From Siphonodentalium dalli (Eukaryota; Mollusca; Scaphopoda; Gadilida; Siphonodentaliidae): a stretch of 64,000 bases of DNA. The position numbers and the translations under genes were made by a program. Below the pieces are notes generated by a model. The model was not told where the DNA came from. It did not search any database and saw nothing but the letters and a program-made list of their open reading frames with translations. The stretch lies in contig CP136064.1 in NCBI GenBank assembly GCA_032622095.1, positions 177,398,247 to 177,462,246 of the forward strand, in the 5' to 3' direction. Shown piece after piece: positions 1 through 64,000 of this stretch. Positions within the stretch are counted from its first letter, which is position 1. Every line of letters starts with the position of its first letter.

Positions 1-1342
1 ACATTGCTATTGATCACCATTGACTCACATCCTGTGATACAGGTACATTCCCTCATTACACACTGAATTCAATTAAAGGTGGGTCATTACCTGATGTTAC
101 TAGTGTTCCTGTTGACAATTTCCTTTGCATCCATGTCCCTGGAGGGCCATTTGATATGCATTCCAGTTGGAATTGATTTCAACATCCCTTATCTCTTTAT
201 TACCACAATTTGTTTCTGCATGCCACTCCTATTGTTCTACTAATATCTCTGTTCTGCATTAGCGCGGATCAGGTTACTATGAATGGGGCCCCATTAGTAC
301 ATTTTCTGTGAATGGCCTCCTGGTTTGATTGGGGCAAGGACCAGTCTAATGCTCAAAATTTGACTACAACTGTCTTAAATTTCTACTTCAAGGAAGTAAA
401 AGTTCATTTTAGTAACAGATTGATGTATTTGCTTAGTGAATGAAAATTGCTATCTAGCTGTCGTCTGTCATTGTTTCTGCGAATCTCATGTCTGTTTATT
501 TGCACGCACTCAATGTATCTTGTTGAATAAACTTGTTTCTGATCCAAAATTGCAAAAAATCTGAAAACGCAGCAAACTGATCCATCCAACATTAGTGTCT
601 GTTGAGGTGGCGCAGATATGTTACATATCAGCATTAATAGGCATTGAAATATTTAACCCTTCCATGACTGGAGCTGAGAAATATTGCGAAAAACCTGTGC
701 CAATGCATTCTCTTATACATGTATATGCGAGTTTCCCAAAGGGAGCCTCACATATATAAGAGAATACATGGGCCAAATAATGTTTACCTTTACTCATAAG
801 CCAGTGCATTCTCTTGTATATGAGAGGCTGTCTATGAGAGACTGGTCAGTCATTATTTTTACAACTCACTGTGACAGTTTTGTTTAGCTAACAATGGTTT
901 CAAAATGCACACAATTTCTTCATTGGAGAGCTACCAAAGTTGATCTATTTCTCCACATTCTTCTTGATGGTGATGTTTTACAGACTTTTATAATTTGTTC
1001 TTATCCCTTTTATATGGGAGAATCCATTAAGTTATGAAATTACATGTTGGAATTGTCTAGTATTTGTCTGGTTCATGTAATATAAGCAGATGGCAGATAA
1101 TTAAGTGCAGAATAGTTCCTATTTATTGGTGGGAAATGTTCAGTTAATTAATAAGTTCAATAAACAAACTTTGTTGAACTTATTATCTGAACAATTCATA
1201 CGGGAACAACTCCGCAATGAGTATTTAGTAAATAAAGAACAACTGTTCGATCCCTAGTTTCTCATCAATGTATGAATTTTAATACATCATTTATTTACAA
1301 ACAATTATTATAAAATAACCCACTACATTCTTAGACTTGTTG
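1..1342. other. non-coding stretch with two small palindromic repeats
   Basis: No convincing coding sequence is seen; open frames here are short and have no recognisable motif. Two small inverted repeats stand out. One has arms at about 703-730 and 746-772 (a CATTCTCTTATA-type word), with a third, direct copy at about 803-829. The other is at 1139-1194, where GTTCAG...TAAGTTCAA is mirrored by TTGAACTTATTA...CTGAAC. Both resemble small MITE remnants. Confidence 0.5.
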
Positions 1343-2289
1343 TGTACCCTGATTTCACTCCCTTCCATTACACTGATTATCCTTTCATATCTTTTGTAAA
1401 TCAACCATCCATTTGTCACTGAACACTTGATCCGTCGACTATTCTTCCATATCATACATATATCTGTCCATTCCAATCTTCTTACATTCGATAAAAATAA
1501 ATTTGTGCTATTACAACTTTAACTCATGTTTCTTGTCATTTTCCCCATCCTGACAGAATAAACAATGGCATGTTCTAGCATTGTAGATTCATAAAACCTT
1601 CAAACTTTGTACAATATAAGTTCACCCTCTAGGCTGCTGGACTATTATTGTCCCCCGAAAAATTTATTTTTGGGGGACTATAGAAACGGGGTACGTCCGT
1701 CGCGCCGTGTGTTCGTCCGTCCGTTCGTCACACTTTTGAGTACCTTCATGGTGTAATCATCTCCTCCTACAGATTTCATCCCAGAGATTTGAAACTTCAG
1801 AATATTGTTGCCCATATATTGAAGATGTGCAACATGTATATAGATGACGGAAAGAAAGAAAAAAATTTGACGGAGTTATTAACCCTTTTCGACTTAGAAT
1901 ATTTCAACATTTTTTAGAATTTTCTGTATGAGGGTACCCTCATGGTGTAATCAACTCCTCCTACAGTTTTCATCCTAGAGATTTGTAACTTCAGAATATT
2001 GTTGCCCATATATTGAAGATGTGCAACATGTATATAGATGACGGAAAAATTATTTTTTTACGGAGTTATTAACCCTTTTTGACTTCGAAAATTTCAACAT
2101 TTTTTATAATTTTCTGTATGAGGGTACCTTCGTGGTAACGTACGGAAAATCCAATTTTAAAGAGCAGTTATAAACTGTTTTACAAACATCTCCGTTATTT
2201 CGTTAATATTACGTTTTTCTAAATATTTTTTTTCTCTAAATACGTATTTCAGAAAAAACACATAATCTGAGAAATGTTATATCGACGAA
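1343..2289 (+). repeat. 945-bp dispersed repeat, copy 1 (GGGGGACTATAG family)
   Basis: This segment is almost identical to 19780-20724, with only a handful of substitutions and short A-run indels seen by eye. Inside are a short inverted pair around the TTTTTGGGGGACTATAG phrase and two tandem subunits of about 190 bp; each subunit has a GGTACC(T/C)TCATGGTGTAATCA-like start and a GTGCAACATGTATATAGATG phrase. The two copies start at the same base (TGTACCCTG). They diverge at 2289/20724, after which copy 2 continues into more of the same style of repeat. It does not look like an LTR: the terminus is not CA, and no polypurine tract precedes copy 2. Confidence 0.85.
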
Positions 2290-2649
2290 TTTTCATAATT
2301 CCATTACGCTAAATTTCTTTGACGAGAGAAGACAACGGATGGAAATTTATTTCGCTCTTGTTCGTAGTTCAATCGTCATCATTTTTCGTATTGTGTATTG
2401 TGAATAAACGATTAAATTCTGTTGTTTTGCCCCATGATTTGGAATAAGAATTGTTGGTAAATAATTACCTAGGTAGCAATTTCTTATTCAACAGATTGGG
2501 AAAGTTAAATTTTTTGCTTGAAAATTGCTGATAATATTTAGCATTCTCAGATTAAGGTAAATTCTAAAGGAAATTGTTGATACATTTACTAAGCTTTTTC
2601 TTTGTGGGAATTATATCATTTTCAAGTATCAGACTTTTCATAAATAATT
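2290..2649 (+). other. leader upstream of gag, no 5' LTR seen
   Basis: These 360 bases lie between repeat copy 1 and the gag start. They are AT-rich, contain no open frame, and show no similarity to the candidate 3' LTR at 19507-19776. I could not find a tRNA primer-binding site. The element is either 5'-truncated or its 5' LTR has been replaced. Confidence 0.4.
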
Positions 2650-5600
2650 ATGAAAGTTTATATAAACACAGCCGGATTTAACCAGCTGCAAGACATACCA
2701 CATGTTGGCCCAGCTATTGCCGCAGAAATAATCCATCTGCGCCGGCAAATTGATGTTATTTCGGAAATAGATCTCCGAGAACTCCCACGGTTCCGGAGCT
2801 CTAAAGACCAGTTGGGGGTAATAGATTTCACTCACCCCACGCCAAAACATTTGGTTGATAACTGGCTACCTAAAAGGTTCGAAAAGGGAGTGAACCAGGG
2901 AGAGTCTGGGAGTGAGTCTGATGAGGTTGATGAGGGGAAACCAGAGGATGTTCCTAGGAAGCCGTCACCTGATCTAATGACCCCTCCCCAAACCATTGAT
3001 AAAAAACGATCCGTTATGTTATCAACCCCCGAGAGAATGATTTTATACGATTCTGGGGGTGAGCAGAAGTCGGTTAGCGTCGGACCTAAATTGCCCCACA
3101 CACCTCCATCGAGGGGTCGTCCGGATGTGTCCGAAATGTTGGATTATATGCGGAGAGGTGTTTCGCCAATCTCCACTCGGACGGGGGTACCGACGTTTAG
3201 AAAAGAGAGTAGCGTTTCTGAGTTTCATACTCATAGCGACATCTCCACAGTCACCATGAGTTCAAGGGCTATCAGCTATGGGGATCGGCCTCTGCCAAGC
3301 ATGGTTCATGGGATGGGACTGCCTACTCAACCTGGGGCGCCAGCAACTTCGGTTGTTTCATTGGCCCAAGGTGGGTTAGAATTCCCTTCAACCGGGGCAC
3401 AAGCAGCTTCGGCTGTTTCGATGGCCCAAGCCATGTTTCCGCCTATTAGCAACCCTATCCGCCAACCAGCTAGTTGGGGCGCGCAAGCAGCCTCGGCCGT
3501 TTCGATGGCCCAAGCTATGTTTCCGCCTGACCCAATTAGCTCAGCAGTTAGTGTTGGATTTCAGCCAAGTCTAACTGCACCTGCACCATATAACTTTATT
3601 GGCCATGCGCCAGCTACTGTAACTGTTGGTTCGACAGCCGTGGTTTCAGCATCTGTACCATCGAATACATTTGCAGCCCCCAGTAGTTTTATGTCTATGG
3701 CACCTCAGCAGGTCACTCAAGCCTATGGTGAGAGGGTTCCTCCTATTCAATATGTTCCGGTTTATACCCAGGCTACCACTTTTGGTAACTATGGGCAGAT
3801 CACAGCCGGCACATTCACATCATCTTCATCATCATCCGGTCAGGTACCACCACACCAGAGTATACCAGCTCAGCCCGGTTATACACAACCGACTGCTGGT
3901 TTCTCTGGACAGTTGATTGGCCAACAGCAGGGTAACCAATCAATCGCCATGCCCCTCCCTTCGGGATACACACAACCTGGGTGTCAGGGATACGGTGCAA
4001 CTCAAGCTGCTGCTGGACAATCTGTACCTACCCAACAGCCGTTTTATCAACAGCCAAATCCAACGCCAACTGGGCCTTTCAACCCAGGGTGTCAAGGATA
4101 TGGTACGGCACAAGCTGGTGTTGGTCCAGTTCCACAACCCCAACCCTATCAGGGAATGCCAATGTCAAGTTCTCAGTTGGGTTATGCTAACGTTGGAAAC
4201 CCAGGCGTCAATGCCCAGGCTCCACACGAGCCCACTGTATCGGGTTTTGGGCATAATCCACCTCCCCCGGGACAGCCAGGAATACCAAACCCTGGGTATA
4301 ATCAACTTCCCCCGGGACAGCCAGGAATACCAAACCCTGGGTATAATCAACCTCCCCCGGGACAGCCAGGAATACCAAACCCTGGGTATAATCAACCTCC
4401 CCCGGGACAGCCAGGAATACCAAACCCTGGTTATAACCAACCTCCCCCGGGACATCCAGGGACATACAACCCGGGCGTAAATCAACCTCCCCCTGGAAAT
4501 CCATGGGCACAACCCCAGGGCGTTAATCAACCTCCCCCCGGGAATCCATGGGTACAACAACCCCAGGGCTTTAACCAACCACCCCCAGGAAATCCGTGGA
4601 TGCAAAATCAAGGTTTTCAGCAACCCGTCCCGGGAAATCAGGGGATGGCAAACCCCGGGAGAAATCCAATCGCCCCGGGGCCCGGAGGTTATCCACCAGA
4701 ACAACCTCCATATAATCCACAAGTCGCTCCTCACGGGAGGCATGGCGATTACAGACTGCCTCATATGCCAAAAGGTTTGTCATATGATGGTAGTGACTCG
4801 TGGCAAGCCTTTAGGGTAAAATTCACTTTATATGCCCAGTCGCAACGTTGGGGATGGGATGAGCAGCAGCAGGCTCTCTGCTGGTGTTTAAAAGGAAAAG
4901 CTAGTGAGTATTTCACGCTGCTTACCGAGCGTAATCCCTATCTGACAGTGGTTCAGTTGCTTGATGGGTTGGAAAATCGTTTCGGATTTAAAGATTTGCC
5001 CGAAACGACCCAACTTCGATTTCAACAAGCAAAACAAGTCCTTGGTCAGTCGCTGGAAGAATGGGCAGAGACTGTTCTCTCATTGGCCACACGTGCCTTT
5101 AGAGAATGTCCAGCCGACTTCACATTCAAGCAAGCAGTCTTGCGCTTCTGTCAAGGCTGTTCTGACACCAGGGCGGCCGAACTCGTTACCATGGAAATGC
5201 CTCAGTCCATGGAACAAGCCATCAACAGAATCCGATGGCATCAGCATAATTATGCTGCTATTCATGGCAGCAAAGTGTCTCGCAGAGACGTGCGCCATGT
5301 TTCGTCGGATACTGAGGATGACACCTCTCCTGTTAGGTCTGTAAGACAGACTGGTCGTGGTAGACCAAAGCAGCGAGGATATCCTTTCAGAGGCAAGCGC
5401 GAGGGTTCCGGTTCGGAGACTGGTGGTTCACCTGGCCCTCGTAGATTTTCGCCCGGCGCTCAAAGTTGGAAAACTTCGAGTGAAAATGCAACTTCCCAGG
5501 CACGTATACTAGCCTTGGAAACAAATTTGGAAACTCTCCAAAAAACAATGGAGAAGCTAACTAATGTTTTAGGGAAGATGGGGACCAATAAGCCTCAGTC

Positions 5601-5835
5601 TGGCACCCTTAGTCACTTTGATACAAAAGAGCCAGATTATAAAAATAGGTCAAGGTCACCTTCTCCTAAGGCCAAGGTCATTTGTTATGCCTGTCAGGGG
5701 GTGGGGCACTTTCAAAGAGACTGCCCTTCGCGGAATCTGGGAAATCGCCCGAACCGGGATAACAAAGTAAAGTTCAACGAGGATTTAAACGGGCACGGGG
5801 CGACTCCCGAGGTCGGAGCTCGATCCCAATCTTAA
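2650..5835 (+). CDS. Gag-like polyprotein of a Ty3/gypsy-type retrotransposon, with N-terminal HhH and zinc knuckle
   Basis: This 1061-residue frame encodes the structural protein of an LTR retrotransposon. Residues about 3-50 read as a helix-hairpin-helix (IPHVGPAIAAEII), a fold that usually contacts DNA backbone. Residues about 50-700 are a low-complexity linker rich in Pro, Gly, Gln and Ser, including 15-residue tandem repeats (4261-4635). Residues about 715-870 match the retrotransposon gag fold (WQAFRVKFTLYAQ, then LLDGLENRFG). A basic stretch and a short coiled-coil-like heptad region follow (about 950-985). A CCHC zinc knuckle (CYACQGVGHFQRDC) lies at about 1012-1025. The first Met is the only sensible start because the HhH begins immediately after it. 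The frame is intact, unlike the neighbouring pol, which suggests a fairly recent insertion. Pol lies in the -1 frame behind a slippery site. The length is large for a gag, mainly because of the linker. Confidence 0.85.
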   Translation: MKVYINTAGFNQLQDIPHVGPAIAAEIIHLRRQIDVISEIDLRELPRFRSSKDQLGVIDFTHPTPKHLVDNWLPKRFEKGVNQGESGSESDEVDEGKPEDVPRKPSPDLMTPPQTIDKKRSVMLSTPERMILYDSGGEQKSVSVGPKLPHTPPSRGRPDVSEMLDYMRRGVSPISTRTGVPTFRKESSVSEFHTHSDISTVTMSSRAISYGDRPLPSMVHGMGLPTQPGAPATSVVSLAQGGLEFPSTGAQAASAVSMAQAMFPPISNPIRQPASWGAQAASAVSMAQAMFPPDPISSAVSVGFQPSLTAPAPYNFIGHAPATVTVGSTAVVSASVPSNTFAAPSSFMSMAPQQVTQAYGERVPPIQYVPVYTQATTFGNYGQITAGTFTSSSSSSGQVPPHQSIPAQPGYTQPTAGFSGQLIGQQQGNQSIAMPLPSGYTQPGCQGYGATQAAAGQSVPTQQPFYQQPNPTPTGPFNPGCQGYGTAQAGVGPVPQPQPYQGMPMSSSQLGYANVGNPGVNAQAPHEPTVSGFGHNPPPPGQPGIPNPGYNQLPPGQPGIPNPGYNQPPPGQPGIPNPGYNQPPPGQPGIPNPGYNQPPPGHPGTYNPGVNQPPPGNPWAQPQGVNQPPPGNPWVQQPQGFNQPPPGNPWMQNQGFQQPVPGNQGMANPGRNPIAPGPGGYPPEQPPYNPQVAPHGRHGDYRLPHMPKGLSYDGSDSWQAFRVKFTLYAQSQRWGWDEQQQALCWCLKGKASEYFTLLTERNPYLTVVQLLDGLENRFGFKDLPETTQLRFQQAKQVLGQSLEEWAETVLSLATRAFRECPADFTFKQAVLRFCQGCSDTRAAELVTMEMPQSMEQAINRIRWHQHNYAAIHGSKVSRRDVRHVSSDTEDDTSPVRSVRQTGRGRPKQRGYPFRGKREGSGSETGGSPGPRRFSPGAQSWKTSSENATSQARILALETNLETLQKTMEKLTNVLGKMGTNKPQSGTLSHFDTKEPDYKNRSRSPSPKAKVICYACQGVGHFQRDCPSRNLGNRPNRDNKVKFNEDLNGHGATPEVGARSQS
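4261..4635 (+). repeat. in-frame 45-bp tandem repeat within gag
   Basis: Units of 45 bp starting CCTCCCCCGGGACAGCCAGG repeat at 4261, 4306, 4351, 4396, 4441 and 4486, then become slightly longer and more diverged. Each encodes a 15-residue unit of the form PPPGQPGIPNPGYNQ, later changing to PPPGNPW...GVNQ. The first four are nearly identical, suggesting recent expansion. The unit length preserves the reading frame. Confidence 0.9.
5784..5829 (+). promoter_or_regulatory. programmed -1 ribosomal frameshift signal between gag and pol
   Basis: TTTAAAC at 5784-5790 reads in the gag frame as T_TTA_AAC, an exact X_XXY_YYZ slippery heptamer. It lies 42 nt upstream of the gag stop (5833-5835). The -1 frame is open from 5763 across the stop and continues into pol. 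A GC-rich segment (5791-5828) follows directly, with possible stems such as GGG(5791)/CCC(5806) and CTCC(5804)/GGAG(5815), as expected for a stimulatory structure. Together these support a Gag-Pol fusion made by -1 frameshifting. Confidence 0.75.
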
Positions 5836-5958
5836 TTAATGACCTCGTAACTAGGAAAGAGGTAACGTCTGGTGAAATTAAACCGGTATTAACAATTAAA
5901 CAAATTAAATCAGCCTCAGCCATCGAGGTTCCGGTCAAAATAGCTGGTCACGATACCC
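5832..5958 (+). pseudogene. pol N-terminal fragment (pre-protease), interrupted
   Basis: After the frameshift, the -1 frame continues past the gag stop through about 40 residues typical of the start of a Ty3/gypsy pol, just upstream of the protease. It runs into foreign sequence at about 5959 and stops about 35 codons later. The 9-bp word ACGATACCC at 5950-5958 recurs at 10519-10527, exactly where the protease frame resumes. This marks a transposon insertion rather than the natural end of the gene. The reading frame on both sides is the same, so the break is the insertion itself. Confidence 0.7.
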
Positions 5959-7965
5959 TAACCAGGGCTTACCTGACGCCAAGCATACACTTTAGGCGTC
6001 AGGGAACAGCTAGTGACCTCGACCTTTCGCCAATGACCCTTGACCTATCCAACGTGGTAAACAAACTTCACCATTTTTAATTTTTACGAGCAAGTTGTTG
6101 CAATTGTTAACGAATTATAGCACAAACTGTCAAATTTATTGAATAATACTATACAGTAAGACGCTCAATTATATATGGATATGACTTACAAATGTTAAAA
6201 CACATTTTCAGCTAGAATGACTTAGATTGCACTTATAAAACATTATGGGCCAACCAATTTCGGAAGATCTCCGTGCACCCAGCAACCACGGTGGTCAAGT
6301 GCAACGGTTGAAAATGTGTTTATGGCTACAAAAGGACATACATGTCCATCTATGATTGTGACGAATGTTTGGTTACTTGAGTCAGTGTGTGAGTGGTATA
6401 TGCTATTCACTCAAATCATATGAAATTTATTTTATTTACCATTTTTGTTGCAATTTATATTATTTTACCCCCCCCCCCATAGCTTCATAAAGTTCATTAA
6501 ATCAACCTTAATATGGAGTTCCTAAAGATTATTTTAATAACACCATGTAGGTGAAAAAAATCTCTTTTCTGCGGTATGTGGAACGTATTTAAGAACCCAA
6601 AATTAATATTTTAACTTATTTTTTAAAGATTAAATTTTTCTGCTGATTGTTGATAACTGAACAACTGAAGACAAGGCCAGTCTCATTCAATGGATCCTAA
6701 ATAATGAAATAATGATTACTGTCACTAATTGTGTTAACTGGTCAGCATGTTAAATTGTTAATTTATTTTTAATTAATTCAATATATATTATTTTATTTAA
6801 TTATCTATATATTAAATTATATTGACATTTTTTGTATTCTTTAAACACAAATATATTTGTCAGGCAAAAAAAAGAAAGAGTATGTTTCCGATAATGGAGC
6901 GAAAAAATTAGGGTAGGTACAGCCTTCATAATTGCCTACGGCAATCAGCATTCAATGCCGAAGCAATTTGCTGAAGCAAACTAGGCCACTGCATACTGTT
7001 GCCGTAGTGTATTGCCGAAGCCAAACAATCTGAATAAAGAGGGCTGTAGGTAGGTAGGGATTTTTTTTTCTATTTTATTTTGATATTTTTTTATCCAGCT
7101 GCAGAAATATTGAATCACCTCGACTGAAGAGACATACAATGCCAACTTGTGTTGTGGGAAAAGTATTGCTTGATTATAAAAACAGTGGAAATATACATTA
7201 TGATTGATAAAAGATCAAACTTACCGGTACTTCATGCTTAAGTATGTTTTTTATTTAATATTCACATACCACATTTTCCTAAAGTTGGCTATCAACTTGG
7301 TACGAAATTGATGTCACTAACTTTTTTATAATTTTACCCATGACACGACTATAATACTGTACTTGTATTGTGACGACTTCATCCCATTGTCTGGAGGTAG
7401 CCAGTACACCCAACCTAGCATGCCTGGTTTTTGGAAACAGTAGCTGTACCCCTACCATATGTGGTGATAACCTCTATACATGTATATATACTTACAGTAA
7501 TGCCCTAAGTACTAAATCCTGAAAAGTTACCCATAACTCTGCTGTAGATAGAGAGTCAATTACTTATGGCATTACTGTACAGATACACACCACCATGATT
7601 GTTGATAGTGTTCCTATCTGTACTCTCGGGCTCCAAATAAAAGTGCAGGGGGGGATTCCATTGCAAGTTAATAACAGTGCAGACCCAAAAAATACCACAG
7701 GGGAAACTGAGCAAAACATCAACTATTAATAAACAATTATTTGTATAGTACATGCAATATAGGCCAAGCAATCACACATGGTAATCAACAAAATATGTGT
7801 CATGTGGTGTTTATTCAATATTTAAATGTTCACATGTATGCAATATACTTGAACTTGTACATGCATAAAGTTATAAGCTCATCAATTTGGTATCAGAATC
7901 ATATACAAATCTTGATTTTGTGCTGTTTTCAATTTGCATAGCCTCAAAATTTATAAACTTGCAGA

Positions 7966-8441
7966 CCCAAACAGCCCTGGGAATTGACCTAGGCAATAGG
8001 CAATGCCTAGGTAAAAGCAGAGGCAAAATAAGTTTGCCTAGGAAATTATATTGCCTAGGTAAAACAAGTTCATTGGGTTACTAAAATTGATTTGTGTCTA
8101 TCAGAAATAGAACCTCTTTAGCCAAAATGACTTCCTTAAATCACTATTTACATATATTGTCCTAAACTTGATTCCATGGTACTGGGCCATTAACTAGCTA
8201 CCCATAAGGGCACTAGTTTTGGAGATGCTTTGTGGAATGTATATATATGACGAGTAGTGGCCTGGAAATTTTCTCCAAAATAACTAAGCATTTCAGGTTA
8301 TTATTGAATCATATTGATTTGAGATGGCAATATTGTTGCAAAATTGCCTAGGTAAAATCTGTTTTTGCCTAGGCTGATTTCTTTCACCTAGGCAAAAATA
8401 TTGCCTAGGCAAATTTTCCTTAATTACCAGGGCTGCCCAAA
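7966..8441. mobile_element. 464-bp MITE with 6-bp target duplication
   Basis: Termini CAGCCCTGG (7972-7980) and CCAGGGCTG (8427-8435) form an inverted repeat, flanked by CCCAAA on both sides (7966-7971 and 8436-8441). Subterminal regions are packed with the word TGCCTAGG(T/C)AAA in both orientations, a typical arrangement for transposase subterminal binding sites. It contains no gene. The CAG start is hAT-like, but a 6-bp duplication is shorter than the usual 8. Confidence 0.75.
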
Positions 8442-8887
8442 TAACCACTATGCAGGGGCAGATTTCCAAATAAAATAACAAATATGCATGCATGTTTATT
8501 TGGAACCCAAGAGTATGTTCCATAAGTCCAAAACAAGGCATACAGGTAAAGCAGCCAGGCATGGGATCCACTCTCATAAAATTAAAATTGCAAAATTCAT
8601 GCCCATCAATCCACAACCCATCACACACTTCACGTCACTTTTCACAGGGATATGTTATTAGAAGCCATGTGTTTTGTACACTAATAATCATCAATATTTA
8701 TGAGCATTAGTCGTAAAAACAGAAATAAAAAATTTAGAAAAATTTTTCTCCAAATATCAATAAACACTTAGGGTCGGCGGGTTATTTTTTAGGGTCGGTC
8801 GATGCACGGAAACAAAGCATCTTTATTTTCTGGCCTCATTCAACATTATTTCTTTCATTTGCATTTCGACCATATTTCTTTAAATTT

Positions 8888-9272
8888 TAAAGTGATGTGA
8901 AACACTCCAGTAGGGTGACCAAATAGAAATGGTGAATAATCTTCCTCAAAGTACTTAGTTACATTTTACAAATATTATTTCCAAATTCACAACACACACC
9001 GTCATTCTTATATATTACTGAAATGCAGTGACTTTCGTTGGCCGAATCATTTTTGTAAATTTATCGTTGATAGTTGCATCCCGAATCTAGTCATAAATAT
9101 TTACATTTGAGTGTAGTTCAGGCGATGTTTTCAATGGAGTGGTACGGTCGATTTGTTTCAGATTTTTGGCTCTGAGCCTCTGATAGTAGAATGCTACATT
9201 CTCCCAGTTGGCATGGTGCCTGAATACTAACTTATCAGTTTCACGTGCCCGAACAAGTCCATAATATGTCTT
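8888..9272 (+). repeat. dispersed repeat, copy 1 (pair with 47691-48062)
   Basis: This stretch starts at TAAAGTGATGTGAAA and ends near ATAATATGTCTT, and aligns over its whole length with 47691-48062 in the same orientation. Long shared words include TCTATGGAGTGGTACGG-like and AGTAGAATGCTACATTC. Divergence is moderate, so the copies are older than the 945-bp repeat pair. No coding potential is seen. Confidence 0.75.
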
Positions 9273-10518
9273 TAATATATTAACTTTATAATGTTTAATA
9301 ATAAAGGTTGTGTTAAACATGCTGCCTCATTACATTATTAACATTGGATTACCCGTATATGTCTGCCCGAGTCTCAATGATCTAGTCATTTGGACAGACA
9401 TTTGTTTACTACAGTTCCTTATGCCAAATTTCTAATTTGTTTATGAATAGAACCTGGTGTGAAATTGTCTACAATGGAGGTTACGAGCAGTTTACCTCAT
9501 CAAAATACAAACCATTAATAGAACCATGCATATATAGCATCAGTTCTGACCGTCGCTCGCAGACGAGTATGATTCGCCACACCGTAGCATTTCAACCAGG
9601 CTCTGCTCAATGCTCATAATTAATTTTGACCAAATGTATATTTGTTTTCAATATTTAATAATTTGTGCAATAATAGCAAATAAGTCTCAATAGAAATATG
9701 CATGTTTTCAAGACTGAGTTGACAATAATGAAATTGATCATCTGGACGATACAGACACCGTGAAATAACATCAACCGAAAGAACCAACAAAGAACATCAA
9801 CATATTTAGCATATATGTACAACCCAACTAATAGAGCTATAAATATGACTTGTACGTTAAATACCGTAACGAATCAACACAGATATATATCTATTGGCCT
9901 ATCATATATGTAAAGATAAGTTTATTGACAATCAAGTCACCTTCACAGGTAGAGTAATTTAGATAAAACAGACAAACAAGTAAACAAATAGATGGACAGG
10001 ACATATGAGAAAGTATTGATTGAAAGTTGATTGGTGAAATAAAGTGATAAAAACTTGCCTAATCTTCATGTCCAACAGTCATCAGATATAGAATAGGGCA
10101 TTAATGGCCCTACAATAACAAATAGATTTTGTGATCCGTTAGTTAGTCACTAAGTTAGTGAATTCAGTAACTCAGTTTATAATTTATTGCCCAATATCGT
10201 GCATCCATCAATTCGATCGATTTATCTCGATATGCGGAGCGCGCACTCTCTTTTCTTGTGCTTTTACTCAATGATGATAAATTTTATGATTTAAGTCTTG
10301 TGTCATTTCGTTTTCAAGTAGATTTAAACTTGATTTTTAATTTAGATCCATTGTTTTCGAAAAACGTGTTATCAACCCGGAAGTCAGTGTTCGTGTTAGT
10401 TAATGTCATCCCAACAAAGCGCCCGTAGATGTCGAGGGGCGGAGCTTAATCTTAAATTAAGATGGCCGCAGCTGTTATCAGACGTCTATTGGAACAAGAC
10501 GGCTGTCAATCAAGACTA

Positions 10519-11764
10519 ACGATACCCATGCCGTCGTAGACACAGCCGCCGACGTCACCATTATCTCTGATAAATTATTTCACCAACTTAGCCCTAAGCC
10601 ACCCCTAATTAAATCCTTACAATTTAATACGGCGGCTCGTGACGGTCACATGGAGGGTATGTTGGTGGGACCCATAGACATTACTATTGGGGAACTCGAG
10701 TGTAGTGAAAATATATATGTGGCACCCATTGAAGATCCCATGCTTCTTGGGATGGATTTTCTCACTAAATATGATGCGAAAATTGGGGCAAATAAGGGTT
10801 CTATCTTCTTGGGAAAGTGTCGGCTTCCTACAATTTCCCCGGAAAACCCAAAAGTGGCTAAAATTTCTAGAATTATAGTCAATCAACGAACCGTTATACC
10901 CCCTCAGTCAGTTGTGTTACTACAGTGCGACGCTGTCCCACCCTTAGCTGATTTTACTATTGAACCGAATCCACATCTTAGTGAGTATGTTTTTCCAACT
11001 TTGCACTCGGGGTATGATCACCCAACAGTATGTTTTGTAAATTCTCATAATTCAGAGGTAACCTTGGATAAATCACAATGTGTGGGTGAAGCTTATGAAG
11101 TTGATGTGATTGAAACCCCCGTCATATCATCCGCACCCAAGCCGGTCGTTGTTCCGGTTGAAAGCTCACCCCAGGGATCGCCTCAAAATAGTTCTGAAAA
11201 TAACCTGGATGGAAACTTGCAACTTCCAGAGTATTTGCAGAGCTTATTTGAGCGTTCTTCAACATTACTGTCAGGAAACGACATAGCACGCCTTAAACGA
11301 CTGCTTCATGCATTTCAGGACGTGTTTGCAAAGGACGAGTTTGACTTGGGTACTTTCTCTCAAATTGAGCACAGTATTCCTCTTCTAGAGGGAGCTCGTC
11401 CAATTAAACAGCCTATGAGGCGAACGCCAGCTTGCTTTGCCGATCAAGAGGAAGCTCATTTAAAAAAACTTTTGATGGCCAAGGTCATCGAGCCCTCTGT
11501 GTCGGAATGGGCATCAGCCCCCGTCTTGGTTAAAAAACGGGACGGTTCTATTCGCTGGTGCATAGATTATCGCGTCGTAAATTCTGTAACACGCAAAGAC
11601 ATCTACCCCTTGCCACGAATTGACGAGTGTCTTGACACACTTAGTGGAAATTCATGGTTTGGAAAGGCAGACTGTTTGGCTGCGTACCATCAGGTTACGA
11701 TGTGTAAAGAAGACCGTGCTAAGACAGCCTTTCTCACCAAATACGGGATTTTCAATTTCATTAA
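10519..11764 (+). pseudogene. pol fragment: aspartic protease and N-terminal half of reverse transcriptase
   Basis: The frame resumes at the target-duplication copy and reads into a retroviral-type aspartic protease (active-site VVDTAADVT, catalytic Asp codon at 10539; later LLGMDFL at about 10740). A connecting segment follows, then the RT fingers and palm (KKRDGSIRWCIDYRVVN at about 11530; first catalytic Asp codon at 11670 in KADCLAAYHQV). At 11761 the frame enters a TTAA-flanked insertion and reaches a stop shortly afterwards (11792). No frameshift or stop is seen within the fragment itself. The gene is therefore recently broken rather than decayed. It continues at 13330. Confidence 0.85.
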
Positions 11765-13331
11765 CCCTTTGAACCCTGGCGCCCCACAGTGATCGACACC
11801 CTGACCCGGGGCTCCCAGTGGTATGTCCGCTTAAATTAGATAGTTTCTAGTAGCATGGTGTTGATTATGTTCAAATTGCGACACCAGTCTGAAACTTTAC
11901 AGGGTTGTCCCCCATGGATCAGCGATCATTATAAGATCGCGAGACTTTGCCTCGCGACAACTCCTTGGTAACGGTTGCTAGGCAACTACCCGGAATTGAC
12001 TGGAAAATGTAAATATATAGCTTATAGCGTCGTAATTCAACCTCAGTGGTTGCGTTTTTTGATGCAGGTACTACCCTAACGTGAAATTTGAGATATACCG
12101 GACCAGAATAGTGAACCAAATATCCCATTTAAGGGTAGCAACGGTTGCTAAGCAAATACCACAACTGATCGAATGACATAATTGCACTAACCATTCAGTG
12201 GTATGTTTTGCCTTAATTTAGACAGTGTCTAGTCGCATGGTGTTGGTTATGTTGAAAGGGGACACCTACCTGAAACTGTGCAGGCATGATATATGCATGC
12301 ACGGACCACTGATCATTGTAAGATCGGGAGACTTTGCCACCCGATCTCGCCTTAGAAACGGTTACTAGGCAACTACCCGAAATTTGCAGGATAAACGAAT
12401 TCTAGCTTATAACGTTGTAATTATACATCAGCGAATTGCGTTTCGATGCAACCAATATCCTAATGTGAAATTAAGATATACCTGACCATGCGCGAGTAAG
12501 TCAACTTGATATGCGATAGACTTTTTGCTGCATGTGGCACAACAGAGACTGATATTACAGAGACCAGAAACAACGTAATTTCCCGTAACATATCGTGGCC
12601 CCATTGTTCAAGTAAGCTGTCTAGATTGTGTCTACTATACTAACATGTGAAACATGCAACAAAATGTCATATATAGCGCCACATTTAACTTAAACGCATT
12701 TTTTAAAATGAATTATAGTCTGCGCCCATGCGCATATTTTCCTAGCCATTTCTAGCGGGCAGCCAATCCATATAGACACCTTTGCCAGCGCTGACTTCAA
12801 TAGGCCAATTTAAATATATATATTAGTGGGTATGTCGTGTATAAGTACGTTATAAACCATTTATTTGTCATTGCGCTAGTCTGCGCATGCGCGAATAAAT
12901 CAACTTCATATGCGATAGACCCTTCCCCATATGTAGCAGAACACTGGTTAATATACACGAGGGTAATTTAAACTGAAATTGTGTGTCTAAATTACGTCTG
13001 TTCTGTACACACACGGGGAACACGAAATTATATGCCGTAAATATAGCGGCATAGTTCGCTTAAAATATCGTATGTTTTTGTAGATTATATGCTATGCGCA
13101 TGCGCATATATTTCTACCCGATACTAGCGGTCAACCATTCCATACGCACCATGGGCGCCGCTGACATATGTGGAGGCAATTTAAATATAAATCAGTGGGT
13201 CAGACGCTCGTTATACTATATATAAATTTGCTACCGAATCATGTCGTCGCTGCACCGAAATATCGGTGTTACGGGATATAGTCACGGTTCGTTTGCACCT
13301 AAATATCGGTGTTACGGGTTCAAAGGGTTAA
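11761..13331. mobile_element. piggyBac-like MITE (TTAA target) inside the reverse transcriptase
   Basis: TTAA occurs at 11761-11764 and 13328-13331, bounding a 1563-bp insert (11765-13327) with termini CCCTTTGAACCC and its reverse complement GGGTTCAAAGGG. TTAA duplication plus CCC-starting ends is the hallmark of the piggyBac superfamily. Keeping one TTAA leaves the RT frame continuous, which supports clean insertion. There is no transposase frame, so it is non-autonomous. Inside are direct repeats: a unit starting CAGTGGTATGT at 11816 and 12196 (about 380 bp apart), and a CATGCGCGA(G/A)TAA unit at 12487 and 12886 (about 400 bp apart). Confidence 0.85.
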
Positions 13332-16116
13332 AATGCCTTTCGGCCTTACTGGAAGCCCGTTTACTTGGTGTCGGGTTATCAATTTGGTATTGCACGGTTT
13401 GAACTGGGATATCTGTTTGGGGTACTTGGACGACGTAGTTCTGATGGGAAATTCGATTCGAAATCACTTGGAAAACATCGAAAAAGTACTATCCCGGTTC
13501 CGAAAATATAACCTTAAACTCAAGCCCAGTAAATGTGTGTTTTTTCAAAAAAGTATTGAATTTCTGGGCAGAATTGTGAGCGAGCAAGGTGTGAAAATGA
13601 TGGAATCATCCGTAGAGGTTGTCCATAGCTGGCCCGTACCCCAGTGTACCAGAGATGTCGAAAGTTTCTGCGGGCTAGTAAATTATCATCGCGCTTTCAT
13701 AAAAAATTATGCAGAGTTAGCACGACCTCTATATGACGTAACTGGTAAGCATAACTTTAAGTGGGACCTTGATCAACAAGTAGCATTTGACAATCTCAAG
13801 CAGGCGTTAACATCTCCACCTGTTTTGGCCCTACCAAATTCAACCGATATGTATATCTTGGATTCCGATGCTAGTAATTTTGCGATCGGTGGGGAATTAA
13901 TTCAAGTCCAAGATGGTCGGGAGAAAGTTATAGCCTATGGCAGTTTTGTGCTGTCCCCACAACAAAGGCGTTATTGTACTACTCGACGAGAACTTCTCGC
14001 AGTAGTACGGTTCACACGTCAATTTCGTCACTATCTGTTGGGTCGGAAATTTTTATTAAGAACCGATCATAGTAGTCTCAGGTGGTTGATGAGTTTCAAA
14101 GAACCTCAAGGGCAACTTGCAAGGTGGTTAGAGGAATTAAGCATGTACGATATGGTCATTGAGCATCGCAAGGGAACTTTGCACTTAAATGCCGATGCGC
14201 TGTCCAGGATTCCTACGGACGGCTCATGTGAAGAGTATTTTCCAGGGTGTAAACTCTCAGATCTCCCTTGTGGCGGGTGTAAATATTGCACTCGTGTATT
14301 TAATAGCTGGACCAAATTTGAAAGTACTGTTGATGATGTGGTTCCCCTAACCAAAGGTTCTATAACATTTTCCGAATTATCTGGGAACCCCACCCCGGCA
14401 GTTCGCCAAGTAGACAGTCAACCGGACTACCCTCTAGGGTTTTTGTGGGAGCCGGGAGATGAGTGGGATAATCCCTACGAACCAATCGGTTATGTCTGTT
14501 CTAACACTGGGTGGACCCATTCTCAGGTTGATTTAGAATTGGTGCAGGAATTAAATCCAATAGTTAGGGTACGGCAAACAACAACCCCGCAGGACACTTC
14601 ACTCCTGGCGAATGTTTGTACGCTGGAAGAACTCACTGAAATCCAGCGTCACGACCCTGATTTATTACCTGTAATTGGGTGGTTGGAAACTGGGGAAGAG
14701 CCCAATGAAGGCGAACTATTTATTAGTAGCCAAGCCACTAAATATATCTGGATCAACCGGCAACGCTTCCTTATAAAGAATAAATTGCTATACAAAGTTA
14801 AACGGGATTCCCAACAAGTCTTGGTTATTCCCCGTAAATTCGCCACTGAAATATTGACCCTCGCCCATGACATTCCTGCTTCTGGCCATCAGGGTGTAAC
14901 ACGTACCCGAGAACGAGAACGTCAAAACTATTATTGGTATGGGGTTAGTGACGATATTGAAACCTTTGTGACTGCCTGCCCCCAGTGTAATCAAGGTAAG
15001 AAGGCTGTTAGACATGCTAAGTGGGAACAGGTATCCTACCACGCTGGGGCCCCTATGGAGCGGGTACACATTGATTTCTTGGGACCATTGCCGGTTAGCA
15101 ATAAAGGTAATAAATATATTTTGGTTATGACCTGTCAGTTTACCAAATGGGTCGAATTCATAGCATTGCCCGATCAGACAGCCGAAACAGCAGCCTTTGC
15201 AGCTGTTAAAGAATTCTTTTCAAGATTTGGATGTCCGCTCCAAATTTTCTCTGATCAAGGGCCATGTTTCGAATCAAAACTATTTAAGACCATGTGTGAA
15301 GCCCTTCAGATTCATAAGGCTCGTACCACGCCATATCGACCATCCTCGAACGGGGCTGCCGAACGCCAGAACCGTACGTTGATGAATGCCGTCCGGTGCT
15401 ATATTGATAAAAACCATAAAACCTGGGATAAATATCTATCGCAACTCGCCGGGGCAATGAGATCGTCGGTACACCGCCTTACTGGTTTCACACCAAACAA
15501 AATGATGCTGGGCCGCGAAGTAAATCACCCGTCAGATCTCGTTTTTAATTTTAATTCTAAAATACCAGAATATGCAAGCGCTGCTGAATATGTGCAAACG
15601 TTGGTAAAAGAATATAAAGACTGTCACGAAATCGCGCGTGAGCACTTGAAGGCTGCCTGTAAGAAAATGAAGCGAGATTATGATGTTAAAATAAATAAAT
15701 ATGAATATAAACTTGGTGATTTAGTATACTTGCTGGATACAGCTACAAAGAAAGGGAAAACCCGAAAACTTTCTCCATTTTGGAAAGGTCCAGGCATCAT
15801 TGCTAAAGTATACACTCCATATCTCTATAAAATCTTCTTTCGGTCCGCCACCAATGTGGTAAATCATGATCGCCTGAAAAAATGTCATGATAAAGTGATC
15901 CCGCCATGGATAACTAAATGTTCAGAGCGCTTCCGAACCACGGGAGAAGTCACACTTGAAAGATCTACCGGCGTTTTTTGCTTATGTCAGAAAAAGTTTG
16001 GTGGGAAATTTATGCTCCAGTGTGATTACTGTAATGATTGGTACCATGGTGAATGTGTAAACATTACTCAAGAAGAGGCCGACCAACTAGATACCTATCG
16101 ATGTCCGAGATGTTAA
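13330..16116 (+). CDS. pol remainder: RT palm/thumb, RNase H, DD35E integrase, C-terminal PHD finger
   Basis: An open frame without internal stops carries the rest of pol. The RT palm box is GYLDDVV (Asp codons 13429 and 13432). RNase H follows, with LDSDAS at about 13858, the RRELLAVVRF Glu, RTDHSSLRW and the HLNADALSR end. Integrase has an HHCC zinc domain (14863-14990) and a catalytic core with Asp 15073, Asp 15253 and Glu 15361, the last two separated by 35 residues (DD35E). A basic C-terminal domain precedes residues encoded by 15976-16116, which form a full C4HC3 PHD finger (FCLCQ, CDYCNDWYHGEC, CPRC) including the Trp typical of methyl-lysine readers. A Met at 13309 lies in the inserted MITE and is not the natural start; the element would make this as part of Gag-Pol. 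The Ty3/gypsy order (RT-RNase H-IN) is clear. Confidence 0.9.
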   Translation, partial: KMPFGLTGSPFTWCRVINLVLHGLNWDICLGYLDDVVLMGNSIRNHLENIEKVLSRFRKYNLKLKPSKCVFFQKSIEFLGRIVSEQGVKMMESSVEVVHSWPVPQCTRDVESFCGLVNYHRAFIKNYAELARPLYDVTGKHNFKWDLDQQVAFDNLKQALTSPPVLALPNSTDMYILDSDASNFAIGGELIQVQDGREKVIAYGSFVLSPQQRRYCTTRRELLAVVRFTRQFRHYLLGRKFLLRTDHSSLRWLMSFKEPQGQLARWLEELSMYDMVIEHRKGTLHLNADALSRIPTDGSCEEYFPGCKLSDLPCGGCKYCTRVFNSWTKFESTVDDVVPLTKGSITFSELSGNPTPAVRQVDSQPDYPLGFLWEPGDEWDNPYEPIGYVCSNTGWTHSQVDLELVQELNPIVRVRQTTTPQDTSLLANVCTLEELTEIQRHDPDLLPVIGWLETGEEPNEGELFISSQATKYIWINRQRFLIKNKLLYKVKRDSQQVLVIPRKFATEILTLAHDIPASGHQGVTRTRERERQNYYWYGVSDDIETFVTACPQCNQGKKAVRHAKWEQVSYHAGAPMERVHIDFLGPLPVSNKGNKYILVMTCQFTKWVEFIALPDQTAETAAFAAVKEFFSRFGCPLQIFSDQGPCFESKLFKTMCEALQIHKARTTPYRPSSNGAAERQNRTLMNAVRCYIDKNHKTWDKYLSQLAGAMRSSVHRLTGFTPNKMMLGREVNHPSDLVFNFNSKIPEYASAAEYVQTLVKEYKDCHEIAREHLKAACKKMKRDYDVKINKYEYKLGDLVYLLDTATKKGKTRKLSPFWKGPGIIAKVYTPYLYKIFFRSATNVVNHDRLKKCHDKVIPPWITKCSERFRTTGEVTLERSTGVFCLCQKKFGGKFMLQCDYCNDWYHGECVNITQEEADQLDTYRCPRC

Positions 16117-16184
16117 ATCATAGGGTTCATTCTTGCAATTTTGTAATCCATGACCACAAAAGGCTAGTTGAGATGTTTCACTAT

Positions 16185-16206
16185 ACTGTTGTTTCCTATA
16201 TTTCAG
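16185..16206 (+). promoter_or_regulatory. candidate 3' splice site upstream of ORF3
   Basis: A pyrimidine-rich run ending TTTCCTATATTTCAG lies in the 117-nt gap between the pol stop (16116) and the open region of ORF3 (from 16234). This is a good consensus acceptor. It would allow ORF3 to be translated from a spliced subgenomic RNA, as env is in retroviruses and errantiviruses. The donor is not identified. Confidence 0.35.
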
Positions 16207-16236
16207 TATACGTGAACTATGAGGGATATATAAATT

Positions 16237-16367
16237 GACTCAGTCAATCCAGGACTGCCAGTCCAACCGTCAGACAGTTCGTCTGCAGCTGAGAAGCTTG
16301 ATAGTGATTCAGTCAATCCAGGACTGCCAATCCGACCACCAGACACTTCGTCTGCAGCTGAGAAGCT
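16237..16367 (+). repeat. tandem duplication upstream of ORF3
   Basis: A unit starting GACTCAGTCAATCCAGGACT and ending GCAGCTGAGAAGCT occurs twice in a row. It lies in the same frame as ORF3 without a stop, so it may be coding if translation starts upstream of 16474 or after splicing. Confidence 0.7.
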
Positions 16368-16473
16368 AGAAACCTCAACCAAAGACACCTCCACACCTCC
16401 CGTTGGCCTACTTGTAGGACCACCAATCGTTACAGACAGTTCGTCTACAGCGGGATGGGCGGAGATACCAAGC

Positions 16474-18999
16474 ATGTCAGGTATGAATTTACCGCCTGAT
16501 ACCGATGAGTCAGACCCCAATCAAATGTCAGTAACTGATATTCAGCACTCGATAGAAGTGCTGCTTGGTTTAACTTTTAATAATAACGAGGGTGAAAATC
16601 CTGATCTCATTGATAAATTACCTGATCTTTCAGTTGCGGAGCCCGTACGGACTCCATCTGTTGAAGGAATGCAGGTAGATTTAATTGAATTGTCGGATAG
16701 ACAACCAAGTTTGACTAAGGATCTACCTGATAGTCCTCTTGGGGAAACCAGTTGCACCCAAGGGATAGATATGCAGGTGGATCCCAACTTAAACTTGGAT
16801 AATATTCCAGTAAATAGTCATCCATTGGAGCTATTAATTGATGAGGCTTTACATCCTCCCACTCGCATTGTTGACAAACAATGTGTCAGATATGGTTTTA
16901 ATGTTGACACTGAGAATAATCCAGTGTCGCAAATTTCACAAGCCTCAATTACTAACTCAATGTCAGACATAGAGGGTCAAAGTCCCCCGAAACCACAAGA
17001 TCGGTGTGTGTTCAGGGATTGTGAGCGGCCTGTTAAGGGTCAGCAGAGACACCATTTTTACAGCCAACATGTAAAACCTTGTTGGTGGCAGTTTGACACC
17101 TATCCTGGGCCTATCCCTACCGTTTTCCGAGTACAAGTCCGAGAAGACTTAATTAACTTTGCTCGGATTCTAATTCCAACTGCTCGGGAGCTGGGTGAGC
17201 AGGAACTGCTTACCCAGTTGCGGAAATTACTAAATGATCAGTGGGACTACCAGGCAATTCCAGTGCCTTGTATTCTGGGGACAATAGCACTTCGGAATAT
17301 TTCCATGTTTGGCACTGACCTGGGGGTTGCCCTTCCAAAAAGCGGGTACAGCATATCGCCCTACATTACGTCCAATGCATGTCTCACTCATTGGCGTGTT
17401 TTAGCGGCTATACTCAATCGACTGCCAGCCAAAGATATTAACTTATTTCAACAGTCTAATGCACATCTTTGGTTAATTGAGATGATGCGGGAACGCATCC
17501 AAAAGGGTCGAATTGGGGAATTGGCTTTAAACGGGGCTCGAAAGAAAGCGTCAGGGTTAACAAGACCTGAAAAGGCCCCTGATGCATTGTCGGCAGCCTG
17601 TATGATTAATGACTTCTACCTCACAGAGCACCAAGTTTTAATCACTCAGGCCATGTCTGTCAAATCCTCTTCCATTTCAGGGGTTAAACCGGTGGAAGGT
17701 CCAACACCACGGCCCAGCCGGAAAGAGAGGCGAAGGGCACGATATAAAACTATTTGTATCGCCCGAGAGCAGAAGTTTTCTGAGCGGAAACTGTACCATT
17801 CAGTTTCCGTTGCTCCGCCGGAGCCTAAGAAACTCAAACTTTCTACCTCATCCTTCACCGCAGTGCCTGTCACCTCCTCTCGGGGCACTGTGCCTACATT
17901 ATCCTTCTCCGCAGTGTCTTACAATCACCCTCCGGGCACTGTGCATAAATCACCCTCCCCCGCAGGGCGAGTCACCTCTGCTCGGGGCCCTGTGTCTACC
18001 CCATCATCCACCGCCGTCTCTTCCACGGTGTCCTCCCTTCCAATACCACCACTCATAAAGTCGCCTCCCGTCCTACCCCGACCCACTTACAAGGCAGTGT
18101 TAACCTCCATGAAAAAGGCTCTTGCACGTCAACCCGGCATCCCCAAACTTAAACTAACCGGGATTGACTCTCATTTTCATTTAGACCGAATGTGCTCGAG
18201 TCATAAATTAAAACCCCAAACCACTGCTTCGGAGGCGATTAGTCTGACTAATGTCCCTGTTTCTGCGGCCGTCACTGTCATCGGTGGCGTGCAAGTATAC
18301 TGTGATCCGGATACTTATCCAGACATTCAAACTTTGCACTGTAATCCACAGTGGAAAGTTGCGGTAGGGTGTCACCCCAAAAAGTTTCGCAAGTTACTTG
18401 TGCCGGCGATGATGGATAAGTTTAAGGAGCTTATAAATCATCCTGCAGTAGTTGCCGTCGGGGAGTTTGGGCTTGATCGCTCCATTAAGCTCTCCGATCG
18501 AGATCTCCTGATGCAGGATGCCCTTTTTCGGCAAATTTTACATCTGGCCCGTCCCACCAACAAACCTATAATTTTGCATCTAAGAGGGCCCTCTGACCAA
18601 CATATGAGTTCGGATGTGAGTTTCACTGCTTTAGAGGCAGTACGCACCGTAACCCATAGGGATCAAGTTATCCACTTCCACTGCTTTTGTGGATCTAAAC
18701 CAATGGTGGATTCTTGGTCTTATCACCAGCCCAACACTTCGTTCGGGTTTACAACAATTTGTGCTGGATTTAATGACGTCCAGCGGGAAGCAGTTAAAGC
18801 CATTCATCCTTCCAAAATTCTTCTGGAGTCGGATGCGCCCCATTTCGGGTCTGTGGGCCGAGCTTTCACTTCCCCCGCCGTCATCGGTGAAGTGGCCGTG
18901 TCATTAGCACGGATCCTGGGTACAAGCCCAGAGGAAGTGTTAGTGCGCTCTACACAGAACGCCCAACGTATTTATGGCATTCAGCCAATCCGCCAGTAA
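16474..18999 (+). CDS. ORF3: zinc-finger-like N-terminal region fused to a TatD-family metal-dependent nuclease
   Basis: This intact 841-residue frame directly follows pol, where retroviruses place env. The C-terminal region (residues about 560-838) reads as a TatD-type amidohydrolase-fold nuclease. It has SHFHLD (His567, His569), VGEFGLD (Glu664), ILHLRG (His702), IHFHCF (His734) and LLESDAP (Asp787), matching the order of TatD metal ligands. Residues about 178-199 contain CVFRDC...RHHFYSQH, a possible CCHH zinc site. Residues 200-400 are probably globular but not recognised. Residues 425-540 are basic then Ser/Pro-rich, possibly a nuclear-targeting linker. The first Met (16474) is used, but the frame is open without a Met back to 16234. 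That upstream part encodes two near-identical Ser/Pro segments (16237-16367), so an internal or spliced start is possible. No signal peptide or membrane segment is seen, which argues against an env. I infer a role in the retroelement cycle; the function is unproven. Confidence 0.75.
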   Translation: MSGMNLPPDTDESDPNQMSVTDIQHSIEVLLGLTFNNNEGENPDLIDKLPDLSVAEPVRTPSVEGMQVDLIELSDRQPSLTKDLPDSPLGETSCTQGIDMQVDPNLNLDNIPVNSHPLELLIDEALHPPTRIVDKQCVRYGFNVDTENNPVSQISQASITNSMSDIEGQSPPKPQDRCVFRDCERPVKGQQRHHFYSQHVKPCWWQFDTYPGPIPTVFRVQVREDLINFARILIPTARELGEQELLTQLRKLLNDQWDYQAIPVPCILGTIALRNISMFGTDLGVALPKSGYSISPYITSNACLTHWRVLAAILNRLPAKDINLFQQSNAHLWLIEMMRERIQKGRIGELALNGARKKASGLTRPEKAPDALSAACMINDFYLTEHQVLITQAMSVKSSSISGVKPVEGPTPRPSRKERRRARYKTICIAREQKFSERKLYHSVSVAPPEPKKLKLSTSSFTAVPVTSSRGTVPTLSFSAVSYNHPPGTVHKSPSPAGRVTSARGPVSTPSSTAVSSTVSSLPIPPLIKSPPVLPRPTYKAVLTSMKKALARQPGIPKLKLTGIDSHFHLDRMCSSHKLKPQTTASEAISLTNVPVSAAVTVIGGVQVYCDPDTYPDIQTLHCNPQWKVAVGCHPKKFRKLLVPAMMDKFKELINHPAVVAVGEFGLDRSIKLSDRDLLMQDALFRQILHLARPTNKPIILHLRGPSDQHMSSDVSFTALEAVRTVTHRDQVIHFHCFCGSKPMVDSWSYHQPNTSFGFTTICAGFNDVQREAVKAIHPSKILLESDAPHFGSVGRAFTSPAVIGEVAVSLARILGTSPEEVLVRSTQNAQRIYGIQPIRQ

Positions 19000-19157
19000 A
19001 TTTCCACATCAATAAAACTACACTTAAATTAGCGGATCGGGCATTCCAAATTAGTTTTCCGGTTTTTATTTGGTCAGTAGAAAACATTCTCATTTTCGAC
19101 CTGTTTCAACTACTTTCCAAATTTAGAGAATGTTTAATCTTTTCAGTCAGTTATTGG

Positions 19158-19364
19158 GACCATACTGATTTCAAATGTTAAATGTAAATCCAGTCAGTTC
19201 GGTTAGTTTCACGCTGATTTCAAATTTAGTCAGTTCAGTTATGGGGACCATGCTGATTTCAAATGTTAAATGTAAATCCAGTCAGTTCGGTTAGTTTCAC
19301 GCTGATTTCAAATATAGTCAGTTCAGTTATTGGGACCATGCTGATTTCAAATCCAGTCAGTGGG
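19158..19364 (+). repeat. 88-bp tandem repeat in the retroelement 3' region
   Basis: GACCAT(A/G)CTGATTTCAAATG occurs at 19158, 19246 and 19334, giving an 88-bp period over about 2.4 copies. Each copy also contains CAGTCAGTTCGGTTAGTTTC. It sits between the ORF3 stop and the polypurine tract, a position where LTR elements often carry repeat-based RNA signals. Confidence 0.85.
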
Positions 19365-19491
19365 TATTAAAATTGGGACCGCGCTGATTTCACAATTTAG
19401 GGCTTAACTTGTAAATGATTTAAACTGCCCTAACATGACCTTTTATTTCTCGCTGTACGCCAGTAGGTACAGTGTAACAATTTTTTAATTT

Positions 19492-19776
19492 AAAAAGAGG
19501 GAATAGTGCTGTAATAATGGCCCGGTCGAGTCTATAAATACAGTGCGGGATTCCGGAAGTGACGGAGGAACCGGCACATAAATAGGCCGATCGAAGTCCC
19601 GCAGCTCAGACCGAAACAACAAGACTTATCGACAACACCTGTAATTTAATATTGATTATTTATGATGATTTGTGATCCATTGCCATCGACGTTGATTCTA
19701 CATGTATAATTTGTGAGTATTATATTTCTATTATATTATATTGTAAGCTATTAATATGTAGCGTCTAATTTTTACA
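19492..19776 (+). mobile_element. polypurine tract and candidate 3' LTR
   Basis: AAAAAGAGGGAATAG (19492-19506) is a good polypurine tract directly before TG. The following 270 bp (19507-19776) start TGCTGTAATAA and end TTTTTACA, so they are TG...CA bounded. They contain a TATA box TCTATAAATA at 19531. This fits the position expected for the 3' LTR of the Ty3/gypsy element. It is a candidate only, because no matching 5' LTR is present in the window. An alternative left edge at TGTAACAA (19473) is possible. Confidence 0.5.
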
Positions 19777-19779
19777 ATA

Positions 19780-20724
19780 TGTACCCTGATTTCACTCCCT
19801 TCCATTACACTGATTATCCTTTCATATCTTTTGTAAATCAACCATCCATTTGTCACTGAACACTTGATCCGTCGACTATTCTTCCATATCATACATATAT
19901 CTGTCCATTCCAATCTTCTTACATTCGATAAAAATAAATTTGTGCTATTACAACTTTAACTCATGTTTCTTGTCATTTTTCCCATCCTGACAGAATAAAC
20001 AATGGCATGTTCTAGCATTGTAGATTCATAAAACCTTCAAACTTTGTACAATATAAGTTCACCCTCTAGGCTGCTGGACTATTATTGTCCCCCGAAAAAT
20101 TTATTTTTGGGGGACTATAGAAACGGGGTACGTCCATCGCGCCGTGTGTTCGTCCGTCCGTTCGTCACACTTTTGAGTACCTTCATGGTGTAATCATCTC
20201 CTCCTACAGATTTCATCCCAGAGATTTGAAACTTCAGAATATTGTTGCCCATATATTGAAGATGTGCAACATGTATATAGATGACGGAAAGAAAAAAAAA
20301 ATTTGACGGAGTTATTAACCCTTTTCGACTTAGAATATTTCAACATTTTTTAGAATTTTCTGTATGAGGGTACCCTCATGGTGTAATCAACTCCTCCTAC
20401 AGTTTTCATCCTAGAGATTTGTAACTTCAGAATATTGTTGCCCATATATTGAAGATGTGCAACATGTATATAGATGACGGAAAAATTATTTTTTTACGGA
20501 GTTATTAACCCTTTTTGACTTCGAAAATTTCAACATTTTTTATAATTTTCTGTATGAGGGTACCTTCGTGGTAACGTACGGAAAATCCAATTTTAAAGAG
20601 CAGTTATAAACTGTTTTACAAACATCTCCGTTATTTCGTTAATATTACGTTTTTCTAAATATTTTTTTTCTCTAAATACGTATTTCAGAAAAAACACATA
20701 ATCTGAGAAATGTTATATCGACGA
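19780..20724 (+). repeat. 945-bp dispersed repeat, copy 2
   Basis: This is nearly identical to 1343-2289, including the GGGGGACTATAG phrase and two 190-bp subunits. It starts four bases after the candidate LTR end. At its right edge, CGAAATAACGGAGATGTTTG (from 20723) mirrors CAAACATCTCCGTTATTTCG about 100 bp upstream (about 20620-20640), forming a hairpin that copy 1 lacks. Confidence 0.85.
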
Positions 20725-21440
20725 AATAACGGAGATGTTTGTGGAATAAACCAGTTAGGAAAAAAAAAATGTTAATTTCATCGCACCCCATAAGTACCCT
20801 CTGGTGAGAGCTTGGACACAAATTTGTCCGGAGTTTTTCTCAGTCGATTCTTGATCAATTTCCGTGAAACTTGGCACAGATATCAACCATCATGGGAACC
20901 TGTGCTCCTGCGATTATGACGTCTTTTTTTGGTGGAGTTATCCCCCCTTTTTCGACTTAGAAATTTTTCGCAACATGTATACTTTTGTCCGAGCTTTTAT
21001 TCCTACATTTTTCGGTCAATTTTTTTAAAACGTGGCACAAATATTTAGTACCATGGAAACTTGTGCACCTGCGATTATGACATCTATCCGGCATTTTTTA
21101 GTGGAGTTATCCCCTTTTTCGACTTAGAAACTGTTTTTGCAACATGCATAATTTTGTCCGAGCTTTTATTCCTACATTTTTCGGTCAATGTTTTTTAATC
21201 TTGGCACTGATATTTAGTACCATGGGAACCTGTGCACATGCGATTATGACGTCTGTCCGACATTTTTTGTGTGGAGTTATTCCCCTTTTTCGACTTCGAA
21301 ATGTTTTCGCAACATACATAATTTTGTCCAAGCTTTTATTCCTACATTTTTCGGTCAATAGGTTTAAGATTAGGGTTATGGTTGTACACCTGCAATGGGA
21401 ACTGTTATTTTATTATTTTAACTAAATGTTTACTGACATG
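20725..21440 (+). repeat. continuation of the GGGGGACTATAG-type repeat, degenerate tandem units
   Basis: Units of roughly 150-170 bp repeat around the phrase CATGG(G/A)AACCTGTGC(T/A)C(C/A)TGCGATTATGAC (about 20890, 21050 and 21220). Each also has a TTTTGTCC(G/A)AGCTTTTATTCC phrase and CTTTTTCGACTT(A/C)GAAAT. No coding sequence is apparent. It is likely the body of a larger element of which 19780-20724 is the left part. Confidence 0.6.
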
Positions 21441-21978
21441 TGAAACATCTTAGTATTTTAAAAACAGGGGGGTATCCGTAGTCCCATTGGGACAGTCACA
21501 CCTCTAGTTATATTATACAAAGTAAAGATCAGAGGATATTGCACCAAATAAGATCCCAGGTGTGAAGTGCTCGCTGTCATTAGTATGCAAGTTGAAAAAG
21601 TAAGCCAAAATTTGCTGTCATTACCAAACAGCAAAAACTTTCCTAGAAAATATAAGTTAAAATAGTTCACGTTTTAATTTTCTGGTCACCATGTTCATTT
21701 GGGGAGCATAATCTTTTCCACTAAAAATGACACAATGTCATAACATTAAAAACATATTCATGTAATTATCAATTTGTGCCATGCCTCCTACCATACCATT
21801 TAGTCTTTGCCACTATTATCGACTATTGAGCAAAATAAATGGCGTGAAACAATTCTATCCCAAATCTGCTTCATATAAATATTGGTACTTTATTCTGTGA
21901 TACAAACTATGCATAAACCTGCCGTAGGAAATAAGAAGCAAAATTGAAGTTTATTCTATATTATTATGTATATGTGAT
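21441..21978. other. non-coding AT-rich spacer
   Basis: No gene, RNA or clear repeat is seen. The last 20 or so bases (TATTATTATGTATATGTGAT) resemble words in the inverted repeats at 27065 and 30325. This suggests the foldback at 21979 inserted into a member of that family. Confidence 0.4.
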
Positions 21979-24900
21979 TAGTCCAGGAGATATTGGTCGA
22001 CCTCTGCACCCCCCCCCCAGGACTTAACTTCACCCCACTAATTTTCTTCCTTAAGGTCTCCTCTAATTTTTTTCACTTGTTAACAAGAACAAAAAGTGGC
22101 CGCAGAGACTCCAGACAAGATGGCGTCCATCATGGCGGCCATTTTTTTTAAATGCACCAGGTCTCTTTGATCGCCATTATAGTAAAGATGATAGCAAATG
22201 CGGTCTTGTTTTCCGCTCGATTCGTTATGCTAATATACAACCCTTACAAATTAGCCAAAAATCCGACACCAGAATCCAATATGGCGGCCAAGATGTCCGC
22301 CGAAATGTGAAAATATGCTAGTTTTCTGACATGTTACCACCTTTCGTTTGTCTCTGTGGGAAAATGTTAGAATTTTTGCATCATGTTATACATTTATCAT
22401 ATAGAGGAGTCATTGGCGAACACATGGGGACCATAATATGCATTCATTGCGGGATATTTATGTCAGATATCACGTTTTCCCAAATGCCGGTATCATAGGT
22501 CAAAGCCGAATCTCCGTTAATAACGGGATGTTATATTTCAAATCAATGAATGTTATTGCTATTATAACAACACCCATGCATATATATTTGCATGATATAC
22601 TCGAGCTAGGATTCCTCTTATACCTGAGTGGAGGAATATTTACCCAAATCCAAGATGGCGGCCAAAATGGCTACCAGAAATAAAAAATCGCCGAAAATCG
22701 CTGATTTTAACATCAGTGAGCATTATTGTCATGACAACTCCACACCTGCTTACTATTGTAAGTTGGGAACACTTAGGCGAAGAAATTTCCTTGTACCATA
22801 TCCAAATAAAAGTCCCCCAAATCCAAAATGGCGCCCACAATGGCAGACAGATTTTGAAAAATTACCGAAATTCCCTCATATTCACATCATTGGGCATTAT
22901 TGTCGAGACAACTCCATCCATGCGTACAGTTGAGTTGGAAATACTGAGGTGAAGTAATTACCTTACATCTCATGCAAGAAATTGTTTTCCAAATCGAAGA
23001 TGGCGGCCAAAATGGCGACCGAAATTTGAAAACAAGCCTACATTCATTTACTTTCTTAGGATGGGCGTTATTGTTTCGCGATTTCTACCCACCATTACAT
23101 GTTGATATGTATGAATTATTCATTAGGGTTTGGCAAGTGATACTCCCAGTCAATATGGCGGCCAAACTGGCGGGCAGAAATTGAAAAGAAGCCGATATTA
23201 TCACATACTAATTTCAACTTTTTGTCATAATATTGATTTGTATAAACAAAACGGTACATAATATAAGCCATATATTAGTTCCAATGTAAGTCGTAGCCTT
23301 TTGGAAGGATGAAAACCCACAATCGCAATGTGGCATTTCAAAATCCATTCTCCACTAAGGGCTCATACTGGCCGTAACCGTATATAGGTGCGTCGAATAG
23401 TCATATTATGACTTCCAAGAATCAAAACAACAGTACCTGAGCTTATTCTGAATTGCCACATTCAGCATTATCTAGACTCGTTTCCGTCTCTTCGTCATAT
23501 TAATCTATCTCACTCACAAGAACAGTTCACTACTCTTCTTTGTACGAGTGTGCCACTAATCGCAATGTTTCAAACAATACATATGCCGGTGTCCAGCTCA
23601 CGTGTTGGTTTCGAAAGCTTGGAATTCTTAGCGAGCTTCATTCGTGGTATAGCTTATGATATAATTCAGATGCTACATATGGGGTATATGCGTCATCTTG
23701 TGCGATACACTATATATAAAGGTATTCGGTCGATGCGTATACTAGCTTTCATAAGGATCTATCTGCGTATTGTCAGCTTTGGTGACCTAATGGGGATAAC
23801 AACGTGTACGCCTGGTGATCTTCCCAAACAGCCACTTCTCAATATATGGTTCATCAATTGACATACTCATCTAATGCACTGACGTACCCGGACAACTTCT
23901 GTATATGGCTTCGAATGTTGAAAGCCCGACATTTGCCGGATGCAATTCTGCTAAGGCGTAGAAGACCATAATGCATAATATACCCAAACTCCTTGAACAT
24001 GATCATAAGAAAAGGCTTGTTGGCGTCCAGCAATCGTCTCACCGAACAGATCCAAGCAGATGATAACAATACACACGTTGCTAGTTTGTGGGTATGTATC
24101 ATGATAGTGGAAATGAAATTGGACCATGACTGTACCGCCCCTTATTTTGTTATGTTTTAGACTCAGACAGGATCTCATGTGTGGCTTTGCTTTCCTTGTA
24201 TACTAAGATTGTATGTTCCCACCCGTTTGGAAGCCGTTCTTAAACAACTGGATCAGGGGTGTGTCATTCGCTACTGCTGTATAAGCCCCACAAAGACTGT
24301 GGTGTAGTCTTAAAGGCGATACCTTTGATAGTTGGTTGATATGTCATACTCACACTGGGTGGTATGGTTCAAGAAAGTACAAATGCCATCAACAAAAGGG
24401 TGAAATGTTCAACGCGAAGAACATCCAGAGGAATGTTACGTTGATGAGCTGTTGCATTCAGTTCAACACACGTTGGTACACCAAGTGATTTCTTGATAAC
24501 ATCACCAATGCGACCATTTTCCTGCATGAGACATTAACTACTATATTATAAAGTTATATATATAAAGCTATATGATCATAAAGGTCGCGTTCCCCAACGG
24601 CCACAGCCATCGCCATGGAGACTGTAAATTGTTCTTTAAACACATAGTGAAATAAATGCACCACATTTCCTGACATTCTCTTGAATAATACCGCCCACAT
24701 ACTGACACTAACCCCGAGAGAGGATAACAAAACACGCATACATCCATGCTATAAAGACATTATCCTTTAGTCCATCCGACTGTTTTGAGGGAGGCTAGCA
24801 TATTATTATCCAGACAAAAGTGTACGTAGTTGAATCAGAAAGGCTAAACAAAACCGACACGCATGACATTCGATATCTTAAACATGCACCAGGTGTAGCG

Positions 24901-26926
24901 GTGGTGTATACAGTGGCCCATTTCATTCCCACTATCATGGCGCATTTCCACAAACTAGTACCGCGAGCATTGTTCTTCTCTGCTGGGAGATATTCGACGA
25001 GACAACTGCGGGGCGTCACACAGTTTGCTTCGGATAATGGTAAAGAAGTGTGGGTAGTCTGTACACTAGGGTCTTCTCCTTAGCTGATAGACATCTGTCC
25101 AAGGGAATGAGACAGCTAGCAACCTTCGAAACACTGTCGAAGTTGTCCACATATGCCAATGCGTTCGCTGAGTGTGAGTTGACGAACTATCTATTGAGAA
25201 GTGACTAGCTAACTGGTTCGCCAGGTGTACATGTCGTTATCCCATGGGGTATGAGACACATACATAGAGATGACCTTCTGTAAGCTAGACACCGGAAAAT
25301 GAATTGTTTGAAACGTTATGATTAGAGGGACCCTACTCCCAGGAAGTGGTGAATACTTTGTCGGTGTGAGCGACCTAGATTTATCAGATAAAGAAATGGA
25401 AGCTGGTCCAGATAATTATGGACGTGACGTGGCAAATCAGAATCTGTTATCAGGTAATTGTTCTGATATAACTATTCGGCGCACCTACGCTTACGGCCAT
25501 TATCGGCGCTAAGTGGAGACTGGATTTCGAAATGCCACATCGCGATATTAATTGCGGTGTTTCATCTTTCCAGAAGGACACGAGCTATGTTATGCGTTTT
25601 GATACCTTTAAGTTGAACTAGTAGATGGTTTATGTACAATTTCGTCCATACATACCGATATTATGACAAAAAGTTGAAATTAATATGTGAAAATATCGAT
25701 TTCTTTTCAATTTCTAGCCGCCAATTTACCAGCGATCTTGGCTGTGAGTATCAATTGCCAAACTCTAATGAATACTTCATGTCACTATTCCATATCAACA
25801 TGTAATGGTGGACAGAAATCGCGAAACAATAACGCCCATCCTAAGAAAGTAAAGGAATGTAGATTTGTTTTCAAATTTCGGTCGCCATTTTGGCCGCAAT
25901 CTTCGATTTGGAAAACAATTTCTTGCATGAGATGTAATGTAATTACTTCACCTCAGTATTTCCAACTCAATTGTAAGCATGGGTGGAGTTGTCTCGACAA
26001 TAATGCCCAATGATGTGAATATGAGGGAATTTCGGTGTTTATTCAAAATCTGTCCGCCATTGTGGGCGCCATTTTGGATTTGGGGGACTTTTATTTGGAT
26101 ATGGTACAAGGAAAGTTCTTCGCCTAAGTGTTCCCAACTTACAATAGTAAGCAGGTGTGGAGTTGTCATGACAATAATGCTCCCTGATGTTAAAATCAGC
26201 GATTTTCGGCGATTTTTTATTTCTGGTGGCCATTTTGGCCGCCATCTTGGATTTGGGTAAATATTCCTCAGCTCAGGTATAAGAGGAATCCTAGCTCGAG
26301 TATATCCTGCAAATATATATGCATGGGTGTTGTTATAATAGCAATAACATTCATTGATTCGAAACATAACATCCCGTTATTAACGGAGATTCGGCTTCGA
26401 CCTATGATACCGGCATTTGGGAAAACGTGATATCGGACAAAAATATCCAGCAATAAATGCATATTATGGTCCCCATGTGTTCGCCAATGACTCCTCTATA
26501 TGATAAATGTATAACATGACGCAAAAATTCTAACATTTTCCCACAGAGACAAACGAAAGGTGGTAACATGTCAGAAAAATAGCATATTTTCACATTTCGG
26601 CGGCCATCTTGGCCGCCATATTGGATTCTGGTGTCGGATTTTTGGCTAATTTATAAGGGTTGTATATTAGCATAACGCATCGAGCGGAAACAAGACCGCA
26701 TGTGCTATCATCTGTACTATAATGGCGACCAAAGAGACCTGGTGCATTTAAAAAAAATGGCCTCCATGATGGACGCCATCTTGTCTGGAGTCTCTGCGGC
26801 CACTTTTTTTTCTTGTTAACAAGTGAAAAAAATTAGAGGAGACCTTAAGGAAGAAAATTAGTGGGGTGATGTTAAGTCCTGGGGGGGGGGGGGGGGTGCA
26901 GAGGTCGACCAATATCTCCTGGACTA
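21979..26926. mobile_element. giant foldback element with arms of about 2.2 kb
   Basis: The ends TAGTCCAGGAGATATTGG and its reverse complement (to 26926) begin an inverted repeat that can be followed by eye inward for about 2.2 kb. The left arm is 21979 to about 24190 and the right arm about 24800 to 26926. Outer parts match closely and inner parts are more diverged. The flanking trinucleotide GAT occurs on both sides. Related sequence at 30325-30360 (reverse strand) appears to be an empty site matching one GAT copy, so a 3-bp target duplication is likely. The unique centre (about 24200-24790) has no recognisable transposase. Each arm contains tandem units of about 165 bp and several AAGATGGCGGCC-like words. 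Superfamily is unknown. Confidence 0.8.
22640..23185 (+). repeat. degenerate tandem units of about 165 bp in left arm of foldback
   Basis: Copies of a CCAA(G/A)ATGGCGGCCAAAATGGC-type phrase occur at about 22655, 22828, 22995 and 23152. Between them is a TTATTGTC(A/G)(T/A)GACAACTCCA-type phrase and a GTTGG(G/A)AA...TTAGG(C/T)GAAG phrase. The array is mirrored in the right arm (about 25700-26260). Confidence 0.7.
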
Positions 26927-26939
26927 GATGTTTATATGA

Positions 26940-27203
26940 CAAAATAAAACTATTTTATTGATATTTGATGGACGAAAGTCTAATTAAATCGCCTAGAACA
27001 CAGCGCGACGGGCACCGAGCTGCGGCTTGGTGTTTGGACATTTTGCGTTGTGGCTTGGTTCATATAAAATATTATTATGTATATGTAATGTTTATATTAC
27101 CAAATAAAACTATTTTAATGATATTTGATGGACGAAAGTCTAATTAGGTCGCCTAGAACACAGCGCGACGGACACAAAGCTGCGGCTCGGTGTTTGGACA
27201 TTT
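26940..27203 (+). repeat. two-unit terminal repeat, left side (mirrored at 30212-30510)
   Basis: Two tandem copies share ATATTTGATGGACGAAAGTC, a GCCTAGAACACAGCGCGACGG phrase and CTTGGTGTTTGGACATTT. The reverse complement of both units appears at 30212-30510, so the pair forms the ends of an inverted-repeat element that encloses a LINE fragment. Confidence 0.75.
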
Positions 27204-27317
27204 AAACAGGCAGAGATTGAATTTGTTTGAAATTGATGATTGAAATTGTTGAAATTTGAGAACAAGTTATGATTGAAATATGAGGAAAAAAAATAATGAT
27301 TGAAATTAAGAAAAATT
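27204..27317 (+). repeat. low-complexity ATGATTGAAATT repeats
   Basis: Several imperfect copies of ATGATTGAAATT and TTGAAATTTGAG lie directly upstream of the truncated LINE. No coding sequence is seen. Confidence 0.5.
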
Positions 27318-29627
27318 TAAATTGTTTTACAAAGGGGGTGGGAAACCAAAGACAAAGTTTGACAGCTATAGAGCGATAACCTTACTTCCGGTTATATACA
27401 AACTGTTAGAAAAGACTTTACTTGCTCGAATTGAACGGAATTGCCCACTCTTGATATCAACGCATCCATTGCAACACGGGTTTCATAAAAAATATCAGTT
27501 GCCTCATGTCTTCTTATGTCATACAGGAGAGCATCTCTTACGCTGACGAACAAAATTCTCGCATGTTCGCCTGCTTTTTAGATGTGCACAAAGCATTCGA
27601 CACTGTATGGACGAACGGACTACTCATGAAACTATTTTTACGTGGTTTCACTGGGAACATACTCAAACTATGTAACGAATTTCTGACCGGTGTAACTTGC
27701 ACAGTGCGTCATGGCAATCTATCATCCAGAATATTAAATATAAAACAAGGCGCAAGACAACGAGGTACCCTTTCGCCAATTGTGTATGCAATATTCATTG
27801 ATGATTTGCTTCATGCACTTGAGCTGTCAGGCTTTGGCCTTATGCTACACGAAATAAATTGCTCGTCGCCGACCCAAGCCGATGACATGACCTTACTCTC
27901 TCTCTCTCTCTCATTTTATGGTCTGCAAAAACTTTGTGATATATGTAGCTCATACAGTAGACAATGGCGGTTTATTTATAATCAACAGAAATGCAAAGTT
28001 ATCGTATTCGATGGACAACCACCCAATTCGGCTAATTTGCGATGTTGGTTAATTAACAATGTTCCTATTCTAGAAGCAGAAGGGATCGTCCATCTTGGAA
28101 TACCTTTGGGGAAAACTAACCGTCAAAACATACTCACAGATTCCATATGCTCCAAACTTCGTTCAACATTCCTAATGCTCAGTAATGCTGGATTGTATGC
28201 GGGTGGAATCACACCCATTAGCTCCTTGACGATTTACAAGTCTATTGTACTCACATGTGGCCTCTATGGGTCAGAGTTTTTGTACAACACGACAGTTTGT
28301 AATGAAATCAAGCTGGAACGAATCCATCGCTTCTGTTTAAAACGCATTCAATGCCTATCGCCGAGATGCAGAACAGATATTGTCCTTGGTTTGCTGGGAA
28401 CTTCGTCTTTGGAATCAGTCATTGAAGCCAGGAAGCTTTCTTTGTTCGGTGGCTTGTGTCGTGTTCCTACGGGAAAGGCCTGCAAGAATGTCTTTGTCAA
28501 ACGCCTATACGAGTGGATATACACACCACAATATGACAACAGTTCGTCAGTGTTATGTAATATTATCTCTATACTCGAGAAGCACGACATGACCGATGCT
28601 CTAACTGAATATGTCCAATTTGGTACATTCGTTCCGAAATTATCCTGGAAAAGACGAGTCAGATATACTTTACACAATGCAGACGAATTTGCATGGAAAT
28701 CAAGAATAAGTTCTGACCAATCATTCAATCGATTTGTAAAAGTACATGACACGCTGCAAGTATCACCTATTTGGTACCTTTGCAGAAAATTCCCAAACAA
28801 CAGGCGATCGTACCACACACTAGCAAATGTAATTGAAGCAACCACTTCCTCAGATGCGGAGTTTTGCTCTCTCTGTGAACTTTCATACACCGATATCGTA
28901 GAACACATACTCATTGAATGTCATTACGTTGTAAATATAAGAAACGACATGTTATATGGTATCATTAACCAGTTTGGGGTACACCCATTTATTCTCGTTG
29001 ATCAGCTATCGTCCACCAATATGGTTTTACTTCATTTATCACTCATCAATGATGAACTGATGTCTGTGATTGATGATATTGACTCCTTCTTGAACTTCAT
29101 GATCTCGGCTACATCTCGATTATGGCATGCATACTTTCTTCTGAAAAAGCGTGGTGTTGCTCGATCGGACACAAGCGCCGATGTTGCACTGATCGATCCG
29201 AACACCTACTTTGATCCGCCATAGACTATCGATCAGTTTCCACAGCATGACTCTCCTACAAATCAATAATGTTACGGATCAGTTGTGATTCGTCTGTGTC
29301 TGTTTTTGCTTATCTTCTAAGCCAGTGGCACCGGCAGATCACACCTGATTCGATTTCGATGGAGCCGAGGCTCTGTCTTCGTGTCGGTCCACATACAGTT
29401 CCATATTTCTTGGAGAGACTCTCGTGCGATAATTGACAATATATATGTCTACACATTGATTTTTTTTTACAGGTACATGCCAATGGAGTCAAATTATCAT
29501 ATTTTATAAATGTCTTATTTTCAGGGGTGCACCACACATTGTTGTTCCATTGTATATAATGCTATTGTAATATTCATGTTTGTTAATTTATGTCAATCTT
29601 CATTTATGGAGGAAATAAAGATGTAAT
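27318..29627 (+). pseudogene. 5'-truncated LINE reverse transcriptase (CR1/L2-like group)
   Basis: The open frames encode the RT core and C-terminal region of a non-LTR retrotransposon; the endonuclease is missing. Motifs are FDSYRAITLLPVIYKLLE (about 27356-27410), FLDVHKAFDTVW (about 27570, catalytic Asp) and QADDM (about 27878), where Gln replaces the usual aromatic or Thr before ADD. The C-terminal zinc motif CSLCELSYTDIVEHILIEC lies at about 28866-28922. The first motif is in a different frame from the rest, so there is a frameshift near 27500. A CT-dinucleotide run (about 27894-27912) sits within the palm. The frame ends at 29224. The 3' end, GGAGGAAATAAAGATGT (about 29609-29627), resembles that of the LINE ending at 38480. 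It is non-functional as it stands but little decayed, and is related to the 35-38 kb LINE. Confidence 0.8.
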
Positions 29628-30211
29628 AATAAGCCACTTTCTGGAGTTAGTTTTAGAGGATATTACCCTCTTTTTTGGCCTGGTTTCTTGGCTATGGCCG
29701 CAGTTTTTGCGATTGTCAATCGGCCGTCGGTCGATGTTTGCGTCGATGCCTTGTCAACAACGAATGTCAAAAGTCTCCTCAATTGTCTACTGAGTTTTTC
29801 ATACGTCAAATTAATCCATGTCCCGTGTTTTACAAATAATTTGCTTGTGTCGCCAGTCAGTCGGTAGTTACCTGCACCATAGAGGGCACTTCTTACATCT
29901 TGCATTGTTTGTTTTGGTAGTAAAGTCACCATCAACTCACTTTCTTGTCACTCGAGTATTGTTTTTACAATCGTTGTCTATCAAAAGCATGTTGTTTCTA
30001 TAATTGAGCGCCAAGAAACACTGATTGCAAGTAACTGTCAAAACAACGAATTACAATAGGTGAGAGACAGCCATCAACAACAATTCACACTTAAAATTGC
30101 TGCAATAACAGTAAGAAGAAATCTCTAATCAGCTTACCGCTTAGTAATTAAGATTTAAGAGTGAAACCACTAATCAGCTTAACGCTTACTATAATTAAGA
30201 CTTGTGAATGG
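29628..30211. other. spacer with one minus-strand open frame
   Basis: The only coding candidate is a 90-residue minus-strand frame (29663-29935) ending in a Lys-rich tail. It has no recognisable motif and may be a fragment of a transposon protein or chance. Two copies of an AATCAGCTTA(C/A)CGCTTA phrase (about 30126 and 30172) are short direct repeats. Confidence 0.3.
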
Positions 30212-30510
30212 ATGATTTCTGAATGAACCAAGACACAATGTAAATTGTCCGTTGCACTGTATTATGGGCGGTTTAATTAGACTTTCGTCCATCAAATATC
30301 ATTAAAATAGTTTTATTTGGAGATATAAACAGCACATAAACATAATAATATAGATAAAAGCTGATGGGAATTTCATATTATTTGAACCAAGCCACAACGC
30401 AAATTGTCCAAACACCAAGCCGCAGCTTGGTGTCCGTCCCACTGTGTTCTGGGCGGTTTAATTAGACTTTCGTCCATCAAATATCATTAAAAAAAACATA
30501 AACATAATAA
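30212..30510 (-). repeat. two-unit terminal repeat, right side (inverted copy of 26940-27203)
   Basis: GACTTTCGTCCATCAAATAT occurs twice, with CCAAACACCAAGCCGCAGCTTGG between, mirroring the left repeat. The stretch at 30325-30360 also provides the apparent empty site for the 21979-26926 foldback. Confidence 0.75.
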
Positions 30511-30779
30511 TATTCTCACTTATCCGACAGGGATGTGTGAATGCATCCGAGCCGGCAGGTTATAGTCTGTTTTTACAATGCGTGACTAGTGATCCCATCG
30601 CCACAAGCAGTGTTTGTTTAAGCAAAGTGTAGCCCAAACGTACCGGCAATGACTGTATATCACGATATGAACTCTTGTCACTGAAAACAACTCAAGTGAG
30701 TGATTTCCAGATATAATCATGTTCTAACGCTAACATATAAATTACAGAGGCTCACAACTACGACAATTAAGACAGAAAC

Positions 30780-30975
30780 CAGCTCCGTCTCCCTTTATTT
30801 TAGGAGAAAAGCCACAAAGAAAGAAGAAACACAAAAGAAAATAATTATAAAAAATGTATAACAATGCTGCTTTTTTTTTCATGATTCCAATAAAGGCAAT
30901 ACAATGAGGGGTGAAGGAAAGGGCCTATCGACCATCCCGGGGTAGCCCCCCCCCCCCCCAAATCACATACTTATA
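30780..30975 (+). repeat. solo 3' end of the palindromic ORF1-like element family
   Basis: AATAAAGGCAATA(C/A) followed by ATGAGGGGTGAAGGAAAGGGCC and a CCATCCCGGGG phrase match the right end of the element at about 34010-34075. Upstream, an A-rich stretch parallels the lysine-rich gene end there. It ends in a poly-C run (30946-30960). It is probably a 5'-truncated copy. Confidence 0.55.
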
Positions 30976-31725
30976 AGACAGATCATATCAAAATGGCAAA
31001 AGCTCAATTACATATTAATTTCATTCCTAATGATCGCGGTGGTAATATCTCGTCTTTAACCACTATAAGTTATGCGATAAGTCTCGGAGAAACGATAGTG
31101 TATATTGGCGATGCTGTTCAAAGACCTGCAGCGCTGCTGTAAATACCAAGAACGACATCGTCACATCCTACAAAAGCCAGCATCACCATGACTCAGACCA
31201 GGCCCAAGTTGCTGCTGAAACCATCATCGCAGAGCTTAAAACCTTAGTTCGACATACATCCAGACCCAGTCACTGCTATCTACCAGGAATAAATATCTAG
31301 TATGTATATCTTTGAAAAAACAATTCTTATCAAAATATCATAAATGAGAACGCTCTTTGTTAACTGTACGATATGTCAAATATTTCAACAAGTATACAAA
31401 ATAAGTTATATTCAAAACAAAAACAATTCGTATCTATCATATCATAATTGATAACGCTCCGAAACAATACCTGTCGGTAAATCAGCCCAAATGAAAAAAC
31501 TGTAAAAACAGTTAAAAACCTAAGTAACTGCCGATACAGACTATAATCGGTAACTCTTTCATGTTGGGGATTATCACACCTACCTCCGAAACAATACCTG
31601 CCGGATAAGTGGGAACATCTCGTCCAGAGCCAGTCAGTATGCTAGAAACTGGTTTGATGTCTAGAAGGATGAGGTAGCACCACCTGGGTTGCTGTCATCA
31701 CCAAACAGCATGTTTACATTTTTTT
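30976..31725. other. non-coding spacer
   Basis: No gene is seen. CTCCGAAACAATACCTG(T/C)CGG occurs twice (about 31457 and 31586). A CACTTATCCG(A/G)CAGG word at 30520 is mirrored near 31600, hinting at a short inverted-repeat element that I could not confirm. Confidence 0.35.
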
Positions 31726-31846
31726 TTAATTGGGTTGTTTGGGGTAGCTAGCCCCGGGATTGTCGAAAGGGCCTTTCCTTAATCCATCATGATATTGTTT
31801 TTATTAGAGAAATCAGAAAACAAAAAAATGAAAAAAAGATAGCAAT

Positions 31847-32720
31847 TTAGAGATTCTTTGTGGTGATCATTTTCTTTTTTTCTGGTGGTCGTGGATGTTT
31901 TGAATAGGCTAGTGTGAACTTGCCATATGTCTGTGTTGGATTGACTGTTACTGTCCCAGATGTTCTCTCATTTTTATCTCGATGCCCGTAGACCTGGCGA
32001 TCTCGCAGCAGGAAGAATTCGTATTTGGTGAGATGGTAAGTCGTTCCTGTTGCGTGGTGTGCTACAATCGCTGTCTTGATCCTTTCTCTTTCTTTTTCCA
32101 TCCGTTCTTTGGTGATGGACGACGCCGGCCTCTCTTCATACCTCGGCGTCGGAGGGGCGGTGAAGGTAGATTCCGCCCCTTGTGGAGAATGGCTGGGTGG
32201 TGTTTCCATCTCCACGTCGAAACTGGCGGCAGGAACATCGGGGGGTGGTATCCGCGTCCCTGTCTCCGCTCGTCTCTGTGCCGACAGCAGGAACCTCCGG
32301 CAGATCTACGGAGTCCCTGCTAGCTGGTCTGATGTCACCTGTCTCCATGCAGGCCGGGTCGTCTGGGCGTCTCTCAGACAACTCCGGCCTGCCGGCAGTG
32401 ACACTGGATGGCTGAACCACTCGGGGAGGGGCGACTGGCCGATCTACAGTCACCCCCTTCTGCTTCTTCCATTTAGCCCGTCTGGCAGCGTCCCTTCTTT
32501 TCTGTGAGGGTGTCTTTCTCTTGGGAGGCCCCTTCTTCATGGTACAGCGGGTCTTGGCGTTCCTGTTCGCGGCAGAAGACTTCTGGGTGCCAGCATATTC
32601 TGTCCGGAATTCTACACAGAGAACCAGAGAGCCCCTGTTAGCTTGGAGAGACCAACTAACAGCGTCCACTAACCGGTTTCTCTGTATAGCAGCCAACGCG
32701 GTGTCAGGGATTAGCTCCAT
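31847..32720 (-). pseudogene. ORF1-like basic protein, minus-strand copy
   Basis: The minus-strand frame starts with MELIPDTALAA at 32720 and has a Lys/Arg-rich patch (PPKRKTPSQKRRDAARRAKWKK). A Pro/Ser-rich region follows (ERRPDDPACMETGDIRPASR). The reading frame shifts near 32200, where the homology continues in a second frame (32215 to 31847). The plus-strand copy at 33112-33958 aligns along the whole length, so the family protein is probably about 280-290 residues. No nuclease, RT or zinc motif is present. The basic patch suggests nucleic acid binding. It may be the ORF1 of a non-LTR element, but I do not recognise the family. Confidence 0.55.
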
Positions 32721-33111
32721 AATCCGTCCTGAGCCTAATCCAAAACCATCTCAGTCTGGCGTCAGCACGAGGGCAGATACAACCGAAGTCGCGACCGCAC
32801 AACTCACTCGTGTTGACGCCCTGACAACGAGGAACTAATTAAGCCAAATAAAATCTGACTTGTTCGCTCCACTCGCTGCCAGAGTGTTTACATTTTGTGT
32901 TAGTCCGTTTGTCAAGTACTAGTACGCCTGTCGCTCACACATGGCAGAGGGTGGAGCGAACCAGTCAGAATTGCTTGGCTGCATTAGTTCCTCTTTGTCA
33001 GAGCGTCGGCACGAGTGAGTCGTGTGGCCTGTAACCTTAATTGGGAGCAACCGCCCTCGTGCTGATGCCGGCGAGTGAGACGGTTTTAGATTAGGCTTAG
33101 GACGACGGACA

Positions 33112-33958
33112 ATGGAGCTAATCCCTGACGCCGCGTTGGCTGCAATGTAATGATCTCAAATAGTGGACACTGTTAGTTGGAATCTCCAATCTAACAGGGG
33201 CTATTTGGTTCTTTGCGTTGAATTCCGGACGGAGGATGCTGGTATCCAGAGATCTTCTACCCGGAGCAGGATTGCCAAGACCAGCCGTAACATGAAGAAG
33301 GAGCCTCCAAAGAGAAAGACACCAACTCGAAGGAGAAGGGACGCCGCCAGACGGGCGAAATGGAAGAAAAAGAAGGGGTGACTGTTGATCTACCGGTCAC
33401 CCCCCCCCCCCCCGTGTGGTTCAGCCATCCAGTGTCACAGCCGGCAGGCCGGAGTTGTCTGAGAGACGCCCAGACGACCCGGCCAGCATGGATACAGGTG
33501 ACATCAGACCAGCTAGCAGGGACTCCGTAGATCTGCCGGAGGTCCCTGCTGTCGTCACGGAAGCAGGCGGCAACAGGGACGTAGACTCCACCAGGGACGT
33601 TCCTGCCGCCAACTTCGCTGTGGAACTGGAGTCACCACCTGGCCAGTTCCATCCAGGGGAGGAATCGAACACCGACGCTCCTCCGACGCCGGAGTACCTG
33701 GAAATGCCGGCTTCTCCCACCGAGGGTACATCACCGATTTACACCGATGACATAATCAGGACTATGGAAAGTGCCATGAAATACATCAACGTAGAGTCGG
33801 TACGTGTCAGAGTAAAAGCCAACATTGAGGAAACTAGGGCATATCGAGCACAACTTGCCGCAGACAACAGCAGTATGAGCAACACCTCTCCCTCAGATGC
33901 CTCTTCGTCTGCACCACCACCGGCGAAGAGGCAAAAGAAGAAAAAGAAGAGGAAATAA
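33112..33958 (+). pseudogene. ORF1-like basic protein, plus-strand copy
   Basis: It starts MELIPDAALAAM at 33112 and meets a stop at once, resuming at about 33160. The basic patch RRRRDAARRAKWKKKKG is followed by a stop because the G-run at about 33375 is one base shorter than in the sister copy. A 14-16 base poly-C run (33400-33414) lies in the disrupted interval. From 33416 a 180-residue frame continues the homology (GRPELSERRPDDPAS...) and ends in a poly-Lys tail (AKRQKKKKKRK). It therefore has at least two disruptions. Comparison with the minus copy shows which parts are conserved: the start, the basic patch and the ERRPDDPA region. Confidence 0.55.
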
Positions 33959-34095
33959 GTAAAATAAAAAAATGCTTCTTTTTCCCCCCTTTTTTTCCCC
34001 TGATATTCTTAATAAAGGCAATAATATGAGGGATTAAGGAAAGGGCCCTTCGGCCCTTTCGACAATCCCGGGGCCAGCCACCCCAAACCACTCAC

Positions 34096-34203
34096 TTAAA
34101 AAAACATGGTAAATTGTTTTACGGGGGTAAAGCCATATTGTATTATGCCGATGACGTTCCAACTATGACAACTGAGTCAGGCCTTGCCTTTATTATTAAT
34201 TAA
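34096..34203. other. short spacer between two foldback elements
   Basis: No coding sequence or repeat is recognised. It ends in TTAA (34200-34203), which may belong to the target site of the next element. Confidence 0.4.
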
Positions 34204-34865
34204 AGCCCACATGGGCCTGTAACGCGCTCCGCTGTCCGCCCCCTTTTGCGTTGCCCATATACGCCGCTTCTATATACGCGCCTGCTTCACGTTAATTGTA
34301 GGATAATATGACAAGGGTAACTGTAGAAATTCACCTTTTCACCATCACTCGCCGATCGATCAAATTTAGCCCATTCACACCAGTAATGCTAACGACATAG
34401 GCACGGATTTATCGGCGAAGAATTCATCTTTCAATCAATACCACAAACTCCCATCCGAACCTTTCATATACATAGCATTTGATAAATTTTTAACCACCGA
34501 ATATTGTCTCCGAAGACCGTAAATTTTCGGATCGATCCGGCTCAAAATACAATGGACAATAACTTCCTCTAACTTCACCCCCGCACGGCTTACTATAATT
34601 AAAAATCGGTCAAACGATCAACTGAACATCTAGCGCTCAGGGAATTCTTGTCGGCTAATAATTTATTTACTCATACAAATCGACAGATCGTCAGTAATCA
34701 ATTTCTATAGAGGAGAAATCTGTCGATAATTCCAACTTTTTTTTCATTTTTTCTTTACGAATCACGCAGCGCCTCATTTTAATATTCATTATGACCTGAC
34801 CTTTCCATGACTGCACTAGTAGAAACAGCCAATCACCGCTCAGTATTAGAATCGAGGTCAGGTCA

Positions 34866-34990
34866 TAATGAATATTAAAATGAGGCGCTGCGTGATTCGT
34901 AAAGAAAAAAATGAAAAAAAAGTTAGCATTACTGGTGTGAATGGGCTAAATTTGATCGATCGGCGAGTGATGGTAAAAAGGTGAATTTCT
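34866..34990 (+). repeat. 125-bp target-site duplication, left copy
   Basis: This segment is repeated at 38481-38605 with a single visible difference (ATTTGATCGATC versus ATTTCATCGATC). It directly abuts both ends of the LINE. Confidence 0.9.
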
Positions 34991-37900
34991 GAACACTGGT
35001 TAGACGAACAGAACTTGACATTTCTGGATTCACTCTCTAATCAATACGTGTCAGTAGCAAAACCCGGAAGGAGGATCACAACCTCGTCAGGAACTTCATT
35101 TACGCGTGATGGTGTAGCACTTCTGATACGATCAGACTTAGCACATATGTGCACGTATTTGGAGACAGATAGTGCCAGAACTATAGCCATACAAATAAAA
35201 TATGGCGACCTGTCTTTGATTCTAATCCAAACATACCTACCAAGCACTAACCACGACGACAGTTTCTTCAGGGATTGTCTGACTTCGCTGGAAAGTTGTG
35301 TTGTTCAGATGCGAAATCTTGGTCAAGTAATAATAATGGGTGATCTCAACGTGCACCACAGCGACTCGACCTCACTGCCGTGTCCACAATCTCATCTAGT
35401 TCGCTCACGTGCATTCCAAACGTTCCTCCACGACATGGAATACTTCTCCCTATGTGGCAACAGTGCACTAACTGGCGGAAGGCCCACATTCTTCCCTTTT
35501 GCACCGGGCAGTAACCCGACCATCATTGATCACATCCTGATGCCCGAGGCATCCGCGGATATGGTCACATCGTGTCTCGTTTTCGATGATGACAATGACA
35601 ACACAACATGTCACGTACCAGTGGCATGCACTATTGGCATCCCAGATATAACCGCGCATCATCCAAACATGTTCACCAAACCTCTATTCAACTGGAAGCG
35701 TCTGGATCAGCTTTTATATAATTCACATCTAGAGTCATGTTGTGTCGATTTCGATTGGGTGTACTCTATGAACATTGGCAGTCATTCTCTGGATAATCTA
35801 TACGACCAAATTGTAAATGTTCTTCTTGCTGCTTCCGAATTAGCGGCGGGTTTCAAACAATTTAAATATCATTTGAAACCATATTGGAATACCAAGCTAT
35901 CAATGCTTCACAAGGCTTCGAAATCTAAAAGACTGGCGTGGATTGAAGCTGGTAGAGAATATTCAACTGAATCGCGTACTTACCGTGAATACAAGGAAGC
36001 CAAACGTGCATTCAGACGTGAATTTCGATTTGCTGCCGAAAATCATCATCAAAGCATGTTGGACGAACTTGAACGTTTTGCTACTTGTGACCAGGTTGCT
36101 TTCTGGAAACAAGTTAACGCTGATCGCAACAAACCATGCCCAGTTGGTTCCGCCCTTATCTTCGACGAAAAAGTGGTGCGCGATCCAAATGACATTATTT
36201 CTGGATGGAAGTCATATTTTGCGCAACTATTCACTCAAAGTAGTCACTTGGACCCGGTCTTCGAGTCGGAAGTAGAGAAAACTGTCGAAAATCTATTATC
36301 ATCATCAGTTGATCTTCCGAATGTTTACTATGGGGAAATCACAGTACACGAAATATCCACTGTTATTCGCTCGCTGAGGCACAGAAAAGCGGGTGGTGCA
36401 GACGCCATTGTAAATGAACACCTCATATACATTAACACCCAACAGTCGTTCATTAACCTGTTATGTTTGTTCTACAACCGTATACTAATACTTGAACATA
36501 TACCAGTAAAGCTGAAAATTGGCATTATCGTACCACTCTACAAAGGACTCCCGAAACCAAGAAACCGTCCAGACAGCTATCGCGCCATAACATTGTTACC
36601 TGTCTTGTACAAGGTATTCGAAGGCGTTATTCTCAACATAATTTCACATAGTTCTATTCTCTATGGATTTCCACACTCACTACAGAATGGCTTCCAGAAA
36701 AATATAAGTTGTTCGATGACGTCCTTCATCTTACAGGAAGTCATCAACTACGCCAAGGACCAAGGATCTCGGGTGTATACCTGCTTTTTGGACTCTCAGA
36801 AAGCATTTGATAAGGTTTGGCACTCTGGTCTTCTGCTGAAATTAAATAACCTAGGCATAGGAGGCAAATTGCTCCGCCTGATTGCCAACATGCACCGTGA
36901 CTGTACGAGTCGAGTAATATATAACGGATGTATATCTGATCCACTGAACATAAGTCAAGGTACCCGCCAGGGTGCCGTGTGTTCTCCGTTTTTTTACCTC
37001 GTCTTCGTGAACGATCTCATTAAAGAACTATCGTGTGACACCAATGGACTATCTGTTAATGCTATCAAGTGTGCTGCTCCAACGACAGCCGATGACATCG
37101 CAATCATGTCACTCACAAAACACGGCCTCGACTCGATGCTCTCAACCTGTTTCAAATACAGCACAAAATGGCGGTTCGAATTCTCATCTTCCAAGAGTCA
37201 GATTGTAGTATTCAACGAATCGAAGCAACAGCACAATTCACATACTAGGTCGTGGTCCATCGGGGGGACCCCCATCACTGAAAGTTCGGAGTGTGTTCAT
37301 CTCGGTATCTTACAGACGAAATTCCACACCCCAACAGTGCGAGCAGACATTATGTCAGATAAATTGAGACGGACATACTTCTCGGTGCAAGGAAAGCGGG
37401 CGCTACAATCAAGCACACCGAGGACTATTGTCAAAATAATGAAGTCTGTTGTATTTCCTAGAGCCCTATACGGAGCCGAATTATTACCGCTTACCAGCAC
37501 CGCTGCAATTCAAACCTTAGAGAAGAGCCTGCGTACCTGTGTTAAACATTGTCAGTCTCTACCAGTTCGTGCGCGAACTACTCTGTCGATGGGCCTTCTA
37601 GGAATGTTACCTATAGAGAAGGAAATCCACATCAAAAAGCTTTCTTTCATCGGAAACTTAATTCGTCTTCCAATTGGTCATCAGGTTCCGCTGGAAATTT
37701 TCGTTTTCAAGGCACACCAGTACATTCTTTTCGACAAACGACCATTTGGATTCGTAACAGATGTGATGCCACTCCTTGAAAAATACGACCTTCTGGTGTT
37801 TCTTCTAGATTTCCTTGACGCTGGGATTTTCCCAGGGAAACAAGAATGGAAGAACCTCGTCAAAACTCAAATTGAAAACTGCTACAGGGCAGAGTGCTTG

Positions 37901-38480
37901 GAATGTATTACTAGCGATCCTGAGCTGTCTTTCTTCTCGCAATGTCACTCTGACCCTCTCACTCTATGGGACGTCTGGTATCTCTATTCCCGGAACCGCC
38001 ATCGCTCAAGGGAACTGCGTAATCTCGCACTTCTCCTGAACAAAACCACATATGCAAATAACTTGTGCTGCGCTCAATGTGGCTTGACATATAATAATGA
38101 AATTATACATGTAACGTTTGAGTGCTGTGCAGGAGTGTTGATTCGTCTTCGCGATATATTCTGGGAAAGAGTGATTGATATACAGGGTATAGAGCAGTAC
38201 GAGTGTTTAGCTTCCCTCTCGGGGGAGCAGCTTTCGTCACTTTTCCTAGGAAACGTAAACATTCTCGAAAGATCAAATACTTTGATAAATGTTGGAGACC
38301 TTATCATCGATGCTGCTGTCTTTCTTCTTCGTGCCTGCAACATTGTGAAGGGAGTACAGAATTACTAAAGATTGTATATTCTCAAATTTATCCGGCCGTG
38401 TACATATGTATAGTCTATTTCTCCATTAATTGTTATGTTGTGTAATATAATCTCTCCATATAGGAGGCAATAAAGATATA
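34991..38480 (+). mobile_element. LINE insertion (CR1/L2-like group), 5'-truncated
   Basis: The element begins abruptly at GAACACTGG, inside its endonuclease domain, and ends GGAGGCAATAAAGATATA. Identical 125-bp flanks mark the insertion. The 3' UTR is about 110 bp. The 3' end resembles that of the LINE fragment ending at 29627. Confidence 0.85.
35015..38368 (+). CDS. LINE ORF2: AP-like endonuclease (truncated) and reverse transcriptase
   Basis: This frame encodes the enzymes of a non-LTR retrotransposon. It is open from 34991, where the sequence starts at the EHWL motif that holds the catalytic Glu of the endonuclease, so only the first part of that domain is lost. Later endonuclease motifs are MGDLNVHHSD (about 35337) and TIIDHILMP (about 35522). 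RT motifs are PDSYRAITLLPVLYKVFE (about 36572), FLDSQKAFDKVW (about 36787), QGTRQGAVCSPFFY and TADDIAIMS (about 37087, Thr in place of the usual aromatic). The C-terminal zinc-like motif CAQCGLTYNNEIIHVTFEC lies at about 38072-38127. No internal stops or frameshifts are seen in 1117 codons, so the insertion is young. The Met at 35015 is just the first available one. The copy cannot be autonomous because the 5' end is missing. The 27.3-29.6 kb LINE is a relative. Confidence 0.88.
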   Translation: MTFLDSLSNQYVSVAKPGRRITTSSGTSFTRDGVALLIRSDLAHMCTYLETDSARTIAIQIKYGDLSLILIQTYLPSTNHDDSFFRDCLTSLESCVVQMRNLGQVIIMGDLNVHHSDSTSLPCPQSHLVRSRAFQTFLHDMEYFSLCGNSALTGGRPTFFPFAPGSNPTIIDHILMPEASADMVTSCLVFDDDNDNTTCHVPVACTIGIPDITAHHPNMFTKPLFNWKRLDQLLYNSHLESCCVDFDWVYSMNIGSHSLDNLYDQIVNVLLAASELAAGFKQFKYHLKPYWNTKLSMLHKASKSKRLAWIEAGREYSTESRTYREYKEAKRAFRREFRFAAENHHQSMLDELERFATCDQVAFWKQVNADRNKPCPVGSALIFDEKVVRDPNDIISGWKSYFAQLFTQSSHLDPVFESEVEKTVENLLSSSVDLPNVYYGEITVHEISTVIRSLRHRKAGGADAIVNEHLIYINTQQSFINLLCLFYNRILILEHIPVKLKIGIIVPLYKGLPKPRNRPDSYRAITLLPVLYKVFEGVILNIISHSSILYGFPHSLQNGFQKNISCSMTSFILQEVINYAKDQGSRVYTCFLDSQKAFDKVWHSGLLLKLNNLGIGGKLLRLIANMHRDCTSRVIYNGCISDPLNISQGTRQGAVCSPFFYLVFVNDLIKELSCDTNGLSVNAIKCAAPTTADDIAIMSLTKHGLDSMLSTCFKYSTKWRFEFSSSKSQIVVFNESKQQHNSHTRSWSIGGTPITESSECVHLGILQTKFHTPTVRADIMSDKLRRTYFSVQGKRALQSSTPRTIVKIMKSVVFPRALYGAELLPLTSTAAIQTLEKSLRTCVKHCQSLPVRARTTLSMGLLGMLPIEKEIHIKKLSFIGNLIRLPIGHQVPLEIFVFKAHQYILFDKRPFGFVTDVMPLLEKYDLLVFLLDFLDAGIFPGKQEWKNLVKTQIENCYRAECLECITSDPELSFFSQCHSDPLTLWDVWYLYSRNRHRSRELRNLALLLNKTTYANNLCCAQCGLTYNNEIIHVTFECCAGVLIRLRDIFWERVIDIQGIEQYECLASLSGEQLSSLFLGNVNILERSNTLINVGDLIIDAAVFLLRACNIVKGVQNY

Positions 38481-38605
38481 TAATGAATATTAAAATGAGG
38501 CGCTGCGTGATTCGTAAAGAAAAAAATGAAAAAAAAGTTAGCATTACTGGTGTGAATGGGCTAAATTTCATCGATCGGCGAGTGATGGTAAAAAGGTGAA
38601 TTTCT
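38481..38605 (+). repeat. 125-bp target-site duplication, right copy
   Basis: This is a near-perfect copy of 34866-34990 and lies immediately after the LINE 3' end. Confidence 0.9.
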
Positions 38606-38725
38606 ACAGTTACCCTTGTCTATATTATATACCATTAATGTAAAGCAGGTGCGTATATAGAAGCGGCGTATATGGGCAGCGCAAACTGGGGGCGGACAGC
38701 GGAGCGCGTTACAGGCCCCTGTGTT

Positions 38726-38845
38726 AAAGTCACATGGCGGTTTGCGCTCCAAAATACACAAAATAATATTCGCTTTTGAAATTTTCCCGGTATCAAAATA
38801 GGTAGATAAATACCCAAACTACCTTTCTACGACCAATAAATGTCC
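38726..38845 (-). repeat. dispersed repeat, inverted relative to 55100-55212
   Basis: AAAGTCACATGGCGGTTTG, CTCCAAAATACACA and a TTTCTACGACC phrase occur here. The reverse complement of the same series is at 55100-55212. Confidence 0.65.
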
Positions 38846-39048
38846 CATAGAGACGCATTCAAGTCGTGAAAATTACAACAAAATAGAAATGTTCGGGTTC
38901 CGAACATTTTTTTCCAACCTGCCATTTTGGATGATGCAAACCACCGAAAACAGCCGAGGATTTCCGGGTGTATTCGTAAATAAGCTTCCCCGGCGTCTAA
39001 TACTTTCCGGTACGCGATAAAGGTGTTTCAATTTGATCGTATATGTGA

Positions 39049-39183
39049 AAATGGTCTCTGTTGACAAGAATTTAATTTACCGTCTTGTGGCTGGAAACAA
39101 AATAATCTACAGACCCCCTCCAAATGTTGAATATATGAGTTTAAAATATGCCGATTATGATCGGGTCTTGTCCAATTACTATA
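39049..39183 (+). CDS. possible first coding exon of an unrecognised gene
   Basis: An ATG in fair context (AAAATGG) opens a 45-codon segment with balanced composition (SVDKNLIYRLVAGNK, then RPPPNVEYMSLKYADYDRVL). It is followed at 39184 by GTACGTGTC, close to the consensus 5' splice donor. Codon use is less AT-skewed than the surroundings. Upstream there is an ETS-like CCGGAA/TTCCGG word, but no TATA box. No family is recognised. The frame also stays open for 12 codons past the donor to a stop at about 39216, so it could be a short chance frame. Confidence 0.22.
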
Positions 39184-39219
39184 TGGTACGTGTCACACAT
39201 AAGTCCATTATACGATAAA

Positions 39220-41440
39220 TAACATCAAATTGAAACTAAAAGTTTTTTGATTTACCTCTCACAGAATGCAGAGTCCGTATATTTTATACCCAGAACGCGA
39301 CCAGAGCGACTACTCCCTGTTTAATTCGAGGCTTGAACATTATAGATCATGTCACGAATCTCTACACTGCATGGATATACGCCCCTAAAATCATTTTCTA
39401 TCAGACCAAACCTTTGAACGTTCTGGCGGGGAATTTATAACATGGAAAACATAACGCAGATAATATATTTCTTAGTTTATACTTGTAACCTAATAAGGTA
39501 TCTCACAGTTTTTGAAGGTCCCATGTCGAGATTGCATGATTTATGCGACTACATGAAATTCCATCGGGTAATCAACTATATGTTTAGCGCGAAATCGGCG
39601 CACAAAAGTGGGAACAAATCATGCAACGTTATAAAGTTCCCTGTACCCAGGTTTTGAGCTGGTGGTCTCTACGGATGTAGCCAGAGCAGAGCTTCGTGGT
39701 ATGATCTTGAACATTGCATGTCCCTTTAAATAACGTTATGAGTTGATGGATATGACTCATTAACACGCGGATCATACACACGCGCTGGGGACTGCAGCAT
39801 CATTATACCCCACGGTTTCCATATCAATCACAAGGTAATAACTCCACATGGACAATTGGTGGTTCATGATATAAAATAGATTACAATAAACACTAATTTA
39901 CATTAGCATACACTCCCTCCATCTATGAGAGTAGGAGGTATTTTGTTCAGACACACGGAGAGGGGTGGGGGTGGGTGAGACACCCTCTCCGCATCTTTGG
40001 CCAAAAATCCAAAATTTTCAAAAATTGCAAATTTCATGCCTGACATAATATTAGTTGGAAATTTCTGACCAAAAATAGATTTTTTTTCTCATAAGATATT
40101 CCAACCAGTATTTAGAGTGAACTTTGTTGTATATAGAACAAACTTTTACTTCTTTTCGGTGATTTGATTTAGATTGAAATGTACAGTTGGAAATTTCAAA
40201 CAATACAGGGGTGTCATAATGGGGATTTCCAACAGTTATAAAGCTTGGGGAATCAGTTGGAAAATTCCATTTCAAGGGAGTGCAAATGGAATTTGCCGGA
40301 CTTGGACATTCCAGTCTGATTCAAGGGGAATGCGTGGAGTTAGACATTCCAAGTTTACCCCCCTCCCCAATGGAGACCCTCTTGTCATGTCCCTGTTTAT
40401 ATATACGAACCAAATATGTCTCGGAAAGTATATCAATGAAGTGATAGAAATTATCGCCTCGGAAACATTAAAGGACTTGTTTTTGTCTACAGCAAGTAAC
40501 AATAAACACCATTAGTTGATACAAAAAAGAGCGGTTATCATACTGCAAGCTAATACAATTTTCATTATCACTATCATCATCGTTGCATTGGAGATATGTT
40601 CCATCTCCCGAATTAGTTTTTATGTCATAGTCTGGTCGATAAAAGGTTTGACCTGGAACAAATCTGGTCTAAGTTGGTTTGTCAGTGCTGTATTGTTCTA
40701 TCTCCACTGTGGACCAATGAATTGATTTATTTTGTACCACGTGATCATATAAAATTTCAGGGTTATAATGTTCTATCTCGAACCTACAATGGTAAGCAAT
40801 GGGAACTAATGGCCGCCAACGTGCCTGGAAATCTTAATTCCAGCAGATTTTTTCGGTTAAAATAGCACAGAAAATGTCATGATGTGCAAGTTTTGTACTT
40901 TTAAATGATTTAAAAACCTAAATATCTACTTTAGAACTCACAAAAAAAGCTAAATTTTCAGCAAAGTGTTCTATCTCCAAGTTCAGCGAATCACAATTAT
41001 ATTACTGACGTTTAAAGAAAGACAATTTAAACAGATAAGTTACTCGTTTCCTCTTATGAAATGAAAACAACATAAGGTGAAAATAACAAATACGAAAACC
41101 AAGTGGTCCAATTTTCAATTCGAGCTACCCACAAAAACAATTGGATATAGAACATTATAGTACCGAGGCGACGAAATTTAATTTGTCCCAATTCGTAATA
41201 TATGAGCCCTCGCAAAACGTATTTATAATGATTAAAGGCCCATCCAGGATTGAAGTGTGATGCAAGATCGCCGACACAACGTCCCCGAAAAGATGTGACT
41301 TCTATGGGCGTTGGCTTTAAAACTATTGTAAGAACAAAAAAGCCAAATTCTGGCAAAAAGATTGACTCCAATTTGACGATAACCTGCGTGTTCTCAAAGG
41401 TCAATCTCATACCAAATATAAGGTATCTTCTAATTTTTTT
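39220..41440. other. non-coding stretch
   Basis: No gene is supported. Local oddities are a TTGGAAATTTC/GAAATTTCCAA-type word repeated around 40050-40270, and an inverted pair ATAATGTTCTATCTC (about 40767) / ATATAGAACATTAT (about 41144). Open frames up to 118 codons have no motif and biased AT-rich composition. Confidence 0.4.
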
Positions 41441-41444
41441 TTCG

Positions 41445-41770
41445 GCTGTTTAAAAAATGGCCGCATATACTCCAGACAAGATCACGACAGTACAATACAG
41501 ATAATATAACATGCGGTCCACTCGATGCTTTATGCTGGTATACCACCACCCTTAGAAATTAGACATAATTCGGATAACAAAATCCAATATGGCGGCCGAA
41601 ATGTGAAGATTTACTAAAACATTCGACAATTCACCACATATTGTTTGTTTCTATATGGGAAAACTTTGGCATATTGGCGTGATTTTATATACATGTATCT
41701 ATCCGACAGAAGAATCATTAATTTTAGGCACCCAACGAGACCATAATATGCTTGTATTCTTGGCTAGGGG
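41445..41770 (+). repeat. diverged copy of the giant foldback arm
   Basis: The order of words matches 22085-22440: a GGCCGCA...ACTCCAGACAAGAT phrase, GCGGTC...CTCGAT, ATCCAATATGGCGGCC, GAAATGTGAA, GTTTGT...TGGGAAAA, and GACCATAATATGC. Divergence is clearly higher than between the two arms of the foldback itself, so this is an older relative. Confidence 0.6.
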
Positions 41771-43655
41771 GTGAATGGAGTCTGAAACTTTTCCCGAATA
41801 TATACTATAGGCGGGGTGAATTGGTTGGTTTGCTTGAGCATCCGTGAATACAAACTTTTTGTCTGTTGTCATTTTTCTTTAAAATATAATCCAACGAAAT
41901 GGTTCAGGGATGTTTGTATGATATATCAGATATGAATTTAACTCTTCCGAGTGAACATGGGTGGTTGCATGAGCCCAGTACACCAGTCAAGCATGTAGAT
42001 TGATAACACTGGATGATGATTCATTAAGAAATGAATGTAATGGGGGTGTATGAGGGACCATAATTATCAATAGATGGAAATTTCATGACTCAAATTCCAA
42101 TAGTTGTACTTATACTTATACATTTAGTTCCTCTCATTGCAAATATATACTAATCAGTTTAAGCGGTTCTTACTAAATGTGCCCCAACGATCACACATTT
42201 ATATTTTTATATAATTTTGTCCTGCCATGTGTAGCAATTGGTAATATAAATGTTTGGAAATATACACCATACTCTTATAATAATCACGATGGTTTGATAA
42301 GACCCAACAATGGAAGATCCTTTGTCACCCATCTAGTACACACACGGCTAGACCAAGTCTTCTCGGCCCACAACAGCTTGGGATATTGGTTGGTTTATGC
42401 TGTTTTGGACCGAGACAGCTGCCGTTTCTCTTCTTTTACGGACTTAACGCCCATAATCGTGGGCGGGAGTTATCTTGCTTGTATGTCTTTGGATTAGATC
42501 AAATTGAAGTTTTGCGCATATGAACATATAGGCGGTAGCCTTAAGTTTCCCAAGCATGATGATATAAAACATTCATGATATCAGAGGTCCGTTAAATGTC
42601 AAAGCAAAATAAACTAAGCATTGTTTTCCAGAGAACTTCGATTTGTCGCGCTATCAGAAAATACATATAAACAATACAGTCTTCCCTCCACTGAATAAAT
42701 GACAACAAAACACCTTTTGCGTACTAGCCACACGGACAGGCTCTAGGTTTATCATGTTCATATTTACAGACAAGACCTGACAACCAACTATTTGACATAA
42801 ATATCCCCAGTTGCGACAGCAGACACGCCGGACAGAAAAAACCGCCGTCTGAATTGTTTTATATTTTGGAAGGCGGAAATATGTGAACCAACCAAATGGG
42901 TGCGAAGTCTGTCTACAGGGAAGGCGGTGGTTCTCGCCTTTTACATAATACCGTATGCCTGTGTTTAGAGAAATGTTCAATACCAGAACTAAAAAAATCA
43001 TACTTAGAAAAAGATTTTCATGATGTAATTAAAAAAACTTTACAAAGAATATAGTGTAAAATATATATCATATTTTAGAAACTTGATGAGCCAAGAGCTA
43101 GAAAGTGACGACTCGCCCTGAACACGTGACCCTCGGAATCAGAAACTCATCTCTGAGAATCAGAAACTCATCTCTGATTGGCCTTCACTGTCACGTGTTC
43201 GATAAACAACTCCAATTTCCCTGCCCATTTATTAACCCGTATCATACAAGACAAATGTTTTTCGCTATACTGCGAAACTCGAAAAACTATTATTAAACGA
43301 TCGTATCACCGCTACACCTTTATCACGGTAAATGATAAATCGTTTTGAAGACAGATTAATCGCGGATGGCAGATTATTAATCCCATGCAAATGTTTACTT
43401 GAATGCCCGGGCTCCACGTGTACATGGAATACGTCTTTTGAACGAACGTCCGTTATTGAAGAGCAACGGGAGGGACTCGGTCGAAAACAGCATCATCCCA
43501 GCCGATATCCCAAGCTGTTGTGGACCGAGAAGACTTGATCTAACGAATTGCTAAGGCTATTGGTTGTTAATATATTAATGTGGATACAACAGAAACTTTA
43601 TTACTTTGCAACCGACCTCAAATTTTTTTTAATGTTGTTCCAATTTCCCCGGCTG
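41771..43655. other. non-coding stretch
   Basis: No gene is supported. At 43117-43205 a pair of CACGTGA/TCACGTG words faces each other (GAACACGTGAC and GTCACGTGTTC) around a direct repeat of TCAGAAACTCATCTCTGA. An octamer ATGCAAAT is present at 43386. Confidence 0.4.
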
Positions 43656-43659
43656 CTAT

Positions 43660-44735
43660 ATATACAACTAGCTGATGTGCCCGACGTTGTCCGGGCTATT
43701 CAAAAACCAAATTTCAAGTCGATAGCTCTACCCAGACCGACGTTGTCCGGGCTATTCAAAAACCAAATTTCAAGTCGATAGCTCCACCCGTTTCCGAGAT
43801 CTGGTATGTAAACCAAATTTTAAGTCGATAGCTCCACCCGTTTCCGAGATCTGGTCTGCGCATGCGCGAAGCTGGCGTCGCACGGACTCGGCGACCCGAT
43901 AAAATTCGTATCCGGGGCAAGATACATTCACATAGCAAATTTCAAGTCGATAGCTCCACCCGTTTCCGAGATCTCGTCTGCGCATGCGCGAAGCTGGCGT
44001 CGCACGGACTCGGCGACCCGATAAAATTCGTATCCGGGGCAAGATACATTCACATAGCAAATTTCAAGTCGATAGCTCCACCCGTTTCCGAGATCTCGTC
44101 TGCGCATGCGCGAAGCGGGCACCGCACGGGCTCGCCAATACGACAACGACGACCGCCTGGTCAAACTACACAAACGTACCCAGTTTCGTCCCGATCGGTC
44201 GACCCGTTTCCGATATCTCTTCTGCGCATGCGCTGCACGGGCGTCCGGGCTGCTATTTAAAAACCAAATTTCAAGTCGATAGCTCTACCCGTTTCCGAGA
44301 TCTGGTCTGCGCATGCGCGAAGCTGGCGTCGCACGGGCTCGGCGACCCGATAAAATTCGTATCCGGGGCAAGATACATTCACATACCAAATTTCAAGTCG
44401 ATAGCTCCACCCGTTTCCGAGATCTCGTCTGCGCATGCGCGAAGCTGGCGTCGCACGGGCTCGGCGACCCGATAAAATTCGTATCCGGGGCAAGATACAT
44501 TCACATACCAAATTTCAAGTCGATAGCTCCACCCGTTTCCGAGATCTCGTCTGCGCATGCGCGAAGCGGGCGCCGCACGGGCATGCCAATACGACAACGT
44601 TCACCGCCTGGTCAAACTACACACACGTACCAAGTTTCGTCCCGATCGGTCGAGAATCGTAGATTTGTATTAATGACAAACATACAGACAAACATACAGA
44701 CAGACAGACAGACAGAGGTCTTCAAAATATATATG
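43660..44735 (+). repeat. tandem array with an ACAGACAG tail
   Basis: Units contain AAATTTCAAGTCGATAGCTC, CACCCGTTTCCGAGATCT, TGCGCATGCGCGAAGC and GATAAAATTCGTATCCGGGG. The full unit is 122 bp (for example starts at 43862 and 43984, then 44313 and 44435), interspersed with shorter or variant units that have a CCAATACGACAACG phrase. The left edge is ACTAGCTGATGTGCCCGACG. The right end is a CCCGATCGGTCGAGAATC phrase followed by ACATACAGACAAACATACAG and further ACAG repeats. The overall plan (AACTAGCTGA start, ACAGACAG end) resembles a widely dispersed invertebrate repeat, but I cannot assign its class. Confidence 0.8.
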
Positions 44736-44919
44736 AGATAAAAGATGATCTGATATACCTTACTCGTATTTAAATTAGCACAGTACTATTTTTCGCGCAC
44801 CAATTGGCATGGTGATAGCACGGGTTGGTGGAAAGGGTACACACATACTACGGTGTTCATCCATTAATTTTTACCAGATTTACGGCGCTTGAATGACTTA
44901 GAAATGTGTGAATTGAGGA

Positions 44920-45075
44920 TTCGGGGGTATACTGCGGAGACCTTCGTCCGTCCGTCCTTCATAGTGAAGGTTTTGTAGTGTTTTGTCCGCAATTGTTTTT
45001 CAGAGAAATGACCCAGGATTTGTTTTGTCCGCACTTTTTTCCAGAGTTATGGCCCTTTGCCATAGTTATGACCCG
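44920..45075 (+). repeat. GTCCGTCC repeat with TTATGGCCCTTTG phrase
   Basis: CCTTCGTCCGTCCGTCCTTC is followed by two GTTTTGTCCGCA(A/C)TT phrases and a GAGTTATGGCCCTTTGCC phrase. This combination is common in bivalve and other molluscan repeats. It is related in style to 1680-1740 and 52745-53060. Confidence 0.5.
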
Positions 45076-45920
45076 GGGTTAAACTGTTAATCCACTATTA
45101 CTTCATGTTCTCTCTAAATTAGTTAGCTAATATTGAGCGTATAGTCGGGGGCATTTGGCCCGCGATTGGCGTTGCCCTTGTTTTATACCAATGGGAATTC
45201 ACACCAATATAAAACGCTTCTTAGTGATAGTTATGAAACATAATTTGCCCTCGATACCAAGTGTCAACTTTGATTATGGGTGTGTGTCATGACATTACCC
45301 AACGGACTTCAATGTATGAAAAGATTAATGTTTGCGACTCCAATTATAAACTAGAGGTCTGGTTCCATGAAATCAGACACACTTCCGTAATATCCATTCA
45401 ACAGGTGTACTGTGTGTGTAGGATAGTTTCTGTGGGGCACCGTTCTTCCATTTATTACCTATTTTGTGATATAAATAATTCATTTTGTGATATTCTATGG
45501 CATAGCGCATTTCAGATATAACCAGGTTAGGACGAACTATGACAGCTAGGTCTTGCCAGTTAGTCTAGGCAAATATGGACATAGGTGTCGCCTCGAAATG
45601 GAATTTATGAGACCTACATTTTTGTTTAGCATGAACACATAACTTTCGGGATCCATATGTTGGATTTGTCTGATAGACGGAATTTTTTCTCACCACGTGG
45701 TTTTATTGGTTTTATATGTCATTTTGTAATAAAGCCGACATATCTGACAGAGTATATTCACACCATTCGAGAAGAAATATTCGTCCAATTTTGATATCTG
45801 GGAATGGTGCGGTAACCAGAGTAAGGTAAATACATGTAATCGTTGAATCTCGTAAAGACAGTAAAGACGTGAGAAGAATATGACGATTCACGCAAAGCGT
45901 TGTCTTTCGTTCAGGCAATT
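45076..45920. other. non-coding stretch
   Basis: I see no gene, RNA or clear repeat here. The open frames are short and have no recognisable motif. Confidence 0.4.
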
Positions 45921-45924
45921 CTTC

Positions 45925-46482
45925 AAGGATTGTCCACTTATAAATGGACAATCGGTACCTAAAATGGTCATTAATAAATGGACAATACAACCACGCGTGG
46001 CACGCGAGCTTGGGATTGTCCACTAAATGAAGACATGTTTTGCTAATCCTGCATGTTAGCTTCATATTTAATATGAAGGGCAATAACTCTATAAATAATA
46101 TTAATTTGCTAAATAACGGTGATTTGTATGAGAAGAGTTGTTGACGAAATAACGGAAATATTCGAAGAAGTGTTTTTAAAGAACGTACCCCAAACCTCAC
46201 CCAAGCCCACCCACCCAAGGGAAGAATTTGACTTATATTTCACAAAAGTTTATCTGTTGTGGTGTTGCAAATTTCTCACACAAATCTCCGTCATTTAGTA
46301 AACGTACATTCTTTATAGAGTTATTACCCTTCAGATTTAATATGAAGCTAACATGCACGATTATCTATATACGTCGTGATTTAGTGGACAATCCCAAGCT
46401 CGCGTGCCACGCGTGGTCGGATTGTCCATTTATTAACGACCATTTTAGGTACCGATTGTCCATTTATAAGTGGACAATCTTA
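45925..46482. mobile_element. foldback MITE with terminal hairpins
   Basis: Arms at about 45935-46150 and 46258-46478 are inverted copies. Shared words are CGCGTGGCACGCGAGCTTGG mirrored by CCAAGCTCGCGTGCCACGCG, GGTACC...AATGGTC, and AATATGAAGGGCAATAACTC. Each outer end is itself a hairpin: GATTGTCCA(C/T)TTATAA(A/G)TGGACAATC at both termini. The central 100 bases are unique. No gene is present; the matching open frames on the two strands are by-products of the inverted repeat. Confidence 0.8.
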
Positions 46483-47690
46483 TGCGCATTAGGTGCTTTC
46501 TTTTCTTATAAAACAAAAAGTAAGACGCTTATGCCTATTTTATACCACAGGAAACTTCTATCAATTCGCTACGTTCTCATATATCACTTTTCGCTGTTGG
46601 CCGCATTATTTTTTATCAAAGGCAGAAAAATCAACCCTCCCCCGACAGATAAGAGGCGTCAGTTTGTGGTATAATGCACACATAACGTACGACTATGTGC
46701 CAAATTGCGTAATTAACACATCTTCTTTGCGTTATTGGACACTATTCAATGAAAGCAGCGATGGTGATTTAGGGTTTGGAAGAATTCACTCTTTGTTATC
46801 ACGGCCGTCTTCTTTTTGTCGAAGATATTGGCTCCAATCGACAACAATGGTACATTGTATACATAACATATTAATAGAGGCACTGACTCAGAATAAGTAC
46901 CATTGCTTCAAAATTGCTATCGAAATGGGCATGCATTTATCGGAATGGCACATTGAGATGTTCCTAATCTCACACCAATCGAGTCGGAAGTGGGAACCCG
47001 CGCCAACATCGTCTGGCCCAGACTTCGATGATGATATCCACGACTTATCCACCTCATATGTACTCATATTTGGTAGCACGTGGAATAATATTCATTGAGA
47101 AAGACGGAAATTCTACTGTCGGGTTTAAGTAATTTCATATTGATTATGTCAAAGGTGACTGGCAAAAATAACAATCAGGCATTCAATGTATTACTCGGTT
47201 ATTTGTTTTAAACAATCCTGTTCATCTGCAAATACCTCGCTCAAATTGCCCCCGATTTCATGGACACTAATTACTTGAGCACGAATGCTCATGGATGCAA
47301 TATTCGTCAATCCTGGGTACCATTATGGTAGAAATTTTAAATATAATGGCGCATCATTATGTCCCGGAGTAACATGATGCAATTAATATAATACTTTGGG
47401 TTGTATGAGACATTACATGGAGGCGATGATTGGCGATTAAGTGAAACATGACATATTTCACCATTTATTCCGACCACCGTATTGGTAGCCATCTTGGGGT
47501 TTGTACGCCAGTTTGTAATCCAAAAACGACATTGAATTATCGTACACACCAAATATCTCCACCACTCTACATTCTGCGCTCTATGGCTTTCGAGAAGATG
47601 ACAAAACTGTCTTTAGATGATTATCGTAAATCATGACAGGTGCAATAATGATCGTATATAGATAGCCATGTCGATTTCACTCAGACGTAT
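46483..47690. other. stretch without a supported gene
   Basis: A 201-codon plus-strand frame (46493-47098) overlaps the right end of the foldback. It has no recognisable domain and a composition like the surrounding DNA, so I do not call it a gene. Nothing else is evident. Confidence 0.35.
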
Positions 47691-48062
47691 TAAAGTGATG
47701 TGAAATACTCCGGTAAGGTGATCAAATAGAAATGAAGAACAATATTGCTTAAAGTAGTTATTTTAACAAATTTTATATCTAAATTGTAAACACACACCGT
47801 CAATCTTATATATTAATTAATTCAGTGACTGTCGATGACTAAATAATTTTCGTTAGTTTATCGCCGATAGATGCGTCCCGAATCGAGTAGTAAATATTTA
47901 CAATTGAGCGTAATTCAGACGACGTTTTCTATGGAGTGGTACGGTTGATTTGCTTCAGATTTTTCTGCGATGTTAGTAGAATGCTACATTCCTCCAGTTG
48001 GCATAGCACCTGAATACTAACTTATTAGTTTCAAGCACCCGAATAAGTACATAATATGTCTT
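47691..48062 (+). repeat. dispersed repeat, copy 2 (pair with 8888-9272)
   Basis: The same order of words as 8888-9272 is seen from TAAAGTGATGTGAAA to ATAATATGTCTT, with moderate divergence and small indels. Confidence 0.75.
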
Positions 48063-48616
48063 GAACGCTGCTCGCGCGGGTAAAGATTTGTTTTTCCAGG
48101 ACCAGTAGCTATATACCGATATAATCTATGCACGATAATCAAGATATCGCATCAGATTTCTCCCCAGATGTACTGTTACGAACTTACTGAAATATGACAA
48201 AGATAGATATAAAACAAACAAAATCAGAATGAGTCTCTCTTGGGTTGACAATGTCATATTCAAGTTTGATATTCATTAGTGCTCCGGCAGCTCGACGGGA
48301 CAGACGTGATTTGCGCTCGCTGAGCTAATCCGTTGAGTGACCGTGATTGTTTTGCCAGACCTGGCTGGACACAATGGAGACATCTATAATCCCCTGCCAG
48401 GCACTGCATGCCCTGAGCGGCAGAGTTTGGAGTTTGGGTTTGGGAAGATCCCCCCGGGAAGATTTGAAAGGGCTGTAAGCCCTCTCCTACAACCCACGGT
48501 TGAGTGATATAGTGCCGCTGAAGAGCGTTTGTTGAGTTTGGTTGTGAGTGTTTTCTAGTCATTTGATGCTTGCTTGTGGAGTATGGGTTACATGCCACCC
48601 TAGCAGGAAGCAAAGC

Positions 48617-51225
48617 CCCCCCCCCTCATTCCAAAAGCGGACCAACGAGAAGACTTACCTTAATTGTAATATGAGTTCTGTTTGTTTAGCTTAGTTAATA
48701 TCTTTTATTTAGTGGTTTGTTGTGAACTAGTACGGCCACCAAAAGGGTATCTATGCCGCCCGAGGACATTCATCAGCGCCCAAGGAGCCATCTAGGGCCG
48801 GAGCCCGCTACCCTACGTTTTAATAGTATGTTAGTCTTGTTAGACGGTCGATATTGCGGATATTGCATACATGGGTTAGTACATACACAATAGGTTGTTT
48901 AAGCTGAGTATTACCAGTGGGTTTTATTGAAGGCTTGCTTAACTGCAGAGAGGGCGTGGCCAATTCACTGTGATATCATGTCGATGAGCAGTACGTCTCA
49001 TCGAGCCTTGTTGAAACATAATTCATAATTACCTGTCCTCCTGGTGGGGCTGACTCAATAATGTGATGTCTACTTGTATACTTGTATACTTACTTTCCTT
49101 GTGATTGAACTGTGTTAGTAACTTGATCGACCTAGCGTTTTTATGAGTTTTATGAGATAAGTCTATTTATTTATGTTGATTGGGAAGTGTTCGTTGAATT
49201 GGGGAAGTGATGGCATGACCATTGAGGGGTTTATTCCGGTGAACCAGAACCAACTTCGCCTCGCCGGCCAGCTGCTTTTGTTTTGTCTTTGGTGTGTAAT
49301 GTTTTCCTAAGTTCTAGTTCGTCGACTAAAGTACTGCCTTGTAGTCTTATAAGACTGTTTGCGGCTATATAGTACTTGTAATCTGACGCGGATAGTTGGT
49401 ATATCGGCTGTATCATGTAACGTTCTGATGGGGGTACGTATGTTTTCCTGAAGGGCCATTCTTAATGTTTTATTCTGTATAATTTGGAGTTTGTTGAGTG
49501 TGGATTTGGGAAGGTCGGCTATTATTATGGCCCCATATTCCATAATTGGTCGTATAAATTGCTTATAAAGTTTAATCAGGGTTTCTGGATTGAGTCCCCA
49601 TGAGGTGCCCCTGAGCATCCTTAATAGCCCAATTCTTTGGGAGGCCCTGGTCGAAATGTTATTAATATGGGGGTGAAAAGATCATCTGTTGTCGAGGGTT
49701 ATGCCCAATAGAGTTGCTTCCTGGGTTTGTTCGAAAGTTTCCCCAAAGATGGATAAGTTTAGTTTGCTTTTAGTATGTTTTCTACTAAATACAATTAACT
49801 GAGTTTTTTTGGTGTTAAGTTTGATGCGCCATTTGGAACACCATACTTCCAGGTCATTAAGTTGTTTTTGTAATCTTAATTCCAACATTTTGGGGTTCCT
49901 CCCGGTGGTCCAAAGGCCCAGATCGTCGGCAAATTGTGATATTTGTATGTTATGAAGTGGATTGTGGGGGATGTCATTGATGTATATTAGAAAAAGTAGC
50001 GGGCTTGGGACCGACCCTTGAGGAGTACCTGCTTTGAGATCAACATTGTCTGAGATTTCGTCACCCACCCTAACTTTGATAGATCTTTGCATGAGAAATG
50101 ATGATATGAGTCGTAACATTTTGGTGGTTGTTTTCAGTTTGTAGCGAAGGCCATGGTGCCACACGGAGTCAAAGGCCTTTTCTACATCCAAGAAAATGGC
50201 GGCCCACTCCCAATCACGACCCAATGCTGTGCGCATATCTTCAACTATTCTGTAGATATGTTCGGTTCCATCTTTGCCTTTACGATATGCACGTTGAAAT
50301 TTATTTTAAGTGAAATAAGTGAGATAATAATCTAGTGCTGATGATTCTTTCAAAAAGTTTACCCATACACTGAAGTAGGCTGATTGGTCTAAAGTTGGTA
50401 GCTATTTTGTGATCTTTGCCCGGTTTTGGAATCATCACCCCAATAGCGGATTTCCAGGTTTTAGGGAAGTATCCGTGCTGTAGACATTTATTATATATTA
50501 GTTCTAACCTATCGAACAGTGATTTGGGGCCTTGTTTGATTATGCCGAAAGTTAATTCGTCGTCCCTGGGGCTTTGTTTGGTTTTGCACGCTTGAGGCAG
50601 TCTTGAATTTCTAGGGAGGTGATGGGAGTTGCTAGTATATGCTTGTCGTCTGCCTCTGGGATGGGGTATTTTAAAGAACCGTATGTTTGTTTATTTTGTC
50701 TTACATGTTCAATTACTTTTTTCCTGAATTTTTCATCAAATTGGTCCCCCTGGTGGGTTTTGTGGATGTTTTTTGGCTTTGTCTTTGTTGTTTGTGAATG
50801 ATTCGTCGGCCTCGTTTTTGAGCGGTTTGTCGTTATTATTGGAGGTGGCTTGGCTAGTTAGAATTTTGAATGTTTTCCAGAATTTCCCATCAAGTTGTCT
50901 TTCCCCAAGCTCGGTTGTTACCCTTTCCCAGGATTCCCTTTTTTCCCGTTTAACTGCTTTATTTACTTGTCTAGTTTGGTTATTATACATGGTTCTGTAC
51001 TCTGTGTCTTTGGGGTGCTTTTGCATTAATCTGCATGTTTTACGTTTGAGGTGAAGTAAATCTAATGTTTCCCTTGATACCCTCCAAGTGTTTTGTTTAA
51101 TTTTCTTTTTTGGGCATGCTATGTCTATGGCATCCCTGAGCGGATTCCAGTCGGCCCATTTTATTTGATGGTCACTGCATTCGGGTCGACTGAATGTGAT
51201 TTTGGACTACCAAATCGCTCCAGCA
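48617..51225 (-). pseudogene. decayed Jockey-type LINE, minus strand
   Basis: Read on the minus strand, the remains of a LINE ORF2 appear in order. The end of the endonuclease (SRPECSDH, about 51190) comes first, followed by a linker and RT N-terminus (51140-50736). RT motifs are MIPKPGKDHKIATNFRPISL (about 50440) and MGKLFERIISTRLL (about 50370). A frame break follows, then AYRKGKDGTEHIYRIVEDMR (about 50290-50225), IFLDVEKAFDSVWHHGL (about 50180), TPQGSVPSPLLFLIYINDIP (about 50030-49965) and QFADDLGLW (about 49945-49915). The tail with SRASQRIGLLR-type and EYGAIIIADLP segments ends at 49231. A 3' UTR may reach a poly-C/G run near 48617. Several frameshifts make it inactive. The FADD box and PQGSVLSPLLF-type motif fit the Jockey clade. 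Confidence 0.75.
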
Positions 51226-51690
51226 GAACCCTCTGCCACCCGCGGCTTGTCGGGTCGACCGGAATCAACCGGTTCTGGGCTTAAAAGAACAACACCACCG
51301 GGAAGAAGAAAACCAAGACGCAGCAGAGAAGCCTACAGGAGAGCCAAGTGGAAATATGGAGCTGAGAGACGCCAAGCCCCCCACACACTTGGCCATGGGG
51401 CAGGAACATCAGCCTACCATCGACGATGTCACCAAGCGGAAACAGGGATGCCGATGTCACCCCGGATGTCCCTGCCGCCGTCTTCGTGGCCAGCGGACAA
51501 AGGGAGGCCGTCGTCACTCCGGTCACCCATATCGTCGTCTTCGATGATGAGATGGACACACTACCACCAAGGACACCCGAATACCACCACAACTCTGTGT
51601 CATCCATCTCCACAAGCACCAACAACAACACCATACATCAGTTTCGCGCGTCAATGCGTCTGGGAGATACAAATGTTTGCAATTAGGGGG
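51196..51690 (+). pseudogene. third copy of the ORF1-like basic gene
   Basis: A Lys/Arg-rich patch (RKPRRSREAYRRAKWKYG, about 51303-51356) matches the RRDAARRAKWKK patch of the palindromic element. In a second frame, SGNRDADVTPDVPAAVF (about 51432) and LPPRTPEYH match the sister genes at 33560-33700. The gene is broken by at least one frameshift. It starts head-to-head with the minus-strand LINE. Confidence 0.5.
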
Positions 51691-51699
51691 TGAAAATGT

Positions 51700-52740
51700 T
51701 GCGGTGCAGATCTAGTGTGTGGAGGGAGAATTTGGTGGAACAAAAGGCGACTCGTATGAATTATTACATACCTTGATCGATTGTATACGTGGTTTGACGT
51801 GAAATGGCCAAGGCGTACTGATATGGGAGAACTGGCAGTTTGGCGACTGTGAAATGTGATATCCACAACTTGGCACTGGGTGGAGTTAAGTACTATGGGA
51901 TATAAAATTAAAAGAAATTCGAAAACAAATATATATAAATAATAAACAACATTTAGATGTGTGCCTACCTGCTAAACAAGCTAGATAAAACACCGCAAAT
52001 GATACTTTTGACACCCGAACCAACATTCGTATCCCAATTTTAAGACTTTGAAATTTCATGTTTCTTCAGTTTCAATGTAAACATGTGTCACAAATTGGCC
52101 CAATAAAACATCTCATGGATATCTTACAATCAGACCGGATGGCAGGCAGGTATGAAAACAGGGATTATCTTGATTATATTAGTCTCTCTGACATAGACAA
52201 CCGACCACCCCTGATTGGATTAGTGACAAGGAAAGCATGCATGTCCACTAGATGTAATCTCTTTACAACAATATGATACACACATGTGACCATGACCCTC
52301 TTACTGGGCTGACTCTTTTCAATCACCGTTGATACATTTCAAAATCGAGATTCAATATTCCTTAAATTACAATGGTAATTTACTATTGTAAACTTTGTCG
52401 ATCGATTCATTCCGATGAGCTACAATGTACCAAATTTGGAACTTAATTGCACGTAAACGACACGTATTTTCGATTTCATGTCTAGATTTACGGCATATAT
52501 ACATATCACGTAAATTTCCAAAAAATAGACGACAAATCCCGCCACCAGATCTGGGTGTAAAGCCCATTATAAGAATGGTATCCAGGCACTCTCGGACGTA
52601 AACCAGCATCTCGCTTTCCCAATATCCTAGTTGTTTTACATACGAGCAGACTTGTGCTGATCGACAAGTATCCGCTGGTCGTCGGTATAGATATTAGCCA
52701 TATTTTGAAGTTTTCCGTTTTACAATAAACCTCTCCATCA
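51700..52740. other. non-coding stretch
   Basis: No gene, RNA or repeat is recognised. Confidence 0.4.
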
Positions 52741-52744
52741 CCAT

Positions 52745-53300
52745 GCTTAATTATCCCCCGCCAAATTTAAAATGTGCGTGGGATATAGGAATGGGTTCCG
52801 CCCGTCCGTCCGTCCATCCGTACCAACGATTTGCTACTTGTGTGTCTACACAACTAAGTGGCTGGAGACCTATGTGCATGACTACTTCTTTTTACGTGGC
52901 TTCAAAAAGGGTTCTCACGAAATGCTACTTGTGTGGCTGCAAGTCAAGTGTCAATGTATTCTGTGACTTAAGGTTGGCGCATGTGAAGTAGTCAGCAGAT
53001 TGTATTTTGTCAACCCTTCATTCACAATCTAGAGAGTTCATGAAGAAATAAAGCGTGATTTATATTTGTAAATAAGGTTGCTAATATGGCTAGCCACTTG
53101 AGCAATTTTGTGAGCAATTGGGTGTCCATAGAACACTGGTTGGACATCCATTTTGATGGGCAAATTGTTTCCATTTTTTAAAGGACTACTCAACCAACTT
53201 GGATCACATTTCAGGTGCTCAATGAGGTTGCTAATGACGTCAGTCCGTCCGTCCCGAATTTGTAACAGTCATAACTTGAACAAATGTCAACGGATTTAAA
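52745..53300 (+). repeat. CCCCCGCCAAATTT / GTCCGTCC-type repeat
   Basis: TTATCCCCCGCCAAATTTAA and GGGATATAGGAATGGGTTCC plus a CCGTCCGTCCGTCCATCCG run parallel the TGTCCCCCGAAAAATTTATT...GGGGGACTATAGAAACGGGG plan of the 945-bp repeat family. A second GTCAGTCCGTCCGTCCCGAA phrase occurs at about 53240, followed by CATAACTTGAACAAATG. Tandem TGCTACTTGTGTG(T/G)CT words lie at 52835 and 52923. Confidence 0.5.
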
Positions 53301-54425
53301 AGATTTTTGGTATATGAGTTCACCTGACCATTACCTAGAATGAGTTCTAGAAAACATGTCGGCACCTCAACAAAAACAACATGTACACCGGATAAGTTGA
53401 TAATATAATGGTTTAGAGCTTCCGCTTTCTAATGGTATATAAAATGACATACATTTCATATAATGTGATATGGGGGTTCGGAAATTAAGTGGGCCTTCAA
53501 AGATAATGTTTTGGTGTTAATTTCCCACGATTTTAACTATTCAGCTTCATGTTCCGCCTGGTCGTCAAATTTGAAAGCAGTACGGTTGCTATGGAAACGG
53601 CGTGTAAACAATGCAAACACATTTTGAGAACCAAATATACTTTGTGGAGCAGTAGAGACTTCGACTTGCGTCATGTCGCTGAGCACCAAGAGGTATTGTA
53701 TACTATATCAGAATGATCGCCTCTGTTCAGGTATTTGGGGGGGGGGATATATGAGAACGGTGTTAACCATAAATACAACACAAAAGCTGTCAGATGCTAA
53801 GATTTGGGGGGGGGGGGCACTTTATTTTTTGTAAATAAAATTAGTGAAAGTTAGAATCCGTTCACCATATTTGTGGTTGGTAACTCACCTGAACGGCTGA
53901 GTGTGGCCATGTTCATGAGCTCATGGTCCACTTCTGTCCCACAACTCTTCCAAGACGGGTGGTTGAGTTGATCCGACTCAATCAATCGGCTAGTCAAGCG
54001 TCAACACAGTGTTTCAGATTAAATTCCTGTACCTGTATTGTTTTTCTTGTTTGAAGTTTTGTGATTTCTGTCGTCTCATGTTGCAAGTCACAAGAACAAA
54101 GACAATATATGTACACTGTGTTCAACCCAGGCCATGAACACATTAATCGGTCACAACCAAACCAGTCTTCAAACTGCCTCGGTACACACCCGGGAATGGA
54201 TCTTCCATATCCCACGTGGGACTATGAATCTAAAGTACAGAGAATTAAGGCCGAGATTCCAAAAAAAAAATCTTGGATCACGACTGCCAGCTGGACGTCA
54301 CATATTTTCTGCGAGTAAATCCACAAGGAAATGCATTATGCCAGCGCACTCAGATGGAGAGTGAGACGAATATAGTCACTAACAACTCAAATTAAAGAAG
54401 CAGATCTAGCTTCTGTTCCAGAACC
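53301..54425. other. non-coding stretch with two poly-G runs
   Basis: Poly-G runs at about 53739-53748 and 53806-53818 are the only clear structure. Open frames of up to 85 codons near 54061-54364 have no motif. Confidence 0.35.
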
Positions 54426-54429
54426 CATA

Positions 54430-54478
54430 TAGATCACTGGTCATGGACACATATCGATCACTGGTCATGGACACATAT
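54430..54478 (+). repeat. short tandem repeat
   Basis: GATCACTGGTCATGGACACATAT occurs twice in succession (about 28-bp spacing). Confidence 0.7.
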
Positions 54479-54479
54479 A

Positions 54480-55099
54480 CTCAAATTAAAACAGTTGCCG
54501 CAAAACAATATACTAATGTTGAGGCAGGTGATCCAAAGCAATCTATTCATGTTGAGCCTGTAGCACACAAACAATCGTCAAAATCTCTCAAACATTTGGA
54601 CTCTCAGGAATAGAGGTTGATATTAGGGTTATAAAAGTTCAGCACCATGATCGAAGACAAACGTTCGCGTTTGAAAGACACAAAACAGTATTTGTGGGTT
54701 AATGCTGTCGGTTGGATGAGCGACGAATTTCGTTGTCGCCCACCCGAATGCAAAATGACATATTAAACGGACATGGCTCATTCGAACCTTAATTTTTTTT
54801 CAACGTAATTTGGAGCGACGGATACGATAGGTCGATAAATAAACGAACTATTGATATACCGACTTCATATGCTCTGAAAAACACTTGCCAAAGTCACAGC
54901 CATTTTTCAGCCGTTTTCAACTTTTCGCCAGAAGTCAGACAAACGCTCTGTATTGCTACCATATCAGGAATGGAATACCACGGAACGTTCTTTTCTGTTC
55001 CATGTCGTGCAGATGCGGGCTGTTTTTTGTTTGGGACCCAAACACCTTGTTCATTGTTGCATTTTCACCACTTCAGTGCAATTTTTTGGGTTACATAAT
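54480..55099. other. non-coding stretch
   Basis: No gene or clear repeat is seen. A 110-codon open frame (54885-55217) overlaps the dispersed repeat at 55100 and is not supported. Confidence 0.35.
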
Positions 55100-55212
55100 G
55101 TTCGTAGAAAGGTCGTTAAGATATCTATCGACCTATTTCGATACTGAGAAAAATTCAAGAGCGAATATTATTATGTGTATTTTGGAGCACAAACCGCCAT
55201 GTGGCTTTAAAA
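55100..55212 (+). repeat. dispersed repeat, inverted relative to 38726-38845
   Basis: CGTAGAAAGGTCGTTAAG, GCGAATATTATTATGTGTAT and CAAACCGCCATGTGGCTTT mirror the words in 38726-38845. Confidence 0.65.
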
Positions 55213-55429
55213 ATTAATTTACTTCTATCGACGTGAAGCCTTTGTAAATTAAATTTTGTTATTGGCTATTGATTGTTTATTCCATCCGTATTTGTATGAT
55301 AATGTGTTTTAGATTGACTGAACACTAGTCCGTTCTTGAATATATCTTCCTGACTCCAAGTTGAAACATTTCCTCTTGAGTACTTTGTACTTAGTATTTG
55401 TACATAGCTCATGGTTTAAGTCGCATCCG

Positions 55430-55562
55430 ATGTCTGCTCTACACACATACTCTCACACAAACAGTTGCTTCGCTACAATAAATTTTGACTCCCTGTTTCT
55501 GCTGATATGGACTAGCGACTGAAACGACGTTAAACCTCAAGCAAGCAATCAATCAATTAGTC
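55430..55562 (+). repeat. retroposon 3' tail
   Basis: A GACTAGCGACTGAAACGACG phrase continues as TTAAACCTCAAGCAAGCAAT and then CAATCAATTA. A CGACGTTAAACC end followed by a short tetranucleotide repeat is a very common SINE/LINE terminus in molluscan genomes. The body upstream is not clearly delimited. Confidence 0.55.
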
Positions 55563-56676
55563 ATCAATAAAAGTAAGTTAACATGTTTGAATTTAAATGC
55601 TCAAGCAAACAAGTTTCATTAACAACTTGTTTCGCGACTGGTGGACCCACAACCAACCCAGTCTACGTGTCGGAATTTGTTTTTGGACCCCCCCCCCCCC
55701 CCCCCGTCAAAACCAGTTTTTTTAAATCAATGAAAATATCTTTGGCGAATCAATTAATATATATAAGACAAAAGGCTGAAGTTGTATTGTAGGCCAAACC
55801 AGTCTACACTGTGGCCGTATATATGTGTGGCCAACAACATTACTGACCAACACAATATTTGAAAATACTCTTCTAGTTTGTTATTCTTTACTAACACTAT
55901 GAAGCAAAAATAATAAAATAAATTTTTTTAAGGGTTAATGTATTTATAGAGAATTAAAGTGTAAAAATGTTATACTTTAAAACTTTTAAACTCAACTTTT
56001 TGAAATTTTTCTTTCCAAACGGATGTTTTATTCTTTACAACATTTGTTTTATAATAATTGTTACCGGGTGTTGAATATCTTGAATAAATTCGAAGTCAAA
56101 GTAGCACTCAAGAGGGTTGTTATTAGAAATTCAGAGGTAGATACATCATCATGTATATCTTAGATACGCCTCTTGACATGCTGGTGCTAACATAGCCGAG
56201 ACAACACAGTATATACATCCCGAGTGAGGGCGACAGAAATATAATGCGCATAGGACCGATTGAAATCTGACAGCCGTGGGGTCTCTAATCGAATGAATAG
56301 GGGAACATCTCTGGCAGGTGGTCCCATGGAAGTTTCAGGTCATGCGTGGGAGAGCCCAACAGATATACTGATGAATAAATGAGATCAAGATTCAGCTATA
56401 GATTCGAATGGAAATGGTATACACATGTCTCAACACACAAAGACATATGTGATGATTTCACTACTTCAAACTGTTATTTTACTTACGACTCAGCTACTAC
56501 ATTCATTTGACGAATGTATTATTAAACTATTATTATAGAATAATTCAACCGCAATGTGTGTACCCTATCGTAAAACACAACATCTGAACTATAGAAAATG
56601 TAAACAAACTGTCCACCATTCTTCCAGAATAAATCGCCGATAAACAAACGACCGTGAGTTCGCTAACGCTATATTT
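55563..56676. other. non-coding AT-rich stretch
   Basis: No gene is supported. A poly-C run of about 18 lies at 55689-55706. Confidence 0.4.
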
Positions 56677-57160
56677 CACGGTGGGGAATCACGTGATTTT
56701 GAGGTTGGTGTGTACTACGCACTAAAAATGTGCAATCGAACAAAAACATAATATATGAAAAACTGACACAAAACATAGCATTTTGACTGTTACGAGCATA
56801 ATTATGCTAGTTTATTTAAAAAACCAGTTGATACCTTATTTGTTCGGAAATGCTCAATAGTTTTCTATAGCATTCTGACCAAAGTTTCGTGTATAATGCA
56901 CCAGTACATAAATCCTTCGACTGACAACTTTGGTCAGAATGTTAGAGCAAACAACTGTGAATTTGGACACAAATGAGGTGTCAGCTTGTTTGAAAAATAG
57001 CATACAATATGCTCGCAAAAATACTGCGTAATACTATGTAATATATATCATTGTCCTTGTTTATTACTTTTTTCTTCGTTACTGGTCGCGTTTGCGATGG
57101 CCTCGGCCATTTTGAATGCGTGATACTCATCAACTCGAAACCACGTGATTCTCCACTGTG
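56677..57160. mobile_element. 484-bp MITE with CACGTG near each end
   Basis: CACGGTGGGGAATCACGTGA (56677) is the imperfect mirror of CACGTGATTCTCCACTGTG at 57142-57160. An inner inverted pair, GCATTCTGACCAAAGTTT (about 56871) and AACTTTGGTCAGAATG (about 56926), surrounds the centre. TATTT flanks both ends (56672-56676 and 57161-57165), a possible 5-bp target duplication. No gene is present. Confidence 0.65.
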
Positions 57161-57210
57161 TATTTTATTTGTACGATAGAATGACGTTGTGTGATGGCAA
57201 TTTTAATGCA

Positions 57211-58937
57211 AATAAAACGGGATCTACTAAAAGACGGGACGGGACGATTTTCCGGAACGGGACGGAACGATTTGTCTAAAAGACGTGACGGGACGGAACG
57301 AATATTTAAAAGTCATTTTATTTGGAAATGAAAGAGTTTAGAGGCACAAACATGATCTCAACTTGTTTATTGGTATCTACTCTATACGAATGTGATGTTT
57401 TCCCGGTAAAATTGAGCGTATGCTGAACGGTGCGCGTTCGAATAACGAAGCGTCGAAATTAGGGAAATTTATCACTTCTGGGACGATAATCTAAACACTA
57501 AAAGTCATATTTCGTTTACATTTTCATGTTTGGGTGACGGATTATTGCAGAAAATGTTTGTCTAATATATACTAAATAGTAAAATAGAAGTTTGCACTTG
57601 TTTGCTGCTGATAAAAGTAGTGTTTTTATCGACGGGACGATGACATCCGCATTCTTGAAAAATCTGCATTCCGCCGAACGAAAATCGTCGAAAATCTTAA
57701 CAGAAAAACTCGCATTTCGTTCACATTTTCATGTTTGGGTGACGGATTTTTGCAGAAAATGTTAGTCTAATGTATACTAAATAGTAAAATAGAAGTTTGA
57801 ACTTGTTTTCTGATGGTAAAAGTAGTGTTTCTGTTAAGATTTTCGACGATTTTCGTTCGGCGGAATGGAGATTTTTCAAGAATGGAGGTGTCATCGTCCC
57901 GTCGATACAAACACTACTTTTATCAGCAGAAAACAAGTGCAACCTCTATTTTACTATTTAGTATATATTAGACTAACATTTTCTGCAAAAATCCGTCAAC
58001 CAAGCATGAAAATGTGAACGAAATGCTAGTTTTTCTGTTAAGATTTTCGATTTTAGTTCGGCGGAATGGAGATTTTTCAAGAATGGAGGTGTCATCGTCC
58101 CGTCGATAAAAACACTACTTTTACCATCAGAAAACAAGTTCAAACTTCTATTTTACTATTTAGTATATATTAGACTAACATTTTCTGCAAAAATCCGTCA
58201 CCCAAACATGAAAATGTGAACGAAATGCGAGTTTTTCTGTTAAGATTTTCGAAGATTTTCGTTCGGCGGAATGGAGATTTTTCAAGAATGGAGGTGTCAT
58301 CGTCCCGTCGATAAAAACACTACTTTTACCATCAGAAAACAAGTTCAAACTTCTATTTTACTATTTAGTATATATTAGACTAACATTTTCTGCAAAAATC
58401 CGTCACCCAAACATGAAAATGTGAACATAATGCTAGTTTTTCTGTTAAGATTTTCGACGATTTTCGTTCGGCGGAATGGAGATTTTTCAAGAATGGAGGT
58501 GTCATCGTCCCGTCGATAAAAACACTACTTTTACCATCAGAAAACAAGTTCAAACTTCTATTTTACTATTTAGTATATATTAGACTAACATTTTCTGCAA
58601 TAATCCGTCACCCAAACATGAAAATGTAAACGAAATATGACTTTTAGTGTTTAGATTATCGTCCCAGAAGTGATAAATTTCCCTAATTTCGACGCTTCGT
58701 TATTCGAACGCCCACCGTTCAGCATACGCTCAATTTTATCGGGAAAACATCACATTCGTATAGAGTAGTCGATACCAATAAACATGTTGAGACCATGTTT
58801 GTGCCTCTAAACTCTTTCATTTTTCGAATAAAATGACTTTTAAATATTCGTTCCGTCCCGGGACGTCTTTTAGACAAATCGTTCCGTCCCGTCCCGGAAA
58901 ATCGTCCGTCCCGTCTTTTAGTAGATCCCAATAAAAC
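57211..58937. mobile_element. 1.7-kb foldback element with 8-bp target duplication
   Basis: AATAAAAC occurs at 57211-57218 and 58930-58937, exactly flanking termini GGGATCTACTAAAAGACGGG and its reverse complement. The terminal inverted repeats run for about 330 bp or more, starting with G-rich GACGGGACGGGACG motifs. Inside is an array of units of about 202-205 bp (starts near 57831, 58030, 58232 and 58437, each beginning TTTCTGTTAAGATTTTCGA). The same unit occurs in the opposite orientation at 57540-57830, so the array switches direction near 57830. No transposase is present. The 8-bp duplication fits hAT, P or Mutator-like transposition; the ends do not decide which. Confidence 0.88.
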
Positions 58938-59059
58938 AATAATATTATCTTGAGGACGTTACCATGTCTGATTATGGTTTTCTTGTACATCTAGTTGGTG
59001 AAAATGTAGTGAATCGTGGATGCCGGAATAATCCTGAGTAACTCATGGGGTCTGTTCGC

Positions 59060-59204
59060 GCTGGTACACGAGCATCTGTTACGCCCTCCATCCGCTAGGG
59101 ACCTTAACTCAATTGAATTGTTTTTCGAAAGTTTAAAATTTGTATATGCAATAAATGTATTGATATCCATTTATATGTAATAAAACTATTTGACTTTGAC
59201 TTTA
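59060..59204 (+). repeat. LINE 3' terminus with TTTGAC tail
   Basis: A TAATAAAACTATTTGACTTT phrase followed by GACTTT resembles the short-repeat tails of Jockey- or CR1-like LINEs. The upstream ATTTGTATATGCAATAAATG is compatible with a 3' UTR and poly(A) signal. No coding part is seen. Confidence 0.45.
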
Positions 59205-59659
59205 TACAGCCTGTTCTCGTAAAAAATAACCACACACAATGCACATGATGCAACGGGCGTGTTTTAATGAGCGAAATACGCTAATGTTGGATTTATTTAA
59301 CCGCAATATACGCTGTATATGGACGTCAAACGCGTTTTATAAAAAAGCCCTTATTGGGATTTTTTTTTTTTTTTTTTGCCCAGTAAGCTGAATATAAATT
59401 TGAGTAAATTAGGCTCATATCGAACAGGGCATCTTTAATTTATATGTAATGTTAACAACATTGTACTATTGAGAAATAAAATATGTTTACATCAAACTCA
59501 AATTCAGCGTTAAGCAATGGAAATGTAATGCATTACTTTTTAAAGTAATGGTAAGCATTACATCTCATTTTGGAAGTAATGGTAATGGTAAAGTAAAAAA
59601 ATGTCAAGGAATGGTAATGGTAATGCATTTGATTATAAAGTAATGGACCCGTCCCCGGC

Positions 59660-60105
59660 GTTAACCTTAAAACTATTGAAATTATGTTTATGCACATATC
59701 ATCCCCATAATGGAATGTGGAGATGTAGTATGGGACAATGCGACACAATTAAAAACGGTTAACGAAACTTGACCGTGTACAAACCGATGCTGTTATAGAA
59801 ACACATCCGGTCTGACAAGTTCTGTATCGAACGAGAGTCGTGTTGAGTTAGAATGGTCGTCATTAATTTTGCTGACAGGAGAGCATGTCACAAGTGTGAC
59901 AATATTCACACAGGGCTGCAAATTAATGATAGAATAGACCCTTAATATTTATCAGATGTCCTGCCATCATCTGTTCAAGAACATGTAAATTATTCAGTCC
60001 GACGCCCACTTAGATTAAGAAATGATCTACATCGCAATAATCATACGATATATATTCATACCCCCCAAAAAGAATTAATTTCAACTATGTTAAATTCGAT
60101 GAAAC
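59660..60105 (+). pseudogene. decayed LINE RT C-terminal fragment
   Basis: HIIPIMECGDVVWDNATQ (about 59691-59745) matches the RP-(I/V)-(L/M)-EYGD-VVWD motif common in the C-terminal region of LINE RTs. After several frame breaks, LPSSVQEHVNYSVRRPLRLR (about 59960-60020) matches the following LP-x4-R-NLR region. It has many stops. Confidence 0.6.
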
Positions 60106-60227
60106 TCCAGCCTGTGTAATGTGACCATAGTGAAGCGTAATTAACAAACCACAGCTAAACCACAAGCATATTGAAATATTTGGTGATATGAATACTATTT
60201 TGAAAAGCTGTTCATTTAGGGTCAAGC

Positions 60228-60425
60228 TTCGAAGTCTTGCAAATGTCTCTTCATAATGTTAATGAGTTCGAGACGTGATGTGCGGTAAGCGCTGCATTCT
60301 AAAAGAAAGTGCTTTTCGTCTTCTATAGCACCATCGGACCAAAATATACATGTACATAGTCTCTGTTCCAAATACGTCGGCTGTTGTGTGTGGCGTCCTT
60401 TTTCAATTATGTGCGGATAAAATGA
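60228..60425 (-). pseudogene. decayed LINE C-terminal zinc-motif fragment, minus strand
   Basis: On the minus strand, RHTQQPTYLEQRLCTCIFWS continues into AIEDEKHFLLECSAYRTSR. This matches the C-terminal RxCxxC...VEDExHFLxxCPxY pattern of some LINE RTs. It ends at a stop near 60228. It points toward the plus-strand fragment at 59660-60105. Confidence 0.55.
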
Positions 60426-61122
60426 ATTGCACTGTAGAAGTAATAATGTTTACATACAAAAACATACCTTGTAGCAAAAATGTCCGATTGGACACCAAAT
60501 ATTTCAGAATTTCCCAAGCCAATGTTTACGCTCAGCAGCAAAACAAATTTAAATACTTGCCTCCACCAACATTCGTACCACACAGCCATCGCGAAAATGA
60601 TCCACAAAACTCTCATTATTGTCGATCATTTTGGGCAACATAAGAAAGGACACTCTTTATAAGAGGCGATCATAGGAATTGTTCTAGGGTGAAAAAATTC
60701 AAAACTTCTTAAAACATCATCTTTTGTAAAGTTGATACCTGATGGTTACTAAACGATATATCCTCATGGAAATGGGTTCATATTTTACCTAACTATTCAC
60801 ATGGAAACATATTAAACTTATTTTATTCTGATAAAGCCCATAGTGGACTTATACTCGTTATTCCGTTGGATGGCCGAGGCCACAGTGAAAACATAATATA
60901 AAGAGCATACCGGTACATCTGGTAAGTGGTGAGTTTATTGGTGTTATTATCCAGTCTGTTGTGAAAATAAGCACAATGTGGGCTTATATGGAAATTGTTC
61001 CATATAGGGTTGTTTTAATAACCAGCCTCTATGCCCATATAGAACGTATTTGTGTGTTCAAATAACGCCAATAAGAACCTATTTCACGCAATTATAAAAT
61101 AAGCCCACGAGAACAGGCTGTA

Positions 61123-63530
61123 TTAAAATATCCTATTAATGGACCCATGGGTCCGATATAATTACTTGCTGGTATATGAAACCTACGGATGCATGGTGGT
61201 TTTATGGTGCCCAATCGGACAAGGCATCTTTTATTCTTATCATATTGGATAAAACCCCGAGGGTGTGCTAGTAATTCCTATAGAATAAAAGGGCGACCAT
61301 TATTTACAGAGCATACTATTTCTGAATTGCCTAATTGGTCGTTATATTATTATCCCATGTTTTGGCTACTAAGTTACCCAGGTTCGCTGAAACTGGTAAT
61401 TCGTTACCCATGCATGTTGGTGAAAGTATCGTTTATAGATCACGTGACATTAGATTAACTAGAATCGGCCTCACGCACCTGTAACTTGTAACGTGTGTTG
61501 CCGATCTTGTCATTGCAATTTGCCATTGTCAACGAAAGTCACCTGATTCACGTGACCATTCTGCCTACACGTACACGGACAAACCGTTTAGAAGTTTTGT
61601 GTCAAACGTGTAGCAAAGAGGAATATTCCAATCTCCTGATAACATCTTCTATAGTGAGAAGCAAACGCTATTTAGGCAGTAGGAAAATATATGATAATGT
61701 ATTGTGTCTGTTCGGAAATGTTATATATTGTTTGCAGTCAATTACGCATATTGGCTGTCGAGCTGTCAGTGTCTACCACCGGATTATTTTTATAGTTTAT
61801 ATGTTCTGCTACCAGTTGGTCCCTAGTTGGGCCGATATTTCAAAACGTGTAGCATTGGCGCCGTAACATCAATTGACTTTTTCTGCCAAATGCATATCCA
61901 TATAGCAATACCATAGTAACGCATGGTACAGGTTACATGTTTACGTGTGGCTGAACCTGGCTAATATGGCGATATTAATAACGGTGAAATGTTTGTGTTC
62001 TCAATACAGTCTCAATGGGAGACTTAGTGTTATTTATTTGTTTTCTGCCTAACGTACCGGAAAATGTAGGAAAATATGGAAAAAAAATGTAAAAATTCAA
62101 AACAATCTGTCAATTTTATGTCAACCTTTGTCTTAAATTTAGTGAACGAAATAACGTTCTGTTATATCCCACCAACTAGATGCGATGTTTCACATTCAGC
62201 GAACCTGGGTAACAAAATACAAGTTTAAAATAAGTGTTCTACTTTTATCCCAATAATGTAAAGCAAAAAACTATATTTATTTAAGCTACTATACAACCGT
62301 AGCTTCTGAAGAGTACTTACTGTGTGGAAACTATTAGGCGTTTGGGGTGTGGCCCAGGATGTTTTGAAATCTACTATGGTACCATTGTAATGTCACTGAA
62401 GAGCGTTTGTGTAAAGTTTGTACGCATATTTGTATATGGTCGAGACCGATAAGGGGTGCGTATACCACCGCGACAGGATGTCACAAGGTCCGGAATTGGT
62501 CCAGCTGGTGGTGACTTAACTTAGTTTTCTTTCTGTGTACTGTGTATATATCGATTTGAATATGGTGCGGCCTAGTTACCTTGTTAGTGCTTGTATGGAT
62601 TCCTAGCTTTTGCTGTAGTCTGCCAAATTGGAAGGTTTATACTACGGGTTCAACGCTTGCGTCTATGGGTGGTGCAATGCCCGCCTGCGGAATGTGCGAC
62701 AGAGCATGTTGACCTGGGAAAAGTGTGATTTAATACGGATAGCGCAGCCGCGATCGAGGCCAAGAATTGACTGTTTTTGGTTTTCTTCTTATTTTGTACT
62801 ATTTTATTTCTGCGAGTGTATTGTATTGTAAGTATTTTCCTAAGTTGATATTGCTAATGTTAGTAAGAATATAATTGTGCGAGAATCTTCAGGCGGCGAA
62901 ACAAGTTGATATTGACATTGTTTACTATGTAATATGGATTTCTTTTCATTTTGTCATCATTGACCATATCTCGCATGCACGTGGTCGCGTAATCTCGCAT
63001 GCGTGTGGTCGGAATGCATGTACAATTGTAGTATATATTTATTTTTATCTTTTTGCTTGAAAGATTTAACATTGTTTATTGTGTGTATGTAGTATATGAT
63101 GTATTTTATGTAAGTCGCGCGTATGTGGTCTACTTACATTGTCTGTCCGTTTGTATGTGATATGGCCGCTTCTGCTACTCAATCATAATAATTTAGACTA
63201 CCCAGCACATAGGTTTTGTATTAATACATTATTTAATTTGTTGTTCTTTCAGCTTCCAAGAAGGTCTTTTAATATATATACTTTGCAAGATTGGTGGTGA
63301 CGTTATTTTCCCGAAAGAGTATGGGACGAAGAATGCTTCTCAAATGCCGATCCCATCTCATGAATGAAGTTTGATGCTAAGACACAAATGCAACACCAAC
63401 CGTGGTATATGCCAACGACGCTCAGTTTAGAGGTGGGTAACGCTAATTGTAATTCAATTGAGTATTTGTCACTAAAAACAAGCATTCTGATTGGCCGAGA
63501 GCGGCTAACTTTCGTTTTCGATTCACCGAC
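61123..63530. other. non-coding stretch
   Basis: No gene is supported; the longest frame (123 codons at 61495) has no motif. A small direct repeat AATCTCGCATGC(A/G)(C/T)GTGGTCG lies at about 62968-63015. Confidence 0.35.
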
Positions 63531-63726
63531 ATCGGCCGCTTCAGCGTGCATCAAATCTGAATGTAGCACGGTCAAATTGCATCGGCGCAGAACGAATAGC
63601 GAAACGAGCACACCCGCGCGTTGTTGTCTATAGATAACGTTCATCGGCCGCTTCAGCGTGCATCAAATCTGAATGTGGCACGATACAATTTCATCGGCGC
63701 AGAACGGAGTAGCGAAACGAGCCAAA
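63531..63726 (+). repeat. tandem duplication
   Basis: CATCGGCCGCTTCAGCGTGC, then ATCAAATCTGAATGT(A/G)GCACG, then CATCGGCGCAGAACG and AGCGAAACGAGC occur in this order twice, about 113 bp apart (from 63530 and 63643). Confidence 0.85.
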
Positions 63727-63954
63727 CCGCCCCCACAGGAAATGGTTACGGACCAGTGTTCCGAGTAACGCAATGAACAAACCCAAATGATTTGTGCACG
63801 GTGACAACGGCGAAATGAAAGTCTCGATTCGTGTCATGAAAGTGACTAAATGATACTTTTTATACAGTTTTTTTTGCAAATTCCTTGCTAGATTGAATTA
63901 CAATGGAGATAAACGTACCCTGTTTCGTTGTACATTCTGGGATTCGAGCATGAA

Positions 63955-64000
63955 AACAGTTTGTGAACTCGCCGGCAAGCCGGCTCGTTCACAAACTGTT
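63955..64000. repeat. near-perfect palindrome at window end
   Basis: AACAGTTTGTGAAC is mirrored by GTTCACAAACTGTT at the last base of the window, with CGCCGGC/GCCGGC in the centre and one or two mismatches. The arm could extend beyond the window. Confidence 0.8.

What the first reader, a model, noticed from the sequence alone, without database searches (positions are those of the whole stretch)
16474..18999. LTR retrotransposon with a TatD-type nuclease in the env position
The frame after pol is intact and shows all the TatD metal-ligand motifs in order (H567xH569, E664, H702, H734, D787). They are fused to a zinc-finger-like N-terminal half and a basic linker. The frame has no signal peptide or membrane segment, so it is not an env. 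A retroelement carrying its own DNA 3'-exonuclease/endonuclease-like enzyme could use it for processing cDNA ends, trimming flaps at integration, or countering host DNA sensing. Those roles are guesses; the domain reading and position are direct.
Basis: partly seen in the sequence, partly recalled or inferred. Interest (0 to 1): 0.9.

Follow-up and report, generated by a model that had tools for sequence, protein, structure and literature searches.

The report
Retrotransposon lineage carrying TatD nuclease gene
An animal's jumping genes of the LTR retrotransposon type carry, after their usual genes, a third gene with an intact TatD nuclease domain that has stayed with them through long divergence, so the enzyme probably does something useful for how they copy or insert themselves.

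Summary
Confirmed and widened. Frame 16234-18999 (921 codons) is intact and ends in a full TatD_DNase domain (PF01026, E=4e-34) with all metal ligands (fourth His is H736, not H734). It is an element gene. The window's own assembly (2.23 Gb) has 150 scored TatD places over cut-off, 55 in open frames of 900 aa or more. Of 49 scored pol places (the window's own included) 45 were checked and 44 have TatD within about 4 kb downstream on the same strand. Pol and TatD distances correlate over 11 element sequences (r=0.92); TatDs without pol nearby are 23-25% identical. In 3 of 4 copies tested both LTRs are identical, with 4-bp target duplications. ORF3 is zinc finger, helical HWR domain, linker, TatD; four other families add a Tpt1/KptA RNA 2'-phosphotransferase. 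The window copy is broken: no 5' LTR, two nested insertions. What the TatD cuts is not shown; processing RNA-DNA ends of the cDNA is my best guess.

The parts
1343..2289 (.). left copy of a 947-bp direct repeat (99.7% to 19780-20725) abutting the truncated 5' side of the element; not the LTR
   Evidence: other copies' homology stops at 19779, before the repeat
2290..2643 (+). remnant of element leader; the 5' LTR and the first 446 bp (L027) or 493 bp (L023) of leader are missing here
2644..5835 (+). gag frame, 1063 codons (first ATG 2650): PNMA-type capsid and CCHC knuckle over cut-off; HHH_3 below cut-off (22.9 of 27 bits)
5959..10518 (.). nested insertion between gag and pol, absent from near copies, 9-bp target duplication ACGATACCC (5950-5958 / 10519-10527)
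10519..11764 (+). pol, first part: protease and N-terminal part of RT (frame 10461-11792)
11765..13327 (.). nested MITE-like insertion in RT, terminal inverted repeats CCCTTTGAACCC, TTAA target duplication
13328..16116 (+). pol, second part: RT C-terminal part, RNase H, integrase H2C2 and core, C-terminal PHD finger
16234..18999 (+). ORF3, 921 codons, intact (first ATG 16474)
   Evidence: same gene 3' of pol in other copies
17005..17115 (+). zinc-finger-like region of ORF3 (CVFRDC...H...H; CPxxC...H...H in relatives)
   Evidence: by motif, no Pfam hit
17134..17553 (+). helical domain with conserved NSxAxLxHWRxL motif
   Evidence: block pLDDT 40-82
17719..17838 (+). basic linker with nuclear-signal-like runs (RKERRRAR, PKKLK)
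   Evidence: pattern only
18163..18978 (+). TatD_DNase domain; ligands H567, H569, E664, H702, H736, D787 (ATG numbering)
19492..19506 (+). polypurine-tract-like AAAAAGAGGGAATAG next to the LTR
19507..19779 (+). 3' LTR (273 bp, TGCTGT...ACAATA, TATA-like box); L023 and L027 have it at both ends
19780..20725 (.). right copy of the 947-bp direct repeat, outside the element

Best explanation
It is the third gene of a Ty3/gypsy-type LTR retrotransposon lineage: gag, pol (protease, RT, RNase H, integrase, in most scanned cases a PHD finger), then ORF3 = zinc finger + helical HWR domain + linker + TatD metal-dependent nuclease. Shown: intact frame, domain, ligands, predicted fold, linkage to pol across diverged families, constraint on the protein, recent copies with identical LTRs. 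Inferred: ORF3 is made as a separate protein, reaches the nucleus or particle through its basic linker, binds element nucleic acid by the zinc finger and HWR part, and its TatD domain trims RNA or DNA 3' ends or the RNA strand of hybrids (tRNA primer, polypurine remnants, cDNA 3' ends) so that a clean cDNA end can be integrated. In some families a Tpt1/KptA domain adds a second RNA-end-processing activity.
For: PF01026 E=4e-34; fold; six ligands in 20 of 20 pol-linked sequences, window included. 19 of 20 TatD loci that I picked by frame length and score have pol upstream on the same strand; of 49 scored pol places (window included) 44 of 45 checked have TatD downstream. Pol-TatD distance correlation 0.92, 0 of 5000 permutations; 0.80, 4 of 5000 without L026, L024 and L037. 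pN far below pS between families. LTR pairs identical over 264-274 bp with 4-bp TSDs in 3 of 4 copies whose 5' side was fetched. Leads to mechanism only: E. [quoted passage not shown] Tpt1/KptA in four families; in copy L023 47 bases whose complement reads as a tRNA 3' part with CCA sit between 5' LTR and leader, so primer handling can fail.
Against: No activity, expression or localisation was measured. Nothing ties TatD to a particular step, and Ty3/gypsy elements in general (from recall) work without it. The tRNA trace is one copy. One of 45 checked pol places (L054) shows no TatD in the 1,201 bases read, and 5 of the 19 found by fetching are partial in the stretch read, one more (L046) has 5 stops. 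ORF3 has diverged far more than pol between the window family and L024 (TatD 70%, integrase 92% identity), which fits an arms race or recombination as well as a core replication role. Within near copies TatD-only dN/dS reaches 0.72 on 10 changes.
Confidence: 0.55

Rival explanations
1. Same element gene, but the nuclease acts against the host: it cuts host nucleic acids or defence intermediates (small-RNA precursors, R-loops, cytosolic DNA) rather than element cDNA.
For: ORF3 evolves faster than pol (TatD pN 0.20 against integrase 0.045, window to L024); its N-terminal 254 residues are the least conserved part (pN 0.43); basic nuclear-signal-like runs in the linker; optional Tpt1/KptA fits RNA repair after host nuclease attack (inference).
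Against: TatD ligands are strictly kept; TatD distances follow pol; no host target known to me.
Confidence: 0.27
2. The TatD fold is kept for binding or structure and the enzyme activity is not what is selected.
For: No activity shown; the N-terminal zinc finger and HWR motif are also conserved.
Against: All six ligands kept in 20 of 20 pol-linked sequences down to about 24% identity.
Confidence: 0.1
3. A host TATDN gene captured by, or lying next to, this one copy.
For: The finding alone could not exclude it; TatD places without detected pol exist in the genome (L012-L017).
Against: 43 of 44 other checked pol places carry it; those other TatDs are 23-25% identical; 19 of 20 pol-linked TatDs and nine animal or environmental relatives form one group, 86/96, not starred.
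Confidence: 0.01
4. ORF3 is an env-like protein and the TatD similarity is incidental.
For: Position 3' of pol.
Against: No hydrophobic segment, full TatD profile and fold.
Confidence: 0.01

Closest known systems
Ty3/gypsy (Metaviridae) LTR retrotransposons
   Same: PNMA-type gag with CCHC, protease-RT-RNase H-integrase order, LTRs, 4-bp TSDs, polypurine tract
   Different: third ORF with zinc finger, HWR domain and TatD, plus PHD finger after integrase; clade within Ty3/gypsy not placed by phylogeny
Env-bearing LTR elements (errantiviruses; Introduction of PMC12440569)
   Same: extra gene; its place after pol is from recall
   Different: a nuclease without membrane segment
Phalaenopsis gypsy elements with an AlkB-type m6A demethylase ORF (abstract of PMC9289625)
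   Same: Ty3/gypsy lineage that fixed an extra ORF for a nucleic-acid-modifying enzyme
   Different: different enzyme class, plant host; there the activity was assayed
TatD/TATDN nucleases (E. coli TatD, human TATDN1-3)
   Same: PF01026 fold and metal ligands
   Different: joined to zinc finger and HWR domain and encoded by a mobile element; 16-24% identical to the 14 named TatD rows among the best PDB matches
Chromoviruses with C-terminal chromodomain (Introduction of PMC12440569)
   Same: extra (chromatin-reader-type, from recall) domain at the end of pol
   Different: here a PHD finger, found in 5 of 7 scanned pols, not a chromodomain

Membership tests
Ty3/gypsy LTR retrotransposon | pol order protease-RT-RNase H-integrase | tested here: met
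Ty3/gypsy LTR retrotransposon | flanking LTRs with short target-site duplication | tested here: met
   L023, L027, L024: identical LTR pairs, TSD CAAC, CAGT, GAAT; the window copy has only the 3' LTR; in L020 no 5' LTR was found in the stretch fetched
Ty3/gypsy LTR retrotransposon | polypurine tract and primer binding site | tested here: inconclusive
   polypurine tract present; the sequence after the 5' LTR, TGACGTT..., does not start with the usual TGG (recalled); one copy carries tRNA-like sequence
Ty3/gypsy LTR retrotransposon | RT groups with Ty3/gypsy in a phylogeny | not tested
   no named reference RTs were fetched
Troyka lineage | CG...CG termini and 3-bp TSD (PMC12440569, Introduction) | tested here: not met
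   termini TGTTGT...ACAATA, 4-bp TSD
TatD nuclease | PF01026 match over cut-off | tested here: met
   118.6 bits, cut-off 27
TatD nuclease | metal ligands HxH, E, H, H, D | tested here: met
   20 of 20 pol-linked sequences
TatD nuclease | TatD barrel fold | tested here: met
   predicted model and Foldseek
TatD nuclease | metal-dependent nuclease activity | not testable with these tools
   needs an assay
Retroviral or errantiviral env | membrane segment | tested here: not met
   maximum KD19 1.59
Retroviral or errantiviral env | signal peptide | not tested
   no signal-peptide program was run
Host TATDN gene | closest relatives are host TatD genes; not tied to pol | tested here: not met
Tpt1/KptA 2'-phosphotransferase (other families' ORF3, not the window's) | PF01885 over cut-off and R-H-R-R residues (residues recalled) | tested here: met
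   PF01885 in L030, L031, L036, L032; tRNA 2'-phosphotransferase 1, 7yw3, E=4.6e-28 for L030; the four residues were read only in L030 and L032, so met for two of four

The most novel reading that the evidence does not exclude
An old, animal-wide lineage of LTR retrotransposons evolved its own nucleic-acid end-processing protein (zinc finger, HWR domain, TatD, in some families also Tpt1/KptA) that handles the tRNA primer and RNA-DNA ends of its cDNA, a step usually credited to RNase H alone (recalled); many invertebrate genes named TATDN2-like or TatD are really this retroelement gene.
Probability: 0.35. Interest if true: 0.92.

Novelty: new variant of a known kind. Interest (0 to 1): 0.8.

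Why it matters
Acquired enzymes in LTR retrotransposons are described as rare (abstract of PMC9289625) and point at steps of the replication cycle or of host conflict that gag-pol does not cover. Here a whole clade keeps a nuclease, sometimes with an RNA-repair-type enzyme, in a genome with recent copies, so expression and biochemistry are directly testable. It also warns that multi-copy TatD/TATDN2-like gene models in invertebrates may be retroelement ORFs.

Tried and rejected
The 947-bp direct repeat 1343-2289 / 19780-20725 was first taken for the LTR pair; rejected when homology of six near copies stopped at 19779 and copies L023 and L027 showed a 273-274-bp LTR.

Two independent captures of TatD: in the tree L037/L018 sit with the four host-type TatDs (89/85), but one clade for all element TatDs plus animal relatives is not rejected (AU p 0.299), and L037's ORF3 has the same zinc finger and HWR motif; left as one origin or a domain swap.

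Viral collection: ORF3 alignment A1 gave no relatives, pol no matches, A3 one 22% match (L011, not followed). Genome contigs gave ten bacterial TatDs. A protein search with residues 250-420 of P0001 found only itself. The protein searches scored only the 7996 and 7994 candidates sharing most words, so the list of relatives is partial.

A genome-wide count of Tpt1/KptA and an ORF3 search of the genome could not be run. Literature: TatD with retrotransposon (14 papers listed), TatD with LTR retrotransposons (2 papers), at least two of TatD/transposable element/mollusc (25 of 720 listed); two wider gypsy searches (searches listed of 45 and of 43). Judged from titles, abstract beginnings and a few passages, none of the listed papers describes an element-encoded TatD. 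PMC5408686 mentions a TATDN2P2 retrocopy (passage); PMC5840709 was not opened. TatD with Gypsy failed, as did PHD finger with Gypsy. No search was answered for Tpt1/KptA in retrotransposons. So novelty is 'not found', not 'absent'.

Dropped before counts: three of 52 pol rows that were further fragments of listed copies; the L028-L036 whole-ORF3 dN/dS (fused against unfused frame, 0.639) from the quoted range.

Full report
WHAT WAS CHECKED. The frame 16234-18999 is open for 921 codons, first ATG 16474. hmmscan gives one Pfam family at E up to 1, TatD_DNase, residues 644-915, whole profile, E=4e-34. AlphaFold2 on residues 255-921 with 18 rows (mean pLDDT 66.5) gives a confident TatD part, weaker helices for the middle domain and a low-confidence linker. 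Of Foldseek's 17 best PDB rows 14 are named TatD or deoxyribonuclease.

THE ELEMENT. Upstream lie gag (PNMA and CCHC over cut-off, HHH_3 below it) and pol (protease, RT, RNase H, integrase, PHD). In the window the RT is interrupted by a MITE-like insertion with TTAA duplication (11765-13327), and a 4.56-kb insertion with a 9-bp duplication lies between gag and pol. Homology of six near copies (L020-L023, L026, L027) ends at window 19779. Of four copies whose 5' side was fetched, three (L023, L027, L024) show 5' and 3' LTRs identical over 273, 274 and 264 bp, with 4-bp duplications CAAC, CAGT, GAAT; no 5' LTR was seen in L020. So the window's 3' LTR is 19507-19779; its 5' LTR and part of the leader are gone.

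ORF3 BELONGS TO THE ELEMENT. The window lies in an assembly of 2.23 Gb in 9 contigs. PF01026: 529 candidates, 150 scored (the window's own among them), all over the cut-off; 106 of 150 sit in open frames of 400 aa or more, 55 of 150 in 900 or more. Of 20 loci that I chose by frame length and score, not at random, 19 have pol upstream on the same strand; the one without (L038) has a CCCH-like finger by eye. Searching with the second half of the window's pol: 6731 candidates, 49 scored, 52 rows of which three are further fragments of listed copies. Of these 49 places (the window's own included), 25 have one of the 150 listed TatDs 1.4-3.2 kb downstream on the same strand. Of the other 24 I fetched short stretches for 20, and 19 contain TatD on the expected strand: 5 are partial in the stretch read, L046 has 5 stops, and the twentieth, L054, shows none in 1,201 bases. 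Four were not probed. Together 44 of 45 checked, 43 of 44 without the window.

DEPTH AND SELECTION. Identity to the window runs from 99% down to about 46% in the second half of pol and from 100% to 24% in TatD. The integrase and TatD distance matrices correlate (Mantel r 0.923, 0 of 5000 permutations; 0.80, 4 of 5000 after removing L026, L024 and L037). All six ligands are kept in 20 of 20 (19 loci plus window). NG86: window to L024, TatD pS 0.74, pN 0.20 (dS near saturation); RT pS 0.38, pN 0.06. Whole ORF3 between near copies gives dN/dS 0.15-0.63; TatD alone up to 0.72 on 10 changes; RT and integrase alone exceed 1 in some near pairs on a handful of changes. The higher synonymous divergence of ORF3 than of pol in the window-L024 pair suggests exchange of ORF3 between families.

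RELATIVES ELSEWHERE. A protein search returned two mollusc proteins (Dreissena, Mytilus) and, with a profile, eight more rows (Mytilus coruscus and trossulus, Ptychodera flava, Pinctada, four without organism name). Seven of these ten show both the zinc finger and the HWR motif besides TatD; P0003 and P0004 start after the finger, P0006 is TatD alone. In a tree of 41 rows (left out beforehand: P0004, L002, L004, L009, L011, L014, L016, L019, L038) 19 of 20 pol-linked TatDs and the nine animal or unnamed rows fall in one group (86/96, not starred), in which the two kinds are intermixed. This suggests, but does not show, that the other animals' proteins are element genes too. L037/L018 fall with four host-type TatDs (89/85), but a single element clade is not rejected (p 0.299). 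That those host-type places are host genes is my reading; L013/L014 and L015/L016 are near-identical pairs at different places, so some may themselves be mobile.

EXTRA DOMAINS. ORF3 of L030, L031, L036 and L032 (four families; L029 is a near copy of L030) also has a Tpt1/KptA domain, E from 7e-32 to 1.4e-47; in L030 it aligns to tRNA 2'-phosphotransferase 1. Pfam did not find it in L024, L033, L034, L035, L037, the fused L028 or the window; L039 was checked by motif only, negative. L028 is a 2082-aa pol-TatD frame without the KptA of its near copy L036, so probably an in-frame deletion. A PHD finger ends 5 of 7 scanned pols (window, L031, L033, L035, L036; not L028, L037).

MECHANISM. [quoted passage not shown] I infer end processing of RNA-DNA intermediates as the most likely role (0.55 for the whole statement), action on host nucleic acid next (0.27). 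Copy L023 carries between 5' LTR and leader 47 bases whose complement reads as a tRNA 3' part ending in CCA (the reading, and that it is serine-type, are by eye and recall; ARAGORN called no tRNA gene). One copy is a hint, not a test.

NOVELTY. Extra genes in LTR elements are known (env, chromodomain: PMC12440569 Introduction; AlkB-type demethylase: PMC9289625 abstract). My answered literature searches listed no paper that, from title and abstract start, describes an element-encoded TatD; several others failed. I rate it a new variant of a known kind.

Noticed in passing
L030:3308-7783, L031:3653-7822, L032:3779-7816 (reverse-complemented locus), L036:4763-7684: ORF3 of four other families also holds a Tpt1/KptA RNA 2'-phosphotransferase domain N-terminal to TatD.
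   Followed up: partly
L040:863-909: In copy L023, 47 bases after the 5' LTR read as the complement of a tRNA 3' part with CCA, absent from L027 and L024: possible trace of over-copied or unremoved tRNA primer.
   Followed up: partly
1343-2289 and 19780-20725: A 947-bp direct repeat (99.7%) flanks the 5'-truncated window copy exactly, like a very long target duplication or a rearrangement.
   Followed up: partly
5959-10518: 4.56-kb nested insertion with 9-bp duplication ACGATACCC; class not determined.
   Followed up: no
11765-13327: MITE-like insertion with TIR CCCTTTGAACCC and TTAA duplication inside RT.
   Followed up: no
window against L024: ORF3 is far more diverged than pol (TatD 70%, integrase 92% identity), suggesting ORF3 exchange between families.
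   Followed up: partly
L037:6248-7786 and L018:1384-2286: A deeper pol-linked lineage: L037 has a 513-aa ORF3 with the same zinc finger and HWR motif; its TatD is about 24% identical to the window's and nearer the host-type TatDs in the tree.
   Followed up: partly
L012, L013, L014, L015, L016, L017: TatD frames of about 300 aa preceded by a CCCH-like finger (by eye), no pol found beside them, two near-identical pairs at different places.
   Followed up: no
2644-5835: gag begins with a weak helix-hairpin-helix match (below Pfam's cut-off here, above it in L037's gag) and has a long proline-glycine-rich tandem repeat.
   Followed up: no
PMC6962438 (passages only): The giant squid Hox cluster figure legend lists a 'TATDN2' among the non-Hox genes, next to transposon-like names; it could be this kind of element gene. 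Not tested.
   Followed up: no
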